Assembly: GCA_947561395.2 (NCBI GenBank)
Contig: OX387190.1
Span: forward strand, 23,306,858-23,370,857
Reading direction: 5' to 3'
Source: Buxus sempervirens
Taxonomy: Eukaryota > Streptophyta > Magnoliopsida > Buxales > Buxaceae
Length of the DNA: 64,000 bases
The translations under genes and the position numbers were made by a program. Below, one piece after another: positions 1-64,000 of the stretch. The notes under the pieces are model-generated. The model was not told the DNA's origin. It saw nothing but the letters and a program-made list of their open reading frames with translations, and ran no database searches. Positions within the stretch are counted from its first letter, which is position 1; every line of letters begins with the position of its first letter.

Positions 1-24
1 ACTTCCACCCAGCACACTGGGGAT

Positions 25-927
25 CTACACGCTCTGCCATAAAGCCTCAAATGGTGCCATCTGAATACTCGCCTGATAGCTATTATTATAAGCAAACTCC
101 ACCAATGGTAGGTGCTGATTCCAACTGCCTCCCCAATCCATAATACAACATCTCAGCATATCTTCCAACGTCTGAATGGTACGCTCAGACTGTCCATCTG
201 TCTGAGGATGATATCTGGTGCTGAAACTAAGCTTCGTGCCCAAGGCTGCCTGAAATGCAAGCCAAAAGCGCGACGTGAATCGTGCATCTCTGTTAGACAC
301 TATGGAAACTGGCACTCCATGAAGTCTCACTATCTCCTTGACATATAGCTCAACTAAAGACTTCAACTGCTGTGTAGTGCTGATAGGCAAGAAATGTGCT
401 GATTTAGTCAGTCTATCCACAACAACCCAAATAGCATCTTCCTTCTTTGTTGTCAATGGTAACCCAGATACAAAATCCATGGTCACATGTTCCCACTTCC
501 ATTCTGGAATAGGAAGTGACTGAAGTAAACCAGGTGGCTTCCGATGTTCAGCCTTCACTTGCTGACATGTCAAATACTTAGCCACATACTCTGCAATCTC
601 CCTCTTCATTCCTGACCACCAATAGATCTCCTTCAGGTTTTTATACATCTTTGTACTTCCTGGATGCACTGCATACTTCGATCTATGACCCTCTGTTATT
701 ATCTTTTCCTTAATTTCCTCGTCAGCTGGAACACAAATACGACCTCTAAATCTCAATAGCCCATCTTTATCTGAAAAATCTGCAGCTGCCTCAGATCCTC
801 TACTCATCATCTCCCTGCTCTGAATCAACTGTGGCTCAGTCAACTGTCTCTCCAGAATCAACTGAACCCAATTTGGCTCAATCTGAACACGGGCAACCCT
901 GATCAATCCATCCTGTGGCATGCTAAA
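25..927 (-). pseudogene. Gypsy integrase fragment (fossil)
   Basis: Open stretch encoding a retroviral-type integrase: an HHCC zinc-binding domain (HPGSTKMYKNL ... CQQVKAEH) followed by a DDE core (WEHVTMDFVSGLP, then HPQTDGQSERTIQTLE). In the living family this enzyme inserts the cDNA into the chromosome. It is the 3' portion of the pol gene of the surrounding minus-strand Gypsy element; the open frame runs on into the nested LTR beyond position 927, and that extension is not integrase. The left end is cut by the window. It is part of a broken element and is treated as a fossil. Confidence 0.85.
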
Positions 928-1407
928 TGTAAGCACCTCATTTTTGCACCCCCGGAGATCCGGAAATGCAAACCCTAGTTGAAAAGTCAAACCCCGAGGG
1001 GACAAAAAGTTGACTTTTTGATCAAGTGATAATTTACCACCTTGCTTTATCTCTATGGATAGAGAATCCCGACACGGTTCCAACGCAACTGAGTTTGCTG
1101 GAATCGGAGTCCGGATGAAGGATCTATGAGCCGGTCAAACTTGAGGGGAGCCGAAAGTTGACTTTATGCTAAACCCCGAATAAACTGCTTAACCCTATGC
1201 CAATAGATAGAGGGCTCCGATACGGTTCTAACGCAATTGAGTTTGCCCAAATCGGAGTCCGGATAAAGAAGATGTAAGTAGTTGAAGTTCTAGGGCAGCA
1301 GTGCCGGAAAACGGCACACGTGGCAAAAGTCTGCACACGTGGCAAGCAGCAAAGCAAAAAGGTCTCAGGGATTAAATCTGTAAGTACCCAAATCAATGAA
1401 AAATATC

Positions 1408-1600
1408 TCAAGGCTAAATCTGCAGATATCCAAGAGTATGAGGGATTAGACCACAAATATCCAAAGTTGAGAAAATATCCTAGGGACCAATCTGTAAATA
1501 TCCAAAAGTATCAGAGACTAAATCTGTAAATATCCAAAGTATCATGGACTAAATCTGTAAATATCCAAAGTATCAAGGACCAATCCACAAATATCAAGAT
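1408..1600 (+). repeat. Tandem repeat, about 32-bp unit
   Basis: About five degenerate copies of a unit around CTAAATCTGTAAATATCCAA, best preserved from 1487 to 1597 with a period of 31-32 bp. It lies in the upstream (U3-like) part of solo LTR A, roughly where copies B and C carry the 39-bp palindrome array. Confidence 0.8.
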
Positions 1601-1659
1601 TTGCTCATGATTGATGTCTCCTATGGGCATGCATGGGCATTATCCATGCATGCATCTCC

Positions 1660-1694
<35 letters not shown>

Positions 1695-1703
1695 CCCCCC
1701 CCC
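1660..1703 (+). repeat. CT microsatellite followed by C run
   Basis: About 15 CT dinucleotides followed by a run of about 13 C, inside solo LTR A upstream of its TATA box. Confidence 0.9.
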
Positions 1704-1787
1704 CATGATCACCCATGCATGCAACTCTCTCTCTCCCATGATGGTTGTCCCCCATGCATGCATGTACCTCCCATACATCATCTACAC

Positions 1788-1796
1788 TATAAAAAG
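1788..1796 (+). promoter_or_regulatory. TATA box of solo LTR A
   Basis: TATAAAAAG about 860 bp into the LTR, in the position expected for the U3/R boundary. Copy B has TATAAAAGC at 47535, also about 850 bp into the LTR. Confidence 0.6.
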
Positions 1797-4182
1797 CACC
1801 AAGCCCCATACGTAGAGGAGGTTGGGCTCATTTTTGTCTTGACCCCCATCACCCCCAAGCTCCCTTGCTCTCCCAAGACCCTTCTTCTCCATCTCTCCCA
1901 AGACCCTCTTCTCTCTTTGCCTTCTTCATCTTCACCTAAGAAGCAACTCCAAAAAGCTGCTGGTGGTGCCTTGAAGGTGGTGCTCCAGCTGCTATCCAGC
2001 CTCCAGAAGGTGTCTCCACCCTGCACAAGAGGTCACGAACGACCAGGTATCATTCCCTACCATGTTTTGCTATACATATGTTGAAATGAGAAGTTTCTAA
2101 TGAGTTTTCTAAGCTTATCTTCTTCCTTGGGCACAAGTCTTTTCCCATGGTAGTTTAACATGCATTTGCTTTACTTTGCCGTATGGAGGATCTCTAAGTG
2201 AGGGAGAAACCTACCATGAGCTTAAGGTAAGTTGAGAGAGCATTCCCCCACACACTTTTTGGGCATGCTTGAGGCCACGGTTGTGCTTGTTTTCGTTGCT
2301 TTAAAAGGGAGCCTGTTCCCTCATGTTAATTTATCCATTGTACCCCTATGAAGCCCCCCTCTCTACCCTTCTTGTTGTTTTGTTTTCACGTTAGACAGGT
2401 TGCTATTTTGAGCCGAACTAATGATGTTGAAATGTATGTGATTGCATGGGTTGGCATGTTCAATGGACATGTAGTATGCTCCGTCAAATATGAGCATGGT
2501 CCTTTTTTATGCTGTTCCATTAGTGAGCTTGTGAGGTGGTCTTGGGGCTGCTGCTGGCAACAGTAGCAGCACCTCATTTTCTTTTTAGCAAGTCTGTTTA
2601 ACATGCCCATGCCTACAGAAATTGCTGCATGTTCCTTAACCCCCTCAACATGCTACTATTTTGTTCATTCTCATGCTCACAATGGTTATTGCATGCTTTC
2701 TTTTCCTTTCCAAATGGTGTAGGGTTTTTTCGAGGAGATTTTGAAATATGGTATGGAGTAGCTTAGAATAATTTCAAGTTGTGTTTAAGTGTCTTTTGAG
2801 GATGCTAGGAACACCGGGGAAGTGTTACAGGGCTTGGAAATCGAGCCAGTCATGGAGTTTTGGGTTTAACGGAGACTCGTTTTTTCATGAAAGGGTGTGC
2901 GCTGCTCGCGCCGAGCATTTTCTTGTGCGCTGAGCTCGCGCCGGCTGGTTTTTGGTTCCACTGAGCTCGCGCTGACCTCGCGCCAAGCGCCTGAGGTCAG
3001 CGCACCCACTAAAAATGCCACTTGCTGGAAGCTGACCAATCCAGCCCCAGTTTCGATGCTTTGAGGCTTCAACCTCTTAGCTCAAGACTAGATTAGGATG
3101 CCAAAATTGTTTCATCTGCTGAAACCAATCAGAGATCGTTAACTGAACCAATCTCCTCCGAAAAATGCCTTTTATATATATTCTGTGATTTTTGTGATTT
3201 GTGATTTTTGCTGGACGTGGGTGGCATTTTCAAACCAACCAAGTGAACCAACAGGGTTTCCAGGACACGCGGAAACTCAACCTGGGACTTGGACCGCCGG
3301 TCCAACTCAAAACATTAGTGGGCCTTCTAACGGGGCCCACCCAGCCAAACCATTCAATTATGCTTAAATAAGATAATTAAAAGAATCGAGTGGGCCAAAC
3401 CCACTGGAGGCCCACCAAAGCCCAGCTTGGGGCATGCATGTTTAGTTTAAGGTTGTGGTTTGGCCGAGGCCAAGGGCGAGGCCTGTCGGGCCCACTAAGC
3501 CCTTTGAACTCAACAAAGGATAGGGTTTCCAAACCCTAACCCAGGAAGTCTTGGGCTTTCAACCCCAAGCCCAAAGCCTGGCCCATTTTGGCGTAACTAA
3601 TCAAGATAATCTCAAATCATTTGGCAACCAACTGTGGGGCCCGCTCGAGGGCCCACAAAGCAATCCCGGCCCACTTGTGCATGTAAATCACTTAAACATT
3701 CAATTTGAACTATTAAATAAAATCAATTCATTTGAACCAAGCCCAAAGGGCCTCTTAGGCTAGACTAAGGCCAGCTAGGGGACACGTGGGCTTAACCAAG
3801 CCCACCAAGGGATCCGCAGGCCTTCCAACGAGGCCTGCCCAATCAGACTCAAATCATCCTAAGCTAAAGAAGATAAAATCAAATAAAAGGACCCACACCA
3901 CTTTGGCGGTCCCGCAAGACTCAATTAAAATGTGCATGCTGGAATAGGAATCGGGTGAGTAGACCAAAATTGACTCAGAACCAGGGTGGGACCCGTCACT
4001 TGACAGGGTGGACTAGGGTGTCTACGGACTTCCCCAGACCACAACCGAGAACTTACTTAGAATCTCTAAGCCACAGACTAGCCTAACAGAAAATCTAGGC
4101 ACCCAGGTGTCCGCCAGCACCCCATCAGGCGGTGGCGACTCCAATTTCCCATTTTTACCTGTGCAACCATGCGCACACTAAA

Positions 4183-5797
4183 CTCTCCCTACCAATCTCT
4201 GACTGAATCCACCAATCTACACTGGCTCATCCTAAAAGCTGCTAAAGTGGCTACCTGATCCTCAATTGCACTTTTTATGCTCAAAGCATCGGCCACTACG
4301 TTTGCTTTACCAGGGTGGTACTGCAATGTAAACTTGAAATCCTTAAGCAGATCCATCCACCAACACTGCCTCATATTCAAGTCTCTCTGTGAAAACAGAT
4401 ATCTCAAGCTCTTATGATCAGAGAATATCTCAAACTCTACCCCATAAAGATAATGCGTCCATAGCTTCAGTGCAAAAACTATGGCTTCCAACTCCAGATC
4501 GTGAGTAGGATAGTTCTTCTCATGCGGCCTCAACAATCTCAAAGCATACGCTACAACTCTGCCCTATTGCATCAAAACACATCCCAAGCCAAGCCTAGAA
4601 GCATCACAATATACTGCAAATACCTCGTCCATGGATGGCACAATCAAAACCGGGGTAGTAGTCAACCTCTGCTTCAACTCCTGGAAACTCTACTCACACT
4701 TCTCATCCCACTGGAATTTCACTGCCTTCTTGGTTAGGTTAGACAAAGGTGCAGCTACACGAGAAAATCCTGCGATGAATCTCCTATAATACCCTGCCAT
4801 ACCAAGGAAACTCCTGACCTCTGTCACTGTAGTGAGTCTAGGCCATTCTGCCACTGCCTTAACCTTCTCAAGGTCCACAGATATACCCTCGCCTGAGATA
4901 ACATGACCTAAGAATGAAATCTGTCTCAGCCAAAACTGACACTTGCTGAATTTCCCATACAGCCTGTGGTCTCTCAAAGTATGCAATACTGCCTTCAAAT
5001 GTCCAACATGTGCCTCTCTGGTCTTAGACAACTGGGGCATTGGTCAGTCCAAAAGGCATAACCAAGAACTCATAATGCCCATAGCGTGTACTGAAAGCCA
5101 TCTTCTCTATGTCCTCCTCTGCCACTCTCAACTGATGGTAGCCTGACCTCAAATCTATCTTGGGGAACCAAGATGCACCTCCTAACTAGTCAAACAGGTC
5201 ATCAATCCTAGGCAGCGGATACTTGTTCTTCACAGTAACTTGATTTAGCTGCCTATAGTCAATACACATCTGGATACTGCCATCCTTCTTTTGCACAAAT
5301 AGAACTGGTGCGCCCCATGGTGACACACTCAGCCTGATGAATCCCTTCTCCTGAAGCTCATTTAGCTGCTTCTTCAGCTCCTCATGTTCTGGTTTTGAAA
5401 GCCGATAGGGTGGCTTCAAAACTGGAGCCGTACCAGGCATCAACTGGATCTTGAACTCTACTCCTCTAGCAGGTGGTAATCCAGGTAACTCCTCTGGAAA
5501 CACATCCGCAAACTCCTGAACTACAGGTACATCGGAAATGACAAGGGTGTCACTCCTAGGCTCCTCTGCTACCATAGATGCTACCAAACCAATCCGCGAC
5601 TTCAACCCCTCACATATGAAACAATGAGTGGTTTGATCTGGCCCTCTAACTATCACAGTCCCCGCATAGCAACCCAAAGTCACATGGTGTCTACATAACC
5701 AATCCATCCCCAATATCACATCGAATCCTCCAATATCTAAGGCAATCAAATCACCAGACAACTCCAGTCTTCCCAATATAACATCAAAAATTCCCAA
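4183..5797 (-). pseudogene. Gypsy protease-RT-RNase H fragment (fossil)
   Basis: Minus-strand pol pieces of the same Gypsy element. 5186-5797 holds the end of an aspartic protease-like domain (DVILGMDWL) and the start of reverse transcriptase ([37 protein letters not shown]). 4690-5040 holds the RT palm/thumb (FLGHVISGEGI, SFLGMAGYYRRFI). 4189-4542 holds RNase H ([18 protein letters not shown]). In living relatives these copy the RNA genome into DNA in cytoplasmic particles. The region is broken in several places and is a fossil. Confidence 0.85.
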
Positions 5798-6246
5798 AGC
5801 TCAAAGCTACCAAGTCCCTAAACAACTCAAGATGATTAGATTGGGGTTTCATCCTTTAATTTCTAAAATCACTACGTTTTCATTACTTTTCCAACTTTAG
5901 ATATAGGCATTTAAAACATTAATTTTCTATTACCAACCTCAAACATTCATCTTACTGTTTATCTCAGAATCAACTGCTTTTCAAGATCTTCAATTACCTT
6001 CTGAACTGCACTTAATAACTTTACTATAATAAGGCAATGCAAATAAGATAATTCTACATCATGATTAACAAACTATATCATAATAGCTAATATATAATAG
6101 AAGAACAAGTAACATACCTTCAGCAGTACCGATTGCAACAAAATCCTTAGAACGAACACTTAACTTAGATTTCCTATTTAAGGGTACTATCTAGCGAACT
6201 CACAATCCCATTCCCCTAAGGCTGGCTATCTAAGGTTAGGACCATT

Positions 6247-6258
6247 GCTCTGATACCA
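6247..6258 (-). other. Primer-binding site of the Gypsy element
   Basis: On the minus strand this reads TGGTATCAGAGC, the usual complement of the 3' end of initiator methionine tRNA, 4 bp from the LTR end GGGGTGTTACA. It fixes the LTR/internal boundary at 6262/6263 and the minus orientation of the element. Confidence 0.85.
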
Positions 6259-6262
6259 TCTC

Positions 6263-7080
6263 TGTAACACCCCGAATCCAGGTCAATGCAAAACCAACAT
6301 CCAACCTGAACCCGGTTCGCTACTGTAACAACCCGAATTCAATTCATCAACCAAATCCGAGATGTTACTGGCCCATATCAAATAAACATCAAGAATATAC
6401 CAGACTAAAGAAATAAATGATCCATTCATTAATTAACTATCAGAGTGCGGAACATGTGTGTGCGGAAATATAGTCTAATATCCTCAAGAAACTAAGATAT
6501 AATTAACCATCAAAATCAATATTAGAGTCTGGTAAAATAAAAGGGTCACTAATCTCTCATCTCTCTAATACATCAAACCAACATATGAATAATAATCCGA
6601 TCAAAATAACTAAATCTATATCAATCCACAACCTCAGACAAAATCCGGATAATAGAACTCCTCTGGAGAATAATCAGCTAGCTCTCCTTGGAAATCACTA
6701 CTAGGATCCCTCCCTTGCGTATCAGCTGAAAAATAAGATAGAGGTAGGGTGAGATATGAATATCCCAGTAGGTAACACATGCATGTTTAAACAGTTCATA
6801 TACATAAAAATAACAGTTCATGCACGATTAAGCAATCTCGACTAAGCAGGCTCATATAACCATTCGTATCGATCATGGAATACAAAACAGTATATAAAAC
6901 AGTTCTAAATATAAATTTCAGTAAGTTCCACGATAGGAATCCAATATCATAAATCAATAGCATAATCCATACATTACTAGGGAGATGATGAGTAGAGGAT
7001 CTGAGGTAGCTGTAGACCGACCCAACCGACCCGCCGGTTCTCAAGAGAATATAATCCCTCACCCCGACAAGCCCTAATTT
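6263..7080 (-). mobile_element. 5' LTR of the Gypsy element, partial (L1)
   Basis: LTR on the minus strand whose inner end is fixed by the primer-binding site. It shares with the L-family LTRs the TGTAACACCCC end, a 'cagagtg' block near 6440 and a block at 6748-6785 like the one before GCATGC in the other copies. It lacks the hairpin array and GC-rich arrays of the full copies. A second LTR-end-like start (TGTAACAACCCG) lies at 6316. The right limit is not visible; 7080 is where the similarity fades. Confidence 0.55.
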
Positions 7081-7084
7081 CAAG

Positions 7085-9690
7085 CTCAGATTGATCTCTC
7101 CGCCAAAACCCCTTTTTCTTTTTCTTCCTCTCGACGCAAACCTCGTTCGGCCATTTTCTTTCTTCCGCCAAGCTCACTTCACTAGGCGAGAGCTCCCCTT
7201 CCTCGGCGCTAGCTCCTTCCAACTCAAATCAAATGATCGACTCAACTTCTGGTCGCCACCTCAAGGTACGCACTCTCTTAGATAATTTTTCTTGTGGCTA
7301 GGGCCGTAATCTCCAAATACAATTTTCGTTAAAAAAATTTTAGGCATTTACTTAAAACTTGCTCTTCCACCATTTGATTTATCTTACTGTTGATTTGGAC
7401 GTGACTTTGATTTCTGATTTATACATTTACTGCACTTGACATGGAACCCCAAATTTTCCGTTCACTCACTCTAGTGGTTTGCGCGGCCTTAGACAGCCGT
7501 TGGCGCTAGATCAAAATTTCTATTTCCATTTGTTTTCTTTTTATTTCCTAGATACTTCTAGGTTGGATTATGAACTAAATTTGGATGGTGGTTTTTACCT
7601 TTTTCTCACTTCGACAAGAACCCCTAATTTTCTATTCACGGCCAACTGTGTGCCAAGTCCTTCTGACTGAGCAGCACTCGGCCCACCTTGGCGCACCCAA
7701 TATTTTTCCAACTTGTTTTTATCTTTAAGTTTGCTACCAAAATCTTTAAATTTTATTTTCACCTGCTTCAACCCATTGTTGTATAATTTTTCTTTATTTG
7801 CAGTAATTGGCTGATATTGCTTACTAATTCTATTTTATTTTGTACTTGTTATTTTTCTATTCCCAATTCGTCTGGTTTCAAATCTTAGATGACTAGGACC
7901 TCTTCCGGGAATCCCTCTAAGAGGGCTAGGGTTGAGCCTAGAGATGATCAGTTTATTTCGGATAGGGAGAAGGAGATATATGATAGATATCTGCATCGTC
8001 GGCCGGTTCTAGTTGAGAGGGAGGTTAGGTTTGAGGACTTTGCCCCTTCCATAGAGGATATTTTCTGAGTCAGCGGGTGGCTACCCGTTTTCAGTGGCTT
8101 CACTCCCACTTGCGAGGAGCAAGTACAGGAGTTTTACAGTAACTTCCATGACATCTCTCCTGATCGTACCTCCTTCCATGTTTATATTAGAGGTACCCAT
8201 TTTCAGATTTCTCTTGATTTCATAGCTGCCAGCCTTCGTGTTCTTAGGGTGGAGCACCCATTCTATCCTTACTCCAGTGAGACCATGCCCGACTACTCTG
8301 CTGTCGCCACATTTCTTACCAGTCAGGCGATAGAGTACACTGAAGTGGGTCCTCTCCATACCTCGGGATTCTCTGCTGACACCTATATTCTGTCGAGGAT
8401 CGTCTTTACCGATCTTTGGCCTGTTTCTCATTTTTCTACTCTTCCCAGCTCTCATTCACTGTTTCTTTACGCCATACGGAGGGGCGATTCCATTGACCTT
8501 CCTTCGCTGATCATTTCTATCATGCTTGGGGTTTATGATGATCGTAGGCGATCGGTTGCTTTACCCTACAATTGTCTGATATCTAGACTCATTTCTGCTT
8601 CCCCAGCTGTGTATCCTAGTTTTACTGCCTTGACTCCTAGTCAGCCTATTTGCAGAGCCACCACGAGTATCACCCGTGGTAGGAGGGCTGCTGACACTGC
8701 TGCCGTGCCTCGCCCCTCTGTTCCTTCGACTTCCCTTCCTACTCCTGGGGTTGCTCCCCCTTTACCTGTTATACCATCTTCTTCATGTCTTTCCCTTTTT
8801 ACGGATATTCCCTCTGCTTCTGCTCTACCCCCTTCTACTGATATTCCCTCTTCTTCTTCCTTTCCCTCCTTCTCTGACTTCACGTCTTCTTCTTATTTTC
8901 CCTCTTCCACTGACCTCCCATCTTCTTCTGTTTCACCTTCTTCCGATGCTCCCCCTGCTCCTTCTTCTGACCCTCCTCCCTCCACTATTGAGGGTCTTTC
9001 TACTCTCGTTACTACTTTGACAGGTGAGGTGAGGACACTACAGGAGATAGTGAGGGCACTGGGCCATCACATGATCCACACGGTGAGGCACGTGGGCGAA
9101 ATGTCGAGAGCTCAGACAGCAACACAGCAGCGCATGGAAGAGATGTCGGGGGTTCAGACGTCGATACGGCAGACCCAGGTGGAGATGCTATGGGCTATAT
9201 CGACCCTGCGGGGACATGTACAGTTTATGCATGCCACCCACCGCCGGTTCTTGCAGTGTTTCCTGGACGATGATGTGTCCAGTTTTGAGGCTGCTGCGAA
9301 TGATGATTCTGGTGACAAGGGACCTAGAGGAGGTGATGATGGTGGAGCTGGAGGGGACAGTGATGGAGCTAGTGCAGCGGGGGCCGAAGATGGTGATGCT
9401 GATGCAGGAGAGAGTGCTGGTGATGGAGGGGATGAGGCAGGACCTTCTAGCTGACCTTTTCTTATTTCTTGAAGTCTTTGTATTTTATTTTTATTGCCTA
9501 TTTTGGGTTGTACTCCAAACCTTGTATTTGGGTTTCATATATACATATTACCGATCTTTTGTTCACTTCTTGTCTATATATAAAAAAAAATTTTGAAAGT
9601 TTAATTGTTTTTATTTGCCATTTACGCTGCAAATTTAATCCAGCCGATTTACAATTCAATATTTGTCTTTTATACAGGTAATTTATCTTA
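7085..9690 (+). mobile_element. Unassigned element around a plant-transposon protein ORF
   Basis: A plus-strand transcription-unit-like block between two Gypsy fragments of opposite strand. It starts with a pyrimidine-rich leader (7085-7265), then a GT donor-like site at 7265 (AAGGTACGC) and a TTAG acceptor-like site just before an ATG at 7888, suggesting a 5' intron. A long ORF follows and then an AT-rich tail. No terminal repeats or target duplication were found, so the limits are soft. Such ORFs are usually part of non-autonomous LTR-type elements, so it is handled as a fossil; that it is an independent element is an inference. Confidence 0.45.
7888..9454 (+). pseudogene. Putative plant transposon protein, gag-like (fossil)
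   Basis: Resembles the 'putative plant transposon protein' domain often found in Ty3-type and non-autonomous plant retroelements: a globular part (about 8100-8620, including RGTHFQISLDFIAASLRVL), a long Pro/Ser/Thr-rich linker with repeated PSSS/FPSS motifs (about 8700-8990), a predicted helical segment (about 9000-9250, EVRTLQEIVRALGHH) and a very acidic Asp/Gly/Ala tail (9265-9454, DGGAGGDSDG type). The longest open frame is 8249-9454 (401 codons); sequence upstream to the ATG at 7888 looks like the N-terminus. It is broken by a small number of changes. The molecular role is unknown. Confidence 0.5.
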
Positions 9691-9891
9691 ATGCCGTATT
9701 ATCACACATACAAATCACACCATGTTAATAACAAATAATAAATTAGATCTGTAGGAGGAACACTCTCAACCTATTTTTCCTACTCTTCAAATTTCTAACT
9801 AGCGAGCACACAATTCCCCAAGGTCATTCTAGAGTTTCCTAGTCCTATGTCATGTTTCCTTTTATACCTCTAATAGGGTTCTGATACCATC
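9691..9891 (-). mobile_element. Gypsy leader fragment with primer-binding site
   Basis: Resembles the leader of the first Gypsy element (6100-6262), including the 'actagcgag' and 'ccccaagg' blocks and a GATACCAT primer-binding motif (9878-9889, minus strand). It lies directly beside LTR L2, so L2 is the 5' LTR of a second minus-strand Gypsy copy whose remaining body is missing or replaced to the left. Confidence 0.6.
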
Positions 9892-12133
9892 TATAGCGCC
9901 CCAGATCCGAGTCACGTAGAAAACCCGTAACTCGTCTCCAGAGGTTATTATGTAAAGCAGGATCGCACTATCAGAGTGAAGGAAATAACATGAATATAAT
10001 AAAACTATGAACAAAGTGCGCTAATATAACCCCAAAGTAATAACTCACATGACCAAGTAAACTAGCCGCAAGTATCGGGCTCTCCATGCGTATCTGAAAA
10101 CAAACAAAAGCAAGGAATGAGATACAAATATCTCAGCGAGCAGCACATGCATGCACAAATACAATTTACCAGTTGAAAAAAAATATGTATCGAATAATTT
10201 CACGAGTAACGATGGCAATAACTCGATAAATCCGACTAAACTCCCAGTAATTCATTAGACACAAATATAGCAAATGGAAATCACTGTTTAGTCAAATCTG
10301 AATACAGTGTCAACAATTCTGAATAATTGCAAAAGAACCAATATCATTATAACCATGTCTCGAGAAAACCAATTTTTCTACAACAATCCAATAATATGTC
10401 TCATGACAAATAAAACAAAACCCAACATTTGGTCAATGTTATGTAATTGTTTAAATTGGTTAATCAACACACCAGAGCAACATCCACACCTCCATTTACA
10501 CAATTCCGGCCTACTTAGGGTATCGGATACTCTGAAATGACGGCCTACTCAAGGTATCGTCATCCAATGCCGGCCTACTCAGGGTTTCGGCATTGACAAC
10601 CAGGCCTACTCAGGGTTTCTGGCTGCTCTACACCGTTCGTGGCAACACTTCATGGCCATGCCATTACCCCAATAAAACGAATACATCACATTACTAAGCT
10701 TAAACTCTAGATCCAGGACTAGCTAAACCAAAACAGAAAACCATCGCGTAGAAACTTCGTATTTGCAAAACAATTAAACCCGCACTGATCACCACCCTGT
10801 GTATCCCAATACACTCATTTCAAGTCGTTCCAACCAGAACAACAACTCATATAATTTTCAGAAGGTATCCCAAACCCCACAACAAAAACTTATTAGAAAT
10901 CAAATCCTTTTTGCTTACACAAATAAGTTTCAATATAATTTAGTTCTTTGATATCACCAATCCAGCTTAAACAGATTTATGATCAAACAACAATTATAAT
11001 GCATAAAGGAGACCAACCCATAACCTACCCAGATTCCTTCAGTTCCTACTTCGGACACTTATAGCATTTCAAAATTTTAATTTAAGGCCATCCCAATTGT
11101 TTTGAATAGATATAATATTTTTAATATCCTAATATAGCCTTTGGGTAAGAGGTTGTAGTCTCAAGGTATCAAAAATTTGTTTGGATTTGCAAAAACAACT
11201 CTCAGCAATTTCCATTAGGTATGCGCTGGCCTCTGGCGCTTGGCGCAAGGTCGGTGCGGACTCAGCGTATACCAAATCAACATTTCCTGCGGACTAAATC
11301 GACTAGGCGTGAGACAAGCGCGAACTCAGCGAGAAGAGGAAACACCTCGCGCGTAGTAGGCGCGAGCTAGGCGCGAACTCAGCGAGATCAATAGACTTAG
11401 CTTGCACCGAATCAAATCACTTGGCGCTAGGTAGGCACCAAGTCGGCGGATCCTACCTCCGATAAACGACTCTCTGTTAATCACAGATCTCCATGACTAA
11501 CTGTGTTTTTGACCTCTGTAACCACTTGTATAGGCTTCTACCATTACCAGAAAACTTTTAAACAGGGTTTGGATTTAATCTAACCAACTTTTAATTCATG
11601 ACTTCTTAACTCATCAAACAAACTCATGCTCGAACAGATGCAACAGAAACTATTTAGAACATGCTTTCGATAAAACACAGAGACCAAAACCAACGACAAA
11701 CAAAACGATGCTACTCACTTGTACTGAGGATTTTCTTCTAGCTTCCAACCCTTTTGATAGACTCCTCCAGAGATCAAAGCTTGTCGGCCGATGCCCTAGG
11801 TACCAGGCAGTGACTTTTCCCCCAACCTCTAAAATTTTTAGCTTAACAATCTATTTATAGACTTCGCAAACCCTTGACCTAATTTATCTCGGGCATTAAC
11901 TTAACCCTCGGGATTCCATATCTACCCCTTCTTAAAGTTGAGGTTACCTGAATTATTTATTTGCTAAGTTCCTAATCACTAAAAGAAATTTTAATTTCGC
12001 ACTTAATCACTTAATAACATTCTACTTATTTCTTTGCCAACTAATGACCCCAAATCTCCAAATTTAAATAAGCTTTGATTAAATCTACTAATTAATCCAA
12101 GTTTTTAATTCCTACTAAAACTGGGGTTTTACA
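9892..12133 (-). mobile_element. L-family LTR, copy L2 (2.24 kb)
   Basis: Minus-oriented LTR from TATAGCGCCCC (a decayed TG end) to GGGGTTTTACA. It has the family parts in order: the 'cagagtgaagg' block, the ATGCATGC region, a hairpin array (10503-10624), GC-rich GGCGCGAGCTAGG-type repeats (about 11220-11450) and the AT-rich U3 end. The adjacent primer-binding site makes it a 5' LTR, not a solo LTR. There is no coding capacity. Confidence 0.75.
10503..10624 (-). repeat. Hairpin array in LTR L2
   Basis: Four inverted repeats in a row with a common loop (GCCTACTCAGGGT type on the plus strand) and different but self-complementary arms: TCCGG near 10505, ATGACG/CGTCAT (10537-10542, 10558-10563), ATGCCG/CGGCAT (10567-10572, 10588-10593) and CCAG/CTGG (10600-10603, 10619-10622). 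Confidence 0.85.
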
Positions 12134-14316
12134 GCATGTACAGAATCAAGGGTTTTCAAAAACTCGTCGAGCAGCAATATTAGTATGGTAAGTATAAATA
12201 CTTAAGGAAAAACGGTCGTAGGGTTCGCAATACTCGTATTTGTGTTGAAGGCAATTGCGGCTATTGATCTAGGTTTTTGGGAGAGAAGAAGATTGTTAGT
12301 TTTCCTCCTGCTGATCTATGTGTTCGAATCAAGGTTTCCGAAGAGTTTTCCTCTTGTGAATAGAGGAGCAAGCGGGCGATGATAGCAAGCAGACGAGAGA
12401 CTGTTGGCGATAGACTAAGGGTTTTTCGGATTCAAGTAGTTGCTGTTGCAGGGATTTAAGCGTGCAAGAGGTGAGTAGCATCGTTTTAAAACTGGGTTTT
12501 GGAGTTGATTCGTGAGTTTGGTCGTGTTGCATATGATTCTGGAAAAAAACAATTCGAGCGTGAGTTTTTTTTAGGATTGTTAGAGATAAATATAAATGTG
12601 TTTAGAATAATTTTGAAACTGGTTTAAACGTCTTCTGGGGATAGTAGGAGGCTAGGGAAATTGTTACAGACATTAAAATTTCAATCAGTCATATTGATTT
12701 GGAAATAACAGAGACTTGAAAATCGGAGGTAGTATCCGCCGGGTTGGCGCCTACCTAGCACCAACTGGTTCTGCACGAGACCGATTCTCCTTACCGCCGA
12801 GCTCGCGCTCATTGCGCGCCTATCTCGCACCGAGCGTTTTGCTTAAGCGCGATACCTAATTTCCTTAACGCCAAGCTAGCGCTTATCTCACGCATATCTC
12901 GCGCCTAGCTCTCGCCTATTGTAATTGGACTGAGCGCGATGTGTAGTTTAACTAATGACCTATCACCGACCTCGCACCTAGCGCCAGAGGTCAGCGCAAG
13001 CCCCAATATTTTGCCGAAATGGAGTTTTGACCAAACCAAGCAAGATTTTGATGATTTGAGGGTTCAATCACTTAACTAATGGCTTGTTTAGGATTTTATA
13101 ATCACTATTACCTGTTCAATTACTCTGAGAATATTAAGTGGAATTTTTGGTAATTCTTAGGAGCTTTCAAGGTGAATTTTAGGGCTATCGATAGTTGATG
13201 TTACTGTTCCTAACACTAGGAGTTCACGATTTAGTTTTCTCTTGGTTTATACACTGTACTTGTTCGAGAATTTATTTAATCTGGTTTTACTTGATTGCAA
13301 GTTCTGAAATGTATTGTAAAGATTTCTCTTGGTGTGAGTAAATGGGTTTTATTACCAATGGTCATGTGTTATGAGATTTTGAGTAAATACTGAAAGTACA
13401 TGAGGTACTATTCTGGTCCAGAGGGACATGTGGTGAGCTGTGTTGAGTTATACATGATGTTGAACGTATTGTTTTATTGTGATGTCAGAGTTGAGATTTT
13501 ACGATGGTTTGCTGTTTTGGTTTAGCTTGTCCTGGATCCATGCTTAAGCTTAGTAATGTAATGTTATTGTTGTTTGTTGTAATTGCATGGCCTTGTGTGT
13601 TGCCACGACCGGTGTAGAGCAGCTAGAAACCCAGAATAGGCCTGGTTGTCAATGCCGAAACCCGGGGAGTATGCCGGCATTGGATGACGAAACCTTGAGT
13701 AGGCCGAAACTGTGTACATGGAGGTGTGGAGTGTCTACTTGGCATGTTTAATTTATCAACTTAACAATAGTCTTGACATTGACCGAATCGATGAGTTGTC
13801 AGTATTGAATTGAAATGTGATTGGAAACAATTATTGGTTTTGGATTTAAACTTGGAGATTGTATTGGTTGCTTAATCGTACTGGTTATTTATCGATGCAT
13901 AATTTGAACTTTGTTAACTATTTTCTGCATGTATATGCTACTCGCTGAGATATTCGTATCTCACTCTTTTGTTTTTGTTTTGTTTTTCAGATACTTGATG
14001 TGAGGCGACTACTGGGGTAGATTCGACTGAGACATATAGGGAGGAAGATTACTATTACAATTCTTAGACCTGTAGGTTATTTTTGAATTGAACTTTTGAA
14101 TTAATTGAATTTTGAGGTGTAATAAATTAGTTTGAGGTTGGACCATTTGATCTTAGTTAAATTGAATATTGAATTCTTAGACAAAGTATGATTGTGCACT
14201 CTGATATGTTTTAGTTTAGGTGATTATCCAGCAATCACAAATAATTAAGATCCTTACCTAACACTCCGTGAGACGTGTTATATCTTTATTGAACAACACG
14301 GATCCGGGGCGTTACA
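12134..14316 (+). mobile_element. L-family LTR, copy L3, 5'-truncated
   Basis: Plus-oriented L-family LTR ending CGGATCCGGGGCGTTACA at 14316. Its start lacks about 100 bp relative to copy L6 and abuts the 5' end of L2 with no spacer, making a back-to-back inverted pair. Its last 130 bp match L6 closely (subfamily 1), whereas L2 and L7 share a different terminal region (subfamily 2). It contains GC-rich repeats (12740-13010) and a hairpin array (13622-13711). No target duplication is visible at the right end. Confidence 0.75.
13622..13711 (+). repeat. Hairpin array in LTR L3 (decayed)
   Basis: Three recognisable units (arms CTAG/CTGG, ATGCCG/CGGCAT, GATGACG) around AAACCC-type loops; the fourth unit has lost part of its arm. 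Confidence 0.7.
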
Positions 14317-14827
14317 AGAAACCCCTTTAAACCAAAATGAATTTACTAGATTTTCATATTTCTCTCTCCTAGGGATTGGATAAACTGGAAAATCACTTGC
14401 ATGTTGGGTTTTGCATCTAAAATTTGTAAGGTTTTGGCTGTATTACTATCTTGTTTAGTTTTCTATTGATTTGCCATGGGTTTTCGTATCTCTCTCCTAT
14501 GGTTTGGATAAACTGGAAAATCACTTGCATGTGGGGTTTTGCTTCTAAAATTTGTAGGGTTTGGTTATATAACTATTCTTGTTTTGCTTTCTATTGATTT
14601 GGCATAGATTTCCAATCTATATTGGTTACCTTTCAGTTCTTGGTTTGAGTTTGGTGGATTGAATGGGGTTTCATGTGATTGGATTTATGTTTATATGTAT
14701 CTTAGGTGGATTCCTGTATTGGAAGGTGTATTTGGGTAAGTTGGGATGTTTTATGATCATCTCATTTGGTATTGGAAAGGTTAGATAGGGTTTGTAGGGG
14801 TTTGGTGTTGGAAAATAGCCAAAAATT
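14317..14827. repeat. Non-coding stretch with a 130-bp direct duplication
   Basis: No gene is seen. Two head-to-tail copies of a 130-bp unit (14351-14480 and 14481-about 14610), both containing GGATAAACTGGAAAATCACT, differ by scattered substitutions. The remainder (14611-14827) is featureless. Confidence 0.7.
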
Positions 14828-15632
14828 TGTAATAACCCGAGCTGGCGATGAACCTTGGAATTGGGCGATTAAATCCTGAGCCAAACCCCCCCAAAAATCA
14901 ATTTCTGTTAAGGTCAGGATTAGTCTCGCAATTAATCGCAAGGCTAATTGCGAACTGGATGCATAAACGTCCAGGAGGAATGGGTTTAACACGCGAACAT
15001 TGCCTTTGTTTTTTACCTGGACGCACGAACGTTGGTGAGGAATGCCCAAACGTTAGGACTAATCGCCCCTGGGCGATTAATACGGGAACCAATCCTGTGT
15101 ATTTATTGTTCCATTTACTTAAGTCTTTAAATGTAAATAAGGTTTTACCCCCCATTTGGAACCAGTAAAAATACTCCCAAGACCCAATTCCCAACCAATA
15201 AAAAGTCAACTTTCTAGCTCATGCCTAAATTTCCAGTTTTGCCCGTTTTTCACCGAAAACCACTTTTTGAGTTTGATACCCATATGAAGGATTCAGAAGC
15301 CCATAAAATTACAGAAAATTTTTCAACCCATCATTAGACTACAGCCAGAAATTGAGTTCGAAACTCCTTGTAGATTTGTCTAGAAAAATCATATACCCCA
15401 AAAGTCAATGTTTTTAACCAGACTTAGAATATTTTTTAGGTCCGAAACTTTTTGTCTCAGAATCCATTGATTTTTGGTATGGTGACCTTATTGGGGATCC
15501 TAAGATTATCCCACCCATCAAATATGTAAATTGTGGAATTTATTGCTATTGGTTTGCTTGATGTGGGCTTATTAAAGATAAGGTTGAAATATCTTATGAA
15601 TTCGACAAGGTGCTTAGCCCTGGGTTTACCTG

Positions 15633-16010
15633 GCAGTGAAGGTGTAGAATCTCACTTACCCTTTGGTTGAATGCCAATGGATTTGGAGGTATTTTGTGAA
15701 CTTGATGGCGTATGTATTGTACTTTGATTGGGATTTGAATGTATTTTGTGAACTTGATGGTGTATGTATTTTACTTTGATTTAGATTTGAATGTGAAGTG
15801 ATTATTAATTATTTCTTACAGTTTGTTAATATTGATTTGATTTGGTAAAGTTATGATGAGCTCTTATGTGGTTTGACCAGGCAACTGGCCTAGAGTCGAT
15901 TGGCAGTGATTGAGTAGTCACACTTGGCAGTGACGGTGTAGATCTCACTTGGCCTTGATTGAATGGCAATGACAGTATAGATCTCACTTGGACTTGGTTG
16001 AATGGCAGTG
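15633..16010 (+). repeat. Short tandem repeats, 39-bp and 52-bp units
   Basis: GGCAGTGACGGTGTAGATCT-type units start at 15926, 15965 and 16004 (39-bp period), with an outlying copy at 15633. Between them ATTTTGTGAACTTGATGG recurs at 15691 and 15743 (52-bp period). They lie inside LTR-like block G. Confidence 0.75.
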
Positions 16011-16210
16011 GATGGGGACCACTGGGTTGTGCATTGAGTACACTCTCTTGGTTTGTGGAATGAGGCATTGGTTCTAGTAACCGATGCAAAAGGTTTGTTT
16101 TACATTATGAGTTCTACCAAGATATACTTGTAGTAAATGATTGGGTCTATCGAGCTAATTTTATGTGTTATACTATTTAGATGCTTTGACTTGAGAATAT
16201 TAATTACATG

Positions 16211-16372
16211 AACTGCTTCTATTCGTAATGTTATATGAATTGCATAAACTATTTTTATTCATGATGTTATATGAATTGCCTAAACTGCTTCTATTCATGA
16301 TGCTATATGAATTGCATAAATTGCTTTTATTCATGATGTTATATGAATCGCATCAACTGCTTCTATTCATGC
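16211..16372 (+). repeat. 36-bp minisatellite
   Basis: About four and a half copies of a 36-bp unit (AACTGCTTCTATTCATGATG...), with starts at 16211 and 16247 and onward at the same spacing. It is AT-rich and non-coding, inside LTR-like block G. Confidence 0.85.
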
Positions 16373-17657
16373 ATGTTTGTTGCTTACTGGGACTTTAAGT
16401 CTCACACATTTTGTTTTACAGGATTTGTTTTCAGATTCGCTTGGTGAGCCACGTACTGGGACAGATATTTAGGGTGAGCTTGAGCACGGGCCTGAGGACT
16501 TCTACTACCTGTAGTAGGGTTCTCTTTGTGTGTATTTAGTTTTTAGAAACTATAAATGGAATGTAAATATTCTTTTTGGATTTATAGACGGGAGATTATC
16601 TTTAGATTATCACTTTGTATATGAATGCTCATGTGAGAGATAGTAATGGAGAGGTCTTAATTGCCTTTTTGTATACACAGATGTTATCATTTGGAGTTAT
16701 TACACAGATGATATTTTGTTATATGGAAATTTTTAATTCCATGCTTCTTTGGCTTATGCACTCTGATGATTACATTGTAATTGCCCATGTTAATTGTGTT
16801 TATCAGGTTCTTTTGGGTCCATAAGTAGGTCTCAGGAACAGGTTGGTGCCGTGATAGGGCAAACCCGGTTCTGGGGTGCCACACGTATTCTCTGTGTTTT
16901 TGGGCAATTTTCTTGTGTTCTTCCTCATGAATCATTTGTTGGAACTAGCCTCACTACAAAACAAAGGCCATTTAGCGCCGAGAGGCAAGAAAATTTTAGC
17001 AGCGGTCTTTTAGTGACCGCTGCTAAAAGCCGTCATATCTCATGTTGCATTTATGTCTCTCTCTGCCTCATTTTCGCTCTTACTCAGCCTCCGTTCCCTT
17101 CCCCACTCTTCTCGGTCTCTCTGTCTCTATCAATCTCTTAATCTTTCTTGGTTCTCTGCAAAACTCTCTCTATTTCTATCCATCTCCCTCAATCTATTGA
17201 TCTCTATTCCGTCCTCTCTCTCTGTTTCTATAAAATCAATTTGTGATTCAATCTTCTCTGTCCTTCTCCATCAATCTCTTGATCTCTATTCCATCCCTCA
17301 CTCTTTCTCTGTGAAAGCAATTTTGTGATTCGAAGCCATATCGTAGCTTCTAAAGTTTTCTCTAAGTTTCTCTCTCTCTCTTTCTCTCTCACTTTGCATG
17401 CAGCATCTCAAATTGACGCTCATGTCGTCAGTTTCTTCAAGGTTATCTCGGATGACACCTCTTGCATACCTCATCCACAAAATCATTGTTCATTTGATTT
17501 ATTTACTATTTTCTCCATCACCTTCTATATTGTTCACAAGATAGATGTTGGGATACAGTTGATAAGCAGTGGATGTACTACCTCCATGAATAATCTGCCG
17601 AGAATCTTCTCCAAATTTCTTTTGTTGTGATTCAAGTAGATTTTGTAATTGGTTTCT

Positions 17658-20600
17658 TGTAACACCCCAGATCCAGGTTATGTAAATAAGACCGTAACTC
17701 ATCTCCGAAGGTTAATATATAACACAGGATCGCAATATCAGAGTGAAGGAAAAACATGAAATGACAATAACTAGATAATTAGAGTACGCTAAAAAAACCC
17801 AAACTAAAATAAACTCACATGACTGAGCAACTACCTGCAGGAATTGTCCTCTCCAAGAGCCGCTGAAAACAAAACAAAACAATACGGAATGAGATACAAA
17901 TATCCCAGTGAGTAGCACATGCATGCACAAAACCATTTAGTTCAGTTCTAAAACATGCCACGATTACAAAACATATACAGTGACGATAACACGTATAATC
18001 CAAATAATCCAATAGAATTCCAATAATCCATGTGATATAAATGTGAAAATCCATCATGTAAACCACACAATAACGTTGGTATCAAATCACGAATATAGCC
18101 GTAAGGTTACGTATAACCAAGTAATAACACATCGATGAAATCATAATTCAAACAACTCCCTAGATATCTCTAGTCTCAACAAGTATCATCAATAAAGTCA
18201 CATCATAGCCATGTCCACGCCTCCAATGTATATCCGGCCTACTCAGGGTTACGGATATTGAAATGACGGCCCACTCAGGGTTTCGTCATCCAATGCCGGC
18301 CTACTCCTTGGGTTTCGGCATTAACAACACTGAACCACTCAAGGTCACGATGCTGCTCTATATTGGCGGGAGATACAAATACCAAAACCGATAAACCATA
18401 TTCAATGAACCATAAATACCAACAAATCAGCGGATAAAACATCTTGTGACAACTAAAGTTAAATTTCAAACATTGGTCAATGTCATGTAGATGCTTAGAT
18501 TGGTTAATTGACATACCAAGGCGACATCCACACCTCCATGTACACAATTCCAGCCTACTCAGGGTTTCGGAACTCTGAAATGACGGCCTACTCAGGGTTT
18601 CGTCATTCAATGCCGACCTACACCTCGGGTTTCGGCATTAACAACTAGGCCTACTCAAGGTTTCTAGCTGCTCTACACCGGTCGTGGCAACACTCAAGGC
18701 CATGCGGTTACACTAATGAAGCAATAACATTACATTACTAAGCTTAGACATTGATCCAGGACAAGCTAAACTAGTAACAAACTCAAATTCAGCATCCTTA
18801 TCTTAACCGATAAAATATCATGTAATTCCAATATAGAACGCGAAAACAATAAAACATGGTGCTGCTTATCATGGGTTCCCCAGAACCAAATCACTCCATC
18901 ACGGATTTTTCCCATATGCCATGTCAACAAAATCCGATAATGATTCAATATCTAAATAATTCAATCCTGAAATCATTCCGAGTATTCAAATCATTTCCAT
19001 GCATCTTTTAGGTAACATCAGAATTAAGAAATAATATAAACATTCCAGCTTCAGAAATCATACACTTCAGTACACAATTTAGTTCAAAACAGCAACTATG
19101 CTTTGAGGTAAAACAAAAACTAATATCACATCACTTTGAATATAGCAATTAGTCCGATCAAATCCAAGTTCTTTGAAAAAGAAAACCAACTCAGCTGAAA
19201 TCTGGTTCATACCAGGAACTCAGAAAATTTGGACCCAAGATAATTAATTAGAACAGTAGAAAGAATGCAAAGAAAATATACACCAGAAGAGGAACTCCCA
19301 CACTATCATTCTCCTTGACAATTAGTTCACTTTATGCAACTTCTCTCTTTTATAATTACCTAATTATGGACAGCAAAAATTAACCTACTACCGAGCACCT
19401 ATGATCTGAAATTAAGTCACCTAAAGTTAAATTTAGAAGCTAATATTCCTGAAATATTTATTAGAAAAACTAGTCACACAAACATTGCTAATCAATTTGA
19501 GCACCAATCTATATGGCTGGACAAGTTCAGCACTCTATAAGAGACTCTAGTTTCAGCTAATACAGAATTTTGTTCACCATACTTGATCCCATAGATATGA
19601 TCCTAACTTCAGTGTTTCCTACTCATCTCAAGCACTTTAATTTATCCCTAATTAAGACCCCTAAGCAGATGTGAAACAGCACTTAAAAATAACTGTAAAT
19701 GGGCTGGTCTCATCAGTGTTTTAATTTAATTTTCTTATAATTTAATTGGGTGGTTTCTTTATTTTATTTTATTTTATTTTTAATCACCTTAGTCTATCAT
19801 TAACATCCCATTTATACTATTAGAACAGGTTTTAGTCAATTAGTCAATATAATTTAACCTCTATTGAAGCAGCTGCCCTAGGCTAGAAGAAAAGAGGGGC
19901 TGGCGCTGACCTCTAAATTTTCTGTTTCAACAGTGGTTCAATTAAATTCTTCTGAATTTTAATTGTGTAAAATCCTTATCTTCTAATCACAATACTCTGA
20001 TGCTAACATTGATTTTAATTCATAGAGTAAATGTTTAACATTTAATCAACAAAAAACTGTGTCTTACAAGACAACCGCATATGGCTGATTGAGAAATGGC
20101 TGGCGCTAACCTCTATAGGTTGGCGCCAGATCTAATGGTGAACCAGCGCCAACCTGATAAGGTTAGCACTGGATTGGCGCCAGGTATAATTTATGGTCGA
20201 CTTGCTGCAGATTCAATTTCTAACATGGCTGGACTGAAATTCTAATGTAATAACAATTTAATTATGGTCCTCCATCTTCTAAAAACTTAAACAAAGGTGT
20301 TCATCCTAAATCAGATCAGATTTCATGTTACAAAATTTTGAGATTAACTTGCTTCAAGCTTACAGCTGATCAATCAAATTTTTAAACAATGAGTTCCAAA
20401 GAATCTATCAAATGCATCGGCAAAACTCAAAATCATTGCTACTCACCAGATTCAATTCCAATTCCAAATCCTCTTTGCTTCTGCTTCTTTAGATCCTTTC
20501 TCACATACGATCGAGTCTCACTTGCTCAGCTGAAACATCCGAATAGTCGTGAATTCTCCAGTTCTTATCAGAATTTCTGCCATTAACCTTTAATTACGAA

Positions 20601-21131
20601 AAGATAACATTACTCACTCGAATTCTTCTCTGATCTGAGTTTCTTCAATTTCCTCCACAGCAATTTGCTAAGTTAATCTTCCTTCTATTACAACTCGTCT
20701 AGATCCAAATTCGAGCTCCCTCCTTCTCCCATTCTCCTGCTTGTTCTCTCTCCAAACCAACCCAATCGGTTGAACCAATCCCCCTTTTATAGACAACCTC
20801 TACCGCCCATTTTACTTGACACTCCACATGATTGGCTGTGCGCCCATCCATCAACTCCCTACATAATCATCAACTTGTAGCTTCTATCGATCATGCTACT
20901 TGCCATACCACCCTATCTACATACATCCTCCAATTACAAAATTCGCTAATACTCTCATACATATTGCTACGCTACATTTCTCCTTAGTTTTAAATTGATT
21001 TAAACTATGATTATTTTAATCTTACTAAAAAAAATTCATGTTTCCCCATTTTAAAATTTTCACATAATGAATAATAAACCCTATTAATAAAATACTAATT
21101 TTTAATGTTATTAAAAATTCGGGATTTTACA
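17658..21131 (-). mobile_element. Solo LTR of the L family, copy L4 (3.47 kb)
   Basis: Minus-oriented, TGTAACACCCC ... GGGATTTTACA, with a perfect 5-bp target duplication TTTCT (17653-17657, 21132-21136), nested in CACTA 1. It is longer than the other L copies because the hairpin-array region is present twice (18229-18356 and 18548-18668). GGCGCC-type repeats sit at about 19900-20180. No coding region is present. Confidence 0.85.
18229..18668 (-). repeat. Two hairpin arrays in solo LTR L4
   Basis: Array 1 (18229-18356): arms TATCCG/CGGATA, ATGACG/CGTCAT and ATGCCG/CGGCAT, plus a decayed fourth unit. Array 2 (18548-18668): TTCC/GGAA, ATGACG/CGTCAT, ATGCCG/CGGCAT and CTAG/CTAG (18645-18648 with 18664-18667). 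The last unit is the counterpart of CCAG/CTGG in L2, with both arms changed together. Confidence 0.85.
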
Positions 21132-22313
21132 TTTCTATACCTGATTCCTTCTTTCATCTTGTGTTTCAGCTTTTGTGCATTTGGTTACACTTTATTTCAT
21201 ATCCTTTTTGTCTCTGTGGGAGAAGATATTTAGCTGAATTTAATGATGCCTTACTGTTTACACCCTCCATGGACCAATGAATGAAGAAAGGCCACGTGGC
21301 ACCAACATGGCCTAACTCAACTGAATAGGCCACGTCAGGTATACACGTAGGCCAGATACTTAGCTGGAGCCACTAAGCACATACGACAATCATTCTCATA
21401 TTTTTAAGGGATAAAGTCACCATCAACATGAAATCGACCGATAAAGATGGGCAACGACGGACGAGTAAGTTATTGGTTTATGCACGTGACAGAGAAGTTA
21501 CCTCCCATGGATAAGAAGCAACTGATAAATAACTACCAAAACAGAAGCAGAGTTCGTGCAATCATGGGCCGGTGGCAACCGTCAAAATCCGGCTATAAAA
21601 GGCACAGACTCGAAGAACTTGAGGACAACCTCCATAAAAAACCGCAACCGGTTATCGTAATTCTAATTTGATCATCCGTGATCTTTATCCCATCTCCTAC
21701 ACCCAAACTGTACCAAGAAGGATAATTTAGGACTTCTCTCACTGCTTCTAGTCGCAATGACACTCTAGGCCCCATTTTACTCCAATTGACGTCAGAACCC
21801 TGCCACCGGCAAGTAGGTTGAGGCCACCCCTGACTCACGATTCTGTACTCCGATTACGGCTATAGGATTCCAAGCAGCCGGTCCTGAGTTCGACTTCGAT
21901 CAAGCCAAGTGACTCACAGAATTTCGGTTAAATAGCAATCCTAGGTGAACCCCCAAGTTTATCGTATTAACAGCCGCCTCCTGAATCCTTCCCTTATACT
22001 CCGATCACGGCTATAAGGACAGGAAAGGCCGGTCCTGTTGATTTCGGTGGCTTTCTTTTTCAATTACTTTTGAGGATTATCTGTTGTAATCTACGGTCGT
22101 GTTTCATCAGCCGATTTTATAATAAATTGCTATGCCATTAACTGCTTTGACTTTCAAACACGTATAAGAACCCAAACGAAGACCAAACCCCTAGTTTTCA
22201 TTCTATTGCCTGACCGGTTTTATTACAGATAACTTGCAGTACAGCTAGACCGACTCCAGTTTAGATTCGGAACAGGTGCCCATGGTCAGGATTCGACCCG
22301 AAACCTTTGTATC

Positions 22314-25300
22314 TGTAACGCCCCGGAACCGGGTTACGTAGTAAAAACCGTAACTCGTTCCCCAAGGGTTACTTTTATACACAGGATCGCTATATCAGAG
22401 TAAGGAAAACATGAAGTGGCAATAACATAATCAGAGTCAACTAAAATTTTCCCCAACTCACCTAAACCAAGCATAAACCCGCCTGTATCGTCCTCTCTGA
22501 GATCTGAAAACAAAACAAAACAGAAGGAATGAGATACGACTATCTCAGCAAGTAGCAATGCATGCTAAAACATATTTAATTTAATTTCTAAAACATGCAC
22601 GATTAAAATATACTCAACGACTAACCACAAATAAATCGATTAATCCGACTAATCCGGCAAAACAATATCAAATCACATAATAAGGTGGGACTCGTGAAAT
22701 TTGACCACTTTGTAAAGTTAATTTCTAGCTCCAAATAGTTCTAGTCCGAGAACCTCTGCCAAATCTGATACCTCTGAAAACTGATTCCAATATATTGTCT
22801 CTTGGTGGAAATCACAAGACCTCACCCTCCTCAAGGGTGGAAACGGATATCAATCCAGTCTGAGAACCACTGTCGTAACTGCTGCCAATTATAGACCTCA
22901 CCCCCTCATGGGGTGGAAACGAAGCTGCTGCAGCACATCCCTCATGGAAGGCCTCTTTATATGGAGGAAACGCGTAAAATAAATCCCTCTTAGTTCGCAG
23001 CACTTCCCTCATGGAAGGCCTCTCCGCATAAAGGAAACGCATGAAGGAAGCTAGACTTTAACCAAACAAAATAGACCGACTTCACTTACTAGCTAGATTA
23101 TGGATCCATAACGTGCTATGCCCTAAATAGCTTAAATAAAGACCGACAAGTACAACAAAAGTTTCGATTCAAACCAAGAAGTATTTCGATGTGCAAAACA
23201 ACATATAACCGAGTGCGAATAAACATAATATGGGTAACTCAGGACCAAAACCTACTCCCTCATGGAGTTTCCAAAGCACTTTCTCAAGCAACAATTTTCA
23301 AGAATAAAATACATGCAATTCTGAAAACAACTTTCAATTAAGAATACAGTAATTAAATAAATCAATCGGAAAACATTAAGAGTATTCAAATTTGTCTTAG
23401 CACCGTAATTTCGATAAAATTTCATAAAATAGATATCATTTAAATTCTGGAATTTCGGTGGTTAAACTATTATTCATCAAACAATTCCAGCATTAGAATT
23501 TCAATTAAACACAAAACAGGAAACAGCTCCTATCTCATCATTTTTAGCTTCATGTTACAACCCAAAACCATAACCAGTAAAATATTTTAAAATTAAACCA
23601 AATAATAACAGCACATACTGAGAATACTCAATTAGTTCAAATCAGGTCATGACAGAATTTCAACTAATACGAAGAGATTAAGAAGCAGTACAAGAGTTCC
23701 CCAAAAGACCGTCCTCTATGCTCAAGAATTCAGGTTTTACTAATTCTTTACTAAATTAATTCTAATACCAATTACCCCTCAATCATTTTATCCGAGATTA
23801 ATTCTCCAATTGTATATAATAACTCTTGAGTCACAAATCAACCTTGAGTAAATCACGGAAGTAGAACCATCAAAATAAAATACAAAAGTCTGCTCATATA
23901 GGTTCAATTATATGCTGCTGAATTTTTTTCAACATACTTTTGATATTATTTAACTTAATCAGACTTTTACTAAAATCATAATCTACAACCATATTATGGA
24001 TTCATAATAGAGAATCAACCATTTGATAATAAAATAAAATAAAAAACAACTCAAGAGTTTCATTATTAGCAATCTTTAGTCACAATACTTGTATTCCCAA
24101 ATATTCACCCAAAATAGGTTCCAATTCTAATTTATTCTCTAATGCAAAACATAATTTTCTTCACTGTAATGCTTCTATAATCCCTGGGGTGTTAAACAAA
24201 CCTGAATCAACTCTTTTAAACAGGTTTTAGAAGTTAAGAAAATCAAAATATACTTCATAGGCAACTTAGCCCCACTATATTAGAGAATTTGGGGCTGGTG
24301 TTGACCCGGAGAGGTTAGCACCCCTTATTTTGTGATCTGGCGCCAGTTCAATTGGAGTCTGGTGCTAACCTCTTTGAGGTTGGCACCAGGTCCATTAGGT
24401 TAGCACCAGGTATCCTTTAACTCGATAATTTCTCCAACTTGCGGCAAAGTCATATTCCACCATTCTGAATCAAAAACCAACCTCAAGAAACCTTCTAGTA
24501 CAACCCATAGGATCATAAGAACCCATTAAATCCATCTCCGAAAACAAACCAACCAGATTATACAATTATCAAAATCAAATGCTCAAGAATGTAAACGGAA
24601 CCTGGAAATTTTTCTTAACACAATCTACCCTTTATATGTTCTTGAATATATAGAAAACATACGATTATCGAAAGTACTACTTGCCTCTTGTTTGCTGGAG
24701 TCCCACTTCAGCAAAACCAGCAATGAAAATCCAATGTTCTCAATGACCGAAATCCCTTCCATGAACAGAACTTCTCTTCTTCTTTTTTTCCCAAACGATG
24801 CAACTCACCTTAGATGATCCAAAAACCCCTTTCTCAACGCTCCTATCCAATGTTACCGTAGCTTGAACTTCCCCGAATCTGAGCGGTCGTAACAGTTGGA
24901 AATGCTTGACGAACCAATTGTTGAAACTCTCGGTGAAACACTTCTTTACGTTACAAAAAACCTTTTGTTTCTTCTTTTTTTTTTTTTTCATGTGTAGTGC
25001 TCCACCACCAAACACCTACACCATCTGTCCATCTTACTTGATCAAATCATTATCCACTCAAACACAAGATTAACCCTACTATTTATTTTTCTAATAAAAT
25101 TTTCTATGTATATTTATTTACGATATTACTACAATATAATCTTACTTACCTGTAATTTACATAAACTAACTTTTAGGAAAAACCTAAATTACCCTGGCAT
25201 GGCTTCCACCCTAAACCAGAGGAATTTAAGATATAACTTCACTTACTCTTAGCTTCTATCATTAATAATTTCTCAAATGCCCAAAATGCCCTCGCAACTC

Positions 25301-25378
25301 AACTACCTAAATTATCCCCCATTAATAATATTAGCACAAACCTTATATTAGGTTAAATCAAAAATCCGGGGTCTTACA
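22314..25378 (-). mobile_element. Solo LTR of the L family, copy L5 (3.07 kb)
   Basis: Minus-oriented, TGTAACGCCCCGG ... GGGGTCTTACA, with a perfect 5-bp target duplication GTATC (22309-22313, 25379-25383). The hairpin array of the other copies is replaced by a different set of short inverted repeats at 22817-23040 (arms CACCC/GGGTG, CACCCC/GGGGTG; motif GGAAACG). GGCGCCAG-type repeats lie at 24295-24410. No coding region is present. Confidence 0.85.
22817..23040 (-). repeat. Variant inverted-repeat array in L5
   Basis: Units such as CACCCTCCTCAAGGGTGGAAACG and CACCCCCTCATGGGGTGGAAACG form perfect 5-6 bp stems; two further units use CTTCC..TCAT..GGAAGG. Each unit is followed by GGAAACG. The loop (CTCA) and arms differ from the standard L-family array. 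Confidence 0.7.
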
Positions 25379-25554
25379 GTATCAATTGATACTGGCACGC
25401 CCGCACAGAGACACATCATCAATATCGCCACGTGTCCAACCCGGCCCAATTTCGGAGAAACGCTTACTCTCTCATCCGAAAAGTATTATCTGATCTCCTT
25501 AATTGTTAATTGCATGTATCATTTAGTTTAATTTGTTAAATTAGCAATAAATAT

Positions 25555-27760
25555 TCTTTATTTGAGTTTCAATCGCAGCATCGCTATGTCGGCCTCAATT
25601 GACAAAGTTCTTTTCTATTTCCATTCAGTTCTCATCTTTGTGCAAGATCCAAAGGATGAGACAGAGATACTACAGGATATTCTTTCTATGATTCAGCAGT
25701 TTTTTTTTAATTTATTTACATATTTTGATGAGTTCTTTCAATTTTTAATTTTTATTGTAATTTTAATTTAAAAATTTTTTTTTGTGCTTTTCCTTGCGTT
25801 GATCAGGTCATCGTTGTTATTTCTAAGGTTAGCAAGGCATATCAAGTTGTTTCTGTTTATTGTGCAAATTGGTTAATATGACAATGACAAAATAATAAGA
25901 GCCACTTTGATGCATTATGACAAGTTTCAAGAGGGCTCTGAAGGTGCTTTTCAACTGCAAATTAAAATTTTCAATCTGGTAATTACTGTATTGATTGTTT
26001 CCCTGTTGTGCTTTTGATGAGAATTTCTTTTTCTGTAGTGGATTGATGCCATTAAGGCTTCAAAGATGGGTACTGAAAAGCGGCCAAACAAATAATGGAA
26101 TATTTAAAATTTTATCTGAATGTTAATGATTATTCAATTTGGTCTGCCTCTGCCTCTATTCTTTAGATGCATTTCTTATCTTGGACATCAATTTTGCTTG
26201 ATGGTTTAGCTAAACTTTCATACTGTAAAGAGGTTCTAATACATTAATCACTAAAAAAAATGGTAAACTGAAGAAACCTTATTGTTTGTCATGCTTAGCC
26301 TTCATAATGGTCAAGAAAGGGTGCATCTAGGTTATCCTACTTGTATTTTTTCTGATTTCATTTGATATATTTCCTATTTTAATTTCTTTTGCTTGATGAA
26401 AATTTATACTGTCTGCCATGCAGAATTTATGGAGTTCATGATGAGGCCAAGGTTAAGGCTTCTGAATTGGAAATGAGCTGGGTTTGTGATGAATCAAACC
26501 GCCAGCATCAAAAGGTAATTTCTGCATCCCCTAAGATGAAAACTTATCTATAACGTTGTTGTGATACATCTTTGAATCTTCTGGTCCTTCTGTCCTACAC
26601 CCACTCTTGCCTGGACAACAGTACTTTGAGGAAAATGCTTTTACATTTCAAAATGCTGAGGTTCTCTAGTAATGATTCAATTATTTATTGTTGTACAGGC
26701 ATGCATTGGGCTATCAGTGTACTACCATAATTCTAGAGAAAATTAATTTTTAGTGGTGCTTTATTAAATTATTTAAGATTTAATCAGCAAAGTTTTGAGT
26801 TTTAACTTTTAGTGCACCTTTATCAAAATAATTAATGTTTAGTGCCATTTTACTATTACAAATCCAATATTCCAAGAATGCCCTTATATCACTTATCCAA
26901 ATGACTTGTACAAGTAATTTTATTGACTTGTACAAGCTAATTTATTGACTTGTACAAGTCATTTTATTGCTTGTACAAGTCCCGGAAGTAAGTTGTATAA
27001 GGGTACTTTTGGAAGAATTTACGTGTAATAGTGAAATAGCACTAAAAATTAATTATTTTGATAAAGGTACACTAAAAGTTAAAACTCAAAACTTTGCCAA
27101 CTAAATCTTAAATAATTTGATAAAGTACCACTAAAAATTAATTTTCCCATAATTCTATAGCTCATGTTGCATTTATCATGTATAATTATCTGTTGAAACC
27201 ATTTTGTAGGCCCTGTCTATGAAATTTTTTAAGCTTGTTTGACTAACTTCGGCATTATAAACTATGCTAATACCAGTGATGAACGATTTGGAGTAACAAA
27301 ATGTATACGTCTCCCAAATATGCTGCAATTCTCCTCCATTCAAGCACCATTGAAGGTAACTTCAGTAGATGAATATGAGAGAGTAAGAGTACTCTCTCCT
27401 TTTCAGATTTAACTCAAACATCCAGATATACTTCCAGGGACTATTTTTGAATTGTTACCTCTTTGACTTGTTTTGCCTAAATGTGAGATGTTAGCATGCT
27501 TGTGCTGCCAAGAATAACTTTTAAATAACTAATGGATAGAATTGCTTTGCTTTTCCTTTGATTTTAAGTTAAATTATCATTTCTAAAATGATTTAATTTC
27601 TAAATTATTTCTTAAGCTTCTTGAAATTTCTTCTACATCCAATATTGCAGGGAAGACAAACTTGGAGAAATCACGCCTGGAACCAGCTCTGAAAGCTCTT
27701 AAGGATAGACTAACTACCAAAATAACCTCCAGCATATACTAGTTAATAACCCGTATGGAA
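25555..27760 (+). pseudogene. Exon-like captured sequence of unknown origin in CACTA 1
   Basis: Several short open stretches are bounded by splice-like signals. The clearest is about 26424-26515, after TGCCATGCAG and before GTAATT, encoding YGVHDEAKVKASELEM and onward for about 30 residues. Others are about 25590-25715 (FVQDPKDETEILQDIL), 25885-25980 (HYDKFQEGSEGAFQLQ) and 27290-27390. This spacing looks like exons of one host gene picked up by the transposon. I do not recognise the gene. No continuous reading frame exists, so it is at most a pseudogene fragment. A MITE sits inside an intron-like part. Confidence 0.4.
26736..27148. mobile_element. Mutator-type MITE (413 bp)
   Basis: Long terminal inverted repeats of about 120 bp (GAGAAAATTAATTTTTAGTG at the left; the complement of GGGAAAATTAATTTTTAGTG at the right) flanked by a perfect 9-bp duplication ATAATTCTA (26727-26735, 27149-27157), the size expected for Mutator-like elements. 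The short middle holds four copies of the perfect palindrome ACTTGTACAAGT or a near variant (26904, 26926, 26948, 26969), about 22 bp apart. Non-coding. Confidence 0.9.
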
Positions 27761-28379
27761 TGTTTTCTGTCAAAAAGTAAACAAATAGGGGAGTCTCCTT
27801 TTTTAATGAAAGTGGGTTTATATGCTGGTTTTTTTACATTACTAACTGCTGGAAACTAACAAATAAGGGTTAACGTGGATGTGTTCTTAGTGACAGGCTG
27901 AACTACATGAGAAAGAAGCAATGAAACCAGTGGTGTATCATAAACAAAGATCAAATGGAGACCCAGATTTTTAAAGAACTGATGAATCTGTTTCAACCCA
28001 GAAGAATTTAGAGCCTCCCACCTGAGGTTTCTTTTCATTTGACAACTAAGCACTAGCCCAACAATTCAAAGTCTAAGATTATATTTATTATTGAATGCTT
28101 TTAATCTTCTCATCTTGTTTCATTTTCATTTGTCTGCTCCAAGCAAACCCCATTATTGTTATTAGTATTTTAAATCTGTCACACCAAGCATGGCGCAACA
28201 AGTCAAGCTCATTCAGTGCTTTGGGCGTGTGGGTTGGTTTGGCTTGGGGAGGGGAAGAATGGCAGGGGGTGCTTGTAGCTTTGGGCACTAGGCACGAGGC
28301 AGGGGCAGGGTGGGAGCACATGAAAAGGAGAAGGGAATGCGTCGGGAATATTATAATTTTTAAAATAATAGAGTTTTTA
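27158..28379. other. Right part of CACTA 1, no gene recognised
   Basis: Apart from the last exon-like stretches up to about 27760, this AT-rich segment shows no supported coding region. The final 170 bp before 28546 are the subterminal repeats of the CACTA element. Confidence 0.5.
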
Positions 28380-28582
28380 GTGCCGGTCAGGAACTGCCGC
28401 TAAAAGTCAAAATGATAGCCGCAAAAAGATTCAGGGACAGTACATTTAGAGGTGGGGTACTGTCGGACCCACACCTCTTTAGTGGCGGTTTTTGAAGCTT
28501 TACCAGCAGTCATTGACCGCCGGTAAAGGTCTTCATTTTTGTAGTGCCTGCAGAATAATCGATATTCTGTTTAGCGCCACAT

Positions 28583-29657
28583 ACAAAGGTTTTGAAGGCC
28601 TGAACTCGTTGGTTGATCTCGGTGGGGGTACCAACATAGCACTTAAAATGTTCATCTCTAACTACCCCACCATCAAGGGCACCAACTTCGACTTGGCCCA
28701 TGTGATTCAAGAAGCCCCAGATTATCCAGTTACAGTAGTAGTATTATAGTGCGACTTTATTTCCTTATATCATAGGAGGATGCTAGACCTTGGCCTAATA
28801 TCCCCAACAATCCCCCTCCAACATCTTCAACCGCAAGCCTAACACTTGCCAACAACAGCATGCTTACTTAGGACCCCCTAATGGGACTCAAACCCACAAC
28901 CTCTCCGAGGTCCATCCTTGCACCTGTGAACCATAGGTGGACAGCCAACATCTACCACAACCACAATGTGCAATATTGGGGATTGAAACCCCTCTTAACA
29001 TCTGTGCACCGTAGGATGGGAGTACACCTATTTGGGGAAACACCTATGCAAACAACGAGCTCAGATAGCAATTGTTAGGATCATGCACTAGACCAATAAC
29101 CTAAGTTATTGGTTAGAGCGCAATTTTATTTCCTTATATCATAAGAGGATGCTGGACCTTGGCCCAACATCCCCAACAAAACAACTACTATAAAGTTGTT
29201 AATTAGAACTTGATTGATGCAGACGTGAAGCATGTTGGTGGAGATATGTTTGTTGATGTTCCATCCGGGGATGACATTTTTGTAAAGGTAATTAAGTTGG
29301 ATTTCGTGTACTAATCTTTTGCTTCCAAGATCAGATGATCATTGATCTCTTCTTATAGAGTGTATAGCACAACTGGAGCGATGAACACTGCTCAATCTTT
29401 TTGAAGAACTGCTACAAGTCGTTATACCGGGGACCGGGAAGATGATTGTAGTTGAATCAATACTTCCAGTGGAACCTGAAGCTAATACATATGCGAAGTC
29501 GGTGTTCCAGTCCGATAATGTAATGATGGCTTTTACCCCAGGAGGAAAGGATAGAAGACAGCAAGAATACGAGGATTTGGCCATGGGAGCTGGATTTGCA
29601 AATTTCCAAGCCGTGTGTCGTGCTTATACCTGTTGTGTCATGGAATTTCTCAAGCGA
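28583..29657 (+). pseudogene. O-methyltransferase pseudogene, 3' half (relic 1)
   Basis: Close relative of the intact gene at 53000-54330. Exon 2 survives from 28583 ([16 protein letters not shown]) to about 28728, exon 3 is complete (29223-29287, 65 bp, the same length as in the intact gene, with AG acceptor and GT donor), and exon 4 runs from about 29361 to 29657. Exon 1 and the first part of exon 2 are missing; CACTA 1 ends 36 bp upstream of the surviving part. Exon 4 has a 2-bp deletion near its start, a 2-bp net gain around 29420, and the stop codon position reads CGA. Intron 2 contains a TRIM. Similarity continues into the 3' flank (to about 29755), showing it arose by local duplication rather than retroposition. 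Confidence 0.9.
28735..29178 (-). mobile_element. TRIM-like miniature LTR element in OMT relic intron
   Basis: Two direct repeats of roughly 75-105 bp (about 28735-28809 and 29073-29178, TGTTAGGATC ... CCCCAACA) flank about 265 bp of non-coding sequence. On the minus strand, sequence next to the right copy (near 29060) resembles a methionine-tRNA primer-binding site. Length and layout fit a terminal-repeat retrotransposon in miniature. Worn fossil; the left limit is uncertain. Confidence 0.6.
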
Positions 29658-29761
29658 TGTCTAAAATTCCTTGTTTTATTTTATGAGCTGTTAATGTTTC
29701 TCTGCTGGTGGGCTTTGATCTTTTTCTGTGGCTGCAACCCAGGCAGTCTCTATATTCAATT

Positions 29762-30334
29762 TTTCTTAAGAAAATAAATATAAATTTCTCCCCCTTAAAA
29801 CAATTTTAACCTATGCAGCAAACAGTGCATGACTTTGGGTGTAGAGGATACATGCTAATCCCTTTCACAAGACCCTATGGACAACAAACCAACATGGTTA
29901 ACAGTTACCCAGTAGTACATGGACATATACCCATGAGTTCAATGAACATACATATAGTTCAAAAGAGCAATTCAATCAAGCAGAAAAGGAACAATTAAGA
30001 CAACACTGAACATATTCATTCACCAAAATTAAAAAGGTATTGACTACAATTACAAAACCAGCAATTTGGGCTTCAAAGTATCAAATTAACTTGAGTTAAT
30101 AAGCTCAAATGTTGAAAATTCTTCTTCAAGTATAACCCATCAAACCCAGAAAGTCAATTAGTAATTTATAAAAGAAAAAATCGTAAATCCAACATCAATT
30201 GATTTGTTAAGACTCTATATAAGCTAATACTAGATGAAAGCTAGCCTAACGACCATAACCCTCCCATGTTATAGAGCAAACAAATTTAATAGAAAAAAAT
30301 GGATAACTCTATGCAAGTTATTCACTACATACTT
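29762..30334. other. Intergenic stretch, nothing recognised
   Basis: AT-rich sequence between the O-methyltransferase relic and the Copia element. No coding, RNA or repeat signal is supported. Confidence 0.5.
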
Positions 30335-30466
30335 TGTTGAAATTCAGCGTGTACAAAGTAACATTATGATCGAGCGCCAATTGCAGAATGGAAAGTTTCT
30401 ATTATGTGCTAATTCAAGATCCGAAGATATGCTTTCCTATTCTTTATTTAGGAAACAATTTCTTAC

Positions 30467-33239
30467 TGTAGACACCCCAAAATTGCACTATTTTTTATAA
30501 ATCTTGAAGGAGAGAAATATTTTATTAGAATTTTCAATTCTTAGCATTGGGTTTGAGATCCTTAACCCATTTGAATCCAAAGCCATAAAGGAAAAGGCCC
30601 AAATTCAATCTTTTGCACAAAGTCAAACTTTTCCGGTTGAATTTTGTTGACTTTTGACCCCCAAAAATGAAATATTTTTTGAGGCAAGATTTCAAGATAA
30701 TTTTTCTTGGTAATTAGGTTTTTAGCAATGTTATTTCATAAATGAATTTTTTGAGCCTTTAAATCTTGACAAATACCTTGCTATTAACAAGTTGAATCTT
30801 TTTACCGGACCTGAAAAACCGGAATTTAGCCTTGAACTAGAAAGTTGACTTTTTATTCACTTGGAATTTGGGTCTGGAACTAATCTTAATGGATTCAAAT
30901 GGGGGGTGTTTGCTTATTTACATGTAATATCTTAAGTAAATGGAGATTAAAAAATACGAGGACATTTACTTAAATGATATTACATGTAAATAAGTATTGC
31001 CTGTGCAGATAAGGGTCAATGCCATGCAGAAGCTGTGCAGAGAGTCATTTTTGCCCTGTAATCGACATTATAGTTCGGATAAAAGCATTTTTGTTTGTAG
31101 CCGACATTATATTTCGGATACAAGCTTTTTTCTTTGTATCTGAAATATTATGTTGGATACAAAGATTTCTGTTTGTATCCGACCTGTGTTGTCAGATACA
31201 CGTGTTTTGCTTCAATTTGGAAAACCCCACAAAATCTCCCTTATTTACGGCCATAACTGTATCTAGGAAGTGGGAATTCTCCAATTTGTCCTCCGGAATT
31301 GATCAAATTCCACCAATTCAAGCTTTAGGGATGAGTTGGAAGGTTCTAGACACTTTTTTGCATCTACCCTTGTGACTATCCTACCCTTGGCCTTGCCTAT
31401 AAATAGAAGGCTCCTCCTCAAGCAAATGACTGGAGGATTGAAGGTCTAAGTCTTTTGAAGAAGAGGGGAAACTCTGCCCAAGTTCTTGCTCAAGTCTTTC
31501 AAGTATTCAAGGTAAGCTTCTACCTCCTTCTTCTTCTTTTATTTCAATTCCAAGCATTCTCTCCTTCTACCTTTCTGTAGTGTAACGCCTTGGGTGTGCT
31601 TGTAACTCCAAACCACCTCTAAAGTACCTAAGGCACCCTCTCTAGCCGTAAAACGTGAAGAGAGAGCCTAGGGAAAAAGATGTTGGGATGGATCCTTAGG
31701 CTTAGAACCTACCTTGAATGATATGAATGTTGATTTTGTGCTAATTATTGGTTCAGTGTGATTTGGATTTAAATTTGGAGAGGATACAAGGATCCATGCT
31801 CTCTATAGCAATGGATCCCAATCTTCTCCTAGAAATGTGATTTCCACCATGAACACACACTTCTCACCTTTTAGTCAAGAATAGGCTAGATCTTGGATTC
31901 ACTATGCTCAATATGGTAAATCTGAGATCCATGGCCTTAGAGTAAAATCTTAGGACTTCATGAGAGTGTTTTTAATGATTTCAAGCCAATTCAGTCGAAT
32001 CCACTTGCACACATGCACTGTTTTTGCTCTTTTACTCAAGGTTTTCAATACAGGGCAGCAGCTGTACCTTGTCTTAAAACACTCATAACCTCATCATCTG
32101 GATGAATTTTTGAGTGATTCCAAAGACATGTGATAGGTGGGAATATCTAGTTTGTATCTGGAAATTTTCATCGGTTTCTATGAAGCCATTGTTTGATACC
32201 ATCTGATCAAATTCGGCAGGTCAGTTCAGTTTAGATTACTGAACTTGTCACTTTGATCGAGCACCACTTGCTCATTTTAAATCCGTTTCGAGTGATTTTA
32301 ATCTCTGTGTTTCCCTTGAGGAGCCTATTTTCAAATCCAACAAATTTCAAGAGTTTTCACTTTGATTTGTGTCTTGTGTGCTTGATTGACTCAGAGCTGC
32401 TCTGTAGCCAAGTTCTGGGTTAATCTGTGATCCTCTAAGCATGTTTGAGAGGTCACACAAATCATGAATGAATGGAGTTTTGTGTGAGGCCTATTTCGTT
32501 TGAAATATGGCACCTCATACTTCATCCATGCAAGTTTTCAAGGATTTATATGGAGCCAAACTCCACGAATAGGTTTTCAAAGTTGCCTATTCATTACTTT
32601 TTCTTATTTACAACAGCAGATTTGATTGAGTATTCCTCTTTTGTCTTAAATCGGATCGAGTTGGGATTTTTACTGAGTATTCTACCACATACCAGCTTTC
32701 AAATGATTTTGGTTTGATGCAATTTGAACTTGATTTGAATGGTTTATGATTAATTGAGGTTTTCAAGCTCATGTAGTTTCATCTTCTATCAAATCTGTCG
32801 GATTTGGTTTGGTTTGATTTTCTTCAATATTTACATTTATTTTCATTTACTCGTGAGGTCTTAAAGGTGATATATCCATAGAGAGAGTCCATATTTCATT
32901 GGGCTACTCATATGGAAGAATCACACATGTCTTTGTTTTCTTTCAAGCATTTTTTAGTTGTTTTGTTAGCAAGCATTTTTTTAAAGCATGAACAGCATAT
33001 GGCAACCATCTTGTACGGATGAGTGGGGGTGTCTAATACCTTCCCCTACTCATAACCTAATCCCCTTACCTGATCTCTAGATTTTACCATGAACTAGAGT
33101 TACTTTTAACTCTATTTTTGCATCTTTATGATCCCTTTGGTGTCCATTCACACCTTAACTTGAATGGTGGCGACTCCAACCCTTTATCAACCCCATGTGA
33201 TGATCAAGAAGTCATTGAGGTGATTTTCCATGTCTTACA
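30467..33239 (+). mobile_element. Solo LTR, family D/F, copy D (2.77 kb)
   Basis: TGTAGACACCCC ... GTCTTACA with a perfect 5-bp duplication CTTAC (30462-30466, 33240-33244), inserted in the Copia 5' LTR. It carries four 25-bp palindromes on a 38-40-bp pitch (31058-31199) and a TATA box (TATAAATAG, 31398). The long downstream part has no coding capacity and ends in a segment with GGTGGCGACTCC, also present near the 3' ends of families A and B. Copy F (56526-59203) is a clear relative. Confidence 0.88.
31058..31199 (+). repeat. Four 25-bp palindromes, 38-40-bp pitch (LTR D)
   Basis: Imperfect palindromes at about 31058, 31098, 31137 and 31175, for example GTATCCGACCTG/..GTCAGATAC at 31175-31199. 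They lie 200 bp upstream of the LTR's TATA box and are more worn than the arrays in LTRs F, B and C. Confidence 0.8.
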
Positions 33240-33468
33240 CTTACCTAAATATTTGTTTAGCAGTTTCCCTTATTGTTATATTTAGCAAGCAACCAGTTTA
33301 GGAATGTTTTCCCTAAAGCTGTTGCTGAATATTGTATATATAGATGTACAGATCCAATTATTAAAATAAGAAAAATACAGAGAATTGTTTCTCACGTACA
33401 CTTTCTATTTTCTTCTTCTCCATAATTTTACATGGTATCAGAGAATTAAGCTCTTGGGAATTTTTTAG

Positions 33469-33847
33469 ATGGCAAACTCATCTAAAGCTTCAGGCGATCC
33501 TTCGGATCCCTATCTTCTTCATTCCTCAGACCATCCTAGAATTAGCTTGGTCACCAAACAACTGAATGGTGACAATTTCGCGACTTGGAGCCGATCTATG
33601 AGTATAGCTTTGAATGCGATAAACAAGACAGGTTTTATTGATAACTCTATCAAGAAACCTCCACCAACTGACGAAAAGCACGATCTGTGGAAGAGATGCA
33701 ACGATATGGCACTTTCTTGGCTTCTTAATTCCATTGATTCTAACATTTGTGATAGTGTGTTATACACAGAATCTACAGCAGAAGTTTGGGCAGATCTAAA
33801 AGATAGATTTTCTCAAAGTAATGTTCCTAGAATCTTTCAAATTAAAA
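33469..33847 (+). pseudogene. Copia gag, first part (fossil)
   Basis: Starts MANSSKASGDPSDPYLLHSS and shows the usual plant Copia gag wording (LVTKQLNGDNFATWSRSM; then WLLNSIDSNI and STAEVWADLKDRF). In living relatives this is the capsid-forming protein. The frame is interrupted by solo LTR L6. The ATG lies 26 bp after the primer-binding site. Confidence 0.85.
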
Positions 33848-33852
33848 GAGAC

Positions 33853-36161
33853 TGTAACGCCCCGGATCCGTGTTGTTCAATAAAGATATAACACGTCACA
33901 CAGAGTGTTAGGTAAGGTTCTTAATCATTTGTGATCGCTGGATAATCACCTAACTAAATCATATCATAGTGCACAATCATACTTTATCCAAGAATTCAAT
34001 ATTCAAAACTTGACTAAGATTCCAGTGGTACAATCTCAATCTACTTATTACACCTCAATCATTCAATTAATTCAAAGTTCAATTCAAAATAACCTACAAG
34101 TCTAAGGGATGTAATAGTAGTCTTCCTCCCTATATGTCTTAGTCGGATCTACCCCAGTAGTCACCTCACCTCGAGTATCTGAAAAACAAAACAAATAAAA
34201 GAATGAGATACGAATATCTCAGCGAGTAGCATATGCATGTAGGAAATAGTTAACACAGTTCAAATAATGCATCGATAAATAAACCGGTACGCTCAAACAA
34301 CCAAATACAATCTCCAAGTTAAACCAAAACCAATAATTATTTCCAAACACATTTCAATTCAATACTGACAACACATCGATTGGTCAATGTCATGACTATT
34401 GTTAAGTTGATAAATTAAACATGCCAAGTAGACACTCCACACCTCCATCTACATAGTTCCGGCCTACTCAGGGTTTTGGAAACTCTTAAATGACGGCCTA
34501 CTCAGGGTTTCGTCATCCAATGCCGGCCTACTCCCCGGGTTTCGACATTGACAACCTGGCTTACTCAGGGTTTCTGGCTGCTCTACACTGATCGTGGCAA
34601 CACAAAAGGCCATGCAATTTCAACAACCAACAATAACATTACATTACTAAGCTTAAGCATGGATCCAAGACAAGCTAAACCAAAACAGTAAACCAACGTA
34701 AAATCACAACTCCGATATCACAATAAAACAATACATTCAACATCATGTATAACTCAACCAGTTCACCACATGTCCCTCTGGACCAAAACAGTACCTCATG
34801 TACTTTCAGTATTTCCTCAAATCTCATAACACATGCCCATTGGTAATAAACTCATTTACTCACACCAAGAGAAATCTTTACAAAACGTTTCAGAACTTGC
34901 AATCAAGTAAAACCAAATTAAATAAATTCGCATTCAAGTGCAGCATATAACAACAGGAAACTAAATCGTGAACTCCTAGTGTTAGGTACAATGAGATCAT
35001 CTATCATTAGCCCTTTAGAATTAACCTTGGATGCTCCTAAGAATTTCCAAAATTTCCACTTATATTCTGATAGAAAATTTAATAGGGAATAATGTTTCTA
35101 AAGTCCTAAACAAATCATTAATCAAGTGCTTGAACCCTTAAAATCATCAAATCCAGCTTAGTTTGGTCAAAACTCCACTTCGGCAAAATTTTGGGCCTTG
35201 TGCTGACCTCCAGCACTAGGCGCGAGGTCGATGGATAGTCATTGGTTAAAAATATAAGTCACGCTTACTTACAATAGGGTAGGCGTGAGGTAAGCACACG
35301 ATAGGCGCATGCTTAACGCGAGATCGGCGATAAGGAATTCGGTCGGCGCGAGCTAGGCGCGCGATGAGCGCGAGCTCGGGGGATAGTCAACTTCGGCCTT
35401 TCGCCGACTACAGGTAGTTGGCTCTAGGTAGGCGCCAACCCGGCGGATACTACCTTCGTTTTTCAACTCTCTGTTATTTCCAGATCTACACAACTGACAG
35501 AGATTTTTCTGTCTGTAACCATTTCCCTAGCCTCCTACTATCCCCAGAAGATGTTTAAACCACTTTTGAAATTATTCTAAACAACTTTTTATTTATCTCT
35601 AACAGTTCTAAAAAAAACTCACGCTCGGACTTTCTTATTCCAGAAAATGTATGCATCAAGATTTAAACCCGCGATTCAATCCAAAAAACCCAGTTTTAAA
35701 ACGATGCTACTCACCTCTTGCACGCTTATATCCCAGCAATAAAAACTACTCAAACCACGGCCGATCACCAGCAATCATTCGTTTGGTTGCTATCGCCATC
35801 CAAATGCTCCTCTGATCGCAAGAGGAAAAACCCTTCTGAAATCCTTGATCACGAACACACCAAACGGCAGGAACGCCCACAGTTCCTCTTCTCTCCCAAA
35901 GAAAACCTAAATCGTAGCCGCAATCGCCAATCGCCTTCAGTTACGATTATACGGGTATTCTAAAGACCTAAAACCTAATTTTCCTTAAATATTTATACCT
36001 TCCATAAGTAAATTGCCGCTCGACAAACTTTTGAACTTCCTTGATTCCGTTCGTGCTCACCCACCGAAACTCCTACATATACACCCAGCTCCTTACATTT
36101 AGTCGTCCATATAAATAATAATTAAAAATTTATTTTTAGCAAAAAAAATCGGGGTTTTACA
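33853..36161 (-). mobile_element. Solo LTR of the L family, copy L6 (2.31 kb)
   Basis: Minus-oriented, TGTAACGCCCCGGATCC ... CGGGGTTTTACA, with a perfect duplication GAGAC (33848-33852, 36162-36166), inserted in Copia gag. It holds a hairpin array (34456-34578) and GC-rich GGCGCGAG repeats (35205-35450). Subfamily 1 by its terminal 130 bp (shared with L3). Only 24 bp separate it from L7 in opposite orientation. Confidence 0.88.
34456..34578 (-). repeat. Hairpin array in LTR L6
   Basis: Four units: TTCC/GGAA, ATGACG/CGTCAT, a decayed ATGCCG/CGACAT and CCTGG/CTGG, around the shared CTACTCAGGGTTT-type loop on the plus strand. Confidence 0.85.
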
Positions 36162-36185
36162 GAGACATAGCCTCTTTACAATAGA

Positions 36186-38318
36186 TGTAAAACCCCAGTT
36201 TTTAGTAGAAATTAAATTAAAGGAGTAATTAGTAGATTTAATTAAATTATTAAATGGAGATTTGGTTCATTAGGTGGCAAAGAAATAAGTAGAATTTTAT
36301 TAAGAAAGTGAGTGCGAAATTTAGAGTTTGTAGTGATTAGGAACTTAACAAATAAATATTTTATTAAGAAAGTGAGGGCGTCGGCCGATAAGCTTTGATC
36401 TCTGGAGGAGTCTATCAAGAGGATGGGAAGCTAGAAGAAAATCCTCTATTCTGTGAGTAGCATCGTTTTAATCTGGGTTTTGGCTTTGATCATTGACTTT
36501 AGTTGTATTGCATAAGTTTCTGGAAAATACAGTTTCGAACATGAGTTTTTGGAAGGATTTTTTTGAGATAAATTTTGATGTGGTTAAAATAATTTCGAAA
36601 CTTGTTTAAACATCCTTTGGGGATAGTAGAAGGTTAGGAAAATTGCTACAGAGATCAAATGTTTGGTCAGTGATGGAGATCTAGGGTTAACAGAGAGTCG
36701 AAACTCGTAGGTGGTGTCCGCCGGGTTGGCACCTACCTAGCTCCTACTAGTTTAGTCAACGCAAGAGGTTGTTTTAGTTCTCGCTAAGCTCGCGCTTATC
36801 TCGCGCCGAGTGTTTTAGTTAAGCGCAAGATTGATTTTCCTTACCGCTGAGTTCGCGCCTATCTCTCGCCTAGTTTATTTTGAGTTAGTGCGACGTGTAT
36901 TTGTATAACCGAGTTATCGCCGATCTCGCGCCAAGCGCCAGAGGTCAGCGCAACCCCTAAGAATCAGCCGAAATGTGTTTTTGACCAAATTAAGCAAGAG
37001 TTTGATTATTTGGAGGTTTCAATCACTTAACCAATGACTTGTTTAGGATTTTAGAAATACTATTACCTGTTCAAATACCCTGAGACCATTAAGTTGAATT
37101 GTTGGTAATCCTTAGGAGTTTCCGAAGTAAATTTTAAGGGCTATCGGTAGGTTATGTTACTGTTCCTAACACTAGGAGTTCATGATTTAGATCTCTCTTT
37201 TGTTATACACTTGTTCTTGATTGAGAACTTGTTTAATCTGTTTTACTTGATTTAAAGTTCTGAACTGTATTTGTAAAGTTTATCTTGGTGTGAGTAAATG
37301 GGTTTTATTACCAAAGGTCTTGTGTTCTGAAATGGGAATAATCACTAAAAGTACATGAGGTACTATTTCTGGTCCGGAGTGACCTGTGTTGAGCTGTGTT
37401 GCGTTGTGCATGATGATGAGTATTGTTGATTTAATATGATGTCAGAGTTGAGTTTATACAGTGGTTTTCTGTTTTGGTTTAGCTTGTCCTGGATCCAGAG
37501 TTTAAGCTTAGTAATGTGATGCAATTGTTTTATTGGACTAATGGCATGGCCATGGAGTGTTGCCACGACCGGTGTAGAGCAGCCAGAAACCCTGAGTAGG
37601 CCTGGTTGTCAATGCCGAAACCCTGAGTAGGCCAGCATTGGATGACGAAACCCTGAGTAGGCCGTCATTTCAGAGTATCCGAAACCCTGAGTAGGCCGGA
37701 ACTGTGTACATGGAGGTGTGGAGGTCGCTCTGGCATGTTGATTAACCAATCAAAATAATTAAATGAGATTGACCAATGTTGGCTTTTGTTTTATTTAGCA
37801 TGAGATATATTATTGGATTGTTGTAGAAATTCGGTTTTCTCGAGACGTGGTTATAATGACATTGGATTTCGTAATTATTCGGATTTGTTGACAATCATAC
37901 TCACTTTTAATTATATATTGGTTTCCATTAGCCATGTCACTGTATCTAATGAATTACTGTGAGTTTAGTCGGATTAATCGAGTGATTGCCATCGTTACTT
38001 GCGAGATTATTCAATTCATGTTTTACAACTAGGTAAAAATGTATTTTTGCATGCACATGCTACTCGCTGAGATATTCGTATCTCATTCCGTTTGTTTTTG
38101 TTTTGTTTTCAGATATGCTTGGAGAGTCCGGTACTTGCACGTAGTTTATTTGGTCATGTGAGTTATTCCAGTTTGGGATTATTTTTAGCGCACTTTACTG
38201 TATAGATATTGTTATATTCATGTTGTTCCTTCACTCTGATATTACGATCATGCGTTACATAATAACCTCTGGAGATGAGTTATGTGTTTTCTACGTAACT
38301 CGGATCTGGGGCGTTACA
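36186..38318 (+). mobile_element. Solo LTR of the L family, copy L7 (2.13 kb)
   Basis: Plus-oriented, TGTAAAACCCCAG ... GGGGCGTTACA, flanked by ATAGA (36181-36185) and ACAGA (38319-38323), a 5-bp duplication with one difference. It is inserted in Copia gag 24 bp from L6. Hairpin array at 37582-37701, GC-rich repeats at 36715-36955. Subfamily 2 by its terminal region (shared with L2). Confidence 0.87.
37582..37701 (+). repeat. Hairpin array in LTR L7 (best preserved)
   Basis: Read in LTR sense, four units share the loop AAACCCTGAGTAGGC. Arms: CCAG/CTGG, ATGCC/(A)GCAT, ATGACG/CGTCAT and TCCG/CGGA. All four loops are identical here, while the arms are all different and complementary. Confidence 0.88.
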
Positions 38319-40193
38319 ACAGAGCACCATGTCTATAGCAGCATATTACTCAAAGCTGAAAGGACTATGGGATGAGCTATATTCTTACAATGATTTTCCT
38401 GTGTGCACTTGTGGTGCAATCAAGCAAAGTGAAGAACGAGACCAAAGAAGCAAGGTAATGCAGTTTCTTATGGGTTTGAATGATTCCTTTTCTACTATAC
38501 GCAGTCAAATTCTTCTTATTCAACCTTTTCCCACCACGGGAAAGATTTATCCCATGGTACTCCAAGAAGAAAAACAACGGGATCTGGTTGTGTCTAGAGA
38601 AGTTTTGATGGCAAATACCCAGAGACCCAGTAGCACCAACAATACCTTCAACAAAGGGAGAGGAAAGTTGAACTATGATCATTGCAATGGAAACAATCAT
38701 ACCATCGATAGGTGTTTTCATCTACATGGGTTTCCTCCTGGACACAAGCTCCACAAAAAAGGTGAAAGAACTGGATTCAGATGGGAACCCTCTGCCAGCA
38801 ACACTCAACTTGAGACACCAGGCTTCACACAGGAACAATATCAGCAACTTTTGGCTCTTTTAAACAATGGTACTGCTCAGCCTAAAGCAAATGTAATAGG
38901 TAACTTTTATTCCCTATGCCTTTCATCTCACATTGATCCCACTTATTCCAACCAATGGGTAATAGATAGTGGTGCAACTGACCATATTACACCTTCTCTT
39001 GATATGTTACACGACACTAATCCATCTCCTTATTCTCTGTTACATTACCCAATAGAAATAAGGTTCCAATAGATGTCATAGGATCAGTTCCTTTTGAATC
39101 TGGTTGATCACTTTCAAAGGTTCTTCATGTACCCTCCTTTTCTGTTAATTTATTATCTGTCAATAAAATAACACAATCTTCTAATTGTTCCATCACTTTT
39201 TTTTTAATTTTTGTTTGATGCAGGACTTGGCAATGAAGAGGACGATTGGTTTGGGGAGGCAGCATAATGGTCTTTACTATCTCTCCACCACCACCACCAA
39301 TCCTGCACCATCACCCAACTCTCTCAACCCCACAATCAATCAAACGTACTTGGAACCCGATCTTTTGCATCAAAGACTCGGCCATCCATCCGTCCAACCT
39401 TTGAAGCATCTGGCACTTTCAATCCCAAATATTTCTTCTGTTCACAATAATGTTTATGAAGTCTGTTCTTTAGCAAAGCAAACAAGACTTCCTTTTTGGC
39501 CTAAGTACTATTTCTACTACTGAACCTTTTGAGTTAATTCATTGTGATATTTGGGGACCTTTTTGGGTTTCTTCTTTGTCAGGTGCTCATTATTTTTTAA
39601 CTATTGTGGATGATTTTTCTAGACATACTTGGGTCTACCTCATGCGTTTTAAATCTGAGTCACAGGGATTTTTAAAATCTTTTTTTTTTCCCTTGTTACC
39701 ACTCAATTCAATCATAAGGTCAAAAAGTTCCAATCCGATAATGGCCGAGAATTTACTTCAATGCTAGACTTTTTTAGTAAACAAGGAACCCTTTTTGAAC
39801 ACAATTGTGTCTCAACCCCTCAACAGAATGGTATTGCAGAACGCAAACATCGACACATTTTGAATGTTGCTCGATCCTTGTGATTTCAAGCCCATTTACC
39901 TTTATCTTTTTGGGGAGAAAGTGTGCTTACTGCAGTCTATCTCATTAACCGCATACCCACACCCTTGCTTTCCAAGGCAACACCATTTGAGAGACTGTAC
40001 AAACAAATCCCTACCTATGACCATTTGCGTGTTTTTGGTTGCCTTTGCTTTTCCACCAATATTCAACCACAGCACAAGTTTGATCAGCATGCCCACAAAT
40101 GTATTTTCCTTGGATATCCATTTGGACAAAAGGCTTACAAAGTTTATGATTTACAGACCAAGAAAGTCTTTTCCAGTCGTGATGTAGTTTTCC
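38319..40193 (+). pseudogene. Copia gag end, protease and integrase region (fossil)
   Basis: Continues the Copia body after L7: the rest of gag (38329-38900) with a zinc-knuckle-like CDHCNGNNHTIDRCFHLHG wording, a protease start (WVIDSGATDHIT, about 38955), a GAG-pre-integrase stretch (YLEPDLLHQRLGHPSVQ, about 39345) and an integrase core (VDDFSRHTWVYLM, about 39600; FGCLCFSTN and [15 protein letters not shown] up to 40170). CACTA 2 is inserted at 40194. Several breaks are present. Confidence 0.85.
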
Positions 40194-42340
40194 AACTACA
40201 AAATTTTGGGTGTATTAGAGGTGAGTTTTACCCGCGCTTTATTAAAACCTCAGGTAATAACATATACAGGGGCGCTCCTGCCCCAAGCGCCCCAAAAACC
40301 CGAGTGGGTTTAGATTTTACTACTCATTAACGGCGTTTATTCTTATAAGCGCCATAAATTGTTTTAAGTGGCCGCCGCTAAAAGAAACTCGTCAAACCCC
40401 TACGTCCTCCGCTTCTTCCTCCACTCTTCCTAATTCCAATCGAGCATTTCTTCTCAAGCCCTAGCCATATCTACCTTCAATCACATTTCTCTTTAGCTAG
40501 ATTCTTCTCTCCCAATTGGCTTTGCATCAACATTTCTCGAATCGGCCCAGGGAAGTTCAACGAACATTCAATACGAGATCCAGCGTTCTTTCACGATATC
40601 TCTTTCGAAAATTTTTTTTGCCTCTGATTCTTTCGAGCTTTCTTTGCAAGCTTCTGACCCTCTAATGGCAGATTTTCCATATTTTTTTGGCTGATGAAGG
40701 CAATTCCACCACCGAAATCAGGTAATTTATATTTTCTTTTCTTTCTTCTTTCATTTTGATTTCTCTTACTAGATCTGTAAATTCTTTCATATTGATTTTC
40801 GTTAGATTCGCTTCTGATTTCTTCCTCAATGTTCGTATTTTTTTTTACTTTTTTCTCTCTTTTTCTTCCCCTCTTCTCTCCGACGTCGACTGCGCTTACC
40901 GTCGGTCACGCCGTTTCAGCCAGAACCCTGTGACCGGCTGTATAAAACACGGCTGCTCTTGAAGTTTCTTTCAAATGATCAGATCTTTGTTAATTACTTC
41001 CGCTATTATGTTATCTGCCTTTGTCCTGTTTTCGAGTTTTACCTTCATGTTAGGGTAATGAACATCAAAAGGTGTAGATCGATTTCTTTTCTTTTTTCTT
41101 TATCTCGAATTGATTCTCTTTTTGCTTAGAAGCTTTCAAGATGTTAATCCTCTGTTGAATTGAGTGATTTATGCGATTCTAAGATGTTAATCCTCTGTTG
41201 AAAGATTGTTGTGCTGAGAAGTATTGTGCATGGAGAAATGTAACAGAGGGATTAAATTGGTTTGTCAACTTGACATAGGGATGGCATTATCACACCAAGA
41301 AGTATGATATTTGTGATGACTGCTACAATTGATCATCATGCAAGATCAATATTGCTAGGCCTTGAAAGTACAACATATTCCTACTTTCTTTCTTATCCAT
41401 TGGACTCTCATGTAACTTCACATTGTCCACTTTGTTCTCTTGTGACCTTGTTTCCTCCATGGAACTTAGAGGAGCAGAACTACTACATTGGCTTCTGGAT
41501 GGGTTAGCATTGAATTTTTGATTTGGATGAGATGTTATATCACTCAATCTCCTTGAGCTTGATTTTTGCTTGGTCTCTGTAGAGATAATCTAGATGCCTG
41601 CATTTGGTGCCCTAGTCCTGCAGAGCCTTATCTACTAGGTTATGTTTTGATTACATTTGGGCTAGCAAGCCTTTATGTTTGGCACCATTTCAGTTTCAGT
41701 TTCTCCAGAAACCAGAGTCCTCATTGAGTTAAATCCTTGTTTTGATGACTTTGTTTTGTTGACTTAACATGTGTAACATTCTGCAGATGATGAAATATCT
41801 GGACTTATCTCCTTATATTTTTATTGTGCATGGGGAATTCATCAATTTCTATATTGCCAGCAGTGTGCCAGATTTGGAACTTGAAATCTGATTGTTAAAA
41901 AGGGATGAAACTCATGTTTACCATGGATTATGCATCCTTACTTGTGCTTCGTCAATCTATTTTGTGCTGATACTTTGTCATCCGTATATTGATTGTTCGT
42001 GCAATGTTCATGTGAGATTCATCCAAGTTGACTCTATTTTTTTCCCCTAAACACAGCCTATATCATCGAGTATTTCTTGGATACTAAAGCTCAAGAGATT
42101 GAGTTTGAAATCACAAGGTTGAGGCCAAGGTTAGTCCTTGATCCCTCTATTCTGAGATACCCATGTATTGTGACTATAAAACTTGCATGTTTGCTGTTTA
42201 AAAATTCTGGTTTTCACATTTTGGATTCAACGTTTAATATTGCAATGGAGCTAATAAAAAGCAAGCATAATCCATTTGAAAATCTAATTGAAACACATCT
42301 TTTGTAATAAACAAGTAATCTCTTATCAATATATAATATC

Positions 42341-43585
42341 ATGAATAGAAGTTGGATTCAAAAATCAAGGCTTAGTGTAGATTATAGAGAACGAGTACAA
42401 GGATTTATTGAGCTAGCATTTGCTCGTGGAGCCACCTTGAATGGGAAGATAAGGTGTCCATGTCCAAAGTGCAACAATGTTTTCTATCAAGATAGGGACA
42501 CATCATTCATCCATATGATATTGAATGGATTTGATCAAAATTACAACATATGGGTTTTTCATGGGGAAGAAATAGATAATCGCACTCTTGCAACAAATAG
42601 CATGATAGATGATGGAGCTAATGAAAATGATACCGGTGATGAAATGGAGACAATGTTACGTGATGCCTATGGATTTCAAAATATTGAAGGGCAAAGAGAA
42701 TGTCCATCTGAAGATGTAGATATTTGTCCTAATGTGGGTGTTGAAAGATTTTATGAATTGCTACATGATGGTGAACAAGAGTTGTACCCTGGATGTAAGA
42801 CGTATACAAAGTTATCTTTTATGGTTAAACTATTTCACATCAAATGCCTCAACGAGTTGAGTAACAAGGCATTTACTATGTTTCTTGATGTATTCAAAGA
42901 AGTATTACCTGAAGGGTCAACTTTACCGGATACATATTCAAAAATGAAAAAGATTATTTCAGATTTGGGATTAAAATATGATAAAATTGATGCATGCCCG
43001 AATGACTGCATGTTATATTGGAAAGAGTCATCTGACAAACAGACATGTGATGTGTGTGGTACTTCAAGATGGAAGTCTGGAGATGACAATTCATTGCGGA
43101 AAAAGGAGAATAAGGCATCCAAGATCTTCCGTCATTTTCCATTAAAACCACGTTTACAGCGTTTGTTCATGTCCTCAAACATTTCCTCGAATATGACATG
43201 GCATGCAGAGAGTCGCATTAAAGATGGGATTTTAAGGCATCCTGTAGATTCCTTGGCCTGGAAACATTTTGAAAATAATAACCCAACTTTTGCAACAGAT
43301 AATCGCAATGTTAGGCTTGGGTTAGCGAGTGATGGCTTTAACCCATTTAGAACAATGAGTACTGCATATAGCATCTGGCCAGTTGTCCTAATTCCATATA
43401 ATTTGCCCCCTTGGTTATGCATGAAACAACCAAATATGATCTTCGAGCAGGACCATCTGGGCCATCTGGGCATGCTTATACCAGGACCATCTGGGCCAGG
43501 AAATAATATTGACGTCTACTTGAGGCCACTGATAGAAGAATTGAAAGACTTGTGGGAACCTGGGTTGGACACTTATGATGCATAA
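42341..43585 (+). CDS. TNP2-type CACTA transposase, truncated
   Basis: 414-residue ORF starting MNRSWIQKSRLSVDYRERV. Residues about 1-78 form the transposase-associated domain with a cysteine pair (CPCPKCNN) and a GFDQNYNIWVFHGE end. From about residue 130 the TNP2 transposase domain follows (FYELLHDGEQELYPGCKTYT), with a zinc-finger-like CPNDCMLYWKE ... CDVCGTSRW and GLASDGFNPF. In the family this nuclear protein binds the CACTA ends and catalyses excision and insertion. The ORF ends at a TAA where relatives continue (ETYDAYK...); matching sequence runs on in frame to about 43700 (RAALLWTISDFPGYE), then is lost. At under half the usual length it is almost certainly inactive. A 35-bp tandem duplication follows at 43711-43780. 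Confidence 0.85.
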   Translation: MNRSWIQKSRLSVDYRERVQGFIELAFARGATLNGKIRCPCPKCNNVFYQDRDTSFIHMILNGFDQNYNIWVFHGEEIDNRTLATNSMIDDGANENDTGDEMETMLRDAYGFQNIEGQRECPSEDVDICPNVGVERFYELLHDGEQELYPGCKTYTKLSFMVKLFHIKCLNELSNKAFTMFLDVFKEVLPEGSTLPDTYSKMKKIISDLGLKYDKIDACPNDCMLYWKESSDKQTCDVCGTSRWKSGDDNSLRKKENKASKIFRHFPLKPRLQRLFMSSNISSNMTWHAESRIKDGILRHPVDSLAWKHFENNNPTFATDNRNVRLGLASDGFNPFRTMSTAYSIWPVVLIPYNLPPWLCMKQPNMIFEQDHLGHLGMLIPGPSGPGNNIDVYLRPLIEELKDLWEPGLDTYDA

Positions 43586-43780
43586 AAAAATGAGACATTT
43601 AAACTTCGAGCAGCATTATTATGGACAATTAGTGACTTTCCAGGATATGAAATGTTATCAGGGTGGAGCACAAAAGGGAGGTATGCATGCCCTTTTTATG
43701 TAAAAGCTCTTCCACGAAGGCTGGTTTGTCTTTAGGTAAAAGCTCTGCCACAAAGGCTGGGTTGTCTTTAGGTAAGGATG

Positions 43781-44500
43781 AGAATCTCTTCTTATATTTT
43801 CTCTTTCCTTTTTTGTTTTTCCCCCCTCAATTTATGGCACCATGTCTATATGCAAATTTCTTATTTGTTGAAGATATACTGTTTTGGGGATCTGATTTCT
43901 ACAGAAATAATTGAAGAATTAAAATTGTTCCCAATTTAAACAAATATTCACAGAGTTTGGAATTGATAGAAACCCAGTTGTTTGCAGCCCTTTGAAGCCT
44001 GAAAAGAATGATCTAATCAATCAAAGTTCTGGTTCAATTTTCTGAATTTAAAGAGAAACTGAAGCCTTCAAGGGTTTTAATTTTATTAGTGGTTAAACCT
44101 GTATCTTAGTTTGTTTCCTGTTTCATCTTCTTGCAAATCTTTACTTTTATTTGCTTTGTAGTTACAGTTGCTTATACAATATTGGTTAAACCTGTATCTT
44201 AGTTTTTTGCCTTTTTCATCTTTCTTGCAGATTTTTACTTTTATTTGCTTTGTAGATACAGCTGCTTATAGAATAGGGAAGCTTAATTGAGCTAAATTAG
44301 AATATACTAGATTCTTGATGGAAAAGGTGCAATCTCTTCAATCCCCAATAAATTTTGACTGAACCCTACAATCTTCTCTGCGTTCTATCTTATTGTGGAA
44401 TTTACTTTAGTTGGATTGTTAATTACTCATATGGGGTTTTAGGGTTTTGGATTAATCCTCTGTATCTGAATGTTGTTTTGGCTTCTAGATTTTTTCTTAG
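43781..44500. other. CACTA 2 interior, no gene recognised
   Basis: AT-rich sequence between the transposase fragment and the captured exon. It contains an imperfect duplication (TTAAACCTGTATCTTAGTTT at about 44094 and 44185, about 91 bp apart). No coding signal is supported; it may be intron of the captured gene. Confidence 0.5.
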
Positions 44501-44752
44501 GTGAAGGCAACACAGAGAAATTGAGTCTAATAAAGGTAGCTGGTTTAATTGAAGCCACAGCCAGAACTGGAGTTGGAGCTCTTGACCTCCATGGCAAATT
44601 GAGTGGCTCCCAGTATCAGTTGGTAAACTAACAAATATTACTGAGTTAAATATATCTAAGAATCGCATCATAGCTCTTCCACCCACCATTTGTAGCCTGA
44701 AAGCTTTGATCAAGCTTGACATCCACTCGAATCAACTAATAAACCTTCTCAT
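44501..44752 (+). pseudogene. Captured PIRL-like leucine-rich-repeat exon
   Basis: After a TTTTTTCTTAG acceptor-like site, sequence encodes EKLSLIKVAGLIEATA and ALDLHGKLS, then in another frame VGKLTNITELNISKNRIIAL and LKALIKLDIHSNQLINL. This wording matches plant intracellular Ras-group-related LRR proteins (PIRLs), cytoplasmic leucine-rich-repeat proteins of the host. At least one frameshift lies between the two parts (about 44590-44615), and the remaining repeats are missing, so this is a non-functional fragment carried by CACTA 2. A short duplication (AGTGATGCCACCTCAGAAAT at 44774 and 44820) follows. The PIRL assignment is from memory of the family sequence; no alignment was run. Confidence 0.75.
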
Positions 44753-45263
44753 TTGCCCACCAGCTGGAGCTGAGAGTGATGCCACCTCAGAAATTTGTAA
44801 TTCATTATTCGAGTTTGCAAGTGATGCCACCTCAGAAATTTTACTCTCCAAAAGGAAACTGTGCACCGTGTTCTTCTCTTTGGTTGCAATAGAAGTGAAT
44901 CGTGTTCTTCTCTCGTTTTTTCATTGAATTAACGTCCAAGCGCAAAAATGGAATTTAGCTTGTGACTCTGAGTAGGCATGCATAGATGTGGGAGCACTGG
45001 TCCATTTTTTTTTAAAAATAAAAAAATTATAATTACCGGCGGTCATAGAGAAAACAAGTCAAAACAAAATAGTGGAGTTTTGCACCAGTAAATACATTTT
45101 TCATTACCGACGGTTCTAAAAACGCCGCTTAAAGCATCACAGATACAATCTGCGACGCTTGATTTAGTGGCATTCGTGAAAATGCCGAAAAATGAATTAC
45201 CGGCGGTTTTTTATTTTTATCGGCGATTTAAAAACCGCCGGTAAAAGTCAATTAGTTAGTAGT

Positions 45264-46682
45264 TCCATGAGCACATATACCCCTTCTCTACTTCAGATAA
45301 CAACCCAAATCGAGACCATACCGTCTTGCCTTTACCCATCCCTGAACCCGTTTTCGCACCTGTGCTTGATCGCCGACCCAGCAATTGAGCACCCACCATC
45401 AGTTATCGATCGCCAATTCTGCGCTGAAGCGCCCACCCAGATCCTCCACCTGTTTTTGAGGTTTCAAACCTTCCTTCCATCCCTTCAATTGATTCACCCA
45501 ACCAACCTATTGTCTGACGTTCAGATCGCATCTGTCAGCCCTCAACTTGGCTTCGTGACTTTCACTGCTCGCATGCCGGTTTGCTGCCTCCAAACTCCAC
45601 GTCCGCTTCCGCACCACAGCCTAGAAAAGGTACGCGTTACCCTTTGATCAATTTTGTTTCTTATAACAGTCTCTCTTCATCACACTTGTCTTTTCTTACC
45701 ACCATTGCTAGTTCTGTTGAACCTACTACTTTTGCCCAAGCTGAGCATGATCCAAAATGGCATGACGCCATGAGTTTTGAACTGCAAGCTCTTGAAGCCA
45801 ATGGTACTTGGACTCTCACAACCTTACCCAACGGTAAGAAGCCCATTGGATGCCAATGGGTCAGTATCACTCAGACGGCACTGTTGAACGCTACAAAGCT
45901 TGTCTTGTAGCTAAAGGCTACACTTAGGTTGAAGGGCTAGACTATAAAGAGACATTTGCTCCTATTGCCAAACTTGTTACAGTCCGTTGTCTCCTTGCCG
46001 TTGCTGCTGCCAAAAATTGGTCTCTTCACCAATTAGATGTCCAGAATGCATTCCTCCATGGTGATCTTCATGAAGAAGTTTACATGCTTCCTCCTCCCGG
46101 GTACAGTTGACAGGGGGAGAACCTGGTTTGTCGACTCCATAAATCTCTGTATGGTTTAAAACAAGCTTCTCGCAACTGGTACTCGAAGTTCTCTTCTGCC
46201 ATACGCAAAGCAGGATTCATCTAATCCATGGCTGATTATTCTCTCTTCACTAGAACACATGGAGAATCATACATGACAATATTAATCTATGTTGATGACA
46301 TGATAATCGCAAGCAATGATCCAGCAGCAATAGCATCTTTCAAAAGATTCCTTCATAAGCATTTCCGAATCAAAGATCTTGGAAAATTAAAATACTTTCT
46401 GGGAATAGGAGTAGCACATTCCAAGAAAGGAATCTCTATTTCCCAGCGAAAGTACATACTGGATATTCTTGATGATATGGGCCTCGTTGGTGCTGCACCA
46501 GTCACATTTCCAATGGAACAAAACGTAAAGTTAACCCCATCAAACGGAGAACTTCTCAAAGTTCACCAGAAAGATATAGAAGATTAGTTGGTCATCTTAT
46601 TTGCCTCACCATCACGAGGTCGGACATCACTTGTTCTGTTGAACCTACTAAATCATTCTTAACTGTACAAAATAACCCTTGT
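45264..46682 (+). pseudogene. Copia reverse transcriptase region (fossil)
   Basis: Copia body after CACTA 2: a Pro-rich linker (45264-45640), then RT wording (PKWHDAMSFELQALEANGTW about 45750; [15 protein letters not shown] about 46025; YVDDMI active-site motif about 46290; KDLGKLKYFLGI about 46370). Several breaks. Interrupted at 46688 by solo LTR B. Confidence 0.87.
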
Positions 46683-47277
46683 CCTGGTGTAAGCACCTCA
46701 TTTTTGCGCTCCTAGAAGAGCTGGAAATGAAAAACTCGGCTAAAAAGTCAAACCCTAAGGGGTCGAAATTTGACCTTTTGATCAAGTGATAATTGGCCAC
46801 CTTACTTTATCTCAATGGATAGAAAATCCCGACACGAGTCCAACGCAACTAAGTTTGCTGGAATCGGAGTCCGGATGAAGGTTCTGTGGGCCGGTCAAAC
46901 TTGAGGGTGAGCCAAAAGTTGACTTTTTTCGAATCCCATGCCAGGTGCTTAGCTCTATATCATTGGATAGAGAGCTCCGATATGAGTTCAACGCAACTGA
47001 GTTTTCTCAAATTGGATTCCGGATGAAGGAGATATGAACCGTCAAAGTTTCCGAGCAGAAAAACCGGAAACTGCACACGTGGCAAAAAGCCGCACACATG
47101 GCGAGTGGCGCAAGAAAATATCTCGAGGGGCAATCCGTAAATATCCAAACATGCAAAATATCCCAGGGTTTAAAGCAAAATTTCACAGGGGGCAATCCGT
47201 AGATATCCAAAAGTGTCAAATCGGTCGAATCGGTAGAATCGGTCAAGTCGAGGGGCAAATCCGTAATTTTTCGATTT

Positions 47278-47522
47278 GTATCTGACCAAATATGCCGGAT
47301 ACATTTGCTCCTCTTCATATCCGGACTCAAATGTCGGATACAAAGATTTGCTCGGCGAGATTTGCGCCGATTCCCCGATAAATTCGCGGCGGCATTAAAT
47401 TTTTGAAATAATTTTGTTTGTATCCGACATTTTATGCCGGATACAAAGGAGGTTCAGTGTATCCGACAGTAAATGCCGGATACAAAGGACATATAGTGTA
47501 TCCAACATTTAATGCCGGATAC
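47278..47522 (+). repeat. Five 25-bp palindromes, 39-bp pitch (LTR B)
   Basis: Starts at 47278 and 47317, then after a gap at 47420, 47459 and 47498: exactly 39 bp between neighbours in each group. Consensus GTATCCGACA-N5-TGCCGGATAC. The last unit ends 13 bp before the TATA box at 47535. Confidence 0.9.
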
Positions 47523-47534
47523 ATTAAGTTTGTC

Positions 47535-47543
47535 TATAAAAGC
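47535..47543 (+). promoter_or_regulatory. TATA box of solo LTR B
   Basis: TATAAAAGC directly downstream of the palindrome array, at the expected U3/R boundary. Confidence 0.6.
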
Positions 47544-48948
47544 ATAGCAGCCACCTCTGGCTGGGGGTTGGTTTCTTTTTGCTGTTTTTTACCTCTCTTC
47601 TCCAACCTGTTCCCATCAGAATCCTGCCTTTTTTAACTCCCTCAGCCCTTCACCACCTCCCAAGACCAATCCAAGTCCCTCCCATCATTCTTCTCCTTCT
47701 CCTTCTTCACTTGCTCTCCTTACCAAGGATTGGAGATATTGCTGCTACTGTCAAGGAGGAAGGTCACCAGCTGCTGTACCACCTCAAGGAGGCATCTCCA
47801 CCTTGCTCAAGGGTCCAAGAACCCCCAAGTATTGCTTACCACTAACTTGTATTTCACATATATGAGTATGAAGGTCTTTTGAACACAATAGTAAGCTGGG
47901 TTTCTTTCCCTTTACTGCAAGTCCACCCAAGTCTTTACATTGCATGCATATTCTTCTATTTTGTTGTGACATGAAGACCTCCAAAAGTAAGAGGTTCACG
48001 TAGGGTTCCTTGGGAGTACGAAAGTTCTTTTTTTATGCCATATTAATCCGCTGTTTTGAGTACTTTTGGGGAGGAGAATGTTGTTCCAAACTTGATCTCA
48101 TGTACCCCCCATGTAACCCCCCTTCTCTTTCCCTTCTCTAAAGGCTTCTGTTTCAATCATGGAGCATTGGTTTTGGATTTTGTTAGAATTCATAGGGGAT
48201 GCATGTGATCATCTTTGTTGTGCCCCTTTTGCATATGTGTAGCTTTGCTAATTTTATTTTTCATGCATATAGTCTCGCCGGCGGTTTATCTCATACATCG
48301 TTTCATCTTGATTCCTTGAGTGCAATGAACACACACGCCCCCTCCAATATGTGATGCCCGAGTTGCTGTTGTTTTCTTGTTTGTTGTTATTATTGACATG
48401 TTTCCCCCTTGTGCATGTTCCCCCTAACCCCTTATCTTTTACTGTTTCTTACATGTGCACATGAGTATGATCCTTCGCCCCCTTCACCCACCGTTTGGCA
48501 CCTACAAGCACGTTCCTTTGCCCCCTACGATCCTTAGCACCTTGCTGTTTTTCTTTACCACCCACAGCCCCCTTTGTCATGCTACTGATTAGGCTCCTAA
48601 ACCCCCACCACAGCAGCTGCCCCGGCAAGTTGCTCGTCTATTCTCTCTTTTTGCACACCCAACCCCCACTGCATGTGTAATTGCTGTCTTTTTATTAAAC
48701 CATGCATGCTATTGTTGAGGCGCATTAACATAGTCTTCATCATTTACTGCCCTTAGAGGCATATGCACGCAAGCATGATCCCACGCCTTTGCCTTGTAAA
48801 GAAATCCAAAAGAGAAGCCAAATGAGGCTTCTCCCCCGCACCTGAACCAATGTGGGCCCATCCAGGGGCCCACACAGCTTATGGAAGACCCCTAGGAGCC
48901 CCTAGAAACAACCCCAATGGCTAAACCCCGAAAAGGCCATTTTTAAGG

Positions 48949-49012
48949 TGATCTGGCAACTCAGGCCGGATCACCTATGGCCTGTGTGTATCCGGCAATT
49001 AGGGCCGGATAC
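48949..49012 (+). repeat. Two further palindromes in the 3' part of LTR B
   Basis: TGATCTGGCAA-N-GGCCGGATCA (48949-48973) and GTATCCGGCAA-N-GGCCGGATAC (48988-49012), again 39 bp apart, about 1.4 kb downstream of the main array. Confidence 0.8.
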
Positions 49013-49099
49013 ATGATAAAAATACAGTTTTCATGATTTTGTGTTCCTTGCCGGATTTTCATGTCATTTTTAGCAAAACCAAATAAACCAACAAGGTTT

Positions 49100-49770
49100 C
49101 TGGGCCACCCAGAAACCCAACTTGGGACCTGGACCGCCGGTCCAACTTGGTACATCCGTGGGCCTTCCAACGGGGCCCACCAAGCCCGATAAATCCAAAA
49201 GCATGCAAATAAGCAAGATTAAGTGGAATTAGCTAATCAAACCGGGTGGGCCAAACACAATGCGGTCCACCAGGACTTGTCTGTGTGGAATGATGTTTAA
49301 ATTGCGTGGTTTGGCCAAGACCCAGGGCAAGGGCCTATCGGGCCCACCAAAGCCCATTAACCAACCCGAGTAAGGGTGCAAACCCCAAGCTTCAAGGAAT
49401 TTGGGCTTTCAAGCCCGAAACCGGACCATGGGCCCCAAGCCCAATGTCCAAAACATCTTGGCTAATTTAAATAAAGATAAATCCAAAACACTCTTGGCAA
49501 CCATCATGGGGGCCCACCCCGGGGCCCGCCAACCAATGCAGACCAACCTTTTTTGCATGAAAATCACCTAAAATTCCAACTTAAACAATTTAGTAAAATC
49601 AACTCACTAACCTAAGCCCAAAGGGCCTCCTAGGCTTAGGCGGAGGCCCACCAAAGGCACGTGGGCTTCACCAAGCCCACCAAGGACATCGTGGGCCTTC
49701 CAATGGGGCCCACCCAGTCAGACTCAGATCACCTGAACGAAATAAGATAAAATCAATTAAAGGGACCCAC
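49100..49770 (+). repeat. GGGCCC/TGGGCC-rich segment of LTR B
   Basis: Dense GGGCCCACC, AGCCCACC and TGGGCC motifs, also present in LTR A at about 3295-3910. TGGGCC/T motifs are known plant site II (TCP-type) elements; here they lie downstream of the TATA box, so the role is unknown. Confidence 0.65.
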
Positions 49771-50058
49771 ACCATTCAGGTGGTCCCCCCAGACTTAACC
49801 AAGTTGCATATCAGATTAGGAATCGAGTGAGAAACCAAAGTAAGCTGACTCAAACCAGGGAACCCACGAGACCCATCATCCAACGGGGTGGACTAGGGTG
49901 TCTACGGACTTCCCCAAACCGCAACCGAGACCCTACTTAGAATCTCAAGCCGCAGACCAGGCCAATAGACAAAATTAGGCACCCAGGTGTCCGCCTGCAC
50001 CCCATCCGGCGGTGGCGACTCCGAAATTTTCCCGTACGGCGTTTCCAATGCGCGCACA

Positions 50059-50619
50059 CCTGGTGTTCCTTTCAAGTATTGAAGAACCCAAATAGCTGTA
50101 TCCAGGACAAGGGTTATTTTTTCCAGTACAGAATGATTTAGAATTAACTGGATATTGTGATGCAGATTGGGGAGGCTGCCTAGACACAAGGAGATCTATT
50201 TCTGGGTATTGTGTTTTTTTAGGATCTTCCCTCATCTCTTGGAAGACTAAGAAACAACCAACTATCTCACGGTCTTCTGCCGAAGCAGAATATAGGGATA
50301 TGGCAGCCGTTACATGTGAACTCACTTGGTTGAGATATCTTTCCAACGATTTGCAAGTCAAGTTCTTAAACCCTACCAAGATCCATTGTGATAATCAAGC
50401 AGCTCTTCACATTGCAGCGAATCCAGTATTCCATGAGCGAACGAAACATATTGAGATGGATTGCCATGTGGTTAGGGACAAGATTCAAACTGGACATATT
50501 GCTACTACGTTTACCCCCTCACAAGCACAAGTTGCCGACATCTTTACTAAGCCTCTCGGGAAAGTTGTGTTTCGTACTCATCATCGCAAGTTAGGCCTCA
50601 TTGACATTCATGCTCCAAC
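50059..50619 (+). pseudogene. Copia RNase H region (fossil)
   Basis: C-terminal part of the Copia polyprotein: SEAEYRDMA-type wording in the RNase H domain (about 50280), HIAANPVFHERTKHIEMDCHVVRDKI (split here for length: HIAANPVFHERTKH then IEMDCHVVRDKI) and ADIFTKPLG near 50540, ending HAPT just before the purine tract TTGAGGGGGAG. Confidence 0.88.
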
Positions 50620-50630
50620 TTGAGGGGGAG

Positions 50631-50950
50631 TGTTGAAATTCAGCGTGTACAAAGTAACATTATGATCGAGCACCAATTGCAGAACGGAAAGTTTCTATTA
50701 TGCGCTAATTCAAGATCCGAAGATACGCTTTCCTATTCTTTATTTAGGAAACGATTTCTTACCTAAATATTTGTTTAGAAGTTTCCCTTATTGTTATATT
50801 TAGCAAGCAACCAGTTTAGGAATGTTTTCCCTAAAGCTGTTGCTGAATCTTGTATATATAGATGTACAGACCCATTGATTAAAATAAGAAAAATACAGAG
50901 AATTGTTTCTCACGTACACTTTCTATTGTCTTCTTCCCCATAATTTTACA
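50631..50950 (+). repeat. 3' LTR of Copia 1
   Basis: 320 bp, TGTTGAAATTCAGC ... ATTTTACA, with a TATATATAG promoter-like box at about 50862. It differs from the 5' LTR at about a dozen positions, mostly C/T or G/A. Confidence 0.92.
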
Positions 50951-50955
50951 TACTT

Positions 50956-51335
50956 TCTTTACTAGAAGCAGAGGAGATCTAGTAGCTTACCTTCTTGGAT
51001 TATCTTAGACTACATTAAGCTAGTTTGGGACTCCCTGGGAGTGACGTAGACTTCCAGGGTTCCACAAGGCTTTTATACCAACTCTGCTGCCACCATTTAT
51101 AAATCTAATTAGTTTTCTTTGATTAAAATATGGGTATTAATTCATATTTATATTCATTTTCACTTTATCTAATTTAAAAAAAAAATTCAAAATGCTTAAC
51201 AACCCTTATATCTGTTAAATGATATGACTGGATAAAGGACATTTTAATAACTTTTCCTTCTTCTTTTTTATGTGAATTGAGTGACAAATATCAAAGGGTT
51301 TCTTATAAGATTTAGGATTTTGTGCTGAACCATTG
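50956..51335. other. Intergenic stretch, nothing recognised
   Basis: AT-rich sequence between the Copia element and the second O-methyltransferase relic. No supported coding or repeat feature. Confidence 0.5.
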
Positions 51336-51698
51336 TGATATAAATTAATACATCAAATATTCCACTAAAATTAGCTTAAGATTTGGTGCAGTGGTTCCAA
51401 TACGATATAGAATAATGAAGCAAAAGATTCTACTAAAACTAGCTTTAGTTCTCACTCAAGAGAGACAAGAAAGCTAGATGCAATTTGCTCAGTGGCAGCG
51501 GAGAACACTATATAAATAATTCTAAACTCCATCCAAGAGTCTAACCCACCATAACCCAACATTGAAGTTTTAAAACATCTCAGTTACTCCCCCATACACT
51601 GTACATAGAACATAAATCATTAGCAGACATTGAATCGTTCCAAGCAAAGACCAATAAAAAACACAAACTAAGAGGAAGATGATGAAGCTTGTGTCTCT
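51336..51698 (+). pseudogene. O-methyltransferase pseudogene, promoter and 5' end (relic 2)
   Basis: Matches the upstream region and first codons of the intact gene (52740-53060): the ATTAGCTT block, a TATA box (CTATATAAATA, 51508 versus TTATAAATA at 52883), the TACTCCCCCATA block in the leader, and then AGAGGAAGATGATGAAGCTTGT where the intact gene has GGAGGAAGATGAAGCTTGT. The start codon position reads ATTG (51629). Similarity stops at about 51698, after which a small inverted-repeat element begins. Only the first 25 codons or so remain. With relic 1 and the intact gene it indicates a tandem gene cluster. Confidence 0.85.
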
Positions 51699-51716
51699 AT
51701 ACATAATTCGCATCTC

Positions 51717-51804
51717 CTACAGTGGGTGTGTATGCACCCCCACACACATTCATTTGGGGGCCCCACACATTCATGTGAGGAGGTGTATACCCCCGCCACT
51801 GTAG
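51717..51804. mobile_element. Small hairpin element (88 bp), MITE-like
   Basis: Near-perfect inverted repeat: CTACAGTGGGTG at the left and the complement (CCACTGTAG) at the right, with GTGTATGCACC / GGTGTATAC and CCCCACACA blocks inside. It lies just after the break in OMT relic 2. Family and target duplication could not be fixed. Confidence 0.5.
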
Positions 51805-52740
51805 ACGATGTCCATTGTTGTGGAAGCTCTTTTTTCGGATTGGTTAGCCAGTTAAACCATAATTGAGTCACCACTACCTATTGAGTTAGGGTGCATTCAC
51901 CTAGGTCAAGTTAGGTGCATCCTGGGTCAATAAATAGAATATGTGTGTGTGTATATATATATATATTATTGAATCACATTGATCATATTCATACTTAACA
52001 TATCAATGAATCATGCCAAAGCATGATTCAAGCCTGGGCACGGGCATGATTAACACCGCCTATCCATAGCCATCATTTATAGACGTCAAATTTATTGTCT
52101 TTCATTTGAAAAAAGAAAAAGGCATCACTTCATTTTTATATTTGTTCCCACTGTATTATCTTTAATAAAATGAGAGAAATGCTTAATAAATTTTTATTTA
52201 TTTTCGTTTCAATTGTATTCTATTTAATAGAAAAAATAATGGCCTAACAACCATACCTAATCCAGTACTTGTTTGTCAATTAATCAAGCTTGAGGAGAGA
52301 GTACACCCCATGCTGAACTTAAGATTCGAATCAAACTGATATTTAATCCGTTAAATGAAGTATGACTTTGTAAAGAATTTTTTTGTAACTTTTTCTTTTC
52401 ATTTAATGCAAATTAGGAGGGATACCAAGGGCTTTCTGGTAAATAAAATTCTATTTTATTGTCAAACTAAAACAATTGGGTTCTATTTTATCAAGTCATT
52501 AAAGTTGGTGGACCTTGTGATGCATATCAAAACCAAGTACAATATTTTTTGGCTATTTTCCTTCCTTCTTGTTTTTTTCTTTCTTTGTGTCTTTGCTATA
52601 TGGGTATAAAATATTGTAATTACAGAAGTGAATAAATAGGTCAAGTGGTTAAACTCAAAAGAAAAATGAGTCCGTTTTAACCATGTATTAAGCAGTAAAA
52701 CTTGTGATTAGCAGCATATGTCATTGATACAAGTGGTTTC
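51805..52740. other. Intergenic stretch upstream of the intact OMT
   Basis: AT-rich, no supported gene. Contains a TG/TA microsatellite (51941-51967). Confidence 0.5.
51941..51967. repeat. TG/TA dinucleotide microsatellite
   Basis: Five TG units run into about seven TA units. Confidence 0.9.
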
Positions 52741-52882
52741 AAGTAATCTTATTTAGATTATATTGGAAGATATTATAATAAATCAAGAGATTCCAATAAA
52801 ATTAGCTTATATAAGATTCCCCCTCAAGAAAGCTTGGGTGCTTCATGCTTGTATTCTGGCTGCATGTGCTGAGAACAGTAAC

Positions 52883-52891
52883 TTATAAATA
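52883..52891 (+). promoter_or_regulatory. TATA box of the O-methyltransferase gene
   Basis: TTATAAATA 109 bp upstream of the ATG, conserved in position in relic 2 (51508-51518). Transcription would be expected to start around 52915-52920, giving a leader of about 80 bases. Confidence 0.65.
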
Positions 52892-52999
52892 AGACCAAAC
52901 ACAGTCCAATAATATCACCTGACTTAGCTCAAATTCAAGTTCATCAACCTGCCAGGTACTCCCCCATATCAGTACATCAAACAGATATAATTAGCAGAC

Positions 53000-54330
53000 A
53001 TGGTTCAAGACAAAGACCAAATCAAGCACACAAACCAGGAGGAAGATGAAGCTTGTCTGTCTGCCATGCAATTGACTAGCGCAGCAGCACTATCCATGGT
53101 CATGAATGCAGCCATTCAGCTCGATGTACTTGAGATAATAGCTAAAGCTGGCAATGGAGCTCATATCTCCCCTTCAAAGATTGTATCTCATCTCCCCACT
53201 GAGAACCCAGATGCACCGGTCATGCTTGATCGCATTCTGTCTCTCCTATCAAGCCACTCTATTCTAACTTGCTCTACATGTACCCTCGAAGATGGGCGAG
53301 TCGAGAGGCAATTCGGGCTTGCTCCCATCGGTAAATTCTTTGTCAAAGACGATGATGGACTGTCCCTAGCGCCATTGTTGCTCTTGAATCAAGACAGAGT
53401 CCTCATTGAGAGCTGGTAATTAACAAGGAACAAGTTCCTCTTTTCTTCTGCTTTTTTTTAATTTGGCATGACGAACTTGTGTTCCCTGCAGGTACTACTT
53501 GAAAGATGCTGTTCTGAACAGGGAGGTTCCATTTGACAAGGCTTGTGGAATGACTGGATTTGAGTACCACAGCATAGACCCACGATTCAACAAGGTCTTC
53601 AACAAGGCAATGTGTGCTCACACTTCGGTAATCACGAAGAAAGTTCTTCAGACATACAAAGGGTTTGAAGGCTTGAACTCGTTGGTAGATGTTGCCGGGG
53701 GTGTTGGCATCGCACTTGACATGATCATCTCCAAATACCCCAACATCAAGGGCATAAACTTCGACTTGCCCCATGTTATCCAAGAAGCCCCAGATTTTCC
53801 TGGTACACCAATCATGTTTCAAATTAACAAACATCTATCATAAAGATGTTAGAATTTAAATTTTGAGAGTGACAATAAATTTTGGTGCAGGTGTGAAGCA
53901 TGTTGGTGGAGATATGTTTCTTAGCGTTCCATCGGGAGATGCCATTTTTTTGAAGGTAAATTCCATTGAAACTTTTACAGTTAAGTTTTCCTCTCAATAT
54001 TACATGTTCATTGTTGTGTTAATGTGCCTACAGTGGATATTGCACAACTGGAGTGATGAACACTGCTTAGTAATTTTGAAGAACTGTTATGAGGCATTAC
54101 CGAAAACTGGAAAGATGATCGTAGTTGAATCAATCCTTCCAATGGAACCCGAAGCCAACAGCTATGCCAAATCTGTTTTTCAGCTTGACAGTATAATGAT
54201 AACTTATAACCCAGGAGGAAAAGAGAGAACCCCGGAACAATTTGAGGCACTGGCAAAGGAAGCTGGATTTGCCAATGTCAAACTTGTGTGTCGTGCTTTT
54301 AACTGTTGGGTCTTGGAATTTCTGAAGTGA
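53000..54330 (+). CDS. COMT-like O-methyltransferase (class II), intact
   Basis: S-adenosylmethionine-dependent O-methyltransferase of the plant caffeic-acid/flavonoid family, expected in the cytosol, transferring a methyl group to a phenolic hydroxyl; the substrate cannot be read from sequence. Four exons, all with GT/AG introns: 53000-53415, 53492-53802, 53891-53955, 54034-54330; phases agree and give 362 residues, the normal length. Residues about 20-125 are the dimerisation domain; [10 protein letters not shown] matches the family's MNQDK active-site strip. The SAM-binding loop is DVAGGVG (205-211), with Ala where DVGGG is usual. Catalytic residues line up as His268 ([10 protein letters not shown]), Glu296 (VESILP) and Glu328 (GGKERT). 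The start is supported by a conserved leader, TATA box and relic 2. Two broken relatives lie upstream. Confidence 0.93.
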
Positions 54331-55006
54331 TGGCTAAATCCTTGTTTTATTTGATGAGCTTGTTAATGTTGCTGGGGATGGGATTTGCTGTTCAGTGTCT
54401 CCAACCCGGTCAGTCTATGCATGTTACCTATCAAAAATAAAAATTCAACTATTTGGTTCAGTCGAGATGTAATTTTAATGGAAATACCAGGTGGTAAATG
54501 GATGCTGGATTGGCTATTTTAGCCTTCCATTGTTCTCTAATGTTGTCTTCTTTTATAAACTAGCAAAAACCCCGTACGGGAGATTAAAGAAAGTGAAGCA
54601 TTAAATAGATATTTTGAAAATAATATCAGGAAAATAAAGACTATCATATGTTGTTTACATGGAGACAGTTTGGAAGCCAAATAATATTTGAAAATTTAAC
54701 GTTGCAATCATATCAGGAATACACACGTTGCATAATTTATAGTTATAGAATCACTAATAAAAAAAATGATTATTTAGCTTATTGATGGAAAGAAGAAAGA
54801 ATCACTAATCAAAAAATCATTATGATTGATAATCTATATATTTCAAGGCTATTGGTATCCATTTTTCCATTCATCTTGTGGTAGTAAGATTGTATGCATA
54901 TAAAAGTCAGTATGGTTGAAGAATCCAATATTCTTACGAAGCTTGAAAGCTTTTCATACAATATCACAAATATTAGAGATCTCAATATTTCACAATCTTT
55001 GGTAGC
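54331..55006. other. OMT 3' flank and intergenic stretch
   Basis: The first 100 bp resemble the 3' flank of relic 1 and hold an AATAAA-like signal near 54434. Beyond that, AT-rich sequence with no supported feature. Confidence 0.5.
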
Positions 55007-56525
55007 AAAGTTTAAAATGATAGTGGGAGTATGGAGCTGGTAGTGGGAGTAATCAGGAAAAAACTGGAAAACCAATGCAATCACCATGTAAAATGTAAAG
55101 AATTAGACCTCACAGTAGTTTGCTTCGCTGATGATATGTTCATGTTCTCACAAGGAGACGAAATGTCCATTGCAAGTATCAAAGCAGCCCTCCAACAGGT
55201 TAGCGACATAACAGGTTTATACTGTAATGAAGGCAAAAGTTCGATGTTCTTCTGTGGAGTGCCAGAACAAATGAAAGGAAAGCTCATGGAAATCTCTGGT
55301 TTCAAGGAAGGCAAGCTACCGGTAACATATCTAGGAGTTCCATTGATATCCAAGAAACTATCTAAAGGGGATTGCAAAAAATTGTTGGATAAAATCAGAT
55401 CAAAGGTACAAACTTGGCAAGGACATGTGCTATCTTACGCGGGCAGATTGTAACTGATTAATTCCATCATCTTTTCCACACAGGTCAATTGGCTTTCAAC
55501 TTTCATCATCCCTAAAAGTGTTCTCCGATCCATAAACCAGCTTTGCTGAAGATGTTTATGGGCAGGTAGTGGAATGCAAAGAAAGATGGTTCATGTAAGT
55601 TGGCAAGATATATGCTACCCAAAGGAAGAGCGGGGCTTGGGAGTGCATGATATTGAGCAGTGGAATAAGGCTGCTATAATGAAGCAGATATGGCAGATTT
55701 CAACAAGTAAAAGCTCTCTATGGATAGCATGGTTACATCAGAACCGAATTAGAGGGAGAAATTTCTGGAACATAAACATCCAAAGTGGTTGTACCTGGGC
55801 ATGGAGGAAAATACTGAAAGGTAGGGTTGATGCACACCAATTCCTCAAGCACAAGGTGAGAAATGGGAAAGAGACATGGTTATGGTTTGACAACTGGTTA
55901 CCATCAGGACCTATTTCCAATAGATTTTCCCAAAGAGTGATATATAATTCAGGAATACAAATGGATGCTTGAGTGGAATCAATTATCTACAATAACGAAT
56001 GGGACCCTCCTGTAGCAAACCCTCCAGATCTGAACATAATTTGGAGTGAACTTCCATTGTTACAAAGACCAAGGGCGGACCTTCCAGATGTTATTTGTTG
56101 GACACTTGCAAAATCTGGAGTTTTTAACATCAAGGACACATCATGTCATTCGACTGAGGAAACCTCTTGCTAGTTATAGCGGCTTAGTATGGTTTAAGCT
56201 CAACATTCCTCGTCATGCCTTCATCCTTTGGATGTGCATTAGGGAGAGGCTCCTTACACAAGCAAGACTAATCCATATGGGAATCATCCACTCATCAAGG
56301 TGTGTATTCTGCCAAGCAAACACTGAAACAATTGAACATCTTTTCTTTGAATGTGGATACTGCAAACATATCCAACAGCAAGTATTGAAGATGAATGGAA
56401 TTAGCAGAGGTGTTTAGGTATAGAGGGAGGAGATCCAATGGGCTATAGATAAACATAAAGGGAAGAATATCAAGATGGCGATAAGGAAAGAATCCTTAGC
56501 CGCAACAACGTACCAGATTTGGATG

Positions 56526-59203
56526 TGTAAACACCCCAAATTGCACAGTAAAAATGATGAATAATTGGCGAAAATAATTATCTCCTTTGAAACCGGCACA
56601 AAATTTGAGAAAATAGGCATTTTTCCTTGTATCCGACAACTCAGGTCGGATACAAGCGTATATCTTTATATCCGACATAAGTTGTCGGATATAAGCAGCT
56701 CTTAATGTATCCGACATCATATGCTGGATACATATAGGTGCTCTTGTATCCGACCTGATATGTCGGATACAAGCTTTTTGCTCAGAATTAGGGTTTTCCG
56801 AGAGTTTTCACTTTTTACCATCATATCCTTCATTAAAGGAGTGGAAATAGCCTTAGAGTTAAGGTCGGTGGGCTCTAGACATTATTTTGTGTCTAGCATC
56901 ATGCAAACCCTAACCCTAGCCTTTGCCTATAAATAGGAGGCCTCTCCTCAAGCAAATGGCAATTAACTCTTGCCAAGAACTTTTGCCAAGAAGTTAGAGA
57001 TCAAAGAGCTCCGAGTGAAGAGGGGAACCGCTGCAGTCTTGCTTCCAGAAGCCCAGGTAAGCCTCAAACCTCTCTTTAATTTTCTGTTTTTACATTCTAG
57101 ATCTAGATCTCTTCTTCTACCTTTCTGTAGAATAAGGCCTCTTCTATGTGTATGAAAACCCTTCTCCTACTCAAAGTACCTCGAGACTCCCCCTAGCCGT
57201 AAAACGTGAAGGCGGGATCTAGGGGAAACGAGACTGGGGATTGATCCTAGTATTAGAACCTATTTGAATAAGCCTTGTGATTCTATGAAAACCATTCCAT
57301 ATTCAAAGTACCCCAAGATTATCTTGAAGAACCGTGTTTAACGGGGAGAGAGAACTAAAGGAAACGATAATGGAACGGAACCCTAGGTTGTTCTAGAACC
57401 CTTTTGATTGATCTAAATGCATGCTATATGTTATTATGTTGAAATAAGTCTTGTGATTCTATGAAAACCGTTCCATATTCAAAGTACCCCAAGATTATCT
57501 TGAAGAACCGTGTTTAACGGGGAGAGAGAACTAAGGGAAACGATAATGGAACGGAACCCTAGGTTGTTTTAGAACCACATCTGATTGATTTAAATGCATG
57601 CTAGATGTTGTTATATTGTTCTTGAATGGATTTTTATACACATACACACATAGCACCTTTTTTGTCGGATTTGGCTCATATTTCGGATTCATTGCATTCA
57701 TTGTGATAAATCTGGAATAAATAGCCTTAAATAATTCTGGAATATATCTGGTTGGTTTTCAATGTGATTTTAAGCAAGTTTTATTGAGTATTGAAGGCCT
57801 CTAGGCTCAACGTCTCGGTTTTGGGCATTTTTGCTCACTTTTGGGGTTTTTGGCATATCCTTTCCAATCGGAGAGGATGGTGAGCCGAACTTGTGCCCCA
57901 TTTCTTCCTAGAGGCTCTTCAATATCTTTTTAAAATGGTTTTGATCTATCTTGCACGGATCACACACCTCTTATCACTGTTTTAAATTAATTTTACTCAA
58001 AAAAAGGCTTAACTTGACAGCAACTGTACCCCAACTTCGAACACTCGTAACTTCATCGTCCGGATGCATTTTAGAGTGATTTCAGAGCCATGGGAAAGGT
58101 GGGTCTGTCTAGTTTATGTCTGTAAAATTTCATGAATTTCTATCAAGCAGATTTTTGACACCTCTCTGCCGAAGTTGATAGGTCATTTCAGGTTTGATTA
58201 CAGAACCTGTCACTTCGACAGAGCGCCATGTGTTCGTTTTAAGTCCAATTCGAATGATTCTTGTTTTTGCGTTTTCCTTTGGAAGTCTAGTTTCAAATCC
58301 AGTTGGTTTCATATTTTTTTGACTCCATTTGTGTCGGGAGCAGCAGATTTACTCAGAGCTGTTCAACAGTACTTTTCTGGGTAAATGTGTGATCTTCGGG
58401 GCCTATTCGGGAGATCACCCAAGGCACATCCGAATGCATTTTTGTATGACGCTAGTTTTGTTTGAAAAATGGCCATATAGACTTCACTCACACCAAATTT
58501 CATGGATTTATATGGAGCCGATTTTTCTAAATGAGTTTCCAAAGTTGCCCACTTATCACTTTTAATCATCTCCAGCAGCAGATTTTAAAGGAACATAACT
58601 CCTAGGATTTCAACCGGATTTTATTGAAATTTTGCATGAGTCTCTTATTTACCATAATCTTTCAAATGGATTTGGTTCGAGTCAATTTAAAATTGGATTT
58701 GAATGATTTCAAGACAAATGGTTCTTGCTTTTACCGAATTTCCCGGATTTAACTCAACTTGGTTTTGTGCAACTTTTGCTTTGATTTCCATCTTTTGGTG
58801 GTATTCCAGAAGTGATATTAACATAAAAGAGGATCTGGAATTCATTTGGATTTTCATGTGAAGATATCATACACTTGTCCTTTTTCAAGGTTTTTAATGA
58901 TTTTTAGCAGGCTTTCTTATTTTTTAGCATGAACAACACTTGGCAACCACCTTGTATGGGTGAATGGGGGTGCCTAACACCTTCCCCCATTCATAATCTA
59001 ATCCCCTTACCCATCTCTGGATTTGATTTTCAAGTAGGGTTATTTTTGCTCTAGTATTGGCCTTTTAGCTCTTTTTTATTATTTTTGAAACTTTTGGTAT
59101 CCATTCACACCCCAAAAATCTGAATGGTGGCGACTCTCCCATTTTACGTTGAGCCCGTGTGATGACGGAGGGAATCATCTCGGTGATTTTTCCATGTCTC
59201 ACA
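56526..59203 (+). mobile_element. Solo LTR, family D/F, copy F (2.68 kb)
   Basis: TGTAAACACCCC ... GTCTCACA with a perfect 5-bp duplication GGATG (56521-56525, 59204-59208), inside the LINE. It shows four 25-bp palindromes (56629-56770), a TATA box (TATAAATAG, 56938), an internal duplication of about 185 bp (around 57285-57420 and 57470-57600), and the GGTGGCGACTC block near the 3' end. No coding capacity. Confidence 0.9.
56629..56770 (+). repeat. Four 25-bp palindromes, exact 39-bp pitch (LTR F)
   Basis: Starts at 56629, 56668, 56707 and 56746. Units read GTATCCGACAAC...GGTCGGATAC, TATCCGACATAAGTTGTCGGATA, GTATCCGACATC...GCTGGATAC and GTATCCGACCTG...TGTCGGATAC: 9-11 bp arms around a 3-7 bp centre. 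Spacers of 14 bp have unrelated sequence. The array ends 168 bp before the TATA box. Confidence 0.92.
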
Positions 59204-59590
59204 GGATGGAGAGAAATAGGAGGCTGTTCAAGAATGAATTTAAACCAAGAGAAGAGCTGATAAAGAATATAAAGTGGGAGGTGCACCATCGTTTTGCAGA
59301 TGAGGACATGAAGTTAAAGGATTCGGCATACAACCGAACATTCATGGACAATTGGGGCTTAACAGCCCAATTTTTTTTTAGATGAAGTGTAAGTAGGAAG
59401 CTACTTTCTTTTTTGTAGACTTGTATAGGTCTTTGGGTGTCGTGATATGCATGGTCATAGTGACTGAGCATACTATAAATTCTTCAAATTAATACAAACG
59501 TTGGCTTATTATCCAAAAAAAAAAGTTTAACATGATAGACTTATCATACTTCTTGAACCTTCATATGACAAAGGGGTTCCCTATGGTTGT

Positions 59591-59870
59591 TGTTAAAATA
59601 ATGAAGAGAAGCAGAAGTGGAAAACGTGTAAGAATATTTTCTGTACTATTTTGTACAGTATTACATGTGACTTTATACAAAATATAGAATGTCTATTAGA
59701 AGCAACTACAACTAATCCTTGCTAATTACATCTTTGATTCCTATAATCACTCCTCAACAAGATGGACAGTATTATGGAAAGATTTGATCCAATAAGGGAT
59801 CCCTGGATTATGGAGTGATTATGGAGTGGTTTGAACCAATACGGAAACCTTTGAATTGCTTCCTTTAATA
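59591..59870 (-). repeat. 3' LTR of Copia 2 (280 bp)
   Basis: TGTTAAAATAATG ... CCTTTAATA next to the purine tract GAGGGGGAC read on the minus strand. The 5' LTR is not in the window, so no age estimate is possible. Confidence 0.75.
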
Positions 59871-59877
59871 GTCCCCC

Positions 59878-61452
59878 TCAAGTTGGAGTGTGGATGTCTA
59901 GAACTCCCAACTTGCTAAGATGTGTTTGAAAAGCAATCCGTCCCAATGGTTTTGTGAGTATGTCGGCAATTTGTTTCCCGGTTTGTACATAGGCTGTTTC
60001 AATCTCCCCATTTTGAATCCGTTCACGAATCGTATGACAATCCAACTCAATGTGTTTGGTGCATTCATGATACACCGGACTCGCTGCTATATATGGCGGC
60101 TTGGTTGTCACAAAACAATTTTGCAGGGTCACGATGGTAACATGTAAGTCTTGTAACAAGTATCGTAGCCAAGTAAGTTCACATGTGACCACTGCCATAG
60201 ACCTGTATTCGGCTTCTACTGAAGATCTGGACACTGTGGTTTGTTTCTTGCTCTTCCAAGACACAAGAGCTTTCCCAAAGAATATACAATATCCCGTGAC
60301 TGACCTCCGTGTAGTTGGACACCCAGCCCAATCTACGTCACAATATCCAACTAATTTCAATTGATTATGTGACGAGAAGAATAATCCTTGGCCTGGAGCC
60401 TCCTTTAGGTAACGCAAGAGGCGATGTACAACATCAAGGTGTGGCCTTCTTGGTTGCTGCACAAAATAACTAAGAGTGGAGACGGAATATGTGATATCTG
60501 GTCTCGTGATAGTAAGATAGATCAATTTTTTGACTATTCTGCGATAATGAGTTGGATCCTTGAGAAGGTCACCATCGGTTGGGGTTAGCTTCAAATTTTG
60601 TTCCATTGGAAATGTGGCAAGCTTTGCACCAAGTAAACCTACTTCTTCCAATATGTCCAGTGTATATTTCCGTTGACAAATGGAAATTCCAGCCTTGGAA
60701 CGTGCAACCTCTATCCCAAGGAAATACTTCAAGGATCCAAGATCCTTGATCCGGAAATTTAGAAACTGCTTGAGATCACTGATTGCATTCTCATCGTTTC
60801 CTGTGATGATCATGTCATCAACATAAAGTAAGATGGTAGTAAAGGAGTTACCGTACACCTTAGTGAATAGAGAATAATCTGCCCCTGATTGTTGGAATCC
60901 AATATTTTGAATCTCAGAAGAGAATTTGTGAAACCAACTTCGAGATGCTTGCTTGAGTCCGTATAGGGACTTATTGAGTCGGCACACAACTTGCTCCCCC
61001 TGTCGACGATAGCTAGGTGGAGGATGCATATAAACTTCCTCAGTGAGATCGCCATGGAGGAAGGCATTTTGGACGTCCAGTTGGTGGAGGTGCCAGTTAC
61101 GAACTGCAGCAACAGTCAAGAGGCAACGTACAATGATGAGTTTGGCAACAGGGGCAAAAGTCTCTTTGTAGTCGATGCCCTCGCGTTGCGTGAAACCTTT
61201 GGCAACAAGATGAGCTTTATATCGCTCGACAGTACCATCAGAATGATATTTGATCTTGAACACCCATTTACAACCAATGGGCCGATGATCAAGAGGAAGA
61301 GGAACCATGGTCCATGTGTTGTTGGCTTCAAGGGCACGAAGCTCGGCTGTCATGGCTTCAACCCACTTCAGATCTTGACTGGCCTGTTCATAAGACACTG
61401 GTTCGACCAAGTGAGAGACATTGTGTATAAATTGCCGATGAGTAAGTGACAA
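59878..61452 (-). pseudogene. Copia 2 RT-RNase H reading frame (fossil)
   Basis: A single 524-codon open frame with a complete plant Copia RT ([40 protein letters not shown] active site; KDLGSLKYFLGIEVARSK) and RNase H (SWKSKKQTTVSRSSVEAEYR; ADILTKPLGR). In living relatives these enzymes make cDNA in virus-like particles. It is the best preserved pol sequence in the window, within an element that is split by an insertion and therefore treated as a fossil. Confidence 0.9.
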
Positions 61453-61482
61453 ATTGGAGTAGGATACATACCGAGCAAGGGG

Positions 61483-62490
61483 TTACCGGGTGCCAAGCGT
61501 GGGAGAAGTGACGGTCTTGTCAAGCAATAAGGCATGGTTGACGTGATAGTCTTGGAGATGAGCAAGGGCTCGGGTGGGGCATTGAGAACGACGAATGGGT
61601 GGTTGGTCAAGGGGCAAGGTCAATGGAGTGATGGGTGGGGTTTCAGCATCCATGATGGGTTCAGCAACCGTGATGAGTACAACATCCGTGATAGGTGGGG
61701 ATGATGGGAGATGATGGGTTTGAGCATGATGGATGTGCATCTTGATTAGGATAGGGAGCATTTTCATCAAGAGGAATAGGTAAGATGGGATGATCAGATT
61801 CATGTTCTGGTGATGAGGTACAGAAAGGAAAAAAATGTTCATGGAAGACAACATCCCGGGATGTGAAGAATTTCTTTGTGTCAAGATCATATACCCGATA
61901 TCCCTTTTGGCCAAGAGGATAGCCAATGAAGATGCATCGACGAGCACGGGTATCAAATTTGTGAGTAGGTGTGAGGTTGGTGACATAGCATATACATCCA
62001 AAGATTTGTATATGAGAGTAGTTTGGTGATCTACCATGTAAGACTTCATATGGGGATTTGTGAGATAACAAAGGTATAGGAAGCCGATTGATAAGATAGC
62101 AAGCTGTTTGGATACTTTCTCCCCAAAAACTTAAAGGTAAATTGGCTTGAAAGCAAAGGGCTCGTCCCACATTCAAGAGGTGACGATGTTGCGCTCAACA
62201 ACACCATTTTGTTGGGGTGTGTGAGGGCAAGAATGTTGAAAAAATAGTTCCACAATCATTAAAAAAAGATTTCATGGACGTGAACTCTTTCCCATTATCA
62301 GTCCGAATGGCTTTAATATCACAATGAAACTAAGTTTTAACCCAAGAAAAGAAAAGTTTCAATAGTGGTTCTGTCTCAGATTTAAAACTCATAAGATGAA
62401 TCCAAGTATAACGAGAAAAGTCGTCTACAATGGTGAGAAAATATCGTGCTCCAGAATGAGAATTAATCCTGTGAGGTCCCCAAATGTCAC
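61483..62490 (-). pseudogene. Copia 2 integrase and linker (fossil)
   Basis: Minus-strand integrase wording ([72 protein letters not shown]) followed by a Pro/His-rich linker to RT. The core continues to the nested LTR at 62491. Confidence 0.85.
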
Positions 62491-64000
62491 TATAAGCACC
62501 TCATTTTTGCGCTCCCAGAAGAGCCGGAAAGGCAAAACCCGGCTAAAAAGTCAAACCCTGAGGGGTCAAAATTTGACCTTTCGATCAAGTGATAATTGGC
62601 CATCTTGCTTTATGTCATTAGATAGAGGGCTCCGATACGAGTCTAACGCAATTGAGTTTGCTCAAATCGGAGTCCGGATGAGGGTTCTGCAGGCTGGTCA
62701 AACCTAAAGGGGAGCCGAAAGTTGACTTTTTCTCGAACCCCGTGCCAAGTGCTTAGCCCTATGTCATTAGATAGAGGGCTCCAATACGAGTCTAACGCAA
62801 TTGAGTTTGCTCAAATCGGAGTCCGGATGAAGGTCCTGCAGGCCGGTCAAACCTAAAGGAGAGCCGAAAGTTGACTTTTTTCGAACCCCGTGCCAGGTAT
62901 TTAGCTCTACATCATTGTATAGAGGGCTCCGATATGAGTCCAACGCAACTGAGTTTGCTCAAATCGGAGTCCGGACGAAGGAGATATGAGCTGTCGAAGT
63001 TTCCAAGCAGCAAAACCGGAAACTGCACACGTGGCAGCCAATGCAGCAAAATATCTCAGGGACCAAATCTTAAATATCCAAAAGTCACTAAAAATCTCAG
63101 GGACTAAACCAAAATTCGCAGGGACCAATCCGTAATTGCTCAAAAGTGTCAAATCGGTTGAATCGGTCAAGTCAAGGGGCAAATCCGTAATTTTTCGATT
63201 TGTATCCGACCAAATATGCCGGATACACTTGCCCCTCTTCATATCCGGACTCAAATATCGGATACAAAGATCTGCTCGGCGAGATTCGCGCCGATTCCCC
63301 CACAAATTCGCGGCGGCATTAAAATTCTAAATCATTATGTTTTGTATCCGGCATTTAATGCCGGATACAAAGAGAGGCATGTATAGCCAGCTTCATTTTG
63401 GCTTTTTCCAAGTATTCTCCTTCATCCGAATCCTTCCTCCCAGCACCCTTTTTGCCTCCACCAACCCCACTCCACTCCAACACCTCAAAACCTATTGCAT
63501 TGTTCTTCTTCCCCACCTCTCTACTAACACAACAAGTGATTAGTTGCTGTTGTGGTTGCTGGAGAAGAAAGCTCCAGCCCTTGTACAAGCCCCCAAAGAG
63601 GTGTCTGCAACCCCCAAGGAGGCTTTCCAACCCCACCCCACCTCAAGATCAAAAAAAAAACTTCTTGCATCTTCCTTCTTCTCTATCTTCCTACCAAGAT
63701 AAAAGGAGAGCCTAGCTGCTGTTGGTGAAAGAAGAAGCAAGCTCCAGCTGCTGTCCATCCTCAAGGAAGTGTCTCCACCTCCACTAAAGGGCCAAGAACC
63801 TCCAGGTAAGGCTCCCTATCATGTTGTATTCCTCATACATTAAATTCAGATTTTTCTGTTGATTTTCTTACGCTTGCTTTCCTTCTTTGCATGGGCTTGT
63901 TCCCATGTTATTTTCTCATGCATTTGATTCTCTCTTCATGGCATGAAGCCACCATAAGTGAGGGTTCCACGTAGGTTTGTTTAGGGAGCATGGGAGTCTA
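62491..64000 (+). mobile_element. LTR of family A/B/C, copy C (cut by window end)
   Basis: Starts TATAAGCACCTC (TG end decayed) within Copia 2. Three head-to-tail 149-bp blocks with TTGAC motifs (about 62560-63000; key word GAGTTTGCTCAAATCGGAG at 62654, 62803 and 62951), where A and B have two. Three 25-bp palindromes (63202, 63241, 63344) and a pyrimidine-rich leader follow. Without its 3' end it cannot be called solo. Confidence 0.85.
63202..63368 (+). repeat. Three 25-bp palindromes (LTR C)
   Basis: GTATCCGACC...GCCGGATAC at 63202-63226, a second unit 39 bp later (63241-63265), and GTATCCGGCATTTAATGCCGGATAC-type at 63344-63368 (a nearly perfect palindrome). Confidence 0.88.

Follow-up and report, generated by a model that had tools for sequence, protein, structure and literature searches.

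Palindrome arrays with a 39-bp pitch upstream of LTR TATA boxes in Buxus sempervirens: candidate cis-regulatory modules of Ty3/gypsy retrotransposons

Introduction

The closest described counterparts of the palindrome arrays reported here belong to Sireviruses. The available excerpts of a study of these Ty1/copia elements (PMC2829016) describe LTRs with palindromic repeated motifs (RMs) upstream of the TATA box, all but one of which are of the CGG-CCG type, and place 77 of 79 linker copies upstream of ENV. In the same excerpts the motif is termed Sirevirus-specific among Ty1/copia elements and absent from classic elements. In maize, according to parts of two further papers (PMC10760457, PMC5311732), Sirevirus clusters of this kind form siRNA hotspots and are described as what defines the cis-regulatory region.

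A second RNase H between RNase H (RH) and integrase is the mark of Ogre and Retand, and ORFs with a plant mobile domain (PMD) are present in 57% of Ogre, as stated in the accessible sections of PMC6317226. The Ty3/gypsy elements Grande and Retand have accessory genes in antisense orientation in the region from pol to the 3' LTR, as do the elements studied here. Those of Grande are transcribed from their own promoter; those of Retand carry TRP28, whereas PMD is found in our elements. The available portions of these papers (PMC7264820, PMC11963269) describe no palindrome array at the antisense promoters, and our literature search, mostly without subscription papers, found no 39-bp palindrome arrays in gypsy elements in the texts that were accessible. 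The palindrome-array promoter design is known from Sireviruses; new here are the giant Ty3/gypsy host, the strict pitch and the putative antisense promoter.

Results

We analysed a 64,000-nucleotide stretch of the Buxus sempervirens genome (contig OX387190.1), called the window, in which four LTRs termed F, D, B and C carry arrays of 25-bp palindromes (Table 1). Each palindrome corresponds to TATCCG-N11-CGGATA plus one extra base per side. A sequence-only reading of the window had reported four palindromes in LTR F, each one 39 bp after the last, which is what the sequence contains; palindrome 2 begins ATATCC and palindrome 3 has one arm mismatch. It had also ascribed the same design to the other three LTRs. 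This is correct for D, the arms of which have more mismatches than those of F; B and C have the motif as well, but their 103-bp steps depart from the exact design. The LTR that carries array C extends past the window edge. The second array of LTR B lies inside a stretch that, by blastn, is common to two fetched loci (L022 and L023), and a TATA box was found on neither side of it. Exact matches to TATCCG-N11-CGGATA number 10 in the window, compared with an average of 0 in 30 dinucleotide shuffles. With up to two mismatches, exact matches included, there are 19, compared with a mean of 0.77 in the same number of such shuffles. Searches of the window with Rfam at gathering scores and with ARAGORN gave 0 matches each, and no PMD ORF was present among the 10 scanned of its 14 ORFs of at least 150 aa.

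Table 1. Positions of LTRs, palindrome arrays and TATA boxes in the window, and of coding regions in the full-length element E1 (positions with an L prefix refer to fetched loci).
Feature	Position	Strand	Details
Solo LTR D	30467..33239	+	TSD CTTAC; related stretch 50631-50951 without the insertion
Array D	31058..31199	+	four decayed palindromes, 39-bp pitch
TATA box of LTR D	31397..31406	+	CTATAAATAG; 199 positions past the array
Solo LTR B	46688..50058	+	TSD CCTGG
Array B	47278..47522	+	two palindromes, then a 103-bp step, then three at 39 bp (steps 39, 103, 39, 39)
TATA box of LTR B	47534..47542	+	CTATAAAAG; 12-13 bp past the last CGGATA
LTR B, second array	48950..49011	+	two palindromes, the first GATCTGG..CCGGATC
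Solo LTR F	56526..59203	+	TSD GGATG; ends TGTAAACACCCC / TGTCTCACA
Array F	56629..56770	+	four 25-bp palindromes starting at 56629, 56668, 56707 and 56746; 39-bp pitch
TATA box of LTR F	56927..56936	+	CTATAAATAG; about 157 bp past the array
Array C	63202..63368	+	three palindromes, steps 39 and 103; LTR of B kind
E1 gag	L005:7954 onward		
E1 ORF with G-patch	L006:3-2282		
E1 RT, RNase H, second RNase H, integrase	L006:3242-6202		one ORF, gypsy order

The source genome (676,531,615 bp; 676.5 Mb) was searched for the same motif; counts cover the whole genome, and the places listed come from the start of one contig (C1). TATCCG and CGGATA separated by 9-13 bp occur 41,617 times, compared with 96 times for a reversed-pattern control, these and all other genome and element counts being counts of related copies rather than of independent events. 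CGGATA-N16-TATCCG, the spacing that equals a 39-bp pitch, is found 26,061 times (control 5), out of 30,621 CGGATA-to-TATCCG gaps of 2-32 bp (control 911). A single one of 31 gap lengths, 16 bp, takes 85% of the neighbour pairs. The genome-wide peak at 39 bp, which had been set beforehand as a test, is thus real. The longer pattern TATCC-N13-GGATA-N16-TATCC gives 25,170 + 25,128 matches, compared with 0 + 2 in the control. In the window and the fetched loci (L001-L004 left out as overlaps), the distances between palindromes of up to 160 bp are 38 (4 pairs), 39 (95), 64 (1), 77 (4), 78 (54), 103 (3), 116 (4), 117 (24) and 142 bp (3). Except for 103 and 142 bp, they are sums of 38 and 39 bp or the single 64 bp; the three 103-bp distances belong to B, C and L020, the last composed of 39 + 64 bp. 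Finally, LTR copies were fetched by their TATA-side flank, without use of the palindromes. All six that were fetched, from 78 non-self matches listed, contain between two and four palindromes at a pitch of 39 bp, with just two recognisable in each of L058 and L060.

LTR F aligns piecewise, with 71-83% identity, to the LTRs of elements of about 23 kb, and in full-length elements related to F arrays recur about 20.4 kb apart. Judged by LTR identity these full-length relatives appear to be young: the LTR pair of element E1, which was read as three separate pieces (L005-L007), is 98.2% identical, and those of five other elements are 99.4-100% identical, in three cases over part of the LTR only. 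From the features of E1, we call the full-length relatives of F and D putative Ty3/gypsy elements of Ogre/Tat type. The pol ORF of E1 contains RVT_1, RT_RNaseH_2, RVT_3, H2C2 (just below cut-off) and rve, and the gypsy order of its domains excludes E1 as a Sirevirus of the Ty1/copia type. A primer-binding site, TGGCGACTCTGCTGGGGAC, is found at L005:4504, directly 3' of the 5' LTR, and may be of the Ogre tRNA type. E1 has the extra RNase H between RH and integrase as well as the additional ORFs with a plant mobile domain that characterise Ogre; two antisense ORFs match PMD (PF10536; 5.3e-13 and 6.3e-14). A PDB sequence search with one PMD ORF gave 0 hits. LTRs B and C, in contrast, align with the other LTRs in the array alone, and for B the blastn similarity to E/F/D-type LTRs is confined to the array.

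A TATA box is present at 20 of the 21 LTR arrays examined, a tally that six elements enter with both LTRs. TATAAAT is found 156-168 bp downstream of 18 arrays and at 199 bp in D. LTR B has TATAAAA, and LTR C, which completes the 21, has no clear TATA box, just a degenerate TGTATAGCC 12 bp downstream of the array. The enrichment before TATA boxes for which the sequence-only reading had proposed a search is also seen genome-wide, where CGGATA-N{4,24}-CTATAAA, which is one half-site plus TATA, occurs 1,955 + 2,019 times, compared with 293 + 321 in the control. In 87 of 100 listed places the gap is 11 or 12 bp, out of 21 gaps allowed. There are thus two array-TATA geometries, one of about 156-199 bp (E/F/D LTRs) and one of 11-12 bp (LTR B and the internal array 3 described below).

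In five E-type elements arrays occupy four kinds of place, the LTR (site 1, with four palindromes) and three internal sites. Array 2, also of four palindromes, is in the 5' internal region ahead of gag; in five out of six copies the 200 bp to either side contain no TATA box, and the sixth (L014) has TATAAAA 114 bp downstream. Array 3, again with four palindromes, lies about 15.6 kb past the LTR array. On the antisense strand a CTATAAATGC TATA box is found 12 bp beyond its last palindrome in all five copies, and downstream of this box, in E1, where it was scanned, there is an antisense ORF that encodes a PMD/DUF7745 domain. The sense side of array 3 has TATATAT 139-147 bp downstream, likewise in five of five copies, and L006 has an additional TATAAAT at 174 bp. 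Because of the TATATAT on the other strand, the direction of array 3 is uncertain and sense activity is possible. Array 4 consists of two palindromes near the 3' LTR and lies, in E1, about 1.3 kb upstream of a second PMD ORF on the antisense strand. A standard TATA box is lacking in all six copies; just past the palindrome there is a weak TTTTATAAG in three of them and TTTACTTAAG in the other three. That array 2, array 4 and the second array of LTR B are mostly without a standard TATA box counts against the reading of the arrays as cis-regulatory modules.

Arm identity across seven LTR arrays is 0.94. The inner ten spacer positions are 0.43 identical within an array and 0.47 identical for the same slot across families, compared with 0.30 after shuffling. 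The spacers, which had been called unrelated, are therefore nearly so, with a faint likeness within an array, and tandem duplication with alignable spacers, named by the sequence-only reading as an outcome that would refute it, is weakly raised by this likeness. The TATA-adjacent slot (slot 4) reads CCTGA or TCTGA, pointing at the TATA box, in six of the seven LTR arrays, D having CCTGT. The same reading is found in the antisense-proximal palindromes of array 3 (5/5) and array 4 (6/6); the TATA-side slot of LTR B is without it. As judged by eye in 100 listed of 832 places, all with one flank context, the loop is ACTCA in 61, its exact reverse complement TGAGT in 27 and something else in 12.

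Classified by position 7, the 41,238 palindromes of the genome comprise 28,399 with GG/CC half-sites, 8,452 with GA/TC half-sites, among them those of array F, and 4,387 mixed ones, compared with 15,795 mixed ones expected if the two halves were independent. The CGG-CCG signature of Sireviruses is therefore present in the GG/CC sites and not in the GA/TC sites. TATCC half-sites may resemble the binding sites of MYB-related factors. In a set of 130 distinct array palindromes there are 71 half-site substitutions, 25 of them CpG transitions, a share consistent with methylated, decaying copies, which lends indirect support to the suggestion that the CpG-bearing cores are methylation targets. A further 25 (T3 to A, T1 to G) stem largely from variants that are fixed in arrays 2 and 4.

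Discussion

We consider the arrays to be probably cis-regulatory modules, in which sites for a dimeric DNA-binding factor are set at a 39-bp pitch, and assign this reading a probability of about 0.64. The window sequence had already prompted the proposal that LTR promoters carry an array of sites for dimeric proteins, and this is the best-supported explanation because of the strict pitch, the combination of conserved arms with diverged spacers and the recurrence before TATA boxes. In the proposed mechanism a dimeric factor would occupy the palindromes, often four dyad-symmetric sites per row, each with the half-site TATCCGR and a centre of about 7 bp. The arrays precede the TATA box in at least two mutually non-aligning LTR families, as well as that of a putative antisense accessory-gene promoter inside elements of the Ogre/Tat type, so that the factor may switch or boost both promoters, the sense one of the LTR and the antisense one, jointly. 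We consider a host transcription factor likelier than an element-encoded one. The suggestion that the sites are on one face of the DNA does not hold: since 39 bp corresponds to 3.71 turns (39/10.5), or about 257 degrees per step, successive sites are on different faces. Half-sites that face each other across a spacer have a distance of 22 bp (about 2.1 turns), and a dimer could also span the spacer.

Palindromy as such also permits RNA or cruciform readings. The palindromes might act as hairpins in the transcript, in packaging, in dimerisation or, as suggested for maize Sireviruses, in silencing through Dicer-processed siRNAs, which we regard as unlikely. As RNA, array F folds at -83.4 kcal/mol (z -13.4, with 0 of 200 shuffles as good), in line with the structured transcript that had been offered as a second possibility. 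Because it consists of palindromes this fold is strong by construction and does not decide the matter. In a thinned sample of 42 palindromes, which includes at least two irregular rows (L009:5268 and L016:2726), positions 7/17 pair in 76% of cases compared with 53% after shuffling, and positions 8/16 in 64% compared with 35%. Outside these two pairs the pairing above shuffle is weaker, and the central seven bases show none.

More telling is the exchange of right arms within an array, which disfavours a structured transcript. Positions 7/17 pair equally well with their own and with the swapped arm (0.946), 8/16 and 10/14 do somewhat worse after the swap (0.70 to 0.57 and 0.50 to 0.39), and the remaining positions rise or stay. 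For all 23 arrays, a set to which one family contributes many copies, 58 of 5000 permutations reach the combined score of 7/17 and 8/16; for 12 hand-picked representative arrays, 777 of 5000 do so. Site-by-site stem covariation was therefore rejected as support for RNA, since this control shows mostly array-wide agreement, with an own-arm excess that persists at 8/16 and 10/14. Half-site agreement that is array-wide rather than pairwise makes protein sites more plausible than a selected RNA stem. It is expected from a factor whose half-site preference differs between families, which would give such agreement; an old array duplication would do likewise.

Further evidence on hairpins is divided. 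Some arm changes are symmetric, namely TAACC..GGTTA in array 2 (6/6 copies) and L058 and GATCC..GGATC in L023, and inversion of the loop preserves the hairpin. The first palindrome of array 4, however, is asymmetric on the element's own strand (GATCC..GGATA) in all six copies. From their position, arrays 2-4 and the 3'-LTR array would sit within the full-length sense RNA; in maize Sireviruses, palindrome clusters are siRNA hotspots. In contrast, the LTR arrays and array 3 are upstream of the adjoining TATA box and thus outside their own 5' transcript.

A special case of the dimeric-factor array is that a protein of the element itself, from the antisense PMD gene or from another ORF, recognises the arrays and activates or protects the element, similar to VANC. 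It would account for arrays that occur in E1 both in the LTR and ahead of its antisense ORFs, for half-site types that agree across the sites of one array and for the fact that a 9.5-kb element (L016/L017), too short for a full internal region, still has arrays. We nevertheless hold it to be quite improbable. In Pfam searches the four antisense ORFs of E1 show no known DNA-binding domain. Moreover, the 30 best among 117 scored PMD matches all lack an array within 1.5 kb, so PMD genes are not generally accompanied by arrays. The DOWN motif CATGCAGTTT of the MORC1 promoter, linked to the PMD proteins MAIN/MAIL1 in the available parts of PMC9899485, was compared by eye with TATCCGR..YCGGATA and rejected as the array motif, there being no match. 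The targets of VANC in VANDAL DNA transposons are, as far as the accessible text goes (PMC5735166), also transposon-wide noncoding motif arrays whose copies evolve together. The VANC21 motifs, however, all point the same way and serve as binding sites of an element protein, whereas for the palindromes described here a binding protein is postulated. Finally, a functionless minisatellite spread by replication or reverse-transcription slippage, its arms kept by hairpin-templated correction with loop flips, would fit the two loop orientations, the faint spacer likeness within arrays and the occasional 38- and 64-bp steps, but is very doubtful in view of arms that stay 0.94 identical while spacers diverge, slot-specific centres shared across families (CTGA in slot 4 in 6/7), the same array in otherwise non-aligning LTRs and the fixed 11-12 bp TATA distance of one class.

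Sireviruses offer the nearest comparison. In both, dyad-symmetric clusters precede the LTR TATA box and extra clusters precede an accessory gene, and the RM of a citrus Sirevirus, AATCCGGCTWRCCGGATT, is very close to the ATCCGGC..GCCGGAT of our arrays, to judge from the excerpts of PMC2829016. The maize palindromes CACCGGACNNNGTCCGGTG are similar in that they form LTR clusters in the cis-regulatory region and different in superfamily and sequence (PMC10760457 and PMC5311732, in part). The host whose coding region we could identify, in contrast, is a Ty3/gypsy element, apparently of Ogre/Tat type, with accessory ORFs that are antisense and encode PMD. Sirevirus clusters precede a sense ENV gene, whereas in E1 the internal arrays 3 and 4 precede antisense PMD ORFs and array 2 is without a TATA box. 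The exact 39-bp pitch and the 11-12 bp to some TATA boxes are further differences; the words 'pitch' and 'spaced' do not occur in the available text of PMC2829016.

The same architecture in a Ty3/gypsy element suggests that the superfamilies have either converged on a regulatory module or exchanged it. A retrotransposon circuit, in which one trans factor, perhaps the antisense PMD product, binds the arrays of the LTRs and of its own promoter, is quite unlikely. If it were true, all of these elements, unrelated and defective LTR elements among them, would be switched or shielded from silencing together, and factor and half-site would co-evolve. Four 25-bp sites at a 39-bp pitch provide a concrete probe for a factor that acts on abundant plant retrotransposons, and the arrays allow testing whether they serve as activator sites, as silencing targets or as both.

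Sequences within LTRs and beside the palindrome arrays

Just upstream of the 3' end of the LTR, TGGCGACTC, which resembles a primer-binding site, is found at window positions 4133, 33168, 50013 and 59128 and at L005:4421. The last copy belongs to E1, the ~23-kb Ogre/Tat-type Ty3/gypsy element read in genome loci L005-L007, and lies 83 bp upstream of the true primer-binding site at L005:4504.

The TATA-less palindrome arrays, namely array 2 (5' internal, before gag) of loci L005, L008, L012 and L014 and the second array of LTR B (window 48950-49011), have in common a AAATGGCC..TTTT-like stretch on the antisense strand, shortly past the ACTCAG-bearing palindrome; its counterpart in L010 is AAATGTCC. 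Moreover, a degenerate near-palindrome with an ACTCAG/ACTCC centre is located ~77 bp past array 4, the array near the 3' LTR, at L016:2726 and L009:5268, on the antisense side of array 4, presumed transcribed.

Additional features of the window
Feature	Position	Strand	Location
ORF, tnp2 transposase match	42311-43582
ORF, Transposase_32 match	8069-9451
ORF, copia reverse transcriptase match	59881-61482	(-)
ORF, O-methyltransferase fragment match	53860-54327
MITE-like inverted repeat	30906-31005		within LTR D (solo LTR)

Genomic arrangement of elements and loop orientation

Matches to the plant mobile domain (PMD) repeatedly occur as pairs ~3.4 kb apart (e.g., G000:C3:45640023 and C3:45643445). 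A palindrome array was found near the match in none of the 30 PMD loci read, a set that does not include paired places such as G000:C3:45640023.

The 9.5-kb element in L016 and L017 (G000:C1:3384000-3399500) retains the LTR, 2 and 4 kinds of array; array 3, the one at the putative antisense promoter before the PMD ORF, was not found in it. The length of the element suggests a deletion derivative that has lost most of gag-pol.

In the first LTR palindrome, the loop ACTCA is inverted to TGAGT, with the flank unchanged, in L012 and in 27 of the 100 places listed (of 832). Listed same-strand neighbours 15-23 kb apart have the same loop orientation. Finally, among the matches listed, eight same-strand LTR arrays follow each other in steps of 15,318-15,327 bp at G000:C1:8464577-8571857, a row that looks like a tandem concatemer in which neighbouring elements have LTRs in common.
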